This document shows, in pieces, positions 1 through 64,000 of a stretch of DNA of 64,000 nt. The position numbers were made by a program, and so were the translations under genes. Under the pieces are notes generated by a model, which searched no databases, was not told the origin of the DNA, and saw only the letters and a program-made list of their open reading frames with translations. Within the stretch, counting starts at the first letter, position 1. Each line of letters begins with the position of its first letter. Location of the stretch: positions 41,085,632 through 41,149,631 of the forward strand of contig OX359246.1 in the NCBI GenBank assembly GCA_947179485.1, read 5' to 3'. The stretch is from Allacma fusca (lineage: Eukaryota > Arthropoda > Collembola > Symphypleona > Sminthuridae).

Positions 1-163
1 GCTTCATCTTGGTATAGCTAATCTTCCCTACGACCGGAAGAGAAAATATTGTTGTTTGACATCCTGTACTTTCAGACTAAATTCAACTGGAATCTAATTT
101 AAATAAAAACATTAAGACCATAATAATAATATTACGTGTAATAATTATGCTTTCGCATCGCAG

Positions 164-748
164 GGAATTACGCAATGGATGCATTGTTAACCTCCCTTTT
201 CCCCCTGCCATTGCACGGTGCTGGCCCATTCTCTCTGCGCATCAGCGAAACGGCCCTTAACACGGATATCAAACTGAAGCTCAAGACGAATTTACATTTG
301 GAAGTCAGTGAGTTGGCCTACGAATTGGATATTTATGAATTTTGGATCCGACTGGAAGGACTTTTCTCCGACGTAGACCCGGGTGGTGAGCTCAACGAGG
401 CTGTAAACATTGTGCTCAACTCTTACCTCACAATCCTGTTCAATATGTTCGAAAGCAGCCTGCACGATGATGTCAATACCCTCCTTGTGTATGTTGCGAA
501 CACCGTTTTGGCTGTAAGTTAAATTTCATTTCTAATTATTATTGAATATATGTGGGACGATAAATAGTACAACAAATTTTTGAAGCAATAATTTAATTTA
601 CATCAATACCCACTCTATGCATTTCACAAATATTGTTCTTTTCAATGGATAGAACATGACACTTGCTGACCTCATTGACTTGATCGGCGGGGGTGGTAGC
701 CCAAAGGTTCCGGTGACCCCTTTCCAGTTATACAAGCCAGAAATCTAA
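164..748 (+). CDS. takeout/JHBP-like protein, last two exons (partial)
   Basis: Two exons, 164-513 and 653-748, joined through a GTAAGT donor in phase 0; the stop is TAA at 746-748. The first exon follows an AG acceptor with two leftover bases, so the gene starts upstream of the window. The C-terminal part of a takeout/juvenile-hormone-binding-protein fold is visible: a Gly-rich turn (HGAGPFSL), amphipathic beta-strand sequence, then a loop resembling the family's LF..G..L...VN..LN signature (LFSDVDPGGELNEAVNIVLN) and a closing helix. Family members are secreted carriers of small hydrophobic ligands such as juvenile hormone or odorants. The tail ends in Gly-rich GGGGSP and a short extension. 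A divergent lipid-binding relative is possible. The ligand cannot be inferred. Confidence 0.68.
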
Positions 749-899
749 AAGGCGTGTGCTGGCAAAATTATTCTATGATAAATTAAAAAGGCATGCTTTC
801 AAATGGAGAAAATATTCTAAATAGTATTTTCATGATTTTGAATAGCCTATTAAACATGTAATAATTACATATGTACGTACATATAGACTCCAATCAGAG

Positions 900-905
900 A
901 ATAAA
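900..905 (+). terminator. candidate polyadenylation signal AATAAA
   Basis: AATAAA about 150 bases after the takeout-like stop codon, in AT-rich sequence. It is the first canonical hexamer downstream of the gene. Confidence 0.4.
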
Positions 906-1440
906 TTTGTTCAGATGTTTTGAAACCGTAAAACTTAGGTGTTAATTCTTTCACATTGATTACGAGACCGCTTTCCTTGTGCACAGACATATATTTTCAT
1001 AAATTACATCAGCAACACAAAGACAATGACAACCGGCTCAAGCCCGTAAAAATAGATTCAGCAATGTCCAAATGAAATGACCTTCCTTAAAGCCCTTAAA
1101 AGCCAACCTTTTAAAAAAGATATTCATTCTTCCTACCACTGAATTAAGCCTTACAAATTACTTGCCGTCTGTCAGACTTCCTTAAACTGAATTCACCCTT
1201 TCTTTTTATTTCCTCAAAAAAAAGTCTTTCTTAATTTCGAGCCTTCAATTATTATTACAAAATTTTAGAAATGGTATCAAAACTTATATGAATTTTGAAA
1301 ACGTCTCCGTGAAGACTGTAATGGAACGGATTCTATATTTCTTCAATATGCTGAAAAATCGGCCTGCCGACTTTTCTCTTCGACGAGCTCTTGCTTAATT
1401 GTTACTACTGTAATAGCTTCACTTCTTTGAGTAAACACAA
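906..1440. other. intergenic, no gene seen
   Basis: AT-rich sequence between the takeout-like gene and the oxygenase remnant. No supported coding exon or repeat was found. Confidence 0.5.
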
Positions 1441-1948
1441 ATGGGTCAAATACCTGTAATTGACTTTGCAAACGTAACACAATGGCCTGGAAAAGAACAA
1501 CATTGGGATGCATTTTCGGAAGCAGTGCTTGCCATGGAATTGGATTAGTGCCCCTCATGGGTACAGGTTTTACCCGGGTATTTGGGTACAGGTACAGGTA
1601 CAGGTACGTATCAGGTACATACTTCTTGTACCCATCCAATTTGGGTACAGGTTCAGGTTCAGTCGTTAGATACCTGAAAATTCAGGTTCAGGTTCAGGTA
1701 TGGGTACAGGTACAAAATGAAATCTTTTGGGTATAAACCCATCAGGTACGGGTACGCACTGGGTAAATACCTGAACCTGAATGTAAAGTACCTGAACTTT
1801 CAGGTACTTTTCAGTCAATAATAATTTCCAAGTAACGCCTGTAAAGGTGTTGTTGAGCTTTAAAAACTCCTCCGAATTTTTTACCTTGAAACATTTTACA
1901 TTAAAATTTATACGTGTAAGCTCAGTCAGGAAAACTAATTCCACCCGT

Positions 1949-2930
1949 GTTCGGAGAAAACTCCGCTGGGGATTTTTACGCCGAGATTTGTACGCCGCGA
2001 ATACTCCGCGGGAGATTCTTACGCTCGGGTTGAGATTATTACGCGGAGATTCTTACGCGGAGATTCTTACGCGGAGAAAATTCCGCCGGAGATTTTTAAG
2101 TCACGTGAGAGAAAATTATGTGGAGAAAATTCCTTCAGAGAATATTATGCTGCATTTTAAACTACATCCGAAAAAAAAAACAATTTAACTGCCAATGGTA
2201 ATATTTTCAGTAGAATATTGTAAGACAGTGCCTGTACAAATTGTGCTAACGAATTCTGAAATGCCAAGTGAGAATCTGCAGGAGATTTTTATGCGGAGTA
2301 ATTATCTGTAACAAATGAATTTTATTCTTATATGTACAAATGTTTTTTTTCAAAACAGTAGTCATAAAATACACTTGGTAACATAGAGTAACATTAACGC
2401 ATAATGATAGCATCCACAAAGCACTAGACGAAGACATTGTAAATCATTCTGCTGGAAAGAGTGACAAAGAATTTTATTTATTAAGAATCTTCTATGCGGG
2501 TTTCATGCATTTGTCAGCTTTGTACTGCCTTTATTGTATTGCGTTAATCAATGACAATATTATAGAAAGTAACGAGTCGATAAATGCAGCGCTGGGCTGA
2601 AATTTAATTTGTTGACGTCACCTCATCTTTGACCATCTCATCTTCACGACATCCCCAATCATTATTGTTGTCATTATGAATTCAAAGAATTCACTGGCGC
2701 AATTTGTACTGGCAGTGTCTCACAATATTCTACTGAAAATATTAATAATCTACAAAGGAATTTTCTCCGCGTAAATTTCTCTCACGTGGCGTAAAAATCT
2801 CCGGCGGGATTTTCTCCACGTAAGAATCTTCGCGTAATAGTCTCCACCCGGGCGTAATAATCTCCCGCGGAGTTTTCTCTGCGTAAATAACTCCGCGTAA
2901 AAATCCCCGGCGGAGTTTTCTCGTAACTCC
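1949..2930. mobile_element. foldback-like element with long inverted arms
   Basis: Two inverted arms of roughly 250-320 bp (about 1949-2262 and 2680-2930) enclose about 400 bp. The arms consist of degenerate subrepeats around GGAGATTCTTACGCGGAGA, giving an internally repetitive foldback structure. Short direct repeats flank it: ATTCCACCCGT from 1938 and ATTCCACCGT at 2931-2940, an imperfect target duplication of about 9-10 bp, like Drosophila FB elements. No protein is encoded. It lies inside hAT-type element 1. Confidence 0.65.
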
Positions 2931-3906
2931 ATTCCACCGTATAGGAACTAGGCCTCCGCTCATGTACAACTCAGACATGAAACATTCATGTCTGACTCAT
3001 GTCTCAACTCATGTTCATGTATCTGATTATCGAGTCACAAACCATTCATGTGCATTTAAAACATACTTGACAACAGACATGATTTTTCAAGTCATGTCTT
3101 ATGTCATGTGCAGGTTACCTTGAAAACATGACAATATTTTCATGTACACTTTCATGTTCACAAAAGCGGAAGACATGAATTCAAGCTCAAAAACACGAAT
3201 ATTTTCATGTCACCACAAAGTATGCTACTTATAGCCAAACGTTTCCATGTCGTTCAATTCCTTTATCGTATTAAGCGTCATTTTAAGTTGTGCACTGACA
3301 CTATTAAGGAAAAAGAAGGTTCAAATATGACCGAAAAAGCACCTGGAAGTAGCATTATTCAGGAAATTGACATTTTTGGAAGAACTTCAAGAATTGCCAT
3401 TAAAAAACGTTAAGAAACAACGATCAAGTGTACATAATCATTTCACACTCGAGGAAGGAAATATCTGGAGATATTATTGTGTACATACAATTTAGTTAGC
3501 GGCAAGGACAATGAAAACTATGCTTTTAGATACTCCCTTGAAGTTGAAGCAAATTCGGGAACCGGATATTAAAGAAGGTCTTTAGTGCAGCATCACAAAT
3601 CAATTGATTTAAAGAAAGAACCTGTCGCAGACCACAAGGGTGCAATTGTAGAAGCATTTGCTAAACAAGCTAGTGTTATTCCCTTATTGCGGGAATCCGA
3701 ATCTCTCTTGTTGTGTACTTTCTTAAATATAAGCTTAATAACTCTTCTGAAATTTAGTTCATGTCATCATGTTCATGTACATGTTCATGTCCAGTTCATG
3801 TACTTGAAATTGCCACTTTTCATGTTCATGTAAATGTCATGTTCATGTGTGCTTTATTCACATGAAATGAAAATCAAGTATTCGTTTTGAATCACATGAT
3901 TTAATT

Positions 3907-5021
3907 CAGGCCTGGATAACGTTATTACCGGAAAAATGACAGTAACGGTTTTTAAAATCCTAACGAAAACCAAAAAAAAAGATTAACGATAAACGAAAAC
4001 AAACGATAAATGTGTTTTAGTAAAAACCGAAACGGAAACGGAAACGGAAAAAATACGGTTATATTAGGTTTTTTTAACAGTAAATGCGACCAGTACCCAT
4101 CCCTTCCAACTGTCGATTGAACTCAATGCAAACGTATGCCGTTGAAATTCGTGGCTAATTGTAATAGTTCTAATTGTTAGTTCCACTTTATTTACAACTT
4201 ATGTTCCAAGGGTTTAAAAACATTTGACCACAAAAATGGGCATACAAAAAGTCAGCGTAGTTTTCCAACATTTTGAGTTCAGAAACGCTGATCAAACATC
4301 TCGCTGCTTAGTGGAAGGATGTGATTCGATTGTTCGGGTAAGCACATAAATGCATAATGAATGTACAATCCTATTACTAGACACATAATTCTCATGACAA
4401 AATCTATGCTTGTCAGGGTTTATCTTCGAATTTTTTAAATATTATTTCAATAACCACAGGGTAGTCATGCAGGAAATCTCAAGTCGCATTTACGAATCAG
4501 CCATCCTGAAATTTTTAAGACGGTTGAAGAACAAGATGCTACAAAATATGCAGTTAAAAAAAGGCCTGTCGAGATTTTTAATACTGAACCGGGAACATCT
4601 GGACCGAAGCAATATCGACAGAAGAAGCTCGAGGGATTTTTCAGTACAACGCCAACGTCCTCTTCAACTCTTCAACAGTTATTAAAGGATGTGTTCAACT
4701 AGTCACAACCAGGACATGAAGGACGAGGTACTGAGCGCCGTATTGTTCCTTCGAACCAACGGATTTTGAATGGTATTGGATCCGTGGTTTTGAAATGTTT
4801 GAATAATACTGTTGTTATTAGTCTAATCAAATATAAATTTAAAACTAGACAAATAAAATTTGTTGAATACCGTTATTAACCGTTTAACCGAATTTATTTT
4901 GATTGTTAACCGTTTTAACCGATAACGGTATTTTAAAATAACGAAAACGAAAACGGAAAACAAATTGACAATAACGTATAACGAACTAACGGAAACCTTA
5001 TTTTTCGGTTATCCAGGTCTG
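3907..5021 (+). mobile_element. hAT-type element 3, innermost, encoding a BED finger
   Basis: The left end CAGGCCTGGATAACG and right end (reverse complement) CAGACCTGGATAACC are inverted repeats. A perfect 8-bp duplication ATTTAATT lies at 3899-3906 and 5022-5029. Subterminal zones repeat AACGAAAACGGAAACGG and its complement. The interior carries a two-exon BED-finger gene (4236-4702), listed separately. A smaller relative sits at 17314-17783. Confidence 0.88.
4236..4702 (+). CDS. BED-type zinc-finger protein of hAT-type element 3
   Basis: Exons 4236-4337 and 4460-4702 join in phase 0 through a GTAAGC donor and a CACAG acceptor, giving 114 residues. The N-terminal half is a BED finger: KVSVVFQHF start, Cys24 and Cys29 as the first metal pair, then GSHAGNLKSHLRISH after the splice supplying the histidines. 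The remainder is a short Lys/Ser/Thr-rich tail ending at a TAG. BED fingers are the DNA-binding domain of hAT transposases. The RNase-H-like catalytic domain and dimerisation helix are absent, so this is a DNA-binding remnant, not an active transposase. The intact frame and splice sites are notable in such a short element. Confidence 0.6.
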
Positions 5022-6690
5022 ATTTAATTCGTGTAATTTTGAAAACAACTCATGTAAAACATGAAAATTCATGTTCATGTTCAAGTTCATGTTCATGTTT
5101 AAGGAAATTGTACATGTGCGGAGGCCTAATAGGAACGCGTGGCTAGTTACCCAGCAAAGCATTAGCTGGAATGACCAGAGATTTTTTACCAGTTCCTGGA
5201 ACTGCTAAGAACAGAGATCTAAGATTGAGCGAGCCTTCTCCTATGGCCCAGATCTTCTGACGCATAAACGCTTATATAAGAGTTGGGTTACGGTAGGAAA
5301 TGTTTTTGTTTCAAAGCTTGGCTGAAGTTAAAATCTGAGGAGTTTGAATCTAAAAAAATGTTTTCCATTGCAAAAGCAATTGCAGGATGCAAAACAAATT
5401 CTTAATCGTTTAATTTCTCGCCATTATTGAATGTTTAGAAAATATTACACTGCATTTATATTGTTGGATTGAACTTATTCATATCGTAGATTTTGCTACC
5501 TATTATCCTTTTCTACCTTTATGTAATCATTTTTAGCCACTGATAATTCCAGTACTTAGTCATTCTTTCAAAGAATAAATAATAAAAATATATCTAATCT
5601 GACAAATAAATTTATTGAGTCAAAATGTCGCAGATATTTAAATTTTTTATTTCGTGTAAAATATTTGGTAATCCTTTAAATTAGTACAATGGAAAATACC
5701 CGGGTAGGTTCAGGTACTTTTAAAATATACCCGGGTACAGGTACTTTTTTGGGTACTTTTTGGGTACAGGTACTTTTCAGGTACATGTACTCCTGATTTG
5801 GTTTGAGTACAGGTACAGGTTCAGGAAAATTGAACCCAGGTATTCAGGTACAGGTACGGGTATAGGTTCAAAAAATCCATATACCCATGATTCAGGTACA
5901 GGTTCAGGTCCAGGTACAACATTTGTGTACCCATGCGGAGCACTAAATTGGATTCATGTACATGCTAAATCATGGGATACGGAAGGAAAAGGTGGGAAGA
6001 AAAACTTGATAATTTAAAAAAAAAAAAATTTAATACCTTTTTGAGACAGTAAGTCAATTTTACTGATATCATATTATGTAGATACATACATTATATTTTA
6101 CCGAATAATTTCTACAGTAGAGATTGTGTTATTATACTCTTAAAAATGCAGTCATCATATTTTTGATACATTAGATTGAGTCTGCGTTTGAAGGAACAAG
6201 AAATTTTTCCAGTTACCACAATCAAGAAAAACTGACTTTGTACTGGAACCTGCCAATAAATATCGTGGCTATACCCGAAAAGGACAAGAATTGTGAGTTT
6301 ATCAAGACTGAAGGTGCTTACAGCCTGTGCCTGTACTTTTTCGTTATTTACAAAGCAATATTTAAAAGTTAATCTCAAATGCTGCAATTTCTCAGGTTAT
6401 TGCCAAATCCATCGTTTGAATATCGGGGAGCTTTTGCTCTAGTTGGGATTAACAGTCCTCAAAAACTCCCGGAAGAATTACAAGCCTTTGAAAAGGCCCT
6501 CTTTGGCACGAAATAAGAATGCAATGGTTTGGAAAAGTAACTACTTTCTTTATTTGGGAAAACTCTTGGGCTGCCAGATGAAAATAATTTTCTGAATGCA
6601 AATCGCAGTCTTACTGATTCTTCGTTAAAATTTCTGATGATTAAATATCAAATTTTTAAGATAGCTGCAATTTAGCGGGTATTAGGGATA

Positions 6691-7183
6691 CCAATGGCTG
6701 CCTCACTTCATCCTTATCTTCTGCCGTGTTATCAACAATCAATGACAGTGACTGTATGTGTAGGCGTTATGCCAGTGACGCATTGGCACTATCATAATCA
6801 GTACTGGGGAAAACTTTTTAAATATGCTGCGATTTTTTTATACGGATACCGAGTTATGATTCTACTAAAACCGGGGATACTAAAGACCGCCCATTCCTTA
6901 CTTTGTCCATACTGATGATACTCGTTTGTTAAAATATGGACTCTTTTTATGAAATCAATATATTTTTATAGATAATACATAAAATTTAATCAAATTCAGA
7001 CTGGAAAAAACACTTTTTCGTCAAAAATAATCACAGAATCGTAATAAATATTCTCACTCACTGAAAACAATTTCATATACTTTGTTATGAGCTGAACGAT
7101 TTCACGCAAAACATTTCCGTATTTAAAGTATCTTCCTTGAGATGAGGTTTTTAAACTATTGTAACAGAGCGTTGTAATTTCAT
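6691..7183. other. intergenic, no gene seen
   Basis: Lies between the oxygenase remnant and the convergent four-helix gene. No supported coding exon was found. Confidence 0.4.
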
Positions 7184-8281
7184 TCACGTCTGCGTTTGTT
7201 GTACCCCGCCTTGAAACTGAGCATGGTTAGGGTTGGCCAAATAGTATCCAAATTGGATTTCTTGGGAAACTACCTGAGGATTTCCGGGCTGGTACTGCAC
7301 AAAATAAGTGCCGGGCTGTGCCTGGCTCGGGAAGTACGGCGGAGGGGACTCCTGGTTCATAAAGTTTGGTGCAAAAATTACTTGAGGTGAGGTTACGTCA
7401 ATTGATGTATTTGGAGGTGGATGAAATTTACACGGTCTTAGAAAGTAGAACACGCTATCTAGGACAGCCAGTAACTGAAACCAAAAATTTTACTTGCCAC
7501 AATTATTCCCGTAAAATTTTAGTATGTTGCAATTTTTAATATTTTTAAAATATTTATTGTTTTGGCATTTACCCCTGCAACTAGCTTGGCTTCATAACGC
7601 TGACAATGTAATCCAAATATCATCTCATAATAAGAACAGGTATCTGAGTCCTCAATTGTCTGTGCACTGACAAAAGTCATGCACCCAATTAATATTAGAA
7701 CTATTCCTTGAGTTGCTCTGAGGTAGCGAGACTGTAAAAAAACATACCCATTTCAATTTTAGCGTTGTTCAATGAATATCCGGGTTTAATAATAATATCA
7801 TTACTGATTCTGTGGAAAAGTGGTTTTATAATGCATGGTCTTTTTTTTGTAAAAATTGTAAAATATACCCAGGCTTTTCGTGGGAAATCGCGACCTTCCG
7901 GCTTAAAATATATTGCCCAAGCAAAAGAGAATATAAGGAATGGTACGGCGAACCCAATATAAATTTGATCAATCCGAGCGTACATCAGTTTATCGTGACT
8001 GTATGCGTAAACTGCACTTTCAACTGCAATCATCACGATTTCCATGATCTACATATGTAAAATAAGAGTAAATTGTATGCAAATATTTTTGCAAAATTCA
8101 CTTCGATGGCAATTCTAAAATGTGAAATTTACTACTTCAAATCCTTCTTGGTAAATTAAATACTGGAAGGAATTTAAGCATGTATTTTACTTCCATACCA
8201 CAACCAATGCTGAATAATTGTTAACAAAACCTGGATAAAAAAACTCACGATATTAGCCGGAATTGCGTAATTTAGCGTCAT
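7184..8281 (-). CDS. four-helix membrane protein with PPPY cytoplasmic tail
   Basis: Minus-strand exons 8281-8249, 8048-7869, 7731-7573 and 7474-7184, all joined in phase 0, give about 220 residues. Four hydrophobic segments can be read: IIMEIVMIAVESAVYAY, IYIGFAVPFLIFSFAWAIYF, TQGIVLILIGCMTFVS and AKLVAGLLAVLDSVFYFL. The loop between helices 3 and 4 has two Cys (DTC...LHC), likely extracellular. The tail is rich in Pro, Gln and Tyr and holds SPPPYFPSQ, a PPxY motif that binds WW domains. The topology resembles MARVEL/tetraspan-type proteins, but no named family is recognised. The start (MTLNYAIPANI) is the best in-frame Met with a proper donor; another 5' exon is possible. A truncated copy lies just upstream. 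Confidence 0.6.
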
Positions 8282-9315
8282 TTTGAGATTTCCAACCAAC
8301 GAAGTTTAAAATTCGTTTTAAATTATTTATAGAATCCTGGTATTCGTAATAAAATTCTTGTGCGATTTTTTGCAATGGAACAAGCAAACCAAGATATTCG
8401 ATTAAATCTCCCCCATTCGAAAATGGAATGTTAGGAGACAAAAAGACACGGCGAGTTCGATAAGCCTAATGACGATAAGCATTAGTGTGTTTCTATATGT
8501 CAGCAAATGCATGCGATACTAGAATAGATAAAAAGATGAAACCTTTGAAACTGTGAACTAGTAATCACTGATAATTAAGGCCACGCTGATAAGTTATATC
8601 TGCGGATATATAATCGCTTTGGCTGCCTATAAGCAGCTCAAACAAACTATACTTTAAAAAAGGTCAAAGTCAAAAAATTGATAGAAGGAATTACTAACAA
8701 AAGAAAAGTTAGCTAAAAAATTGATTTTTTCCAGATCCCTCTGATCCTGATCCCTAGAGGGCATAACAATCGTTAGTTTCCCGTGGGTTAATTTTTTCGA
8801 ACACTTCTAACTTCTCCACACTTGAAGAGACAGCTTATTTGGTATTAAATAAACGCTGAATTTGGTCCTTCGAGCCTGATTAATATCTGTGAATATGTAA
8901 TATATATTTACCATAGTAAAGACCAACAAAAATTTAAATAACAATGAGTCTCTGTAAGATTACAATTAGCCAAACTAATTGTTAAAAAATATATAAGAGG
9001 ATCTCTTACTGAAAAATTCCACTGTATCTTGTCTTGAATAGTATGAGAGTTGCAGCAACCAAGGGGGGCTAAGAAACTGTAGGTGCAAACATGTATGCTG
9101 TGTTTGCAAGGAAGCATTGCCATGTTCTTCGTCAATATGTTTATTGCAATAAATTATTATAAATTTTAAACATGACATCCGCAGAATTTGTTTAAAGGCA
9201 GTTCATTTTTCATTTAAGTCAAAATTAAGTAAAACTGTATCGACAAAAATTGATTGAACCGCTACCGTTGAAACTCAGCAGCTGGGAAAGTATAAAATTA
9301 AAGCCAACTAGTATT
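7573..9315. repeat. tandem segmental duplication, copy 1
   Basis: This segment matches 9508-12737 along its length: exons 2 and 3 of the four-helix gene, the flank around 8700-8880 (for example TGGTCCTTCGAGCC) and the stretch 9050-9315. Copy 1 keeps a segment around 8125-8380 with the presumed first exon, which copy 2 lacks. It has no hAT-type insertion at about 9090, so it preserves the empty site. Confidence 0.75.
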
Positions 9316-9507
9316 AGACAAAGTACCATCAAGTATTACACGATCAATTTTGAGTACGTTTTTAGAAGGTGGTAAAAGTAACAACTCGAACCCGGGAACA
9401 ACATGTGTGGGAACGAAAAACATGCGCAGGTTGTAATTGATTTAAGAGCAGATTTATCGACGCAGTATAAATTTGAATTATTCCATTTGAATTAAACCAA
9501 TGCTCAC
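8282..9507. other. non-coding part of the duplication and spacer
   Basis: Apart from the duplicated sequence, nothing coding is supported. A hydrophobic stretch upstream of the four-helix start (8380-8560, minus strand) has stops and frameshifts relative to its counterpart at 10060-10230. It may be a decayed 5' exon. Confidence 0.35.
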
Positions 9508-9989
9508 TCCCGCTGCAACTTTTGCTTTTAAACGTTGACAAGGTAGTTCATAAACGAACTCATAAAAATCACAGGCATCTGGATTCTTAATCGTTTGTGG
9601 ACTGAGAGGAGTTAGCCAAGCAAATGACAGTAGAATCATTCCTTGAGTTGTTCTGGGAAATCGGCTCTTTAAAAAACATAACCATTTCAATTTCAATGGA
9701 ATACGATTAATCTCCGGGTTTAATAATAATTTCATTACTGATTTGGAATGAATCTTGAATTGATTTTATATTTCATGGTCTTATTTTTTTTAAATGTAAA
9801 TATGTATACCCAGGTGTATTGTGGGAAAGCGCGACCTTCTTTCTTAAAATATATTGCCCAAGCAAAAGAAAAAACAAGGAAAGGTAGGGCGAACGCTTGA
9901 TAAATTTGATCAATGGAAAGGCTCGGCAGTCTTTTATCACTGTATACGTAAACTGCGCTTTCAACTGCAATCATCACGATTTCCAGGAT
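9508..9989 (-). pseudogene. truncated copy of the four-helix membrane protein gene
   Basis: Exons corresponding to exons 2 and 3 of the neighbouring gene are present at 9989-9810 (180 nt) and 9666-9508 (159 nt). Lengths and phases are identical to the first copy and the frames are open (ILEIVMIAVESAVYVYS... and SRFPRTTQGMILL...). The first exon is lost through a deletion near 10060, and no counterpart of the last exon (fourth-helix completion plus PPPY tail) follows the GTGAGC donor. Frames have not yet decayed, so the loss looks recent or the fragment may still be transcribed. Its protein could not form the complete four-helix structure. Confidence 0.6.
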
Positions 9990-10792
9990 CTATTTAAAAT
10001 AAGAGTAAATTGCATGCAAGTATTTTTGCAAAATTCACTTCCATGGCAATTCTAAAATAGGACAGGCAAACCAACATATTCGATTAAATCTCCCCCAGTC
10101 GAAAATTGAATGTTAGGAGGTAAAAAGACACATCCGATTTGAATAAGCTCAGTCTCAATAAGCACTAGCGTGTATATGTTAGCAAATGCATGTGATACTA
10201 GAATAGATAAAGAGATAAAACCTTTGATGATGTGAACTGTAATTTTCAACTGGTAGATTTGATCAAGATAGATAATTTCGTATGTAAGTATAATTTGATA
10301 CAGTATTAGCTTCCCTACCATTACGCAGCTCAAACAAATTATACTTATAAAAACAAATTATACTACAAAACATTTATAAGAAATTATTAGCAAGAGAAAA
10401 GCTAGCCCCTTGCTAAAAATTTGGTTTTTTTCCGGATCTCTCTGATCCTGAGATTATTGCACCCTTGATATTTTTCTAACATTTCAAACATCTCCACACT
10501 CAGCTTGAATAGAGAAACAACTTATTTAGTATTAAATAAACGCTAGCGTTTGGTCCTTCGAGCCGTAATAATATCTATGTCGTATGTCGAAAGTTGCAGA
10601 AACCTACGGGCGACAAGAAACTATAGGTGTATACATATATGCAGGGATGTCAATTTCCAATTTTGTGATTACAATTAACGATTAACGATTACTTCGAAAA
10701 TAAAATGAATTTATAATTACAATTAATGATTAATGGGCTTATAACTACTAATTAATAATTACGATTAACGATTACTTGAAAAATATTATTCA

Positions 10793-11010
10793 CTGATGAT
10801 TACAATTAACGATTACTTTAGAAATAATTTTCACTGATGATTACAATTAACGATTACTTTAGAAATAATTTTCACTGATGATTATAATTAACGATTACTT
10901 TGAAAATATTATTCACTGATGATTACAGTTAACGATTACTTTAGAAATAATTTTCACTGGTGATTAGAATTAACGATTACTTTAGAAATAATTTTCACTG
11001 ATGATTACAG
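10793..11010. repeat. short tandem array A, unit about 41 bp
   Basis: About five imperfect copies of a unit containing GATTACAATTAACGATTACT and TTTAGAAATAATTTTC, within hAT-type element 4. Confidence 0.75.
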
Positions 11011-11516
11011 TTAACGATTAACGATTATTTTTGAAAATAAATTAATTGAGGATTGCATTAACGATTAACGATTATTTTGAAAATTAATTAATTGAGGATT
11101 GCAATTAACGATTATCTTTTAACAAAATATTTAATTGTCGATTACAATTATTGTTTATTTTTTTAAACATTTAATTGCCGATTACATTATTTATTATAAG
11201 TAATGATAAGTAAAACGACCGTTCAGAACGGACAGACGTCACCTAGATTTTACATATGATATAGATTATATTTTGGTAGACTTAGTTTGATTAAATAAAA
11301 GAAGAAATATCAGATCATTGCTACGAACTTGTAGTAAGTAGTAACTGCATATGATACAGCAACAAAAATAATTATTTTATATGGTTACCAGTATCTTTTT
11401 AAAGTAAATTATTTTTTTACAAGTTTATAATGCGTAAGTTTTTGGGCTTGACGTGTCTAACATCATCAGGTGAGACAAATTATTGAAAAACTGTCTCATT
11501 TCGAATTCCGTATTAC

Positions 11517-11624
11517 ATATCGTTGGCTAAATTCTAAAAAGTACCATTTTCAATGGAGATCCCATTTAAAAAGCACGTGTTAAGAAATCAAAATGGTACC
11601 TTTTAAAATTTAGCCGACGATATT
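11517..11624. mobile_element. small inverted-repeat element nested in element 4
   Basis: Arms beginning ATATCGTTGGCTAAATTCTA and (reverse complement) ATATCGTCGGCTAAATTTTA flank about 50 bp. A relative with similar arms lies at 17869-17978. It is likely a tiny MITE. Confidence 0.5.
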
Positions 11625-11929
11625 AAGATTAATGACTACTTTATGAAAAAAGTGATTGATGATTGCGATTACAATATACTTGCTGCTAAAATATCAGTTA
11701 CGATTACAATTACAAATTAATTTTTACTGAAGTTAGGTTAGGTTACAATTACAAAATAGTTTTTACTAAAGTTTCAGTTACGATTACAATTATTACACAT
11801 TACTTCTTGTTAAATCTACACTTCCGATTACAAATTACTTCTTGCTAAATTTTGAATTTCATTTACAATTAACGATTAATCATTTATAATTTAATAATTG
11901 ATGATTAAAATTGATGATTGATTTTTGAA

Positions 11930-12415
11930 AACGGTAAATTGATGATTACAATTGATGATTGATTTTTGAAAAAGGTTAATTGATGATTACAATTGAGGAT
12001 TGATTTTTGAAAAAGGTTAATTGATGATTACAATTGATGATTGATTTTTGAAAAAGGTTATTTGATGATTACAATTGATGATTGATTTTTGAAACAGGTT
12101 AATTGATGATTAGAATTGATGATTGATTTTTGAAAAAGGTTAATTGATGATTACAATTGATGATTGATTTTTGGAAAAGGTTAATTGATGATTACAATTG
12201 ATGATTGATTTTTGGAAAAGGTTAATTGATGATTACAATTGATGATTGATTTTTGGAAAAGGTTAATTGATGATTACAATTGATGATTGATTTTTGGAAA
12301 AGGTTAATTGATGATTACAATTGATGATTGATTTTTGGAAAAGGTTAATTGATGATTACAATTGATGATTGATTTTTGGAAAAGGTTAATTGATGATTAC
12401 AATTGATGATTATTT
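11930..12415. repeat. tandem array B, 41-bp unit, about 12 copies
   Basis: Near-identical head-to-tail units of 41 bp (core TTAATTGATGATTACAATT then GATGATTGATTTTTG). The last six or so copies share a G variant (TTTTTGGAAAA), suggesting local amplification. It lies at the right side of hAT-type element 4. Confidence 0.85.
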
Positions 12416-12737
12416 CAAAAAATCCAAGCTTACTAAATTAACGATTGATGATTAATAATTAGTAATCGTTAATCGTTAATCATTAATCGTGATTATTAAT
12501 CGTTGACATCCCTGCATATATGCAGTGTTTGTTACAAAGCAGTACCATGGCCTTCGTCAATATTTTTATTACAATAAATTATTATAAATTGCAAACACGA
12601 CATTAACAGAATTCGCTTAAAAGCAATTCCCTTTTCATTTAAGTCAAAATTAAGTCAAAATGTATTGACAAAAATCCATTGAACCTCTACCGTTGAAACT
12701 GAGCAGTTAAGAAAGTATGAAATTAAAACCAACTTCT

Positions 12738-13196
12738 GTTGTTGTCTTTGTAACTTCTAATGTATAAATTATTACACTGAAACACTCGTCACAAGATTGC
12801 CCTTGACAAGACAAATCGAAACATTTGACCCTTATACATCCATGATTTTATAAGAGACATGAGACCAAAATAAATTGTGTCCACTACACAGGAAATGATT
12901 TGATAAGGGGTCTCTTTTATCAAAAGTATAACCTGCACTAAAGTAATTATTAGAGTGAAATGGTACATATTTTGTAAAGGTTATTCCTACCACACACACA
13001 CAAGTCACTTTAGCACAATATTGACATTATAACCTCCATTTTGAAAGTTGGCAGTAGAACAGTATCACAAATTCACAAACATTCACAACAATATCAATCA
13101 TCTCCAGGAGAGTTTTCATGAAATGTAATTCCGTCCGGGATACTATATCAAAAATAATTTCCACGTCACATCGGATATAAAGTTTCCAGAAGATCC
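12738..13196. other. intergenic, no gene seen
   Basis: 3' flank of the minus-strand acyltransferase gene. It holds a short CA repeat near 12993 but no coding exon. Confidence 0.4.
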
Positions 13197-14957
13197 TTAT
13201 CGCTCCCGTTCATTATCAGATGGGTGGTTCATTTCCTGGAACGAAAGAAACTCCATCTCGATGAGGCGGGCTAGTTTAAGGGCAGACTCACGATGAGGGA
13301 AAAGCGTTTTGTCCACGCAGAGCGAAAACCGAATGGCCCCGTTGTACGAAAAAATTGACAGCCCGATTGCTTCAAACAGACATAAAATGCATCTTTTACA
13401 TGTTATTCTTAAAAGGTGTACATTTAACTCAAATTTTGAATTTAATGTACGTTCATATCCCATTCTTACCCGCATCCGTCAAAAGCCGTGGATGGTATGA
13501 TAACAAATCTTGAACCATGTATTCTCCAAAAAGCAAAAGCTCTTGCTTTGGTCCAGGGAAATGCCACCCAGCCAAAGTGGTCCTTCTATCCTTGATATTA
13601 AAATTACTCAGCCAAATTGGCAATGCTGCATGAATAGGTCGAATGAACCAAACAAAGCTCGGCACCAAAGCCTTCCTAAGCAGCTCCACAACCTTGCTGA
13701 CTTGAGCGAATCGTTCAATTTGCACTTTCTGTCCCACAGGAAGAGTTATGTTAGTATAACTCCTACTGTAAAAAAAAAATAGAATAATTCCTTCAAAATA
13801 TTAAATAACATTTAATTTATTTTATAAAATTTTTTTTAAAAAAAAAGCAAAACTATTTACCAATAATTTGTCAGTCTATTAAAAGCATGCTTCACAATCG
13901 GGACAGTAACTCGAACACGCATTTCCTTCGGGATCCTCCTCTGCTGACCTGCTTCAATAAAATACTGACGGATGCCTCCAGCAACGGAAGCAAAAAGAAC
14001 GGTCGTAACCGAAGCCCTATTCTTTTTACTCACCGTCCTTGCCACATTATACGGGAGTTTATGGGTAGTTACCAGATGGTAATTCCCACTGATGATCTCA
14101 TCCGAAATCCTCCAAATGTTCCTATCATTCTCCAGTGCCCATAATTTCAAAGTGTCATAGCCAAGTCTGAGAAGACCCCGGGAATAAAATTTCAAATCCG
14201 CCCATAAATTATGCTCATCAAAAAAGGGCTGTCGTCTCAACGGACTGAATGTTTCTCCCCCAAAAATATTTATAAAAATTTGAGCAACGGACTCCCCATC
14301 AGCAAGGGCATGATGCCATCGGAATAGTAAGACAAATTTCTTATCTTTCCTGAAATTCGCACACTGGTACAGGGACTGGATCTCCTCGTTTTTCTCTGCC
14401 ACAAAATTCTTCACCACCAAAAGTTCCCAAGGAGGGCGCTTCCAGCCAAAAGGCATTGAAATATACTCCCCTAGAAACATCTCCAGCTCCTCCTGACTTG
14501 TACAAGGACTGTCTTCAAATTCACTCAAAAGTCTAATATGATGGTTCAAATCAAAATTTTTAGCCCGTTTCCAAAAGGGGTAGGACAACCAGGAGCCAAA
14601 ATAGTACTGAAGTTTTTGGTACGGGGACTGTCCCCGGAAATTTTTGTAGTTGAGGACGTAGTCTTGGAAGAACTTCCGGATTTTATCCACGCTGGGATCC
14701 CCTTGAGCAATGACTCCAAACATTAAAATATTCTTGAGTCCATCCTGGTTATAAGGCTCTTCGTAAAAGTCCCCATCCGGGGCACTCATGAGCTTCACCC
14801 ATTTCGGATGCACGAATTTTGAGAGGGGTTGAAGGAAGGAACGAAAAATGTAAAATGGACTAGACAGAGCACAAAATGTGACTAAACTCACCCAAAAAAA
14901 TAAATTAAGGGCAGCATGGCACAGAAACCCGATAATTTTCCTTGTGAACATGTTCAC
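13197..14957 (-). CDS. wax ester synthase/diacylglycerol acyltransferase (WSD family) 1
   Basis: Exons 14957-13861, 13765-13470 and 13369-13197 give 521 residues. The family's catalytic HHxxxDG motif is present as HHALADG at residues 215-221. An N-terminal hydrophobic segment (residues 8-40) probably anchors the protein to the ER. Further landmarks are PPWELLVVKNF before the motif, VLFASVAGGIRQYF, the NITLPVG stretch after the first splice, FPGPKQELLLFG, and the closing GLSIFSYNGAIRFSLCVDK strand that completes the family's C-terminal lobe. WSD enzymes esterify acyl-CoA with fatty alcohols or diacylglycerol to make wax esters or storage lipid. In a terrestrial arthropod, cuticular wax is a plausible use (inference). 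A divergent paralog with the same exon layout lies 4.2 kb away. Confidence 0.88.
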
Positions 14958-17313
14958 TAAATATTTCCGTTAAATTTGACTGGACTGTTATTACTACAAG
15001 AAAAATTCCCTTCCTTTAAGAAGATATATGGGAAACGTTTGTCACATCCTGAAACTGGATATCTTGTCCTTTGAATAATTATTTCCCTGTAATAATAATT
15101 ATTATTATTATGAAATTCTTGTGGAATTAAATTTTGCATGTCCTCCTGGTACCCATTTCATTGTCACACTATCACTGCCAAACAAATTCAGGGGAATGGA
15201 CCTTGAGCAAAACACCTCTTCACGTCGTGGCAGACCTTCATGACCAGAAGTGACTCAATGGGGCAATGCAGTAACAAATATGTTGTTAATCTGAGCAAAC
15301 GATTTGGACAAAGGGCAAATTTCTGACTCACACCCGCTTCCTTATAGGAATCCCAAGCCCATGTTTTCCCTCAAGTCTGAGGTAAATTCTATCCTTTGGA
15401 GTTATATAAGAGACCCACAAATTCCTGCAAAAATGTCAAACGCAATTGAATAACAATTTGCACTTTCAAGCAGACCGGCTAAATCTTCTTGGCATAAAAG
15501 ATACTTCTTCAGTACAAAGTCACGTGGAAGAGTCAAGTATCTTTCTTACCTGTTGTTTTGGGGATCAAAGCCTAAGGAGATTGTTTTTTTATGCAAAGGT
15601 GTGCATGTGTGTGTGTGTGTGTGTTTGTGTGTGTTGTGTGTGTGTATACAAATTCCTGTGTATCCCACACATTCCCTTGGGGTTCCCTTTGAAGTGTATT
15701 TAGCCTTATACGTGTGGATGAATTCTTGCATGCAACTCTGATGCCTCCCCGAAGTTGTTTTCGAAAGATTAGCTCATATAAAAAAGGAATGAGAGGAAAT
15801 GAAACCATGAGAAATGGCTTTGTTTTTGTGTTTCCTACCTGAGAGTTGACGAGAGCTTCAGGTATATCCCATCTTGGGATATTATACACAAGGGTTATAT
15901 GTATCCCTATGGAGAGGATTTCCATTTGCATGAGCACGAAAGGTTTTCATGCATTTTATAGGGGTAGATGCAGTTGTAGATATGTAACAATTGTGGGTCT
16001 CTTCTATGTATGTATGTGTGAGTGCGTACGGACACATGTAAAAAAATTAAACTTGTTTTTTGCCAATGCTGAAGAGAGTGCCTGCGGTCATCTGCATTGC
16101 TACTCTTTAGACTATAAGTTTATATTCTATAAGTCTACAGTGATAGTTGTAAATATGAAGCGACGTCCACATCCTTTCACATGTTAAAGTTTACAGTTGA
16201 ATGCTACATTTTTGTGATGCTTCGTTTTGCAATAAATTGTGCTACACTTTTATACACTGTGGATCCGAGAACATTCCCTTGTAGCCTAAATACAGAAAAG
16301 AGTAAAAACAAGTAAATTACAGTTCACTCTCTTTATGAGTGCATACTTGAAAGGAATCAGATTTGACTTGTAAAGATCCATCTACATATTTCATGGACAA
16401 ATAATACCATGGTTGCAAAAACCGGAGTGCTTCCAAGAATGTACATATGGATTTTACTACCGGGGAGAATAATTAATATTATAGGAGAGTCTTATTGTTA
16501 ACAAGCATCAAGGAAGGGTCCATAAATGATGTCAATCGAAAATAATTTTTAGATAACATTGATACGCATTATATGTGTTACTGATTCCACTTGTAAAAGA
16601 CCCGTAATATTTGATGGCGTCAGCATTTCAAAATCAACGGCTTCTCTGTGCAGATTTGTGCTGAAGAGACCCGCTGCTTTTATGGCGAATTTAAAATTGG
16701 AATAGTAAGAGAATCGTATGATTGAAGTTTCCAGAAGGGATAAAAGTAAGTACCCAGATTATAGTGTACAACAGCAACCGCATGCGTACAACACAACACA
16801 ATTCCTTTACATGGTATATACATACCTAGTGTATCTTTGATGCCTCAAAACCGTCAAACAAGATGTTCCCGATAAAAATTTTTTAGATTCGTAATCTACG
16901 CATGGAAATACACCCATGTACCCAATTTTATGGAAAACGAACAAGAAATGGGGAAGTTGGCTTCAAACATGTTTACACCTATTTTAGATCACGAACCTAA
17001 AATGAACCAGTTGATCCTGAGCTACTGAGGCAGCAGGACTTGCGGCGGAGGGGAGCTTTCTGGAGCATGCGCGTGGGTCTCTGAGGAGCTCCCTAAGAGA
17101 TGGTCATGGGCCACTGAGATCCGGGGAGAGCAGTGGCCTACGGTAACCTCCTATATGGACCATATTGCCCAAGGGCTACCGTAGAGGCGTTGTTTTGTAG
17201 GAGTTAGGGTTATCCCTTTGACCTCAGAAAACTAAATTCACGCGTAAAAACTGGCAAATACATATGTGCAGAAATTAAATACCATTACGATCTACATCTT
17301 AAACACTGCGGAG
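14958..17313. other. long intergenic region
   Basis: No coding exon is supported. It contains a GT microsatellite (15606-15645) and a comparatively GC-rich block at about 17010-17210 of unknown nature. Confidence 0.4.
15606..15645. repeat. GT microsatellite
   Basis: About 40 bp of TG dinucleotides with two interruptions. Confidence 0.9.
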
Positions 17314-17783
17314 CAGACGTGGAAAACGTTATTGAAAAACGGTATTACCGGAAGAAATGACAAAACTGTTTTTTAAACCAAAACGAAATCCAAAAACAAA
17401 TATGTAATTACTTTAAGCGAAAACAAACAATAAGTGTGTTTCATCAAAACCCGAGACAAAAACAAAATAAAACAACAAAAACAAAATACTGAACGCCTGT
17501 TTGTTCCTCAGAACCAACGGATTTTGAATGGTGAATGTAATAAAAATTGTGGTTTTTAAATGTTTGATTAATACTTCTGAAACTGTGTTCTAATATTGCA
17601 GCAAAAATTAATAAAGTTCGTTGAATACCGTTATTGGCAGTTTAACTGAATTCATTTTGATGAAAACCATTTCAATCAATACCTGTATTTTAAGAAACCG
17701 AAACAAAAACAACGAAAGAAATATGACAAATATGTACGTACGACTAACAAGCAGAAACCTTATTTTTCTTTTTTCAAGAGCTG
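17314..17783. mobile_element. decayed internally deleted relative of hAT-type element 3
   Basis: The left end CAGACGTGGAAAACG and the internal sequence (GGTATTACCGGAAGAAATGACA; AACCAACGGATTTTGAATGG; TTGAATACCGTTATTGG) follow element 3 (3907-5021) in order, but the BED-finger exons are missing. Flanking octamers CTGCGGAG (17306-17313) and CTGCGAAG (17784-17791) differ by one base, consistent with an old target duplication. Confidence 0.7.
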
Positions 17784-17868
17784 CTGCGAAGTATGTATAC
17801 AAAAAACGAGTAGACAACACTTCATAAAATTATTTTTAATTCTCGCTGCAATAAAACATTGAAGTGTA

Positions 17869-17978
17869 TAGCGTCTGCTAAATTTTAAAAAGTATACGAT
17901 CTACATTTAAGGACCTATACTTTTTAAGTAAGATCCCTAGAAAAATTGGGGCTTTTAAAAAATGTTATCCAACGATAT
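17869..17978. mobile_element. small inverted-repeat element
   Basis: Arms resemble those of the unit at 11517-11624 (CTGCTAAATTTTAAAAAGTA on the left, reverse complement starting ATATCGTTGGATAACATTTT on the right). No coding content. Confidence 0.4.
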
Positions 17979-19161
17979 GAATGAACATCTCGGAGGTTTT
18001 GACATAACATTATTTTCAAAAACAGGATCTCGAGTTTTTAATTGTGGTAAATAACACGTGAAAATGTCACACTAACCAAGGGATTAACTGTCGCTGTCAT
18101 TTACATCTCATTAAAGCGCATTGTCGTCCACTCTTTAACGAATGACATCATTTATAGACTGCACTGAAACTGAGGCCTCATTCTTCAGACAGGATGTCAA
18201 AAGAAAAAAAATGACATGGATTGACCGGATAAACTAGACATTGTACCCTTTCAGATAAGGAAGAATACATGTTTTAATTAATGAAAATGTCTTCCCTCCC
18301 TGAAACTTTTACATATATATGCATAATTATGTTGCAGAGAATTCTGTGGAAAGGACACTACTTAAATATATGTAGCTGAAATAATTACTTGAATAATTGC
18401 TTTAATGTAATTTATTTAATTTTTAAAGGAAGGAAACCTACAAAGTTTTGCTACACTATTAGTCGCACGACATGAATTTATTTTTACAGGATGATTTTTA
18501 ATAATACACACATGAGACTATCAAACAAGCGTCAAGTAATGATAAGGTTTTAATGGTAGCGGTAAAACTTTCGGACTCTTTGAACGAAAATGAAAAGCAA
18601 CATTTCTCATCATTATTCTCACTGCAGGGGAAACCTGTGCAAAGAATTCACTTAAACACAAAGGAATAAAAGCACTGACAAACTGCATCCATAAGAAATG
18701 TCATATTTCAGGAAGGGACATCGCGCAGTGTGAAACAAGCATTAAAATTTTTATTTGAACTTTACTGCCTCAAAAATGCTTACACTTTCGTATACATTTG
18801 ATTATCAAAATGATTTGACTTAATTAACACACACTTACATCCTTTTATATCATTAGTAGCTTTTTTGCCATGTATGTGAAACGGCAAGAGAGCATAAATA
18901 CTACTTTGTGTCTCAATTTCCCCCAAAATTTACATTAACGTAATTCTTACTCCTTTAAGTAATTATCTATATCTATATAAAATTATTTGCAGCAAAATAA
19001 CAGTTTGAGCAAACTTGAACTATATCTCTGTACATTATTTATGGAGGTACAAGGAGCTATGCTCAAACCAGTTGGGTTAGTAAATCTAGGGTACGAATTT
19101 AAATAAATCCTTAAAATACTGTGCACATAATTGCATACACTCCGATATAAAAATGACAAGG
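17979..19161. other. intergenic, no gene seen
   Basis: AT-rich sequence downstream of the second acyltransferase gene. No exon or clear repeat was found. Confidence 0.4.
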
Positions 19162-21236
19162 TCACTCAATCTCAATTTCAAGTTCTTTTCTCGTCGGTAA
19201 ATCCTGGAAGGAGTACATTTCTTCTTGGATGCATTGCGCTAACTTTTGTGCTTGCTTCGATTCGAGGACGTACTTGTCAGCTGCCACAGTAATCCTGATT
19301 GAACCATTGTAGGTTAGGATGGCCATGTGCATAGCTGTGGGTGAAACAATCAACATTATATGTATTTTCTCATAATTTCAGATTCAACAGGATAATTATA
19401 TTCAACCATGATTATTTCTATATTATGTTCATACAAATGCTCATAAATACACTCCTTCAATAAACTTGTTTCTCCTTAATGTCACTAATTACAAGGTTAC
19501 GGGGTTAATAAAGAAAGTACCCTGTAAACATAATTTCAGGAATGTCACTTACAAGCATTCCCTCTCAGTCTCGGCAGCCAATACCAAGTATCCTCAACGG
19601 GCCAGCGTTCAAATAGCAAGCAGGCTTTCCTGGGTCCGGGGAAGTTACTCAATGTCACTGTAGTCATTCGGTTCGCTCCCCAAAGATTAATCAACCACCG
19701 GGGAACCGCCATGTACAGTGGAGTAAATGCCCAAACCATCCCAGGCACTGCTGATTTCTTGAGTTGCTCGAAATTCCTATTGATTTTCTCCAGTCTCTTT
19801 TGGACATCTGGGTATTTCAAGGGCAGAGGAACATTTGCGAATGTCCTGCACACAGGGAAAAAAATCTGATTTTATCATCCTGACTCACTGCTAGAATTTT
19901 TGAAGAGTTTAAACATTTATCAGGCTACGAACACAATCAGAGGAACATTACATTTTGTATAAATAACAGTTGCCATTGAATTTTTGTATAAATTCTCAAA
20001 ATGTACTTCCCTTTTGAAAAATTGCCAGAAAGTAAATATCTTCAAGATATATTAGAACAAAACTAACCAATGGTTGACAAGCCCATCCAACGGATGCCCT
20101 CTCATTGGCAGTGCAAAGAGTCCCCGCATCAATTTAGGCATGTCCGATCCGCTCTTATCATTTAATTTCCAAAATCTCCGGATCCCACCCGCAATAGCTC
20201 CGAAAAGAACACTTGTAGTAGCCACTCCGCTCCTCCGACTAGCCTCACGGGCCAATTCAAAAGGAATCGGATCCGTCATAAATGTATTCCACTTCCCCGT
20301 GAGCTTCCCCAATGGGACGTGCCAACGGTTGAAGTCATAGTCTAAAATCAGGAGCTTGAAATGAGCAATCCCAACTTGAATGAAACAGTCCATAAATAGT
20401 AGGACGCTTTTCCAAAATGGGATCTTCTCCCTTGGAGCCCTTGGCGTATTCTGTTTGGGCTGCCCACTAAAATTCTCCACAATTAATTTAGCCACAGAGA
20501 ATCCATCACAGAGTGTATGATGGAAGCGAAAAATCACCGCAAATCTGTCTTCCTCACTGACTTGAGGACGCGCATTTTTATTATCGTCGGGATTGTCATT
20601 ATTATTATTGTTGTTATTGTTATTGCTAAAACAGTAAATAGGGATCTTCCCCTTGTCTTTACAAGGCAGAGTGGCAGGCTTGTAGTTTTCCACGATGATC
20701 ATTTCCCAAGGGGAGGTTTTTGGCATGAACAATTTTGTCGTCAGAGGGCCCATGATCTCCATTAAATCCCTCTCTGTAGTTTCCTTCCTCCCCAGAGTTT
20801 CCTCACAGGGTCGGATATGTTGCTCTAAAGAAAAATTCTCCTCATGTTTCCAGAACGGGAAGCCCATCCAGTCTTCAGAGTAGTAATGGAATTTTTCATA
20901 AGCCAATTCTCCCAGCTTGTCTGGCTGAAGGAGGACTTTCTCCGTGAAAGACTTCCGGAGTTCCGTATAATTTGGAACCCCTTTCAACACCAGGATGAGG
21001 GACACAGTTGAAGTGAGGCCTTTTGGGTTCCTCATGTCCTCACTCACAAAAACGTCCCGGACATTCATCATCCCTACCCATTCGGGGTGACGACGTCGGG
21101 CCACCCATTTGACAATGAGTCTGTACAGATATAACGGGGTCACGAGAACATACGTTGGAGGGAAAGTAAGCCAAAAGATAATGGTGAAAAAAATGAACAC
21201 AGTGAATTTTGAAAAAGACTCTAGAAACGCGACCAT
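19162..21236 (-). CDS. wax ester synthase/diacylglycerol acyltransferase (WSD family) 2
   Basis: Exons 21236-20068, 19845-19553 and 19334-19162 give 544 residues. The catalytic motif is HHTLCDG at residues 239-245. An N-terminal membrane anchor (residues 10-42), SPWEMIIVENY, VLFGAIAGGIRRFW, NHWWTFANVPLPL, NFPGPRKACLLF and the closing SMHMAILTYNGSIRITVAADK strand match WSD proteins. An insertion of about 25-30 residues between SPWEM and the HHxxxDG motif contains nine consecutive Asn (205-213), encoded by a trinucleotide repeat. This lengthens a loop shortly before the active site. Intron positions correspond to those of the other WSD gene, so the two are diverged tandem paralogs. Confidence 0.88.
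20591..20632. repeat. in-frame trinucleotide repeat coding poly-Asn
   Basis: ATT/GTT triplets on the plus strand encode the Asn run in the second WSD gene. Such repeats are often length-variable. Confidence 0.8.
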
Positions 21237-24200
21237 TTTTACTAAAGAAAATAATTCCCAGTATAATTACTAATCACTAATTAATTGATGTCACCTTTGC
21301 ATGTTTACAAATCAAAAATTTATTATCCAGAGGTTCACACCCGACTCACCCGGGCTAAATTAAATTCACTACTGGAATTTCACAGGGGCCTAAAAATAGT
21401 GCTCTTGACCAAAGACACGGTGTGTGTAAAAGCTCAAGCACAAATGACATTATCTTGACACAAGACTCAAGTAATTATTATTCTTTGCCGTTCCTAACCT
21501 CTAATTCTTTCCTGTGTGTATCCATTACACTGGATTGGGTGTACATATGTATGAATGTGTGGATCGTGTATATATGTATATCTATGTATATATTTTTGTA
21601 GATCTGATTTCAGGGATGAAAATTTGTGTGTAGTTTTGGTCCACGCACATGGACTCACATGTGAGGATAAATAAGCCATGGCGAAAGTTATTAAAGACAT
21701 TGGGGCAAAAGTAAGTACATATGCAATTCTTCCAACGTAATAAAATTGTATGAGGAAAAATAAAATATAAAATATCATATATCTCCAATGTGCTCAGACT
21801 ATATGGTCAGATAAACGAGGGACTTTTCATTTTTACTACATTTTACAGTTCAAGGGGAACCGGCCACAGTCTGTTTTTATTTATTCAAATGTTGTTGTTT
21901 TTGCTGCTTGGGTTATTGTGTGTCTGCATGTACAATTTATACAGTCAACTATATACATAGATATAGTAGAATGCATGGAGTGCATACGGAGGGACACACG
22001 CTTCTGTAATTAACTTATTTGACTAGGATTTATCAAGCTCTGATACGTTATTCTGATTGTTTACCAAACTCGTTGACTCTTTATTGGCCTTCACACAGAA
22101 ATAATTACGTATAGAATTCTATGCGTGTAGATACTCAGACAGAGTCATATGTTAGCAGCCTGTAGAACGTAGACAGGGACAAGATTTAGTATCGTTAGCA
22201 GTTTGTATAAATTGTATAATTTTGCCTCACATTTAGCACAGCATGTGAAACAGAACGTGAATATTTTTGATTTAATTATTATATCTAAGTGCAGATTTTC
22301 CTCTTAAGTGACATGATCACGTTTCAAAATGTCATGGGAAAAGGGAATGGATTTGGATTCGCTACATTGTGTATATACATAATTATATGATTGCTCCTTT
22401 CTCTTGAACTATACTTGGATTGCATTACAAAAAGCTTAATTTGAGGGAATGCTTTAAAGTGACAATTATTACCCCAAGTCCATTGTTCTGCTTGAGATAC
22501 TTTATTGTTGGGGTGATGAGAGTAAGAGTATTTTCTTGAGCTAAAATTATCTGAGTCTACTTCCTTCTTTTAAGGAATTTCAAGTTTTGAGTAATAATTA
22601 TGCTTCCCTTCGTGCTGGTGTGACTGGGCTGTTTTGACAGTGATGGAATGTTACAGTGGCAGCCTTATTTTTTACTCTTCATTATTATCTCTATCAGATT
22701 TATTATAAAAATAAGGATTTCCACAATGTCAAGCACCCATTGCCCCAGTGAATACTTGCAACTCATTACAAATGGAGTTTTCTCTGTAATATTAACTGAG
22801 TATTATTTTGTGCAAATGGGATTACTTCATTTCAGTAATTATTTGCAAAAGTTATAGTAGGTTTAACTTGTGTATCGCTACTTGGGTTTTGTAAAGATGG
22901 AACGAATTTAAATAAATGGTCTTACTGTGCTTACTGTAGTGTTATTTCAATTATTAGTTTGTGGAGTAATTAAAACATTTATGGTCACGACACATGTGTA
23001 AAAATTATTTGGGTGTTGTAAATTCTAAGGGAGCATGCAGGATATCAAAATGCTTTACAAAACTTCGGCAGCTTTGCAATTTTCAAGCAAGAGTTGTACA
23101 AGAAATGAAAATAACAGCTGTATGTATGCATTGTAACAATCATGCATTTTGGTACCAGCAGCTTAGATTGATTCGTATAATAATTACAGTATTTATGGAA
23201 GCAGTATGCAAATTATTTTACACGTAAATCAAAAAAGTGGAAATATATAATTACATATGCACGTACGCTGGGAAATTATAAACGATAAACGTACAGAAAT
23301 TTACATCGAAAATTTAATTTATAATGATTTAATTACTTAAGGTTGAAAGTCTTGTTTTTAGCGAAAAGAAATGAACGATATCCGACGTTGTTGAACCAAA
23401 TAAACTAGTCGTTTTTTTCCAATTACTGTAGAGATGCCAAATGATCTGAGTGCTTACAATTTCAATAAATGCTAAAGGACATGTAAGAGTCATCCAACGA
23501 TTTAAAAGTTAAATTTAAATTCAATCAAATCATAATAGACTCTGTCATGCTGAATAAATAAGAAATCAAGTTGCTTGTCCAAATACTTACATAAACACGT
23601 TTTGAGCAAATGCCAGATGATGGGCAGCGTATTTTTTCAAGAAAGAAACATTCGTAAATATCAACAAAATTATTCCATACTACATACTATTCTGTAAAAT
23701 CACGCATAATAAATAAATTCGTCATTCAGTTTACTTATACCGGGTTCCTAAACCCTTTACAGTAAAACGGTTCAGTTTAACTATACATAATTATGTATAT
23801 ATGTAATTATGTATGTATAGTTACTACTTATATTACTACAGACCAATATTTACTGGCTCCGAAATTCCAATGCTAGACTTGATAGAGAAAAAACTACCCT
23901 TGTGTAGCCAGAGGTAATTACGATTTGAATTTCTGCGAACAAAGCTATGTGAGCATGCTATTATAATTTTATTGATTGTCGTTTACAGTGACTATGCTTC
24001 ATTTCTCTTCAGAATTACGAATGGAATTTGATAACGCTGAAGTTAGAACATTAGGGAATAAGAAACGAGTAGTAATTTTCCTCTCAGATAGTATATATTC
24101 ATATCTGATTTACGTGGAATTTGATTGATAATGAATGTTTTGTAACCTATCTATTATTTTCAGGCAACAAACAGCAAGCGAGGAAATTCTAGCCATTTTA

Positions 24201-24355
24201 AATTCAATTTTTTAGAATTTGTAGTTCAGAAATAAGTTTCTGATTGTAGTCAATCTCTATAAAGTATACTACTGATAGGTTAAAATTCCCCCCGGCATTG
24301 TCTTGCAAGTAGACTCTGTTTATACTTTGATATTAAAAAATTTTAAACTTTCAGA
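21237..24355. other. long intergenic region
   Basis: Separates the minus-strand WSD gene from the plus-strand chemoreceptor gene. Only short AT-rich or low-complexity sequence was noticed. Confidence 0.4.
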
Positions 24356-26061
24356 ATGCCTGCCAGTAGATTCATTCACAGAACACTTCTTATTAAAAGT
24401 TATAAAAAGCTACTAAAACGTGTAAAAACTGACAGGGAGAAGGGCATAACTCAAATATGCACTGCATTTAACATTGACAAAATGAAGTCCCTCACCGATA
24501 ATTGCTTCATTTGGTGTCACTACCTCTCACCTGTGCCAATTCAATTTAATTTTGATCAGAATGTACCTGAGGTTGCAAGCACCAAATTAGCGTTTGTAAA
24601 ACTTATGACGTCGGTTCATATGATCTCTTCGGCTGTGATTACTTGGCGAATTTTAATTACCCTTTACTTAGGAATGCATTTTGGAGCACCGCTAAAATAC
24701 TTCGACAAAGTCTATTTATTATATGCGCTCTTCACAACTGTGGGTTATGCCACAGCAAGAATAATTATTCCTTGGGAAGAAATTCCACAGGTTTACCTCC
24801 AGGGTTATGATTTCCTCCAGCGTCATTCAGGTATGGCTGAAATATTGTAACTCACAATTACATTTTTGAATAAGTGCCCATGACATCGAAAATCTTATTT
24901 GTTAAATATGTTACCACATATAGATTAAACGGAGGTGTAATTTTTAATAAGTGTGTAACTACAGGAATGAATGCTGACGATGCCTGAGTTAAAATCCTAC
25001 AAATATGTATATAAAAGTTTATGAGTACATATCCTTACATGCATTTCTGAAACATACTTACAGGCATAGTTATAACTGCATCCGCACTGAAGGATTTTCA
25101 AAAGTTCCGTCGATTTATTACAATTGTCAAGACCTTTGCAGTTGTTTCATCAGCGATTCTACCAATTTTTTGGTTTTATCGTAGTGACCTTCCGCCAAAT
25201 ATGTTCCCAGTTTCTTGGCCCTTGAATTCGTTCCCGAAGCTGCTCAAGGCCATAGGATCTCTGCTCGTCAACTTTTATTTGCTGCTGTCTGTACTTACAA
25301 TAATGTTGACTGGTTTAATTGGAATTTTACCCGCATGGTCATTTACAATCACTACCATGAACGAAATGATGTAAGTTTAAAATTTAGTTTAACTAATTGT
25401 AAGTCTAATAAATTAAGGATAAACTTTATAGTCGTTTTGTATCACGTACATAAATGTCATTATGTATGTAATTATATAAATACTAGACGTATATATGTCG
25501 TGGCATGAATCGTTCTTTAGTATTTAAAATCGATCATACTTGTAATAATGAGATTATGTGAGTTTCAGTGATGCACAACTACAGCGGAAAAATGGAGGGA
25601 AACATCGCTTTGATTCCATATCTTGCTTTCTTTACATATACCGTGGATTATATGTGATGAGTATCGGGAGCAATCGCATTTCTTACAATATGATATTAGT
25701 ATTTCAAATTATTATTATTGTCCAGTCAATACTGGGCTTACTACTAATCACTGGGGCTAACAATTACCTGGAGTTCATGGTTGGCTTTCAATTTACACTA
25801 AGTTGCTTTGACATAATTTACTGTTTGAACAATTGGTCAGGACAAATATTCGAAAACTCTCAAGCTGTTTTGGAAGGCTGGAAGCGCCATAGCAATGGGC
25901 TGTACTTTAATAGAAGGCTGAGGTCTTTGAAATCAATTAAAGTCCATTGTGGACCGGTATTTTACTTTGATGGGAAAATATTTATTACGGTGGCAAGTGC
26001 AGTTATACGGAATTACATTAGCTTACTGCTACAGCGACCGCCTATCAGGAGAATTCTATGA
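24356..26061 (+). CDS. gustatory-receptor-like seven-helix protein 1
   Basis: Exons 24356-24830, 25064-25370 and 25569-26061 (phases 1 and 2) give 424 residues. Multiple hydrophobic helices are spread along the protein. The last exon holds the hallmark C-terminal layout of insect 7tm_7 gustatory receptors: a basic loop (RSLKSIKVHCGPVFYFDGK), then a final helix (IFITVASAVIRNYISLLLQ) in which NYISLLLQ occupies the place of the TYxxxLxQ signature. These receptors are ligand-gated cation channels in chemosensory neurons with inverted topology; no ligand can be inferred. A close tandem paralog at 34377-36203 has identical exon lengths for exons 2 and 3. Confidence 0.78.
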
Positions 26062-28967
26062 TGTGTCAATGCATTCACCTTTTTCTTGGTCATTCTTAGT
26101 TAAAAATATAGTTGTGGGAATGGTCCGGACTGTTCCAAGATTTTGGGTCTGTTCGGCACTCTCGGACGAGAACACGATTTTTGGAATATTTCAACTGGTC
26201 CAAAACTAGGCGCCAGATAGAGCAATTGTAAAGTACAACCTCATGATCAATCTGGTGAGTATCAATCTAGTTCAAGTTTGCAGTTGGATAAATGTCAAAT
26301 CTCATGGAAACATTTCGTTTTCGTTTGCCGCTTCAGGGATGGTCACATAACTGAGCACAGGATGAAGGAGGAAAGGTGACAAGGGATGTTTATTTTACCG
26401 ATATTTTGTAATAAAGTGCGGTAATGCAATAAAATAACATTTTTAGGGTTAACTTTACGCCTCGAAAGTTTTCATTTGTTATTTTTGGGTATCTATAGAT
26501 ATATGTATAAGAAAAAAAATCCTGGTTTGACTGATTTCAATTATTTGAATATCTGTATATATACAACCAACTGTATTTTTCATATAATGGGGGAGTTCAA
26601 TTTACTTCAATGTTTAAAACTATTTTATATTATATATAATTATTTTTTAAATCAAAACTACGTACTTACCCTGGCAAATTATATGATTTAATGATACACG
26701 TAACATTTTAGCATGATTGAGTGGATGTATCCGTGAGCAGCTTTGTCAAATTGTTTCGATGGTTCTTTCTTTTTGTTCGAAAATGTCTTACAGTACTCTA
26801 CAAATAGTTATTGCCATAGTCTCAGAAGAGTCATAGTAGTGGTAGTAGTTCTTAGATTTAATACATACACGTATGTAGTTATTAGGAATCATTTTGTTGT
26901 CGTCAATGCTACATGCATATGCTCATTGCAACTGTGTCATGGCAAAGATGTCCACATTGCGTATAAATAGACCACAAAATTGCCAAGGAAATAGAGTACA
27001 GTACAAGCAAATTTTGGTCCCAAAATAGAATATGATAGGAAACAATTTTTGTTTGTAGGATTTACAGCCTTGCTTAAATGTAGACGGAAATAGGTATTAT
27101 AGGACAGTTACTTTCTAGAAAATTTAATTTCTAGTTTCGAACATTTAGACGTTATTTAAGTCGTGCTGCAGCTGCAACTATACACTTGTAGTTCACCTTT
27201 TTCCGGTTCCCTTGTACCTAGACATTTCATTGCATAATTACTTGTTACTTGCTATAATATTGCAGGTAGTATTTACGTCCGAATATTTGTTCTTTTTCAC
27301 TTCATCTAACTTGATTAAAAAACTGATTCGTAGGAATTGCTATTTATGCATGACAATGATCTGATGCGGACTTTTTATACTTGTCGCATCCCAATCACTC
27401 GAAATGTATAGGATCCTATCAGTATGTTCTATAAGATGAAAGTATCAGATATGCATATGCGACTATATTTCAAACGATTTTACTATGATCCAATACTCTC
27501 TCATAGTCCCAACCCCGTAAATAGTTCCAGAATTAACATTTGTCTAAACAACTAAACCAACTACAGTAAACATTTGCATACATACTTTTCATACTGCTGA
27601 GGCGCGAAGAATCTCTGTCAAAGCAAGCACGGGATTTTTCTAAAAATGTCTTATAGTATCCCCAACCTTAAAGGATTTTTCTAAAAACTTTCTATGGTGC
27701 CCTAACCCATAAAATGCGAGTACAAGTTTTTCTCATGCGCTAAATTATTTATACGAGATCTTCTAGTACGACTTTTGGGATTTCTGATACTTTTTCTGAC
27801 ATACCCTGTGCAATCCATAGGAATTCCAAACAGTTTCGAGTGACTGGGAAGAATGGTCTGGTCCGGTACGGCACACAATTTTAAGCGGATTCTCTACAAT
27901 TGGTCCAGCAACTGACCAGATTATAGGAGTGCAGATACTGTACGTTCGCAAAAACATACAAATTAAGATATTAAAATTTAACAAAATCCCATGGCAAGGT
28001 GTAAAAACTTGTAACAAAATAGAAAATTTACTGAATAAAACGTGATTTTTTTAAGGTCCGGACATCGGTATTTGATCTGGTCTAGCTTTGTACAAGATCA
28101 GTTTCATAAAATTGGGCTCACACGAGATATACTGGCATTCCTAGGATTGGTTGTAGGAACACTTTAAGTAGGCAGGGCTGGAGTAGGTGGCAATAGCATT
28201 TATGGGTATTATAGGAAATTGGCTGTACAAAGCCATTCAAAAGATTTTATACGGCAAAGTAGGCAGGCAAAAAGTATTTCTAGATTTATAAATAGGTTCC
28301 TATATGAAGATGAAACTGTAGGTAGGGTATAGGTAGGCGAATTCATTTGGATATCTTTGTACACTGTGGTATATCTGTAATTTAATCTGTTATTCCACTT
28401 AACTACAAAGAATTAGCTTGTGCAACATTAGTATTAGTATACACAGGCGGGTATGTTTATTATTTAATTTCACCAATTGTTTTAATACCACCGTTACTAA
28501 AATTACGTTGAACAATTTCTCTTAACATGACAATGACATTTGTCATGGCTGGTTTGTAATTATCGGGTAAAATTAAGTATTTTGTAAGATTATGTACTTG
28601 TATTCTCCACTTAATTTATATATGATTTAGGTAGACGTTTTCGATTTGATTACTTTAGCTCCGGATGTTTTTAATAGCTATTATCGGAATGACGATTGAG
28701 TGTAATAAAAAAATAGATTTTCTACTATTTCTACAATTGCTCTATTAATACCTTTGAGTAAGTTCAAGCATACTGTATACTTAATTGCTTGAAAAACATC
28801 CGTTGTGATAAACAAATTATATGTTATTATTAGGACTGAAGAATGTCCATGCTAGAAGCAATTATGTATATGAGTCATTAATTTTGTTATTGACTATAAA
28901 ACACTCGTAATATAGCCTTTTCAGTTGCAGTTTAATCCTCCACACTAATACCTTATTCTGTTTTCAG
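26062..28967. other. intergenic region with dispersed repeat fragments
   Basis: Contains an AATAAA at 26410 after receptor 1. Fragments of a GGTCCGGACTGTTCC-like repeat lie at about 26110-26215 and 27820-27920, related to sequence at 48730-49160 and 50785-51185. No exon is supported. Confidence 0.4.
26410..26415 (+). terminator. candidate polyadenylation signal AATAAA
   Basis: About 350 bp after the stop of receptor 1, in AT-rich sequence. Confidence 0.35.
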
Positions 28968-29074
28968 GAGAACCTTGGCAAAGAGTAACGTTTCATATAG
29001 TTTCAAAGTTTTCACCTTTAATCTTAGCAAAAAATTACGTGACCACAGATTCTAAGCAAACAACTGCGTGGAAA

Positions 29075-30373
29075 ATGTTGATTCCTTCAAGAGCCCACAA
29101 AGCGTTAAATGTTATTATAAACATAGGACATTTTTTCGGATTTACTCCGTATCGTTACAATGTAGCTGAGAGCAGATTAGAATATAAATCACGTTGGCTA
29201 ACCCATGCTAAGTATTTTATAAATCTGGTACTTCTACTAGTGTTCGAAGTATTTATTGTGTGTCGTTGCGTCCAATCCTTCTTGAAAACTGACGTTTCAA
29301 TTAAATTTCGAATCAAAATTCTGTACGCTACAATATTTACACTAGGTCTCAATTTCAACCATTTCATCACCATTCAGCACTACGGAAAGGCACATTTATT
29401 CGTTAACCAAGTTTTTGAAATTTCGGAGAGATTAGCAGGTAATTAGACGGTCACATGAGGACCCGTATAACGGACTTTTACATTTTGTAAAAATATTTCC
29501 TACAATTATTAACAAAAAATTGTGACAAATTAATAATTAATATTTCCATTGTAAACATTTTTAGACAGATTCAAAATTTCCGGCGAGTTACACAATAAAA
29601 ACCTCAAAACATTAATCATCACGCTGGCATTAACGTGTGATTTATCCGCGCTAACACGAGGTTTACAATTTTTCAAACACCCAAATTTTATAGCTACATT
29701 TACCTCGCTGGCTTCAAATCCGAATGCCTTGCCAAAGCTAACTAGGATCTCAGTCGCACTGTACCACTACTACGTACTTTTTTTCCATTACCACACAATC
29801 GCCCTAAATGGCATTGCAATACTTATTTATACCTCATCGCTTAGCCCCTTGTTAAAGGGGATTGACAACATAAATAAACGTCAGCCCAACGATAAAAATC
29901 ATTGGGCCGAAATGCAAGTTGAGGATCGAATTCACACAGATTTTCATGCAAGATTGCTAGCAAAATTGTATCATCAAATCTCTGTGTTGCAGTCAAACTT
30001 TGACAACATTTTTTCCGTATGGCCATTGGGCATAGAAGTGCTGGTAATAGCATGTGCGGTAGTGAATTTATTTTTGGCTATAGTGTTCTTGAGTGTAGGT
30101 GACTTAATTATAGCGTCATGCACATCGGTATTCTTCTTTTTATTTTTTAATACTTTTGCAAATATTCACCGCAATTCGGAATCAACGCTTATGACTTGGA
30201 GAGAAATTGAATCGCGAGCTTGGTTTCCCAAATTTTGTAAGTCCTGTCGGGCAATGAGAGTTAATGTAGGTGGCTTTTTTCATGTCGATAAGAAATTATT
30301 GCTGACAGTAGTGACTATAGTAATTGGGAACGTCACAAATCTTGTTATTATGCATAGAAACTTCTCAATTTAA
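29075..30373 (+). CDS. gustatory-receptor-like seven-helix protein 3 (divergent)
   Basis: Exons 29075-29438 and 29565-30373 (phase 1) give 390 residues. The start is the first in-frame ATG (MLIPSRAHKALNVIINIGHF); the frame stays open back to an AG at 28967, so an upstream exon could add residues. The early FFGFTPYRYN motif is typical of arthropod gustatory receptors. Several hydrophobic segments follow, then a long polar stretch (IDNINKRQPNDKNHW...), two more helices, a basic loop (KSCRAMRVNVGGFFHVDKK) and a last helix (LLLTVVTIVIGNVTNLVIM). The exon layout differs from the other three receptor genes, which have three exons. It is a distinct lineage in the same cluster. Confidence 0.68.
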
Positions 30374-31018
30374 TAATCCTAGGCACGCATGAGTTACTAC
30401 TGGCCAATTTGGCCCTATTCACGTTCATAAATGAAGGGAAGGTGTACGCCACACGCAATTCCGTAAATTTTGCTGGAAAAGCGGAGGAACCGACTCAATT
30501 ATAGCAGATATTTGATACTAGGACGTAGTAGGATGTAGAAGTAGTTATGTCTACTGAAAATACCCTAAAGTTTTGCCCGTGAAGCTGAAAATTCCTTAAA
30601 TGCCTTCCCACTTGCCCAAGTTCTGGACACATGGGCAAGGAAAGTTGGTCACATTGGGTAAATGCATTGTTCAAATTCCTTGTGATAAAAAACCGTTTTA
30701 TAAAAACCAAAATCGAATCACTAGCTTAGATTCAGAATACTCATCTAAATGTATCGGAGGGCAGCGAGGGACACAAATGGGACCGTTTCTCAGACAATTT
30801 TTCCTGCTTTACATTACGGATGTTTGAAGAATATTGCTTTTAAGGACGACACTTCATTTACAAACACCTCTATATTTGCCCACCGGAAACATGAGTGAAC
30901 GGTATAATCAACTATATCGGAGTCCATGATACGATCCTTCATTGAATCAATACTTTTCAATTTGAACGACATCATCGATTTGATTCTAAGTATTCTATTC
31001 AAATTAGTTGCTTGCTAG
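30374..31018. other. intergenic, no supported gene
   Basis: Separates receptor 3 from the small membrane exon. No clear coding exon. Confidence 0.35.
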
Positions 31019-31732
31019 CAATAACCATCTTCAATGTAATTGCGGCTGCGATGGCCATCATAGGCAGTGCTTGGCTGTGTGCATTTATGGGAACCGTGAG
31101 TGTTATTTTGCTGATTATTTCTCGTATTGTGGAGAACGTTGACCGTTGCGCTCAATCCAGAAGAAAATACAGGTAATTACCAGAGCTATGCAGTATTTTC
31201 AAATACAGTATTTTAAAATACGTATTTTCAGACCACAAAGTATTTTGTATTTTGTATTTTAATGTTGGTGAGCAGTGAGCAAGTATTTTGTAGTTAGTAT
31301 TTTGAGGACCAGTAAGTACAAAAGTATTTGTTATTTACTTACTCTCACTGACATGTGAATTGTATGTCAAATAAAGTATTTGGCTCAAAATACTTTTCAC
31401 TAGTATTAATTAATACTGCTAATTGAGCCAAATACTTTATTTGAAATACAATTCACATGTCAGTGAGAGTAAGTAAATAACAAATTAAATTAATTCTTAA
31501 TTGAATTAATTCTTATTTTGACATTTTATGCAGCTTGTATGATGTGAAATATCTGTGCAAATTCTATTTTAGCAATGGAATGACATACGTTGGAATGAAT
31601 CCCTTTACTACATCTAACATTTTCAGGTTCTCGATACTGCATTACGTCGTTGAAGAGGCGGAATGGTCTACGCACGCATGCTTTTGTGCAGCACAGACCA
31701 TTTTGCCTCTGCAACAACGACATTTAATGTAA
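31019..31732 (+). pseudogene. possible chemoreceptor fragment (two exons)
   Basis: A hydrophobic exon 31019-31172 (ITIFNVIAAAMAIIG...; ends QSRRKYR before a GTAATT donor) can be joined to 31534-31732 (LYDVKYLCKFYFSNGMTYVG..., stop TAA). The second part vaguely resembles the basic loop plus last helix of receptors, and a transposon-like palindrome sits in the presumed intron. No initiator exon is found. It could be a receptor relic, or the second exon could belong to a repeat. Confidence 0.3.
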
Positions 31733-32062
31733 GCCGACGACCGACTCGATTTAATTTTCAGATAATAACTATTTTTTATAATAATCATTTCGAAAATACA
31801 TCTAATTACTAGTTAATACAACTTTTATATTAATCTACTTCATTAACATTCAAAACGATTTATAATATAATACATTTTAATGGACTGACCTATTCGGCAA
31901 CGGTTGAACAATTTGTTACTACACATGTCTTGTCTTTGAAGTGGCTGTTTTAAAAGGTTTGTGTTATAGAAACCAAAAAGAGTGAGCATTATGTAGGTGG
32001 GTATTTTAAGGAAAGTATTGTATTTAAAATACAGTATTTTGTATTTGTATATTTGTATAAAG
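31182..32062. mobile_element. probable inverted-repeat transposon remnant
   Basis: A left terminus-like CAGAGCTATGCAGTATTTTC is followed by dense GTATTTT/AAATAC repeats (31190-31280). Similar repeats in mirrored form occur at 31995-32060. No target duplication could be found and the right end is not sharp. Confidence 0.4.
31327..31485. repeat. near-perfect palindrome about 160 bp
   Basis: The arm with ATTTACTTACTCTCACTGAC and ACATGTGAATTGTAT is repeated in inverse orientation across a short centre near 31400-31410. It would form a long hairpin. Confidence 0.8.
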
Positions 32063-32295
32063 TGGGTTCTTAAATGCTACTACAGTAGAACAAATTCTGG
32101 TTGTACGAGTTTCCAATCATTGTAGAAGTAAAACGATCTGTGTACAGGGTGTTCAGTAATTTTATACTAAGTGAAAGCTCAGATACTAAAAACCTAGAAA
32201 CATGTCTCTGATGGAATGGGGAAGCTCCTGCGGTCTACTTAATCCGTGAAAATTGAACGAAGTCTGGAATGCTAATGGGCACTGAACAACTTACA

Positions 32296-32915
32296 AATAA
32301 TGGTGCCCCCATGGGCGAATTTTATTCTTGCACTTGACCCTTAGTCATCATGCCACAATGTTTTCTAACTTTGTGAAGTTACAACTGAGAAGCTTATACC
32401 GGCTCTCGTCGGTTATAGAGTGTTGGGAATCACATGTACAGGGTGTCGTACATATTTCTTCCCCTTAATTTATGTAGGCACAGAGCTAGACGAGTGGGAC
32501 AAACACCCCTCAGTCCATTCCTCCCATTGTGTGAGTATATCACAAGTCTTTGCTCCAGCCGGGGAAATGTAGGGTAGGAGATTATTGGGGAGGAGAGGAG
32601 GTTTTTTGTGAAGGAGATTAACGGACGCTCATTAGACTGGAATGTCTAGCGAGCCATGCAGATAGGCAGCTTCTCCTAGTTCCTCTCCGTCTAAAGGATG
32701 TCCACTGCTAGTTCCCCTTGTGCATCCAGGCCATGGTTCCAGTCTTCAGAGTGCAAGCCCCTTTCACGCCTTACTCCTCGCATCACCCAAAGCTATAGTA
32801 GAAGATAGAAAGAGCAGTGGTAATTATTAAAGTATCAGAGCTTTACTGGAATCGAAAATCGACCCCAGCCGCAACGAACGGGACGCTCTGACCACTCAGC
32901 CACCACTGCGAGGCT
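32296..32915 (-). mobile_element. tRNA-derived SINE, minus orientation
   Basis: Read on the minus strand, the head (about 32915-32840) has a tRNA-like A box (TGGCTGAGTGGTCAGAGCG) and a B-box-like TTTCGATTCC about 35 nt further on, as in pol III SINEs derived from Leu/Ser-type tRNAs. A perfect 15-bp duplication ACTGAACAACTTACA flanks it at 32281-32295 and 32916-32930, as left by LINE-mediated retroposition. The body is about 550 bp, unusually long, and ends in an ATTATTT tail. Confidence 0.8.
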
Positions 32916-32930
32916 ACTGAACAACTTACA

Positions 32931-34376
32931 CAATTGATTTTGTAGTCTTTTGTTTCATGGTCATAACTTCTGCAAGTTGTCGCCGAATGATTTTGAATTA
33001 TTTTTTTTCCTATTCAGGATGAAATTCTGTGAAAGAATATATGTACTTTCAAAAACTGTGTAGTTTGTTCGAACAGCGGACAAATTTTATTATCATCACC
33101 CTGTATTGCAATTTCAATTTTGGACTTGCTTATTTAGTATTTTAAATTCAAATTATTGCCAATATTACACATAATTACTAACGAGCTTGTAAGACTAATT
33201 CAACAAATCAAAATTAAATTTTAAGTTCCATCAAACCATAACTTATTCTGAAATAATGAACCAATAATAAATCAAGCTATTTCAGCAAAACCTTAGTCTT
33301 GTTTGAACGTGTTTTGAATTGACCAAATACATATCTACACTTCAGCATTTGTCTCATAATTGGCAATATATTTTTTTTAGCCCAAAGGAAAATGTATAAA
33401 TGTCAATAAACCGTAATTGTATACATACATGTTATACTTATAATGCTAGAAAATACTTCATTCAAATAATTTTTTCCCTTATTTTCTATATCATTTAGAG
33501 CTATACACAGTAGAGGTTGCTTTATATCCCTTGTCTCCCCCTAGCCACAACAAAGACCTAAAATATTTGGTTTCCTCATTTTCAAGATTTTTCAAAATTT
33601 GTTTTACCCTACTAGCTCATATACTCTGGATAAAACGGTCAAAGCAGTTGAGCAAAGTCATGCATTTTCGACAAAAAGTCGAATTTTAAATATTTTAATC
33701 TGCTTACTCAAGTTTAAAATTGTTTTGCCAAATATGTTTTTATGATATATTTGGTAGCAGATATTTTGGTCCTTCCGGGAACCTATCGCACAGTGTGCAC
33801 GTTGTGACATGAACGGTAATAAAAGAGAGCAAGGTTGGAAAAACATTTCTAATCATGGGATTTGTAGCCAGTCCAAGACTTCGTTCGTGGGACCCAAACT
33901 TTTCAGGAACAATTGATAATTTACTATTTCGAAATATATTTTAAAATAAAAATAAAATATATGGGCTACGGGGTAGGCAAAAGATATGAAACACCCGATA
34001 CATTTGCGTGTATCAACTATATACATACACTTACACCATAAACGATTTACATGCATGTTCAGAAATTGTACTGCTAAATATGGTATACCAAACAAACAAG
34101 TTTTGACATTTGTCAATCTACTACTCTTCAGTATTGTAAGCGTGAGCTAAAGGTAAGCTAAATGAAGCAAAAGTTTAGGACACTAGTGCATAAATCAAAT
34201 TTCATTTTGACTTGAAAAACGTTAACTTTCGTAATTACATGATTGTAAAAGTCAATCTCTGGAATAAAATTTGAAATACCCCTTCATTGTCTTGTAACCA
34301 GATTCAAAATATATCCTACTAAGTATATAGTACTGCAGCAATAAAATTTGCTTATAAAACTTCCCGGTAATTTAAA
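32931..34376. other. intergenic, no gene seen
   Basis: AT-rich 5' flank of receptor 2. TACAGGGTG-like ends near 32144 and 33110 may bound an old element into which the SINE inserted. No coding exon. Confidence 0.35.
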
Positions 34377-36203
34377 ATGCTTGCCAGAAGATTCATCCAT
34401 AGGACGTCTCTTCCTAGAAGATGTCTAGAAAAGCTATCACAACGTTTTGAAACTGACAGGGAGAAGCATTTTACAGGCAGTATATTTAACATAGACAAAA
34501 TGAAGTCCCGCACGGATAAAAGTTTCATTTGGTGCCATTATCTCGCCCCTGTGCCCATTCAATTTAATTTTGACCGGAATGTCCCTGAGGTTGCAAGCAC
34601 GAAATTAGCCTTCGTAAAAGTAATGACTCTGGTTTATATGACCTCTTGCGCTGTGATTATTTGGCGAATTTTACATACTCTAAGTTCCGGGTTACATTTT
34701 GGATCACCGTTAAAATATTTCGACAAAGTCTACCTAATATATGCGTTCTTTACAACTGCGGGCTGTGCCGTAGCAAGGATAATTATTCCTTGGAAAGAAG
34801 TTCCCCATATTTACCTCCAGGGATATGATTTTTTCCAGCGCCATGCAGGTACTATATATGAGAATAGTCGATATTATTTGAGATCCAATAGCAAATAAAT
34901 GCAAATAAAAAATTGATTACCGGTTCTTTTCACGTTTCACCCGTATCATCTCAGGACATTAATAAATCCCAGATAGTAAATTAATTAAATAATTTATTGT
35001 TAAAAAATTATGGGTAAAAGTTTCTCACCTGATATATTTTTGGGATTGAACAAACAGATCATACATGGTGGATTGTATGCAATTTTTGAATGCAGTATAT
35101 CAGAAAAATTACCTGGTGTAATTAATGGAAGCTGTATTGCAGACAGGGATTCGGGATGAATAAGGATGCCTAAATTTAAAACAAACAAATGAAAGTTATA
35201 TACTTATATGTATCCGTAATTAGATGCATTTATAAAATAATATTTACAGGTGTAATTATCACAACATCCACCCTGAAGGATTTTCAAAAGTTTCATCAAA
35301 TTATTACAATTGCCAAGATCGTTGCAATTGTTTCATCAGCGATTCTACCAATTTTTTGGTTTTATCGAAGTGACCTTCCCCCAAATATGTTCCCAGTGAC
35401 TTGGCCCTTGAATTCCCTGCCGAAGCTCCTCATGGCTACTGCGTCTCTGATCTTTAACTTTTATTTGCTGCAGTCCTTAATTACAATCATATTTACTGGT
35501 TTAGTTGGAATTTTCCCCGCATGGGCATTCACAATCACTACCGTAAAAGAAATGATGTAAGTTTTAGGTTTAGTTTCCGTAAGGATAATAATTTCAGGAT
35601 AAATTTTTCAATTTTTGTATTAGATATGAACATACTACATACGTATTTCGAGATTTTAATCTTTCTTAAGCTCCTCATGGTATAGTAACAATATATTGTG
35701 TGAGTTTCAGTGAAGCAGAAATACAGTACAGGAACGGAGGAAAACATCGGTTTTGTTCTTTATCGTGGTTTCTCTACATATACCGTGGGATGTATTTGAT
35801 GAGCATCCGAAGCAATCGGATTACTTACAATATTTTAATTGTACTTCAAACTGTTATTATTGCTCAGTCAATACTGGGCTTACTTTTACTGACTGGGGCG
35901 GGGAATTTTTTGGAAGTCATGGTTGGCGCTCAGTTCACACTAAGTTGTTTCAATTTAATTTTCCTTTTGAACAATTGTTCAGGACGAATATACGAAAGAT
36001 CCCAATCTGTTTTGGATGGCTGGAAACGGCGTAGTAATGGGACATACTTTAATAGAAGGTTGAAGTCTTTGAAATCAATTAAAGTCCATTGTGGACCGAT
36101 GTTTTATTTTGATGGGAAAATATTCGCTACAGTGGTAAGTGCAGTTGTAGAGAATTACATTAGCATACTGCTACAGCGACCGCCTAACAGGAGAGTTCCT
36201 TGA
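34377..36203 (+). CDS. gustatory-receptor-like seven-helix protein 2
   Basis: Exons 34377-34848, 35250-35556 and 35711-36203 give 423 residues. It is a clear tandem paralog of the gene at 24356-26061: exon 2 (307 nt) and exon 3 (493 nt) have the same lengths, phases are identical, and long identical blocks occur, for example FWFYRSDLPPNMFPV and SLKSIKVHCGP. The C-terminal basic loop and final helix (NYISILLQ) are kept. The two proteins differ mostly in the N-terminal 40 residues and scattered helix positions. An AATAAA lies at 36271-36276. Confidence 0.8.
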
Positions 36204-36270
36204 TGCTTTCAAGTCTCGTGCCTGTCAAGTAGTGCAATGAATATTTGTAACCACCGTGAAGCTTGCTACA

Positions 36271-36276
36271 AATAAA
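36271..36276 (+). terminator. candidate polyadenylation signal AATAAA
   Basis: About 70 bp after the stop codon of receptor 2. Confidence 0.5.
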
Positions 36277-37024
36277 GTGAAAATTGTCGTGCCTTAATTG
36301 ACCCATACGGAAATACATCCTACTTGCTCAGCGGAACTGTAAATTATTGGCACTGTTCGATGTTCAGCAAAGCGAAATATGTAAACCAAAATTTGATTGC
36401 TTGTCTCAAAATGAATAAGTAAAATTTTACGTTGCTTATATTTGATAGTATGAGAATGTCCTTTTTGGTTTCATCACAGTTTTGGCATAATTATGGTATC
36501 CACTTGGGATGACGATAACCTTTAACCTTCAGGATTCTACCCTTGTGTGAAGGCTGTTTGCCTTTAAGTCTTTTATTATGAAATAAAGCAAATTTCGAAA
36601 AAATGGACCATGACAATTAGATCGATTTGATTGTAGTATACTCTTCATTCACACAAAAATATTTTAGAAAAAAAAACAGGATGGTAATAATTCTCATTAA
36701 TTATTTAATAAAATTATTTCAATTTTATATTATTGTTGTTTGTAGTTTCATAATAATTTCATTAAAAAATTATTTGGTAACCCTTTATTTAAAAAAATAT
36801 CATCATTGATTCAATCCAAACACTTGAATGCAATTTTATACATGTTCTCTTCAAACTTGCTGGTATACCTGGAATTATTAAACTTGCAATCACTCTCCCT
36901 CTCAGGAGTGTAACCTACAGCTGTACTTTCAAAAATTATGGAGTTACTGAACCATACCAAAATAACTAGGTACACAGTCGTTCCCCAAACGTCTTTCTTG
37001 CCTCTATAATTTTTTACGCGTATC
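36277..37024. other. intergenic, no gene seen
   Basis: AT-rich sequence with no supported exon. Confidence 0.4.
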
Positions 37025-37225
37025 TCAGATGTCCCAAATTTCCTCCCTCAAGCCCTCTAAAGCTTCTCCAAACCCAACAAGATCATCTTCCGTCACTCCA
37101 ATTCTTTCAAAGCATTCTATGTCATCTTTCCTACCTTCTATAAAGTGATTTAACCAAATTGAATATCCTGAATCAAGCGTCATTACTTCTGAAATTTTCC
37201 CGAAATGTGGGTAAAATAGATATGC
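37025..37225 (-). CDS. unrecognised C-terminal exon, 66 residues
   Basis: On the minus strand a TTTCAG acceptor precedes an open exon from 37225 to the TGA at 37025. It encodes an acidic soluble-looking peptide (AYLFYPHFGKISEVMTLD ... GFGEALEGLREEIWDI). The composition is unlike translated intergenic sequence here. A possible preceding exon ends near 37323 (EFEDVSEILGKTFK before a GTGTGA donor), but its start is unclear. No family is recognised. It could be the last exon of a small gene or a gene remnant. Confidence 0.35.
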   Translation of the reverse strand, partial: AYLFYPHFGKISEVMTLDSGYSIWLNHFIEGRKDDIECFERIGVTEDDLVGFGEALEGLREEIWDI

Positions 37226-37563
37226 CTGAAATTTTGACAGGTAAAAATTAAGCGAAAGTGATGAAAAAGAATTTGAGCATAAAATTGTCTAGGAGAGGAA
37301 CCGAGTATTTTTTCATTCACACCTTAAATGTTTTACCCAGAATTTCTGAAACATCTTCAAATTCTCTCAAAATAATTATAAAGGAAAATTCTCACAATAA
37401 GTGTTGGAGAAGAAACAATTAATGACGACACCGGGCAATGTATGTGAAACAAAGATATGAATTATTTCATAAAGATTTCACCGGGATCAAAGGTTTATCT
37501 TTTTATTTTGATCTTAAGTCTATCTTTTGCGCACTGCACCTGGAATTTTTTAAGTAGACTAAT

Positions 37564-38044
37564 GTAACGTTCACATTGCGCTTCTGCAAGCTAAATTTTT
37601 TCGTCAGCAAGCTAGCTTGCTGAGCGAACGGTCTGCAAGTTGATTTACTTGCACGTATGGAAGTTTTGTTCACATTGGTTTTCAGCTGCAAGTGCAAGCA
37701 ATTTGTCTGTTGGCAACGTACGGTTAGCGACTTCTTCTATACGTCGTAAATTTAACACGGTGCAGAATAGAAATCGACAGAAATTTAACATTGCGCGGCA
37801 TAGGAGTTGGTTGAAGAAGTTAACAAGGAACTCAGTGGGAAATGCAAGCATGTTCATCAGCTTGCAGAGGAAAGTAGAAGCGAGTTCTACTTCACTTCTG
37901 CAAGTAAAATCGACCCTCTGCAAGTCGCATCTGCAAGTAAAATGCTTGCAGAGGCGACCAATGTGAACAGAACTTGCAGCGCTGCAAGTAAATACTTGCA
38001 GAGGCGACTTTTTGCTTGCAGAAGTGGCAATGTGAACGGTATAT
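37564..38044. mobile_element. MITE with CTTGCAG-rich interior
   Basis: Imperfect terminal inverted repeats of about 27 bp: left TAACGTTCACATTGC then CTTCTGCAAGC, right (reverse complement) TACCGTTCACATTGC then CTTCTGCAAGC. The motif CTTGCAGA/TCTGCAAG recurs throughout. No convincing target duplication was found, so the superfamily is undetermined. A 108-residue frame inside looks fortuitous. Confidence 0.65.
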
Positions 38045-38256
38045 AATGATGATTAAATCTCCTTGAAAATTGCAACACGCCGAGAAATACATATACTTAT
38101 TATGGTCTATAAAAAATACATTTACATACATGAAATATTTTTGAATCACATCTTCCATGAAACTTCAAAATGTCCACATTCCATCCTAATATAATTGAAA
38201 TGAAAGATAAATTAATAAACATTAAAGTAACCATACAAGCCAAAGCTTTCAGAAAT

Positions 38257-39628
38257 TCAGAAAGCTATTAATAACTCCACAACTCTACAAAGGACAAAGT
38301 CGACGAAATTAGGCGCAGATGTCCTCTCAAGGGGTTTAAAACTTCCGACCATTAAACCTACTAACGGAATTGAATTGATTGATTTAATAATTCCTTTTTC
38401 TTCAGACTCCAGTCGCTTATTTGTAGCTATAATAATTAACATTTCGTTTTTACATTCCTTTATTTTGACAGGTAGCTCAAATGTTCGCTCATAAAGTATC
38501 ACAAATGCTACTGACGACGTACATGCTACGAAGCACATGGCACTGAAGTACAACTTATGCAAAGGGAACACTCGAACACAAAAGTAGAAAAGTAAAATCG
38601 ATGATGTCAGAAAAAATATTTTGCTGTAAAAAACTGCGAAGCCAGCGACCTCGTTAAATAGCTGGATGAGCAGTTGCAGTCTGCGTAGTCCAAAATAACT
38701 ATTTCGAATCTGAGATTTGTACCAAGCCCGTACACCAGATGGTACTGCTCTGCAAATTTTCATAAATGTTTTTTAATTATTACAATATTATTATTCCTTT
38801 TAATCATCGTGATTAATATATAGTTTTGAGAATACATTTGAGCAGCTCTGAAGGAAAAGCCTTACTTGAGAGATTCCAAGTTGATTTCTGCTAAGTTAAA
38901 GCACATGTCGAAAAACAAAGTTTCAGCAAAAATCGCAAAAAAACCAATTGAAACGTAAATCCACATTATGCAAAACTCCAGGGCAGCGAATACAGCCTTT
39001 AGTATTGAACACTGAAGGTGGATTGGAAGGTTAGAGTACAAATAATTGGAGCTTAAAGGATTAATAAGAAACACCACGACGTAGAGGAAGGGTAGAGACA
39101 ATGCTACCAGGGGTACAAATATGAGAAAAATTTGATGCCGCTTCATCCTTCGAAATCTTGACCAATCATTGGACAGGACTCCTAAAAATTGAATGAATAA
39201 TAATAGACATGTACATTTTCGCATCTTCATGGAAGTTATTTTAAGTATTGAGGCATAATTATGTAATACATACCTGGGTAATATCCTAGCATGTTATTAA
39301 ATACGCAAATGTACACATCTGGATATTGCCAAAATATAGTCCTCCATGTAAGGGCATTTTGAATTATAATTGCAATACATAACGTACACGGGAGCTGTGC
39401 CATGTCCAGAAAGTTGTGATGTTGAATATAAAATAAAGATTTACAAATAATTATGAACAGATTAGCAGATCCTATGAAAATGTACACGTAGTGAATAAAC
39501 AATTTCGGCAGTAAGGTTTCAGCACAAAGATTTCCCTCACGGTCTTGAACTTTTACAGGAAGAAAGCAAAGCTTTGACAAAACTTTTAGTAGAAAAAAAT
39601 TTAAGATCAAATCTTTCTTACAGATCAT
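38257..39628 (-). CDS. gustatory-receptor-like seven-helix protein 4
   Basis: Minus-strand exons 39628-39274, 39181-38866 and 38749-38257 (phases 1 and 2) give 387 residues. The last exon is 493 nt, the same length as in receptors 1 and 2, and intron phases are the same, supporting common descent despite very low sequence similarity. Hydrophobic helices are visible in each exon (for example FIHYVYIFIGSANLFIIIC, IFLIFVPLVALSLPFLYVVVF, IMWIYVSIGFFAIFAETLFF). The C-terminus has the expected short loop (SFKPLERTSAPNF) before a last helix. The start is the first in-frame ATG (MICKKDLILNFF). It is transcribed opposite to its relatives. Confidence 0.7.
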
Positions 39629-41072
39629 TTTTTTGTACCTCAGAAACTGTACATTATAATAGGTTTGTGTAACGCAACTATAGAACAAACTCTGGCTTTA
39701 CTTCCCACCCCAACTTTTCCATTTGGTCCTCGTCAAGTTTTGCGCGTGTATTCATTCTGAGAATAGTAAGTTGTTGTAAATTGCAAGGTTTTTTTCTCTT
39801 TAATATACATAATTATACATTTAGTAAGTCTTATTTCTATTTACATTATATATGCTAAGAATATTTAAATAAATTATTTTATATGTTGTATGTCACAGTT
39901 ATGTTTTATTTGATTTCAGACTTGCGTATGCCGACATGTAAATTTCAAACAAATAATATGTTCGATATATGTATGCATGTATAATCTCGAATTTTTGATT
40001 TCCAGTGATTTCTCATCTAAATACCCAATTGGGGCTTTTGTGAGGCTAGTAGCTCTACTCTAAGTAAATATACATAAAATAACTTCCACGTGGGCAAAAT
40101 TATCCTAGAAGAGGGACCATTAGGTCGTAATTGAAATATTCGTTGTATTTGTCATCTCCATTAGACGCTCACAAAGGGACTTATGTATATATGGATTTTT
40201 GGAATTTTATAAAGTTACCTCACCGGGTGGAATGTTTGAAATAATTCTATAGATCCATAAAACCACTATTAATTTTTGAATGAAATATCCTAAAATAGTC
40301 ATTGCATGTGTATCCTTAATCCTTAAGAAAGTACACACGTACATATGTTTAAGGACTGTATCTATTACAAATCAGCTCTTACAGCGCTAATTTTGTCGTT
40401 TATATAGTAGGGATGTTCATATGTCTCTATGTACTAATGTACATGTATGTAGGCCTGCCTTCATTACCGCCAGAACCACAACAAATACCACTTTTAGCCT
40501 TAAGTTGACAAGAATTATTTCAGGCTCAGTCCTCCCTGCGTGTGAGTAGGTAATGTAAGAGGTTCAAATTTTGACACCTACCGTGGTTCTCACAAGAAGA
40601 CAAATTAACACTGTGTTAAACGAAATGGGTTCAGATATTTTTACCTTTTAGAGAAAATGCTCGTAATAGCAGGACCTTTGCAGCACTGTCCATCTCCAGT
40701 AGTCCCGCTAGCTTAAAATATTTATAGATGCTTGTGACGTTTATACGTGCTCTCCTTTACAGTATGAGACATTCTGTAATGGCAACAATTACGACACTGG
40801 TAAATGAATGACGGATAGTGTTCTGTTTCGTCCCTTCTTACTTGCAAAATTTCAACAGTAAAGTCAAAAATAAATAGCACAAAAATACTAATTTTAACAA
40901 AATTGTTACGTCTGAACGTTTATTGCTCGCATATTTTCCAATGCGTTTGGTCTTTAAAATGTAGTCAACATAAAATTTGGTAAATCAGGAAATTATTGTG
41001 CAATCCCATCAAACGTTAGAAACAAAAAGTTGTGGTAATAATTACTAATAGTTAATACTGTGAGGTCTAAAA
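39629..41072. other. intergenic, no gene seen
   Basis: No supported exon. An inverted polyadenylation hexamer (TTTATT, 40919-40924) may serve the minus-strand lectin. Confidence 0.4.
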
Positions 41073-41778
41073 TTATTCGCAGATGAAATGCATAGCGGCA
41101 CTGCAGTTGGCATCACGCCAGTACAAGTCAGAAACACCACGGGTAGCCAAATAGACACAGTTAATATCATCCAAGGCATCGGGCTGACCAACAAACCATC
41201 TAGTGTAGAAAAAGGGCTCGTGAGTGGAATCCCATTCCCAGACACCTTCAGCTACCTCATGACCAGAGCTCCAGCTTTGACCCTTAATAACGGTGGAGTT
41301 TTCTAAAAAAAATTGAAGGTCCATAAGTTTTTAATTTTCAAAATTTTTATGACAGTGCTAAAAAACAAGTTACATCTATAGCTGTAACAAAAGTAGTTCT
41401 AACTTACCAATGGCGCCATTTCCACTAGCACGAAGTAAACGAACCAAGTTTCTGTCCTTATCAGCGGAGTCAACTGACACCAAAGATCTGTTAGTGTCCC
41501 GACAGGCTTGTCTGGCCTCAACCCATGGTAGCTGTAAATAATAGTACCAGCTTCATAAATTTGAAAATATTTTGTTACAATAAGCAGCCCTTGTATTTGC
41601 AAAATTTCTGTAAATAACAAAGCGTTTTTTCTTGCCAATATTTTAGAAATGTTAGGGACTCTAAATTACTTACAGTATTGTCGGAGAAATAGAACGGTCC
41701 CAGTTGGATGAAAGCAGAGAAGCTGGTTGTAGCCAAGAAAGCCACTACTGCCAGGGAAACTAAAATAGCCTTTGCCAT
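41073..41778 (-). CDS. secreted C-type lectin, single CTLD
   Basis: Exons 41778-41674, 41531-41408 and 41302-41073 give 152 residues. Residues 1-22 form a signal peptide (MAKAILVSLAVVAFLATTSFSA). The rest is one C-type lectin domain: start GPFYFSDNT, Cys45 in EARQAC, VWEWDSTHEPF, then GQPDALDDINC, LYWRDANC and a terminal HFICE, giving the four canonical Cys. The QPD triplet (116-118) is the galactose-type determinant of calcium-dependent sugar binding; WRD stands in the usual WND position. One N-glycosylation site (NST, 78-80). Such proteins act as soluble pattern-recognition or mucosal lectins in arthropods; galactose specificity is inferred from QPD alone. Confidence 0.88.
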
Positions 41779-42161
41779 TTTTTGAGTATGTAATTTTGAA
41801 AAAACTTAAACTGTGGTTAAGCTCAACTTGGAAGATGACTGACTTAGTTAATGGAGACTTGATGCGGGTATTTATACCCAAATTTTGGTCGCCCTTATCA
41901 GATGTATGGAAAGCATGTCAGATTAGTAACTCGCGTCCTTTTGTTTGGTTCCATACATTGTATGTACATTATCGGAACCGATGATTACTTTGAGTCTTGC
42001 ACCGGCTTATCAACCCGACAAATTTTCTGATCTGGATTGAGTTTTGCAAATCTTTACCTCGCACTCCAACAATAGTTTGATGGACGTGGTATCTGTCACG
42101 TAGGCTCATTTCATATTGAAATCATCTATAATGTGTTAGGATTTTGAAACGTTCTAGACAA
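41779..42161. other. 5' flank of the lectin gene
   Basis: No coding exon. TATTTATA-like sequence at about 41868-41875 could be part of the lectin promoter. Confidence 0.3.
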
Positions 42162-43369
42162 CAGTCATGGGCAATTGGTTTTCCTTGCCTTTAGCATTGT
42201 CATAAAAATGAAATACAATAACACCTGCCTTTTCGCCTTTCCTGCGTCATATTTCGCAGTTTGCCCTTATCTGAGAAGTAAGTTAATATTTGTGCCTTTC
42301 ATGCCTTTTTGCACCATTTCGGAATGCCTTGTCTAGCCTTAAATGCCCTTTTCGTTGAAAAATAGGACTGGGTGCCCATAACATGAGGCTGGGCCTGGGT
42401 CAATGTGCAGTATGATGTCATTATGCATAGAACGTGTTTGACATGGACGTCAGTCAGTGTTCCTGTACCAAAGCAGTTAAAGTTTGTTTTAGAAAACCAT
42501 CGTTCCGCGACTATGAATTACACGAAGGGTGACATCAGCTCCTACCATCCCTCTTTACTTTCTGTATTGCATTATGACTCATTTCAAAAATTTCCGATAC
42601 AAATTTCTGAAAAAATGAAAATGTTTTAAAGATATTTTGGTAATTTTTAAAAAATAGTGTTAGACAGTGTTAGATAGTACGGACTGGTATGTGTATAAAA
42701 ATTGCATTGAAATTGATGGAACAGTTCAGGAGAAATTTTACATACGAACATGTGGACCGATTTCAACTCATCCGAGGAAGTGGTCAAAATAATGCTTACA
42801 AAAATTTTGAACAAAATCGGTCAATCAGTTTCGGAGTAAAAGTGCGAGGAGTATAGATTTTTTTACACGCCGACCGATTTCAATCAATAACGAACTCAAA
42901 CGAGTCTTTGACGTAAACAATGTTAACAAAAATTTTGACGAAATCGGTAGATTAGTTTAGGGGCGAAACTGCAGGACATTCATACAGACTCATGGACCCG
43001 CGGACCCCCGGTCAACACAATTTTATAAGAGTGCTGCCGCCGCCCTAAAAATAAGTCTCGCGCAGTAACGATTCAAGGCTTTTCTATCGTCGTCTTTTCG
43101 ACGTAATGTTTTTTACGTGTGTATGGAAAGCATGTGAAACGTGTTCACTGCAATTTCTCGCAGTAAGATGCCCTTGATCATACTTACTTTAATCCTTAGC
43201 ATAATTTGAGCCTTCCTATAACTTTGCCTTTCTACTGAATTGCTTTGTACTTTTATAAATGTTTAAGCCTTCCTCCCTCCTTGCCTTCATTGAAGACGTT
43301 TTTGAACGCCTTCTATCCATTTTTCCTTATTACTACTAGGCATTCTCCAAGGCAAGGTGCCCATGATTG
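42162..43369. mobile_element. hAT-type element 5
   Basis: The left end CAGTCATGGGCA and right end (reverse complement) CAATCATGGGCA are inverted. A perfect 8-bp duplication CTAGACAA lies at 42154-42161 and 43370-43377. Subterminal sequence is rich in GCCTTTC/GCCTTCC motifs. The interior holds two imperfect copies of a unit of about 115 bp (42760-42980) containing ACCGATTTCAA and AAAATCGG. No transposase frame. Confidence 0.85.
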
Positions 43370-43377
43370 CTAGACAA

Positions 43378-45261
43378 TCTATATAAACGTGTACAGGAAC
43401 ACAAATTTTGTTCTTTGCACGTTGTTGCTTCTTGCATATATGTTTCACCCGTGTTAGGGCTGAACAATTAGGGACAGTAATGAGACCCAGTTATAATCAA
43501 ATCAATCACTCAAGATAAGGGAAATAAACAAGAGAAGCCTTGAAAGAGACGGTTTTCCTGCTCACGTCCACCTGCAATACCGTGGGTACAAATCTAGTTA
43601 CTTATGCAGTAAGTTTCACTAATAATCATGACTATTTAGGAATGCTGACCCGTCTTTTTCTCAAACGAAATACCGGCCACTGGGCTGGTCGGGTTTGAGT
43701 CATAAATAATTTCAGATCATAGATAGGTAGGCTGTTCTATTTAATTTCTATTTTTTTTATATTTCTTTGTATTGTATTGATGGGAAAGTTTCAACCGGAC
43801 ACGCTTGTAAATTTTGAGTATGGGCTTGAAAGAAGTGGATAAGGAAAAATTTAAGAAAATTTGTCATTTCCTAATAAAATTGAATACTAATAAAGTGTCT
43901 ACATGTATATAAGGTATACACGTTTGTATATTTCTGATACAAGTAATTGCTTATAAGTACAGGAGATTTTACGAAAGTTCAACGGTTGCTTTTAAAACGA
44001 ACAGAAGTAATTATTTTAAGTTAGAGTTTGGAAATGTTATAGGAAAATATAGAGAGCGAATAACTGTAGTTACACATGTTACACACACGCTTAACTTGTA
44101 TATAAAGCAGATTTTATCCAGGTTCTTTCCCAAACCAATTGTTGCAACCGATTTTCCATTATTCAAAACCATCTGAAATAATAAGCCATCTAAAGATATT
44201 ACATTTTTGATCCTTAGCTTTGAACAGCCCTACAAAATCTTTATTTAACGTGCACTATTAGTAAGGCGTGCTTTGCGGTTTACTATGTCCCACTAGAATG
44301 TTCAAATCAAGAAAAGGGAGGATTCATTTGTGATTATGATGTTTTATATTAATATGGTCTACTCTCCATATAACAATCAACAACGTCCCAACGGCATACA
44401 CAATTACGTTCTTATAAGGGAATGCCGTTATTCCAATTTTGAATACTAGATCTAGTCATAAAGATGATCTTGGATGGTTGAAAATTATAAATGATCATAT
44501 ACGACCTCAAAAGATGAAATGCATTAATAGTGAAACTTTTAGGCATTCTCTCTCAAATAATTAATGTTTCAGGAGAAATATTCCTTGAATAATTCACTGA
44601 CGTTATTAAATTCCATTATAGGCGGAAAGAAAAAAAATGTGACCTTTAAGAAAGTTTCGTTATGACGTGTGCAGTTAAAACGGGTATAATTTAATATATA
44701 AAAACTCTTGGGTGACTCTTAAGGTGCGGCTACAAGGAGAGTCGATTATAACTACATCAGGGCGATGAAAAGTTAGGAATCTTTTTGAAATTTCTTTTCA
44801 AAAAGATCATACATGTTAGCTCAATGTTTTCGATATTTAAATTTAACAGTTTATCAGCATAGAAGTCACATTCAAATGATGTAATTATAGTAAATAGTAT
44901 TAAAATGGGCTTTCATTGAGGAAAATTGGGCTGATCGTGAGATGTCCCTATGAAGCATTCATTTCCGGTAAAGTAGTGCTGAATTGATTAGATCGTCAAA
45001 GAAGTAATTTATTGTAAAAAATAAATAGTTAATTAAATTGACAAATTCGATTGGGTAAACTGTAATCTAATTTGAAAGTAACTTGAGCATAGTTCCAGCA
45101 ATAATAAAAAATATAAACAAGTAATCATACGTAGATTTAAACAAGGATTATTTCATAATAAGACTAGAGGCTAAGACTGAGAGCGATAAAATTATATATA
45201 ACTTTCTCATTACTTTATCACCATCATTTACCAAAAATATCAGTTGATCTGTCCCTAAAGA
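43378..45261. other. intergenic, no gene seen
   Basis: AT-rich. No exon or structured repeat supported. Confidence 0.4.
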
Positions 45262-46777
45262 TCACTGGAAAAGCTTAACTAGTAGATTGCTATCATTTTT
45301 TAAATCAATTCTCGCTGTTGTACAAGGCATACGTGAAATAATTTCCATAAAGTGCTCCTCAGTCTTAGGTAAGCGTTCAGCTAATTGAGTTAGAATTTTG
45401 TTAGTGGCAACTAAACGAACATTACAGTTCCTATCTTGAGCAATTCGTTTTCTCCACGTGTTCAATTCAGTCAATGCATGCCACTGCTGTTCATTGAAAT
45501 GATTTTTGTACTTCTCCATCCATTCATTCTCATTCCTTGCGGATAAGCCCTGTGTTTGAGCACTTTTGGATAATTCGTAGACAGACAGCAAATATCCGTT
45601 TTCAAGCTTCATCAAAAGCTCCTTCTGTTGATCGTACACGTTCAAAAGGAAATGGGAATCCTTTCTTGCAGCCTTAATTGTAGTTTCAGTAAGTGGCCTG
45701 CGCACAACAAAAAAACAGAGAACTTACATTTGCTAAAGCTCAAATAAATTCAAAAATATTTCTGCACGGAAAATACCTCTGCTTCCAGAAACCTCGATGA
45801 CTGCTTTCTATATTTATGTACTTATGCAAAAAATATCCAAACGTGTTAATCTCCTCATCCCGTTCCTCAATTATCTTCTCTGTCGACTTTATGATCCTCT
45901 CAGCCTTCCTGATGTCAAAGAGTCCAATTACATGAATACCAAAATCTTTCTTCAGACTGAGAATATCCACTACCTTCCCACAAAATGTAACCTGCAAGTA
46001 TTACACAATCAACTATTATCTCAATACCTAATCAAAACAATCACACTTATGATTTAATGACTATTACCTTCAAAATATATGGATTGGCAAAGATCTCATT
46101 CAATTCCTTCACAATTTCTTTTTCTAAACTCAAACAGTCAACTACATAATCCTTGAATCGCGTTGAAATTGTGATTAAACAAGCCAGTCTCTGGTAATTA
46201 GTGGAGGAGTTCTTGACACGAAAGCCAATCTCCATCACTTGAAGATCTCTCAATTCAGTCATCATTTCCTTGAATTTCTCTTCCGTATTGATAATATCCA
46301 TTGGAGTGTCCTGCACGTTTAAAACTGGCCACTTAACAAAACTATGCTTGAGGAACAACGGGGCTGGTCTCCAATCCCAAATACTTCTCTTTTTATCGGT
46401 GGCAATCCTAATAACAGATTAACAAATAGATTAACAGATCTTTTAAAAATGGAAATAAAATATACTCCAACAAATAATAATTTATTAGTTGCTCAATGAT
46501 AAAAATTTAATTACGTTGTTGAGCCAATGTTACGAGAAACTTCTGGAGTGGTCCAAGGAATGCTACATTTGGTCTGCAATAACTTTGACGCTTCCTGCTG
46601 TCGAAATGTCTCCAGTAATTCCAGATTCGGCTCATTTTTATTACGGACTGTCACACTCACGCTATTAAGATCCGGAGTAACATTTCTGGTAATTCCTTCC
46701 GTCGGAATTGTAATGCTACTGAATTTTCGAATCCCAGGGAAAGTACTTTTTTGAACAAATTTTGCCACAAGTGTCAT
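45262..46777 (-). CDS. Rrp6/EXOSC10-like protein with lost catalytic residues
   Basis: Minus-strand exons 46777-46515, 46407-46068, 45991-45777 and 45697-45262 give 417 residues. The order is an N-terminal region (1-125), a DEDD-type 3'-5' exonuclease fold (about 126-300) and an HRDC domain (about 325-410: NEQQWHALTELNTWRKRIA...KILTQLAERLP). Rrp6 trims RNAs with the nuclear exosome. Compared with EXOSC10 the Exo I VDLE motif reads IGFR (148-151), replacing both metal ligands. At Exo II the region is GKVVD (206-210), keeping only the last Asp. At Exo III YxxxD becomes AARKD (282-286), losing the Tyr. The fold and HRDC are intact with no stops, so this looks like an inactive paralog with a scaffolding role (inference), much shorter than the full enzyme. 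Confidence 0.72.
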
Positions 46778-48063
46778 TGCAGTATAAAAAAACTTATAAT
46801 ACTAAAAACATCTGCTTTTATAAGGAATGGTAAACAAACTGTAATTAAGTAAGATTTCTGGCAATAAACGAATAAAAATCTGGCAGGTCAAAATAATATG
46901 AAAAATATATAACGTGGATTTTGGAATTACGCGTGTAAGAGAAATGTTCCCTGTTCCCGCCTTTTTTCATACAAACTTGAATCTCTTGACAGTAAGGTTT
47001 TTATTGCATAGATGGGAAGTGCGTACATAATATTTTTTATTCACTGTTTACACATATAATTACATAAATGAAAAAGTTCCCCAAGAAAAGTGAAAGGTTT
47101 TTTAACATGAGCCCTAAAAATTCACACCAGTTTTGGAAATAACCTCCAAAGTCCGAATGGATTTCCCTACTGCTACAAAATGTGCAGGAAAAATGTAAAC
47201 TCCGGAAGTCCTGAAAGTAAAGACCAATTGGAATACCTGCATCCAACAGTTGGGTTACCCCAAAATCCATGCCCCCATTTTTTATATGGTTTTTCAAAAT
47301 TTTGACCTGGAATAATTAAAGAAACACCTGTAAATCTTGATCTTCCTTGCCTGCCAAGTGCTGCCGAAGATGGCATGAAATTTAGATACAGTTTGGGTCC
47401 ATTTGCAAGCTCTACCTCTAACATATTTTTTAATGAAAAAAATTATGGTCCTGGTCTTGGGTTCAAAATGTCAGAATTCAATTTTGAGGGGGTTTAGTAT
47501 TATGGAGAAATCGCAATTAATTTTGATGAGGATGTCGTAACTCAAAAATTTCCTCGTCAACATTTTGGCGCGGTAGCCAACATTACCAATATTGTGATCA
47601 AGATTTCATTAATTTTTTTTGTCAGAAATGAATGATGTCAGACTTGTCCCCGCCCTCCCCCCACCTTTAAGATAATTTTCTTTCGGTGGAGCTTTTGAAT
47701 TCGTTTTTTAATTTCATAGATATGCTGCCTGGAGCCCTCGAGTTCAAAATTTCTGAAACAGATATTTTGGAGCTAATAGCATATAGCAAAGCTGTTGTAC
47801 TTTCGAATAATAAAGATGTCGCACCTAGGTCATTGAAAGCTTATTTAAAAGGCACTGTCGTAGCCCTCAATACCTTGTGTTTATAGGTAACTTTTTACAT
47901 TAGAAAGTAATGTTATGAATTATTATGGGCTCCGGGGTCGAACGTTCGAAAGGTAATTTTGGTTATGATTTTGTTATTACTAATGTTAGTTTACGACGTA
48001 AACACGTAATAAGCAAGTACGTAAAGAATACGTTAGTATGGTTCTCTTGGATTCATTCGGTGA
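46778..48063. other. intergenic, no supported gene
   Basis: A minus-strand 83-residue frame at 47173-47424 (LEVELANGPKLYLNFMPSS...) reads like coding sequence for about 40 residues but has no relatives recognised and no splice context. Left unassigned. Confidence 0.3.
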
Positions 48064-50456
48064 CACTGCTGCCCCAGTCTAGTCAGACTTGGCTAGACTA
48101 GGAAGCAAAATGGACGTAAAAGAATAGACTTGACTTGACTGCGCATGGTGTTATAATTACGAGACTTGACTAGAATAGACTAGGGTAACTTGCGAAAACA
48201 TGGGACTTGACTACACTTGACTTGCTTGACTCCATGGAAAAGCTAGTCAAGTCGTAATTACTGGAGGCTCCCTCACGTAGCTGAAAAATAAAGCTAGAAA
48301 GCCAGCATTAAATTCCACTGTACACGAGGTGCTCATCGTCAGTACCGTTTAGTATGCTTAAACATATGGTTTCGTTTCGAAAGACCAAAACATGAAATTG
48401 TCTACTAGGTACGTGGAAACAGGCACTCCGGAACGTCCAAAAAAGTGGGGCGGACAACATTTTAAAATTAGTTTTCGTTACTTTGCTATTGGTCACATAC
48501 AAACGTATGTATGTACATATGTATAGGGTTACACAGTATTTTTCGTTAGTTAGCTCATATGAGCATGCAAAATATAAGACTTTTAATTTTTGTTCCAAAT
48601 TTTTTTTAAAGAACAAGTTTTTATAGAAGACACCAGCTAAATCTCATATATTAGACACATTTTCCTACACACAATAAATACTATCAAAATTTTATTGATT
48701 TCAAATAGTGGTATCAAAGAATCATTGAACTGATTGGCGATATATTTCCGGGAATGGTTCAATCTGTTCTTTCATTTTTGGCCTACACATGGTCCAAGTG
48801 TAGAACCATTCCTCTAGATCTGTTCCACATTTTTCGTCCCAGGAACATTCTCCAGTAGATTTACTGGTTTAGAAGTTCATGGTCTTTTCCATCCGTTGGA
48901 ACAGACCAAAATTTGTGTCGGTGAATTTTTTGATGTAAATGTTTCACCAAACAAAAATATTACATGTTAATTATTAATATCCTGAAATAAACTCCTTGGG
49001 TGACGTTTTAATACTCAGTTGAACTCTTTTCAATAATATTGGCGAGCTAAAACCTATTGAGTTTATAAATTCCTCCTAGACAATTTTCCGTTAAACTCGT
49101 ATACAGGAATGGTATTATCTGTCTGGTCCGACATTTTGGAACAGATTTATTGGTCTGGCATGAATTTGGAACGAAATTCAAAGCAAAAGTTTCAAATTGT
49201 TCAAACTTTTGATCCAGGTCAAGATTTTGGCCTGGATCAATCTGGCTAGAGGAGGTCAATATGTTCGGCATACGTAGCGGGAAATAATATTCCAAATTTA
49301 GTAATAGTAAAGAAAATTGGATAGAACAATATCCTCTAATTTTTGAATGGGCTGCGTTGCGTTGAATACCTAAGTTACTATTTGAATAATCACACAATTT
49401 CAACCCTGCAAGTTTTGCAATACTGGCATAAAATCGTTTGAATAAGTTCAAAATCATTATCAAGGATGAAAACGGTAGCTTTAAAAAAAGCGACTGCAGT
49501 ATGACCCACTACTTTCATTACTCAATTTTGGTAGTTACCTAGATGCGCCGATCTTCACATGCATGCATACACCAGGATGGAAAGATATTTATCGTTTGAG
49601 TAAACATTTTTGTCTAGAAGAGATAGTTTGTTGCGAGTTTTTTAAAAACGACTAACAGCAGTTTGTGGAGGATTTTAATAAAAATGAAGCTTCATAGGAG
49701 TTTTGACATCAAAAAGTTAAGAAAAGGTTAATTTGATTCTTAAAAGTGGGATGGGGACAGCAGCATAGCCTGTCCCTCCCTGACCTTTTTTGGGAGGGAC
49801 AATGTCCCTCCTGTCCCCCCTTATTCCGGAGTGCCTGCGTGGAAATGTTGATAAAAAATCAAGTTTTTAGTTACAATTTATTCCTTTACAATGCAACAGA
49901 TCAAAATTAAAACTAGGTTACATTTTCCACATTACTTTCTATAGTTAAAAGTATTGATTTTTGCAAAACAATCATCTGTGAATACTTTTCAAATCGCAGC
50001 TAAGAATTATAACCATTTTTTGAAATGCTTTCCTTGTTGGTAGAGGTCCTTGAATATATACCTGGTGTGATTTTGCTGGTTCACAACACAATCTTACTAA
50101 ATGTTATTCTTGTATTGATGTTGTAAACTACACGTGTTGTTTCTCATTTGTAAGTTGTTTTATGCAAATAAACATGAGCTGGTTTTTTGCGAGGTATTAG
50201 CTAAAATCAGAAAATTTTGAACATAAGGAATCTCAAATCGAGTTGAGAATCCAAATGAAAACATTTTTTTAAAATGCAGTGTGACTAGGGGAATTGCCTA
50301 GACTTGACTAGGGAACCAGCTGCAGAATCAAGACTAGGACTAGACTTGACTATTGTTACTTAAACATACAGCTGACTTGACTAGACTTGAATAGTTGCGG
50401 CTCTGAACTTTAAAGACTAGACTTGACTTGACTAGGCAGCCTGGCGGGCAGCAGTG
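48064..50456. mobile_element. hAT-type element 6
   Basis: Perfect inverted ends CACTGCTGCCC and GGGCAGCAGTG, with a perfect 8-bp duplication TTCGGTGA at 48056-48063 and 50457-50464. Subterminal zones (48075-48250 and 50290-50435) are packed with GACTTGACTAG repeats in mirrored orientation. The interior (48720-49260) contains GTTCCA/GGAACAGA-rich sequence related to other repeat fragments in the window, so a second element is probably nested. No transposase frame. Confidence 0.9.
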
Positions 50457-50464
50457 TTCGGTGA

Positions 50465-51920
50465 TGAGATTTGGAATGAGGAGGACGTAAAAATTATTAG
50501 TAAAGGAACTTGGAGCAATTTGGGAAAACATTTTATTTTTCATCTGAAAACTTATCCTAGGGCTACTAACTCCATGTCGGAGTAGTAAGATGGGACAGGC
50601 ACAGAGCCCTACAAGATAAAATCATATCAACCAAAATTTCGAAATCGTAGTCAAAACTGCAATCCGACATTGAGTTTATACTCTTCCGGTACACGCTCGT
50701 TATTAGAGACCCTTATTTGAGTATTTTCTTCAGAGTAAGGGACATAAATAAACAGATTCTCTTAACGAGTTTGGCATTATAAGAGTGGTCCGGTCTGGTC
50801 CCAGGTTTGGACAAGTGAATCTATTCCAACATTTTGTACCAAACCGTTAGGACCGTTCTTGTATAAGGACCATTAATAATAATCTGATCACACCAAATTA
50901 TTCCTCGATGGGCATTTGCAAACCAATTCCTTTTCAACGGATACCCAGGAGTGTAAAAAACGTCCAAAAAAACTTCAACCAAAGAAGTTTGTTTCAGCAA
51001 TATTAATACTGTAAAACAGTAGAAATTGCAACAAATAAGGATGATTTGCAAACAGACCACATGTTTCTGGTCCAGAAAATCCACAGGACTCTGTTCCTTG
51101 GTCCGAGAGTCTGGAGCAGACCATTTTAAATGATCGTGCTGTTGAACCAGGCAGATCAGAAATCTTGGAACAGACCGGAACATTCCCAGCACTATACATA
51201 GACTGGACTCACAGTAAAAAATCAATATGCTTTTTATATGCTGCTTGAACTTCAATGATTCCGAATCTGATGCCACTATAGATAAATTGAATGTGAGTGC
51301 GATGTCAACTATTAGCATACGTAGGCTGCAATTAATTCATTCAAGTTAATGTTTTACTATCATACGCCCTACTATAGCTACATGGCCCTTTGAAGCATAA
51401 TGAAAAATAGTTGATGAGATAGTGTATAGAGTCTAATGACGGCATAAATGCCTGATTATGAGCTGGGAAAACTTGACCATGTACTTGGAAAAACTTGGGG
51501 TAATTTTGTATGATATAATAAATCGGGTGATAAGATAACTTTTGTAGTTTCGAAAAAAAATCTGTATTAATTGTATCTCTCATTCCCGAAAAACATGTTA
51601 TTGCCTAATACAATAGTACATCAGTACCTAGATTAGTTACGTCTTCTCCCGAGATGACGTCAATTTTGCATACAAGTTTCATCAAATAGTTATCAGTTAT
51701 ATGGAATTTATGCTAGCAATAAGCACTTCACAGATGATCAACTCACTATAGATGTGCAATGATCAATAATTTAATCTATGCTTTCAGGTCATCCTAACAG
51801 TTGACAGCTATGCAGAACGTCGCATATTTTTGACAATGTGTACTCATTGTCCATTCTGGGGTTTTGTGTTGATCACTTGACAGGTAGGAAGACTACAGAG
51901 TCAAAGTAGGACCCGCAAAT
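50465..51920. other. intergenic region with repeat fragment
   Basis: Contains a GGTCCGGTCTGGTCC / GGAACAGACCGGAAC bounded segment at about 50785-51185. The 165-residue minus-strand frame across it is judged fortuitous. A CRE-like TGACGTCA lies at 51655-51662 and an inverted GATA motif at 51690-51695, upstream of Shisa-like gene A. Confidence 0.4.
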
Positions 51921-52685
51921 ATGCCGAGTTTTGTTATTTTTTCCACAATCTTAGCATTGTTGTTTCTCAATTGTGAAGCGTGGTGTGATGATAATTATTG
52001 TTATTCAGATGATGGAATTGCGTGAGTGCTAAAAAAATCTCATTATTCAGCATTTGTGAATTTACTAAAAATATCTACATTAATTTCGCACATTCAAACT
52101 AATATTCTATTTTCCTGTAGGGTAACTGTAATTTACAGTATGGTAGTCGGATTGGCTGCAATCATCGCAGTGGGAATCGGTATTTGTTGTGTTTGTTGTT
52201 CCTGCTGCCCGTGCTACAGGAAGAAGACGAGGACGCCTCAAACTTTCGTTGCTGCCCCTGTACCTGGTTTCGTCGGTGAGAAATTCAGCAAAACTTGCTA
52301 CTGGTCTCAGGACACTTGTAACTAAAAACGGATAAAATGTATGGCTGTGTGATTTGCAGGACTGAATGCCAACGGAGTAATGATTGGACATCCTTACGTC
52401 ACAGCTTACCAAGTAAATCCTGCTTTTCCCAACCAACCAGCGTATCCACCCCAGTTCTTACAGCAACAATATTATAGTCAGTACCAGCCACCTTATCCTC
52501 CTCAAGATCCACCGCCTTATCCCCCTCAAAGTCAAAGTGACGGCCGGACTCACGACCCCCTAGCTTTGGGTACAAGCAGTGCTGTAGCCCAGAATAACGA
52601 CAAGCAACAATTTAATGTAGCTGTTGACGACCATCCCCCACCATATCCGATCACTGGGATCGACCAGGAGCAAAACAGATTCTAA
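51921..52685 (+). CDS. Shisa-like PPxY-tail membrane protein A
   Basis: Exons 51921-52021, 52121-52275 and 52360-52685 (phases 2 and 1) give 193 residues. There is a signal peptide (MPSFVIFSTILALLFLNCEA), an ectodomain of only about 15 residues with two Cys (WCDDNYCYSDDG), one helix (VIYSMVVGLAAIIAVGIGI), a dense Cys cluster (CCVCCSCCPCY), then a Pro/Gln/Tyr-rich tail with two PPPY motifs plus QPPYPP. This is the architecture of the Shisa/WBP1/VOPP1-type superfamily, whose tails bind WW domains of Nedd4-type ligases and whose Cys cluster is palmitoylated. The ectodomain is far shorter than in classical Shisa proteins. It is the longest and most divergent member of the array. Confidence 0.72.
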
Positions 52686-53893
52686 TTTTAAATCCACCTC
52701 TTGTTTTTTTGAGCAGCCCACAATCTGTTAGCTTGTCTTCGATTCTTAAGATGACACATTGAATGACTCTACTGCTTTGTTGAGGTTTAAGCTCTTGAGT
52801 ACTTACCTAGTACATTAAATTAACGTAGCATGGTCAACACGTAACACTTGTTGAAAAATGTACGTATTGTTGCATGTAATCATACAAATCAGGTTGGGTC
52901 AGGCGCGTAAACCAAGTTAGTTTTAAGTTGGAGTTTTGAAAAATATTATGTTCAAAATGGGACTCCATATTTTAAACAACTTGACCACAGCCACTTTCCT
53001 ACTAACGGGTCATGCTACAAGAGTCGAACTATGTACAGATATTAAATCTAAATTCACGCAAGTTAACAAGCCCAGTATGATTATACCACTTACATTTTTG
53101 ACTCCACATGCTATTTCAACAGGAGTATCAGGAATTACATGAAATGATCCTTCACTTAAAGGCAACTCCGTTCAATAGTCCAATATCTCAAACATGGTTT
53201 ATAAATCCCGCAAGTATAATTTTCAAAACTTCATTTAAATATTTTCAGGTCACAATGTACATTTTGGTGACAAACAACTCCAATAATTGAGATGAGGTTG
53301 ACTTGTTTTTCATTGGTTTATCTGGAATGTATAACAAAATTACATCATAACATTTTAAAGGGCTATCCTCAAAGATTTTGTTATGAAAGAATGTCAGTTG
53401 TTTTTTGTTTTTGTTCCAAAAATGTGTACTTAAGAACACAAATGTACCCACAAACACAAATATGTTCACCTATTGATTAAGTACTTTGCCCTCGCATTAA
53501 CCATGATGTCTCCTGGCGCCTGTTAAATTTATTGTACCTTGTGGCCATCTATATAGTAGCTCTTCCAATTCTTCCCTACCCCGCAACGCAGTTTTGTCAC
53601 ATTAAAAAGGATGAGATAACATGCTATAACATTGAACATCAACATTAATTTGAAAATTAACCCAAATATATTTTGTTTATACAGATGTTGTATTTAATGG
53701 AAAAAAACACCTGAAACCATTGACAATGATTAATTTCTACTGATTCATCCTGCCTACATTCTAGGAAAACGTTGTGCCTTCTCGGAAACGATATGGCCAG
53801 TCACTGTATCAGACAGAGCCATACCTGTAATAGTAAAAGAAATGTATATTAGAATCGTACCTTACTTTTACTCTCCTCACCACGAGCTACTAA
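52686..53893. other. spacer between array members A and B
   Basis: No exon supported. Around 53746-53830 a CTGATTC.TCCTGCCT...AAAACG block resembles the conserved 3' block of genes C-E, suggesting a remnant of a lost unit. Confidence 0.3.
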
Positions 53894-53904
53894 TGATAAG
53901 ATAA
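53894..53904 (+). promoter_or_regulatory. GATA-type motif upstream of gene B
   Basis: TGATAAGATAA, 247 bp before the start codon of gene B. The same motif lies at comparable distance before the other array members. Confidence 0.5.
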
Positions 53905-54140
53905 AAACTCTTGAAGGCATTACATGAACTTACAAAAATATTACAAAAATATGGTATCAAATTCCCAATGGTTTAGTTGTCCACCAATCCACTGTTCGGT
54001 TCTTTCGTAATATTCCGTAATTGTGAGTCATTCATCATGAAAGTGGGGGTGGGGGTATTTTGATGCGGTGTACGACGTAAAATAATTAGCCACTGCGAAT
54101 GAAAAAAATTATTCTCTGTCATCTCTTCGGTCAGTTCCAC

Positions 54141-54735
54141 ATGGCGTCAAAAATTCCCCATCTTTTCCTAGCCGTACTTTCAACAGTTTTCTTCTCAGTG
54201 TTCCAAGTCAGCCATGCAGAGTGTAAGTGGGAAAACGGTATTTATGAATGCACAGGTCCCTCAGCACGTCTGAAGTGAGTCTGATTTGATATCCTCAAAA
54301 TGATTGCCCAATTGTGAAGTCATAAAGAAGCAAAATTTTAAACGATTTTCACAGCTACCCCTTAATCATTGGGCTCGCCGTGGCAGTGCCATTATTCATC
54401 CTATCAATTGTCATAGTTATCTGCATTTTTTGTGCCCGCTGCCCACTTCACAGAAGGATGAACCGTCGGAGGGTCCGCTCTCCAGTGTTTGTCATTCAAT
54501 ATCCTTACCAAGGTTTGTCTTGAAATACTCAAAATAGAAACTTACCCCTACTGGTAACATTTTTATAAATTTCAATTTAGATCAAATATTGGATTTAGGT
54601 ACGTCAAGTCAGACGGGATACTCTTACCAGGGTTATTCGAGAAACCCCTGTCCTTCCCATCAACAGCAGCATTCTCCAAAGTATAACACAGCAGTGCCAA
54701 CTGCATCTGGGTGGACTAGTGTCATGGCTACTTGA
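54141..54735 (+). CDS. Shisa-like membrane protein B (no PPxY)
   Basis: Exons 54141-54274, 54355-54512 and 54581-54735 (phases 2 and 1) give 148 residues; an alternative acceptor at 54599 stays in frame and removes six residues. There is a signal peptide, a short ectodomain with two Cys (AECKWENGIYECTG), a helix (YPLIIGLAVAVPLFILSIVIVICIF) and a reduced Cys set (CIFCARC) followed by a strongly basic stop-transfer (HRRMNRRRVR). The tail has YPYQ and GYSYQGY but no PPxY motif, unlike its neighbours. The exon scheme places it in the same family. It may have lost WW-domain binding. Confidence 0.65.
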
Positions 54736-55333
54736 TACAGAGACAAAAAAATTTGTACATCCTGCACAATAATTTCTCCTGTTGGCGCAAATATATTTGA
54801 AAACATTACATTAATGCCCTTAATTTTTACTAATATTTATACTTATAAATTTTATCCTTTAATTGTATTGCCAGAAGCTAACTTTGCTCCTTATGTGCAT
54901 ACGTGCTCGTGGAGATATAGCCTAATTGTATGTAATAGTTTCATCCCAAATAAAAAAAGTCTATTTAATTTATTAAACGTTTTCAATGTAATTTTATGCA
55001 ATGCATCCTTAATGCCTAGAAATACAGTATGTATTGTATGTAAAGTCATTATTTTAGATCAACTGTTCGCCAAAATAGTGATGATGGCTGTTTAATTAAT
55101 CACAAAAGTAAGACGTCATTATAGCTTTTAATTGTTTTTCAGTTTTGGAGTCCTCGACATTCTCTGGAACGGCGTACATTGAACGGGTTCGATAATTTCC
55201 ACACTTGTACATACGTCCACAATTCGATTGTGTATGATCTCCCTTATATCTACCTTATAATTGAACCTATTGCACCATAATTTTTAATGAGTGTAGAAGG
55301 TTGTGTTTCTTACCCGTGGCGTCGATAAGCATT
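54736..55333. other. spacer between array members B and C
   Basis: No coding exon supported. Confidence 0.35.
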
Positions 55334-55344
55334 TGATAAGATAA
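55334..55344 (+). promoter_or_regulatory. GATA-type motif upstream of gene C
   Basis: TGATAAGATAA 277 bp before the start codon. A second CGATAAG lies 10 bp upstream of it. Confidence 0.5.
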
Positions 55345-55610
55345 AAACCATTATAATGCCTGGTCAAGTTCACCGGCAAGGATAAGGCTATGCATATAAT
55401 TATATAATTATATGTATATTATTTTATAAATTTATAAGACCCTTCAACTGTGAAGGTCCAGGTGGACCGACTGCTAAATGTTAACTTCGGATGACTGTCA
55501 CACCTCAATTCGTTCAGTAGTAATTTTGAGCTCAGAAGGGAAGGGAAATAATTGAGAGTAAGTTAATATCGCCTGGATCAAAATATCATTAAACAGTGAC
55601 TCACTCCAAA

Positions 55611-56303
55611 ATGGCATCCACATTCTCAAGATCCCCTGTAATGCTCATTGCATTTCTGTTGTCTTTCCAAGTTTACGTTTGCAATGCTAGCTACGAATGT
55701 GAATACGATTGGTCCGGTAACTACGTATGCGAATGGACTGATGATACCAGGTAAATTACCACATTTTTTAGTAATTACTAAAAATTATTTAAAATATCTT
55801 CTCTAATCTTATTTGTCTATTTCAGTTTGGGACTCATTTTGGGGCTTGCAATAGCTATCCCATTAATCATCCTCATAGCCTGCATCATTGGCTGCTGCTG
55901 CTGCTGCGCCAATTGTCCAATGTACCGTGGAAAAAAGGACGCCCCTGTGATCATTATGCCACAACAGCAGATGTATCCCATGGGTATGTATTAACAGTAC
56001 AATTATTCCTAAATAATTAGAATGAATGAACATTAATTTTTAATCATCTTAATATATGAGTTCCAAGACTTGGGATTAATCCAACTGTGCATTTATTTTA
56101 CAGGTCCTAATGGACAGCCTGCTTACCCCCAACAAGGTTACGGAAACTATCCTGGCTCACCTCAAGGACCACCAAATTATCCTCAACAAGGTTATTCAAA
56201 TTACCCTGCTGATGGACAACAAGGACCTCCTCAACGTGGGAATAATGCAGCTCCTCATCCTGCCCCTGCACCTGGATGGGCTGCACAAGAGCGTAAAAAT
56301 TAA
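55611..56303 (+). CDS. Shisa-like PPxY-tail membrane protein C
   Basis: Exons 55611-55750, 55826-55983 and 56104-56303 (phases 2 and 1) give 165 residues. The signal peptide (MASTFSRSPVMLIAFLLSFQ...) is followed by a short ectodomain YECEYDWSGNYVCEWTDDT with two Cys, a helix (LGLILGLAIAIPLIILIACIIG), a run CCCCC then ANCPMY, and the linker PQQQMYPM. The tail exon starts GPNGQPAYPQQGYGNYP and contains PPNY, a PPxY match, amid PQQGY repeats. It lacks the VSNPAYPQAPPPYP block of D and E. The exon-1 sequence is nearly identical to pseudogene F. Confidence 0.75.
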
Positions 56304-57185
56304 AGCCATATGCAGCAGATTCCAATAATTATTACTAATCATGACATGATGATTAGTAATTGATTTTTATCAAGCACAAAAGGACAATCACAATAAATAT
56401 ATACCTTCATTGTAATCATTGACATTCGCTGTAGTTTATTCTGCCTGTGCTATTCTTCAGAACAGCAAAATCCTGGCGAAATATTATATGAATAATGCAT
56501 AAAGCTACATATGCACATATAGTTTTATACATAATTTGTATATATATATATATATATAATTATATTTGCAAATGCAAATATCCTGTATTTACTGAAGGAT
56601 TAAACATGAATTGGACCTCGTACATCCACTGAAGATTTTGTTAGTTTGGGATTTTGTTTTTAACACTAATATTAAATTAAATAGCGAAAGGCTTGCTCTA
56701 CAAAATTGGAAATAAATAAGGGAAAGCTACTTTTCGAAATTAACAACACCGTTGATTCAACATATAGTAAATAATTGGATAGTAAAACTCTGATATACGT
56801 GATCTCCTGGAGGTTGCCAATTTGGACCATAATAAATAGCAATCCTTTTTGTATATTATTATCGTTGTCTTTCATCTGTAAGGGTATTGTCATATTTACG
56901 CATTTCAAATTCCAGTTGGCGTTTTTAAAATCTGTTCCCAATCTCAGCTGCCCTTCCAGTTTTAGTTTGTTTTCTCGCTCTTTGATCAAACTCAGTTTTT
57001 CTATTTCGTCCATTTCCAGGACACAAACCAAAAAAGTACTACGGGAGACTGAATAAACTAAATACATTTTAGTAATTATGTGTATACATATTTTATGACT
57101 CAACCTGTTGCACTATATAGTGACTAATACCTAATTGAAAATTGAAGTCAACACAAATATTTCAAGAGTAGCGATGACGCACATT
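56304..57185. other. 3' flank of gene C
   Basis: Includes a conserved 3' block (TTATTCTGCCTG...AGCAAAATC...ATGAATAA, about 56435-56500) and an AT repeat (56539-56558). A flank of about 200 bp (56685-56850) is matched downstream of gene E (60775-60930). The 143-residue minus-strand frame here is treated as fortuitous. Confidence 0.45.
56539..56558. repeat. AT microsatellite
   Basis: About ten TA dinucleotides. Confidence 0.8.
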
Positions 57186-57196
57186 TGCTAAGAGAA
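57186..57196 (+). promoter_or_regulatory. degenerate GATA-type motif upstream of gene D
   Basis: TGCTAAGAGAA at the position equivalent to TGATAAGAGAA of gene E, 247 bp before the start codon. The core GAT is mutated to GCT. Confidence 0.35.
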
Positions 57197-57296
57197 AATA
57201 ATTAAAGTATCTAGGAAATTCTTCGGGGAAAATATTAAGTCAATGTTTGTAATATTACAAATTTACAGTGGTAATCCGAATTTGAAGGTTCCATTC

Positions 57297-57340
57297 GGTC
57301 GAATTACTTGATTAAACTTCTATAAATATTTCATTTCAGT
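57297..57340 (+). promoter_or_regulatory. conserved proximal promoter block of gene D
   Basis: GGTCGAATTACTTGATT followed by a TATAAATA box at 57321-57328 and TCAGT at 57336. Equivalent blocks stand before E (59629), F (about 61097) and G (about 63746). Confidence 0.5.
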
Positions 57341-57432
57341 TAGTAGTGATTTTCATCCCCGAAGTGAAAGGAAGTTATTCCGAGCAAAAGAACTTGGAAT
57401 CAGAGTACCACTAAAAAGTGACTGGCTACAAA

Positions 57433-58207
57433 ATGGGGCTTAAAATATCAGGATCCCCTTTAGTGCTCATTGTGTTTCTACTATCCTTGGATACATTTGT
57501 TTGCAGTGCTGGTTATACATGTAATTACAATACCGCCGAAAACCCACACTGCAAATGGGACGATAATCTGAAGTAAATTTTTGCCACATTTTTTATTACG
57601 CATTTTAAAAATATGTACCTACTTTAGAAGGAATCTAACATTGTTTTTCCAGTTTCCGTCTAATTGTATGGATCTCATTAGCTACCCCATTAATCATCAC
57701 CGCTGTCTGCCTCATTTCCTGCGTCTGCTGCGTCTCTTGTCCACTGTACCAAAGGATGAACCGTAAAAAACAGGGGGGTGTAGTTTCCACTGCACCCCAA
57801 CAGCAACAATATCTCATGAGTACGTATTAACATGGAAACCAACACTTATGAAATTATCGCAATACTGGAGCAGTCATTTTTAACCATTTCAAAATACGAG
57901 CTCCAATATGTACAATACTGTAACAATTCCAAGTGGATATTTTTTTACAGGTCCCAATGGACAGCCTACTTACCCTCAACAAGGTTTTGAAAACTATCCG
58001 GTTTCCAATCCAGCGTATCCTCAAGCTCCGCCTCCGTATCCTTTCCCTCAACAAGGTGCTTCAAACTACCCTGTATCTTATCAAGTGCAACATGAAGTAC
58101 CTCAGGATAATTGGAATAATGGAGCTGTGCCACCTACTTCTGCTCCAGGATGGGTCCCACCAAAACCTACAAACGAAAGCCATATTCAGCATATTTCCCT
58201 TAATTAA
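57433..58207 (+). CDS. Shisa-like PPxY-tail membrane protein D
   Basis: Exons 57433-57572, 57653-57819 and 57951-58207 (phases 2 and 1) give 187 residues. There is a signal peptide (GSPLVLIVFLLSLDTFVCSA), an ectodomain YTCNYNTAENPHCKWDDN with two Cys, a helix (FRLIVWISLATPLIITAVCLIS), then the Cys cluster CVCCVSCPLY and a basic stretch QRMNRKK. The tail begins with the shared PNGQPTYPQQGF block, carries NPAYPQAPPPYPFPQQ with a PPPY motif, and ends with PTSAPGWVPPKP and a longer C-terminus than E. It is closest to E in tail and exon 2. Confidence 0.75.
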
Positions 58208-59523
58208 TCCTGACATCACGAATAATGTTTATCAGTCACACACACATATTCCCTTGCAACCAATCCACATTGTTATCACTAACTCTTGTTGTGGCTGATT
58301 CTGCCTGCACTATTCCGCCCAGCAAAATCATCACTATTTTGAAACATTACATGAATAAACTATACTGCTATTTATAATTATGTACATATGTATTTTTGTA
58401 CATCCAGATTTTTTTGTAATTCCTGAACCGAGCGATTAAATATACGAATAGGAGCTCGCATGAAGATTTGGTTATGGTCTTGAAGTTTGTTTTAAATACC
58501 AATATTCAAAAAAATAGTTATGAATGGCGAGGTCAGAAAATTGACTACGCCTACCCCAAAAAAGTTGATTTTGGAATTAGAAGAGCCAAATCAAAATAGT
58601 CAAAAATATATTAGAATTTTACTTGTGTAATTTTTTGCTTATGTATTACTGACGTTAATTGTCGTAAGAAAAGGAATTCTTCGGACTTCGGCAAAAAAAT
58701 TAATTCTCTTCATGAGTCAATTAGACGACTTCAGGCAGTGCTTTGAAGATAGTCTCGCTATTCTCTAAATTCTCGATATAGTTGGGAAGGATAAGAGGGA
58801 AAATATCTGTAGATCCGATACTTCTCTCTTCCGTATCTTTGCTCCTAAATATGTATTTCTCTAACCTTGCGCTTTGCACCTATCAGTCCTGTTCACAATT
58901 TTAAACGTAGGGACCTATATGTGTGATAGCTCCCTGGAAAGCCCGTAAAATTTTCTGCAAAGGAGCCACAAAAGAAACTTCAGAAAAATATTTGCATCGT
59001 AATAAATATTTGTAATGATTGACTGTGAGCTTCTCGTGTAAACATTTGGTAGCTGTTCAAAGAACAACACAAGAATTCAAATGATAAAAATACACAAAAT
59101 CAATTCGATTCATTAAATTTCTGCACAAAATGCATGTTGACTTGCATAGATAGCTACATTCGGATAAGTCCATTGTAGTTTTCTGCGTGAGATAATTTCA
59201 AACATTGTGACTTACAAGGGAAGCTCTTGGATTGAACAACCCGGATCAAATAGCGACTTTGAATGCTGATGTCTTATAATTATCTGTAGTCCCAGTGTCC
59301 TAACCAACATTAAAGTTCATGCTTACAACTCTGGTTACTCTCAATATTTAGGAACCGCGTAGACAGGATAAAGTTCTGCTGTAGCTGTAATTATTATATG
59401 TGTCTGCATTATACATCTTACATTGATACATGCATTTGACGAATGAATCTATTGCGCATTATATCTGTAAGTTTTAATCAGTACTGAAGATTATATTTTT
59501 GAAGGGAACAAATGACAAGCAAT
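58208..59523. other. spacer between D and E
   Basis: Begins with the conserved 3' block (CTGATTCTGCCTGCACTATTC, AGCAAAATCATCA, ATGAATAAAC; about 58295-58360). No further exon supported. Confidence 0.4.
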
Positions 59524-59534
59524 TGATAAGAGAA
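59524..59534 (+). promoter_or_regulatory. GATA-type motif upstream of gene E
   Basis: TGATAAGAGAA 241 bp before the start codon. Confidence 0.45.
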
Positions 59535-59764
59535 AAAAGTTAATGCATAGGCAATTCCCCTGATAATGTAAAGTCAATGTCTATAGTTATAAATTTACAA
59601 TGGTGATCCGAATTTTAAAGTTCCTGTCGGTCGAGTCAGTTGATTAATCTTCTGTGAATACTTCAACTTGATCAGTAGTGATTCTCATCCCATAAGTGAA
59701 GGAGAGTAATTCCGAGAAAAATAACTCTGAATCAGAATACCACTTAAAAGTGGCGGACTATAAA

Positions 59765-60481
59765 ATGGCATCAACATTTTCAAGACCTCCTTTTGTGCTC
59801 ATTCTGTTCCTATTATTGCATGTATATGTTTGCAGTGCTGAATATACATGTAGTTATGATGAGAATGGCAACTACACATGCGATTGGTCGGATGATCTGA
59901 AGTAAATTTTTCCCACATTTTTTATTAAGAATTTTAAAAATACCTACTTTAGAAGGAACCTAACATGGTTTTTGTCCAGTTTGTCCCTAATTATAGGGCT
60001 TTCATTAGCAATCCCTTTAATCGTCACCTTAGTCTGCGTCATTGCCTGCTGCTGCTGCGTCACCTGTCCGATGTACCAAATGTTGAATCGGAAAAAAAGG
60101 AGGGGCGTAGTGTTCGCTTCCCCACAACAGCAGATGTATCCCATGGGTATGTACTAACATGGAAATTAATGCGAAATTATGGGACAGTTATTTCAAGCCA
60201 TTTAAAATTATGAGTTCTAAATCCAAAGCGTGCAATTAATCCAACTGAGAAATTATTTGACAGGGCCCAATGGACAGCCTGCTTACCCTCAACAAGGCTT
60301 TGCAAACTACCCGGTTTCCAATCCAGCGTATCCTCAAGCACCGCCTCCTTACCCTTTCCCTCAACAAGTTCCGAACTACCCTGCATCGTATCAAGTGCAG
60401 CATGAAGTACCTCAAGAAAATAGGAATAATGGAGCTGGGTCACCTGCTCCACCATATGTTGCACCAGAACCTACAAACTAA
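59765..60481 (+). CDS. Shisa-like PPxY-tail membrane protein E
   Basis: Exons 59765-59901, 59980-60146 and 60264-60481 (phases 2 and 1) give 173 residues. There is a signal peptide (MASTFSRPPFVLILFLLLHV...), an ectodomain EYTCSYDENGNYTCDWSDD with two Cys and an N-glycosylation site (NYT), a helix (LSLIIGLSLAIPLIVTLVCVIA), cluster CCCCVTCPMY, a basic stop (NRKKRR), linker PQQQMYPM, and a tail with PNGQPAYPQQGF, NPAYPQAPPPYPFPQQ (PPPY) and a C-terminal PAPPYVAPEPTN. Likely a plasma-membrane or endosomal adaptor by family analogy. Confidence 0.75.
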
Positions 60482-61014
60482 AGCTATATTGAGCAGATTT
60501 GATACATTTAATTAATCCTGACATCAGGATAAATGTGATGAAATATATACATCTGTGCTCACACACAACCATTCCGCCTTGTAATTATTGTTGTTTTGTT
60601 GTAGACTATTTTGGCTGCAGTTTATTCTGCAGCAAAATCATTAATGTTTTGTAATATTATATGAATAACGTATAACGCTACATACTTGCGACCTTGAAAT
60701 GGCGCATATGTACTGAAGATTTGTTTGATTTTGAGGTATTGTTTTCAATACCAACATTAAATAAAATAACAGCAGTAAACGGCTTGCTCGAACAAATTGA
60801 ATGTACACATCCCGAAAAGCAGCCTTTTGAAATTAACATAACCGAATCAAGATGGTAATCATTTTAACAGTAAAATTCGAATATGCATACATACGTGAGA
60901 CTTTCAATTCTGATTTTATAAACAAGAACCCTTTATATGATTATAACGTGTTATATTTTTGTGTGAGGGACTTCCGGTGGGACTGATGAAACATTCCTTG
61001 TAACAAAACATTTA
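60482..61014. other. 3' flank of gene E
   Basis: Holds the conserved 3' block (TTATTCTG..AGCAAAATCATTA, about 60618-60670) and flank sequence matching that downstream of gene C. No exon. Confidence 0.4.
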
Positions 61015-61024
61015 TGATAAGGGG
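61015..61024 (+). promoter_or_regulatory. GATA-type motif upstream of pseudogene F
   Basis: TGATAAGGGG 225 bp before the start codon of F. Confidence 0.4.
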
Positions 61025-61239
61025 TTTCACTGTGATGGGCTATTACAGTAACACTAACAATAAGCCATCCAGTCCACTTTGAAAAAAGGATTCCTCTCGG
61101 TTGAATCACTTGATTTAACTATAAGGAATATAAAATAGGAATTCGATCAGTAATGATTTTCAACCCAGAAGGAAAGGGAAATAATTCAGAGCAAATTAAT
61201 CCTGGATCAAAATATCCTTAAACAGTGACTCACTCCAAA

Positions 61240-61520
61240 ATGGCATCCACATTCTCAAGATCCCCTGTAATGCACATCGCATTTCTGTTGTCTTTCCAAG
61301 TATACGTTTGTAGTGCTAACTACAAATGTGATTACGATTGGTCCGGTAACTACGTATGCGAATGGAAGGATGATACCAAGTAAGTTACGACATTTTTTAG
61401 TAATTACTAAAAATAGGGCTTGCAATAGCTATTCCACTAATCATCACCATAAACTGCTTCATTGCCTGCTCCTGCTGTATCATCTGCACACTGTACTAAA
61501 GGCTGAACCGTAAAAAACAG
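61240..61520 (+). pseudogene. Shisa-like array member F, broken
   Basis: Exon 1 (61240-61379) is intact, with the signal peptide and ectodomain YKCDYDWSGNYVCEWKDDT almost as in gene C, and keeps a GTAAGT donor. The intron is fused to exon 2 by a deletion that removes the branch region, the acceptor and the first residues of exon 2 (junction near 61414). The helix continues (GLAIAIPLIITINCFIACS) but ends in TAC-TAA where the relatives have TAC-CAA, a nonsense change. Nothing resembling the Pro-rich tail exon follows. A signal peptide plus ectodomain could at most be made. Confidence 0.75.
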
Positions 61521-62343
61521 GGTTTGTTACAGTTTACCCTGTTAACGCTCCTTAACACATTGAATTTACATGGTAACCTACATGACCGTTTCACAATCTA
61601 TGTAAATGTCACGTAGATTACTGACCTGAGTTTTCTCATTTATCGCGCTCAAGCTATTCTTTGTTTCCAGCATTTAAAAAGTGTATTTTTAGAGAGAATG
61701 CCAATGCCTTATAAGGTCTTGTCCACTGACACGACCAAAGGTGAAAAATATACAAAAGGACAAAATGTGACTCTTCTTGACTGCTCCAGAAGAAACAAGT
61801 TCTCTGACTTTGATTTATGTTGGTCTTTATTTTAATAAATAAGTAATTTTGGCATTTTCTCACATCACCTTTCCAAGTTCACTTTAAATGTAATATATAT
61901 ATATATATATGTATACATACATGTATATATACATCGTAATATTTACAAAAACGTAATCCTTTAATTTTAATGCAAATGAATTTCATAACAGTAGCCGATT
62001 GTGCTCCTTTCGCATACTATACTCGTATATTGTATATATGTACATAGTTACACCCCACTGTATCCATACTATAGTTTAATTTTACAGGGGAAAATGTTAC
62101 AAACAGTCGACTCTCCCTATAGAGTCACTCGTCCCATTCTGTCACTTTGGGTTTCGCCCAAGCTGATGTATGTATGTACATAATAATTACTATCTTTATA
62201 TTGTCACTCGGTATTGTGTGGGCTGCTTTATAACATCTTATTTTTCCAGACCTGGGCTTCTTTTCTTAGCATAACCTTATTTGCGTCCCTGGGTAAAAAA
62301 GTTTCTCTCATTAGATATTTTGACAACCAGTGGCGCTGTGGGC
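61521..62343. other. spacer after pseudogene F
   Basis: AT-rich with an AT microsatellite (61893-61910). No supported exon. Confidence 0.4.
61893..61910. repeat. AT microsatellite
   Basis: About nine TA dinucleotides. Confidence 0.8.
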
Positions 62344-63318
62344 TAGAGCTTCCTTCGGGTTTCCGAAATCCTGATGTTCCGTGTTCGGAAACGGAACGGA
62401 ACAATTTCGGAACATTCTTTTTGGTTCCGTCATTGAATCGGGACAAAACCGGAACATGAGCACTTGTACCGATGATATTGGGACCGGGATGGTTCAGAGC
62501 ATCGGTACGAAAAATTTCCCATATAATTTATGTCATTGGAAAGCGGAATTGTTCTGTTCCGCTCCGAACCGATCCCGGTACAATTTCTGAAGTGACGCGC
62601 CATCGTTCAACTAGAATAGAAACACAGTTCTTAACGCTCTGGCTTGTAAGCAGTTTTTTGCCAAAATAACGAAATTGGATGAACACAGCAAATGCTCATG
62701 AAGCTCGCGAAGCTGTAGATATGTAACGCGAGTATCGTTTTCCATGAAAATTAACAGAACAACTAATTTTGTTTAATAAACACGGGCATGGGCGATTTTT
62801 CTCGAAATGAAAATTCTGGAATAGAAATAATTAGCAGCAATGAAGCAAACTTGCAGGAAATTAACACTGTTAGGTCATTAAAGTCCACACGCTACAAATT
62901 TTTATTGCTAAAAAATAATTAATATATAATACTGCACAGTAGTTCTTTTTATATGGCCTAATTCCTAATTATTATTTTATATAATTAAATAATAGCATTC
63001 CCTAGCATCCAATCTATTAAAAGTATATCATGTACATATATTAAGTTTCCAGTAATTTGTACACGCATTTCACGTATATGTTGTGAAAAATTCCGGGATA
63101 TTTCGGAACGGGTTCGGAACGGAATAACTAGCATAATACGGAACGGAACACAACCTGTAACGGAAAAAATACTTTACTTCTCTGTTCCGAACGGTGTCAG
63201 TTTAAATGTTCCGATGTCCCGACAGCCGAACCGGAACCGGGAACAATATTATTTGTAGGTTTCGGAACGGAACGGAATTTCCTACGGAACAAAAATGTTG
63301 AACACATTAGAAGCTCTA
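62344..63318. mobile_element. hAT-type element 7
   Basis: Inverted ends TAGAGCTTC and GAAGCTCTA with a perfect 8-bp duplication CTGTGGGC at 62336-62343 and 63319-63326. Subterminal zones consist of GGAACGGAAC / GTTCCG repeats (62380-62590 and 63090-63290). No coding capacity. It is inserted between array members F and G. Confidence 0.85.
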
Positions 63319-63326
63319 CTGTGGGC

Positions 63327-63638
63327 TTTCCAGGATTTATCCAACACGGGTCCCTACGTAGAGATTTCCGGGCATGACACAACCAATGTCAAACTAATGT
63401 TGAATAATTTGCTTCGAAGGATTTATTTATTTGTTGTAACTCCATAACGTTTCCAGTACATTGTCACGTTTTGGAAGATTTATCTTTGACTTTATACAGA
63501 GCCCATTGTAGTGGGAAGGTTTACTGTTAATGTTCATACACACTTATATATAATTTAAATTTCAACGTATGCACTATATTCATATGTTAATTGAGTATTG
63601 AAGCTAATACTTTTTAAGAGTGGCGATGACAAACGTTT
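63327..63638. other. spacer before gene G
   Basis: No exon supported. Confidence 0.4.
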
Positions 63639-63649
63639 GATAAGATTAA
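63639..63649 (+). promoter_or_regulatory. GATA-type motif upstream of gene G
   Basis: TGATAAGATTA 248 bp before the start codon. It is followed by GTTCGAATCACTTGAT (about 63747) and a TATAAATA box (63776). Confidence 0.5.
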
Positions 63650-63886
63650 AACGCTACTTGAGTACTACCACCGAGAATGGTAAATCAATGCTTACAGTTA
63701 CATATGCATATATAACATATGAATTTATGATGCCGATCCAACCCGTTCGAATCACTTGATGTAACTTCTGAGGAATATAAATACTTTAATTCGATCAGAA
63801 CTGATTCTCAGCCCCTAAGTGACGGAAAAAATTCAGAGCAAAATAACTCTTGTTTCAAATCTCATTAAAACGCGACTTGCTATCAA

Positions 63887-64000
63887 ATGGGATCAACATT
63901 TGCAAGATCCCCTATAGTGTTTATTGCATTTGTGTTATCTTTGCAGATACATTTTGGCAAAGCTAAAAATGATTGTGAATGGGATCACGATCACTTCATC
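63887..64000 (+). CDS. Shisa-like array member G (5' end only)
   Basis: The frame from the ATG at 63887 to the window end encodes 38 residues: a signal peptide (MGSTFARSPIVFIAFVLSLQ) and the beginning of a short ectodomain with one Cys (NDCEWDHDHF). Sequence, promoter block and GATA motif match the other members. The remaining exons lie outside the window. Confidence 0.65.
   Translation, partial: MGSTFARSPIVFIAFVLSLQIHFGKAKNDCEWDHDHFI

Follow-up and report, generated by a model that had tools for sequence, protein, structure and literature searches.

Seven homologous units (U1–U7) stand in direct tandem on the + strand at the end of the window, i.e. the whole stretch of 64,000 nucleotides analysed here, and they comprise six apparently intact genes and one pseudogene. 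Going by sequence, we would give about an even chance to the reading that they constitute a tandem family, specific to the lineage, of membrane-anchored proteins that are very small, probably of type I, and equipped with a docking tail. This reading is supported by the plan of the products, the splice phases and the CxxCxxCPx[YH] motif, each found in six out of six intact genes, by the over-representation of PPxY, by dN lower than dS, by a U7 repeat carrying three PPPY, by the analogy with WBP1L and CYYR1 and by the ranking of TGATAAGA among upstream 8-mers. Against it stand the absence of PPxY from U2, the prominence of YP dipeptides and the lack of any Pfam placement above cut-off.

Layout and homology of the units

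An earlier note on this DNA had described seven proteins sharing one plan. The seven homologous tandem units were confirmed, but they correspond to six genes and a pseudogene, U6 (Table 1). In all five three-exon models that are complete inside the window (U1–U5) the first intron is in phase 2 and the second in phase 1, with GT/AG ends. The window ends inside exon 1 of U7, whose frame is complete in the genome beyond, up to 64742 in continued window coordinates (exons 63887-64023, 64111-64262 and 64393-64742), again with phases 2 and 1, so that phases and common plan are kept in all six intact genes. The second intron in phase 1 in five units, as previously claimed, thus stood; the sixth ‘visible’ first intron, that of U6, turned out to be a donor only. 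Since the 3′ end of this intron, including the acceptor, is deleted, an in-frame TAA follows and exon 3 was not found before U7 at E<0.001, U6, whose exon 1 is close to U3, is a pseudogene. There is also a broken copy of U1, 1.49 Mb from the array, with its exon 3 split by about 5.9 kb. Exon queries of U1–U5 (E<=0.001) found no further unit, either in positions 1-51900 of the window or in the 29.8 kb beyond its end. Positions 7187-7752 on the minus strand, with two Cys and a PPPY tail, had the appearance of an eighth unit. We rejected it since it is located within a tandem-duplicated segment, a further hydrophobic frame precedes it and no start Met stands ahead of its own hydrophobic stretch, so that it resembles the last part of a multi-pass protein, one to which Pfam gave no name.

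Homology among the units exceeds chance. The best tblastn E values are 3.7e-37 for U3/U4, 8.8e-47 for U3/U5 and 8.8e-66 for U4/U5. For the divergent U1 and U2, none of 1000 segment-wise shuffles attained the score observed with any of the other four complete units, whether the whole protein or exon 2 alone was used.

Table 1. Units of the array and GATA-type sites upstream of them (window coordinates)
Feature	Position	Strand	Details
U1, intact frame	51921..52685; exons 51921-52021, 52121-52275, 52360-52685	+	193 aa; two PPPY
U2, intact frame	54141..54735; exons 54141-54274, 54355-54512, 54581-54735	+	148 aa; no PPxY
U3, intact frame	55611..56303; exons 55611-55750, 55826-55983, 56104-56303	+	165 aa; one PPNY
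U4, intact frame	57433..58207; exons 57433-57572, 57653-57819, 57951-58207	+	187 aa; one PPPY
U5, intact frame	59765..60481; exons 59765-59901, 59980-60146, 60264-60481	+	173 aa; one PPPY
U6, pseudogene	61240..61522; exon 1 61240-61379, exon-2 remnant from 61416	+	in-frame TAA 61497-61499
U7, intact frame	63887..64000 in window	+	212 aa; three PPPY in 66-nt tandem repeat
TGATAAGA	51528..51535	+	393 nt before U1 ATG
TGATAAGA	53894..53901	+	247 nt before U2 ATG
TGATAAGA	55334..55341	+	277 nt before U3 ATG
TGCTAAGA, one-mismatch version	57186..57193	+	247 nt before U4 ATG
TGATAAGA	59524..59531	+	241 nt before U5 ATG
TGATAAGA	63638..63645	+	249 nt before U7 ATG

Protein plan and relation to known families

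In the shared plan, a signal-like hydrophobic segment at the N-terminus is followed by a tiny ectodomain with a Cys pair, then by one hydrophobic helix, and after this come a Cys cluster and a Pro/Gln/Tyr tail. Judged by hydropathy only, each of the five intact proteins inside the window has two hydrophobic segments, as would suit a signal peptide and a single helix. The ectodomain is, by our own estimate, about 14-20 residues long. It had been said to hold two Cys, which is right in that each intact protein has one pair (C-x8-C in U2 and U7, C-x9-C in U3-U5, C-x4-C in U1), but U1, U3, U4 and U5 contain a third Cys within what is presumably the signal peptide. At the inner end of the helix all six intact proteins carry CxxCxxCPx[YH], followed by basic residues and then the tail; this motif and the variation in PPxY number are new here.

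The foremost alternative concerns descent and could hold together with the docking-tail explanation: the units would be highly derived Shisa-like/STMC6 members whose ectodomain no longer has its CC*CC half, while its first Cys pair survives together with the juxtamembrane cysteines and the PY tail. We consider this possible, though rather unlikely. The STMC6 group (WBP1, WBP1L/OPAL1, VOPP1, CYYR1, TMEM92) does share a short Cys-bearing ectodomain, one helix and a PPxY tail with the array, and the parts come in the same order as in the Shisa family (Pfam PF13908); the array pair, we presume, recalls the first two Cys of VOPP1/WBP1. The WBP1L ectodomain is likewise very short (PMC6991692), and in zebrafish Shisa-1 to -5 cysteines are located close to where the helix ends on its inner side (PMC10531659). 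However, at E<=10 Pfam listed neither Shisa_N nor WBP-1 for any of the six intact proteins, a limit to be read with the fact that HMMER filters drop most matches above E about 0.1; in the same Pfam scan the genome's own Shisa domain, our positive control, scored 38.3 bits. Nor was the array hit in exon-wise searches of the whole genome with Shisa_N, which gave 2 matches, or with WBP-1, which gave 4; of these 4, all sub-cut-off, the three inspected (L032, L033, L034) are low-complexity or unrelated frames. That genuine Shisa domain of the genome lies on another contig (C12:9816950-9817081) and has six Cys in the order C*C*CC*CC, the pattern given for Shisa-like/STMC6 ectodomains (PMC5578492, PMC6991692); for zebrafish Shisa it is C*C*CC*C*CC*C (PMC10531659). 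C*C*CC*CC is absent from the six intact proteins, which have a single Cys pair before the helix. A four-aromatic motif, for which no exact pattern is given, is also named for the transmembrane helix of Shisa-like proteins (PMC5578492), whereas by eye, from alignments, none of the six helices has more than two aromatic residues.

Membership in Shisa/WBP1 by profile was rejected on the Pfam scans and the exon-wise searches. The Shisa/WBP1/VOPP1 label of the earlier note is left unsupported by these and by the Cys pattern, the profile search that it called for having placed the proteins in neither Shisa_N nor WBP-1. Its broader description, an expanded array of small, single-pass, Cys-clustered, PY-tailed, adaptor-like proteins, is borne out by the anatomy, and the placement among cuticle or mucin-like proteins that it had named as contrary evidence did not occur.

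Commissureless (Pfam PF15957), which controls Robo traffic, is similarly a short single-pass protein with PY motifs and differs from the array in having no ectodomain Cys (PMC5578492). Its profile gave one weak match, to U4 (E 1.3, 9.7 bits versus a cut-off of 27), and was absent from the Pfam listing of the remaining five intact proteins; LPxY was not found in the five tails scanned. U4, U5 and U7 weakly resemble Melan-A (Pfam PF14991) over helix, Cys and tail (14.7-17.4 bits, cut-off 27), likely a likeness of composition. A PDB profile search returned two chance-level matches only (E 1 and 9.8). Scans with one short pattern each matched 21 times in prokaryote contigs and 124 times in viral contigs; tblastn gave no relative, and the scans say little on relatives as these collections hold no animals.

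Tails and ectodomains

PPxY occurs 8 times, where shuffling gives 1.8 on average (P 0.00025), with 0 to 3 copies per intact protein, and five of the six have PPxY in a Pro-rich tail that would face the cytosol. The 66-nt repeat of U7 is present in 2.9 copies and keeps its three PPPY in frame. The term ‘WW adaptor’ used before suits these five proteins and not U2: this unit is intact yet lacks PPxY, so WW binding is not an invariant of the family. Another possibility, which we hold to be unlikely, is that the tail, rich in Tyr, Pro and Gln, would dock partners other than WW domains, conceivably of ALG-2/ESCRT type for example, or would self-associate, with PPxY incidental. YP dipeptides are at least as prominent as PPxY (21 versus 7.6 after shuffling, in five tails), and in a five-protein alignment the Q, Y and Q of a GQxxYxxxQG block are invariant, unlike PPxY; U2 again fits. 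The over-representation of PPxY and its multiplication in U7 argue against this possibility.

Whole-gene dN/dS is 0.61 for U3-U4, 0.44 for U3-U5 and 0.56 for U4-U5 (the order kept below), i.e. dN is below dS, with rough Fisher p values of 0.008, 6e-5 and 0.007. In all three pairs, the ectodomain is the part that differs most at amino-acid sites (dN 0.659, 0.480 and 0.556). The previously suggested divergence of the tails fails for U3 to U5, exon-3 dN (0.295, 0.311 and 0.107) being at most slightly above whole-gene dN (0.385, 0.303 and 0.221) and below that of the ectodomain. Against U7, exon-3 dN is 0.30-0.48, and tails do vary in length and PPxY number. Ectodomain dN/dS is 0.34-0.60 among these pairs and nominally 0.42, 0.98 and 1.07 against U7, the latter on 19 codons, and these values do not show positive selection on ectodomains. 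A diversification of ligand specificity, as had been proposed, agrees with the ectodomains differing most at amino-acid sites, but relaxed constraint would explain the dN/dS pattern equally well.

The upstream site and a possible role

Among 8-mers in the 450 nt upstream of each of the seven units, the GATA-type site TGATAAGA ranks first, being present in five of these regions. The + strand of the window holds it five times, always upstream of an array gene, with none in positions 1-51400, and its occurrence there is new here. We picked the motif after inspecting these regions, and the five sites are not independent because upstream sequence of U3-U7 is common by descent. In the same regions TATAAA is seen at -111/-112 in U4, U6 and U7, and TCAG at -92 to -97 in U3-U7; we make no claim for a TATA/initiator pair, whose spacing seems too short for a standard one. 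That the units are relaxed or decaying tandem duplicates with little function, mere birth-and-death noise, is improbable: one pseudogene in seven units, the split distal U1 copy and the ectodomain dN/dS, which is close to 1 for two of the three pairings with U7, would suit it, but it is at odds with six open frames, conserved splice phases, dN<dS overall, the common Cys motif and an exact TGATAAGA upstream of five of the six intact genes (one mismatch in U4), when the 8-mer was not found in the 450 nt upstream of U6, nor TGATAAG within 500 nt of the distal U1 copy.

Known adaptors offer an analogy for what the proteins may do. The small transmembrane adaptor WBP1L is palmitoylated, binds ligases of the NEDD4 family and regulates the ubiquitination of CXCR4 (PMC6991692), and the PPxY motifs of CYYR1 bind WWP1 and WWP2 (PMC11399591). 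Under the docking-tail explanation, the array proteins would be transmembrane adaptors, perhaps with a lipid anchor, by which WW-domain ligases of the NEDD4 type are recruited: the tail would be cytosolic, the juxtamembrane cysteines would be lipid-modified, and gene copy number together with PPxY number could tune recruitment. More speculatively, a common GATA-factor input might give shared expression, possibly in the gut, intestinal-gene promoters of Caenorhabditis elegans being highly enriched in TGATAA sites (PMC10656426). Against such an input are the non-independence of the sites, the post hoc choice of the motif and the activity of fly GATA factors in several tissues (PMC10830412).

In its boldest form, which we advance only tentatively and think unlikely, the proposal is that a hexapod lineage evolved, outside Shisa/STMC6, clustered minimal ligase-docking membrane proteins under one GATA input, whose docking strength duplication has graded, at 0, 1, 1, 1, 2 and 3 PPxY. 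If so, this single locus would be a dose-and-valency series of adaptors, the U7 tail having been lengthened by in-frame repetition of a PPxY module and U2 being a possible natural competitor without docking. The choice of receptors to be removed by ubiquitin ligases is partly set by PPxY membrane adaptors, and natural variants whose docking motifs number 0 to 3, with a near-absent ectodomain and a common upstream site, would make it possible to ask directly if ligase recruitment depends on valency alone. From the array it would also seem that proteins can match the Shisa-like plan while lacking the Cys-rich ectodomain by which the family is defined.

The tandem array and its proteins

Gene models were derived from splice sites and reading frames, and the units were compared by tblastn, repeats and shuffles. 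Five complete units (U1-U5) were found in the window, with introns of 68 to 131 nt; the claimed common intron phases were borne out, since all five have cumulative phases of 2 and then 1. Apart from U7, no unit was found beyond the window by tblastn with the U1-U5 exons as queries (E≤0.001) in 30,000 downstream bases, 200 of which overlap the window. The array is a real tandem family, as the earlier note held, and mostly intact, but the note's count of at least seven such proteins has to be lowered because U6 is broken. U6 has no intron-1 acceptor and carries an in-frame TAA at 61497-61499; its exon 1 and upstream DNA resemble U3 (90% over 279 nt). Because its exon-2 remnant resembles U3 over 62 nt (85% identity) and U4 over 100 nt (78%), U6 may be a mosaic.

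As read from the sequence, the proteins appear to be membrane-anchored, with a Pro/Gln/Tyr tail: the hydropathy profiles of the five intact proteins of the window each show two hydrophobic segments, and CxxCxxCPx[YH] is found in all six intact ones (U1-U5 and U7). PPxY occurs twice in U1, once in each of U3, U4 and U5, three times in U7 and not in U2, i.e. eight motifs versus a shuffled mean of 1.8 for the six proteins (P = 0.00025, a value that overstates independence because the proteins are paralogues and the U7 motifs are repeat-derived). The U7 tail contains a 66-nt repeat in 2.9 copies, and three PPPY. YP dipeptides are prominent as well (21 versus 7.6 after shuffling, in five tails).

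Array units (splice-site/frame models) and other features of the window
Feature	Position	Strand	Exons (nt)	Remarks
U1		+	101/155/326	
U2		+	134/158/155	
U3		+	140/158/200	
U4		+	140/167/257	
U5		+	137/167/218	
U7	runs past window end	+	137/152/350	phases 2 and 1; 212 aa
Tandem-duplicated segment	7187-8048, 9508-10058	minus		76.7% over 562 nt; two-Cys loop; adjoins a frame whose Pro/Gln/Tyr tail carries PPPY; resembles the last part of a multi-pass protein; unnamed by Pfam
Repeated block	10652-12423			large; many overlapping self-matches at ~70-75% identity
Wax ester synthase/diacylglycerol acyltransferase-like genes	13857-14969, 20052-21266	minus		WS_DGAT_cat (Pfam), E 5.5e-9 and 2.1e-9
Duplicated hydrophobic gene pair	24355-26063, 34376-36205	+		DNA identity 77-79%; no Pfam match in pieces scanned; perhaps chemoreceptors (a guess)
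HRDC and 3'-5' exonuclease domains	45262-46418	minus		in neighbouring frames; the combination known from RRP6/EXOSC10-type nucleases
GGAAC/CGGAAC-rich stretches	62360-62590, 63090-63300			seem so by eye; located in the U6-U7 interval, from which the third exon of U6 is missing

Diacylglycerol O-acyltransferase is listed among the largest expanded families in the Folsomia candida genome paper (PMC5490193).

Relation to the Shisa and WBP1 families

The proteins had been assigned to the Shisa/WBP1/VOPP1 superfamily, but this label was not supported by a profile search, in which neither Shisa_N nor WBP-1 matched them. Scanning the intact proteins at E≤10 gave no Pfam match above curated cut-offs; below these came MLANA, ATP1G1_PLM_MAT8, Prominin, Comm, TMEM154, 7tm_1 (in U7, E 0.0048) and others. 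Genome-wide, in searches run exon by exon, so that an intron-split domain could escape, Shisa_N had a single match above its cut-off, at C12:9816950-9817081 (38.1 bits), and WBP-1 gave four matches, none over cut-off and none in the array. The Shisa_N match is a genuine domain of that kind: its six Cys are arranged as C*C*CC*CC, and it lies on another contig than the array. Judged by the features described in papers (PMC5578492, PMC6991692, PMC10531659) citing the founding survey by Pei and Grishin (2012), the array proteins have their parts in the same order as Shisa-like proteins and carry a PY tail like theirs, whereas they lack the Cys pattern and the aromatic motif and do not match the profile.

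Divergence, copies and upstream sequence

Pairwise dN/dS was 0.61 (U3-U4), 0.44 (U3-U5) and 0.56 (U4-U5), and for U7 0.47, 0.65 and 0.66 against U3, U4 and U5, respectively. Exon 2 is almost without constraint in U3-U4 and U3-U5 (~0.96 and ~0.91), which counts against strong constraint on the helix. The ectodomain diverges more in amino acids than the rest in all three U3/U4/U5 pairs (p 0.018, 0.041 and 0.0002, the pairs being non-independent); over its 19-20 codons dN/dS is 0.34-0.60 among these pairs, and for U7 0.42 versus U3, 0.98 versus U4 and 1.07 versus U5. In a tree built from the six intact proteins, the branching order is poorly supported, with values of 48, 57 and 81.

The genome searched comprises 392,743,791 bases in 91 contigs, the window being C8:41085632-41149631. 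Only the best first-pass candidates were scored, so that every count of copies is a minimum and divergent ones elsewhere were possibly overlooked; indeed, the U1 query listed no array neighbours and the U3 query omitted U1, U6 and U7. U3 exon 2 gave at least four matches, all listed ones in the array (U2, U3, U4 and U5). At E≤1, the U7 query gave at least 13, of which 12 fall within the array and one, a weak match, lies on C12 (E 0.07, internal stop). U1 gave at least seven, three being U1 itself and four a single copy at C8:42626027-42632708, 1.49 Mb away (87.6% identity over 796 nt), which is broken, ~5.9 kb splitting its exon 3.

Among all 8-mers found in at least four of the seven upstream 450-nt regions, TGATAAGA ranked top (5/7; none on the + strand of 1-51400). 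Its five + strand occurrences in the window (51528, 53894, 55334, 59524 and 63638) all lie 241-393 nt ahead of array ATGs; the minus strand has two, one at 58083 within U4 exon 3, and the fetched downstream stretch none on the + strand and one on the minus. Variants are TGCTAAGA upstream of U4 and TGATAAGG upstream of U6. TGATAAG is present in five of the seven 300-nt regions versus a mean of 0.17, with 0 of 20,000 random placements reaching five, for a motif selected after inspection; since the upstream sequence of U3-U7 is shared by descent, independent support comes down to U1, U2 and one ancestor. TGATAAG was not found within 500 nt upstream of the distal U1 copy. The protein naturally expected to bind such a site is a GATA factor. 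Gut expression of the array genes would be a guess, borrowed from C. elegans (PMC10656426); GATA factors are active in several fly tissues (PMC10830412).

A possible adaptor role

No description of the array was recognised among the literature matches listed, and neither 'shisa' nor 'WW domain' occurs in the main text of the paper on the Folsomia candida genome (PMC5490193). According to PMC13196369, WW domains of the NEDD4 family recognise PPxY, and autoinhibition can be relieved when they bind substrates or adaptors. By analogy with WBP1L/CYYR1 and NEDD4-family biology, the array proteins would be lipidated, their tails would bind WW domains, and they would recruit a ligase and mediate the removal of cargo. 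Such an adaptor mechanism is plausible, and unproven; despite lacking part of the family features, the array proteins may work like Shisa-like proteins.
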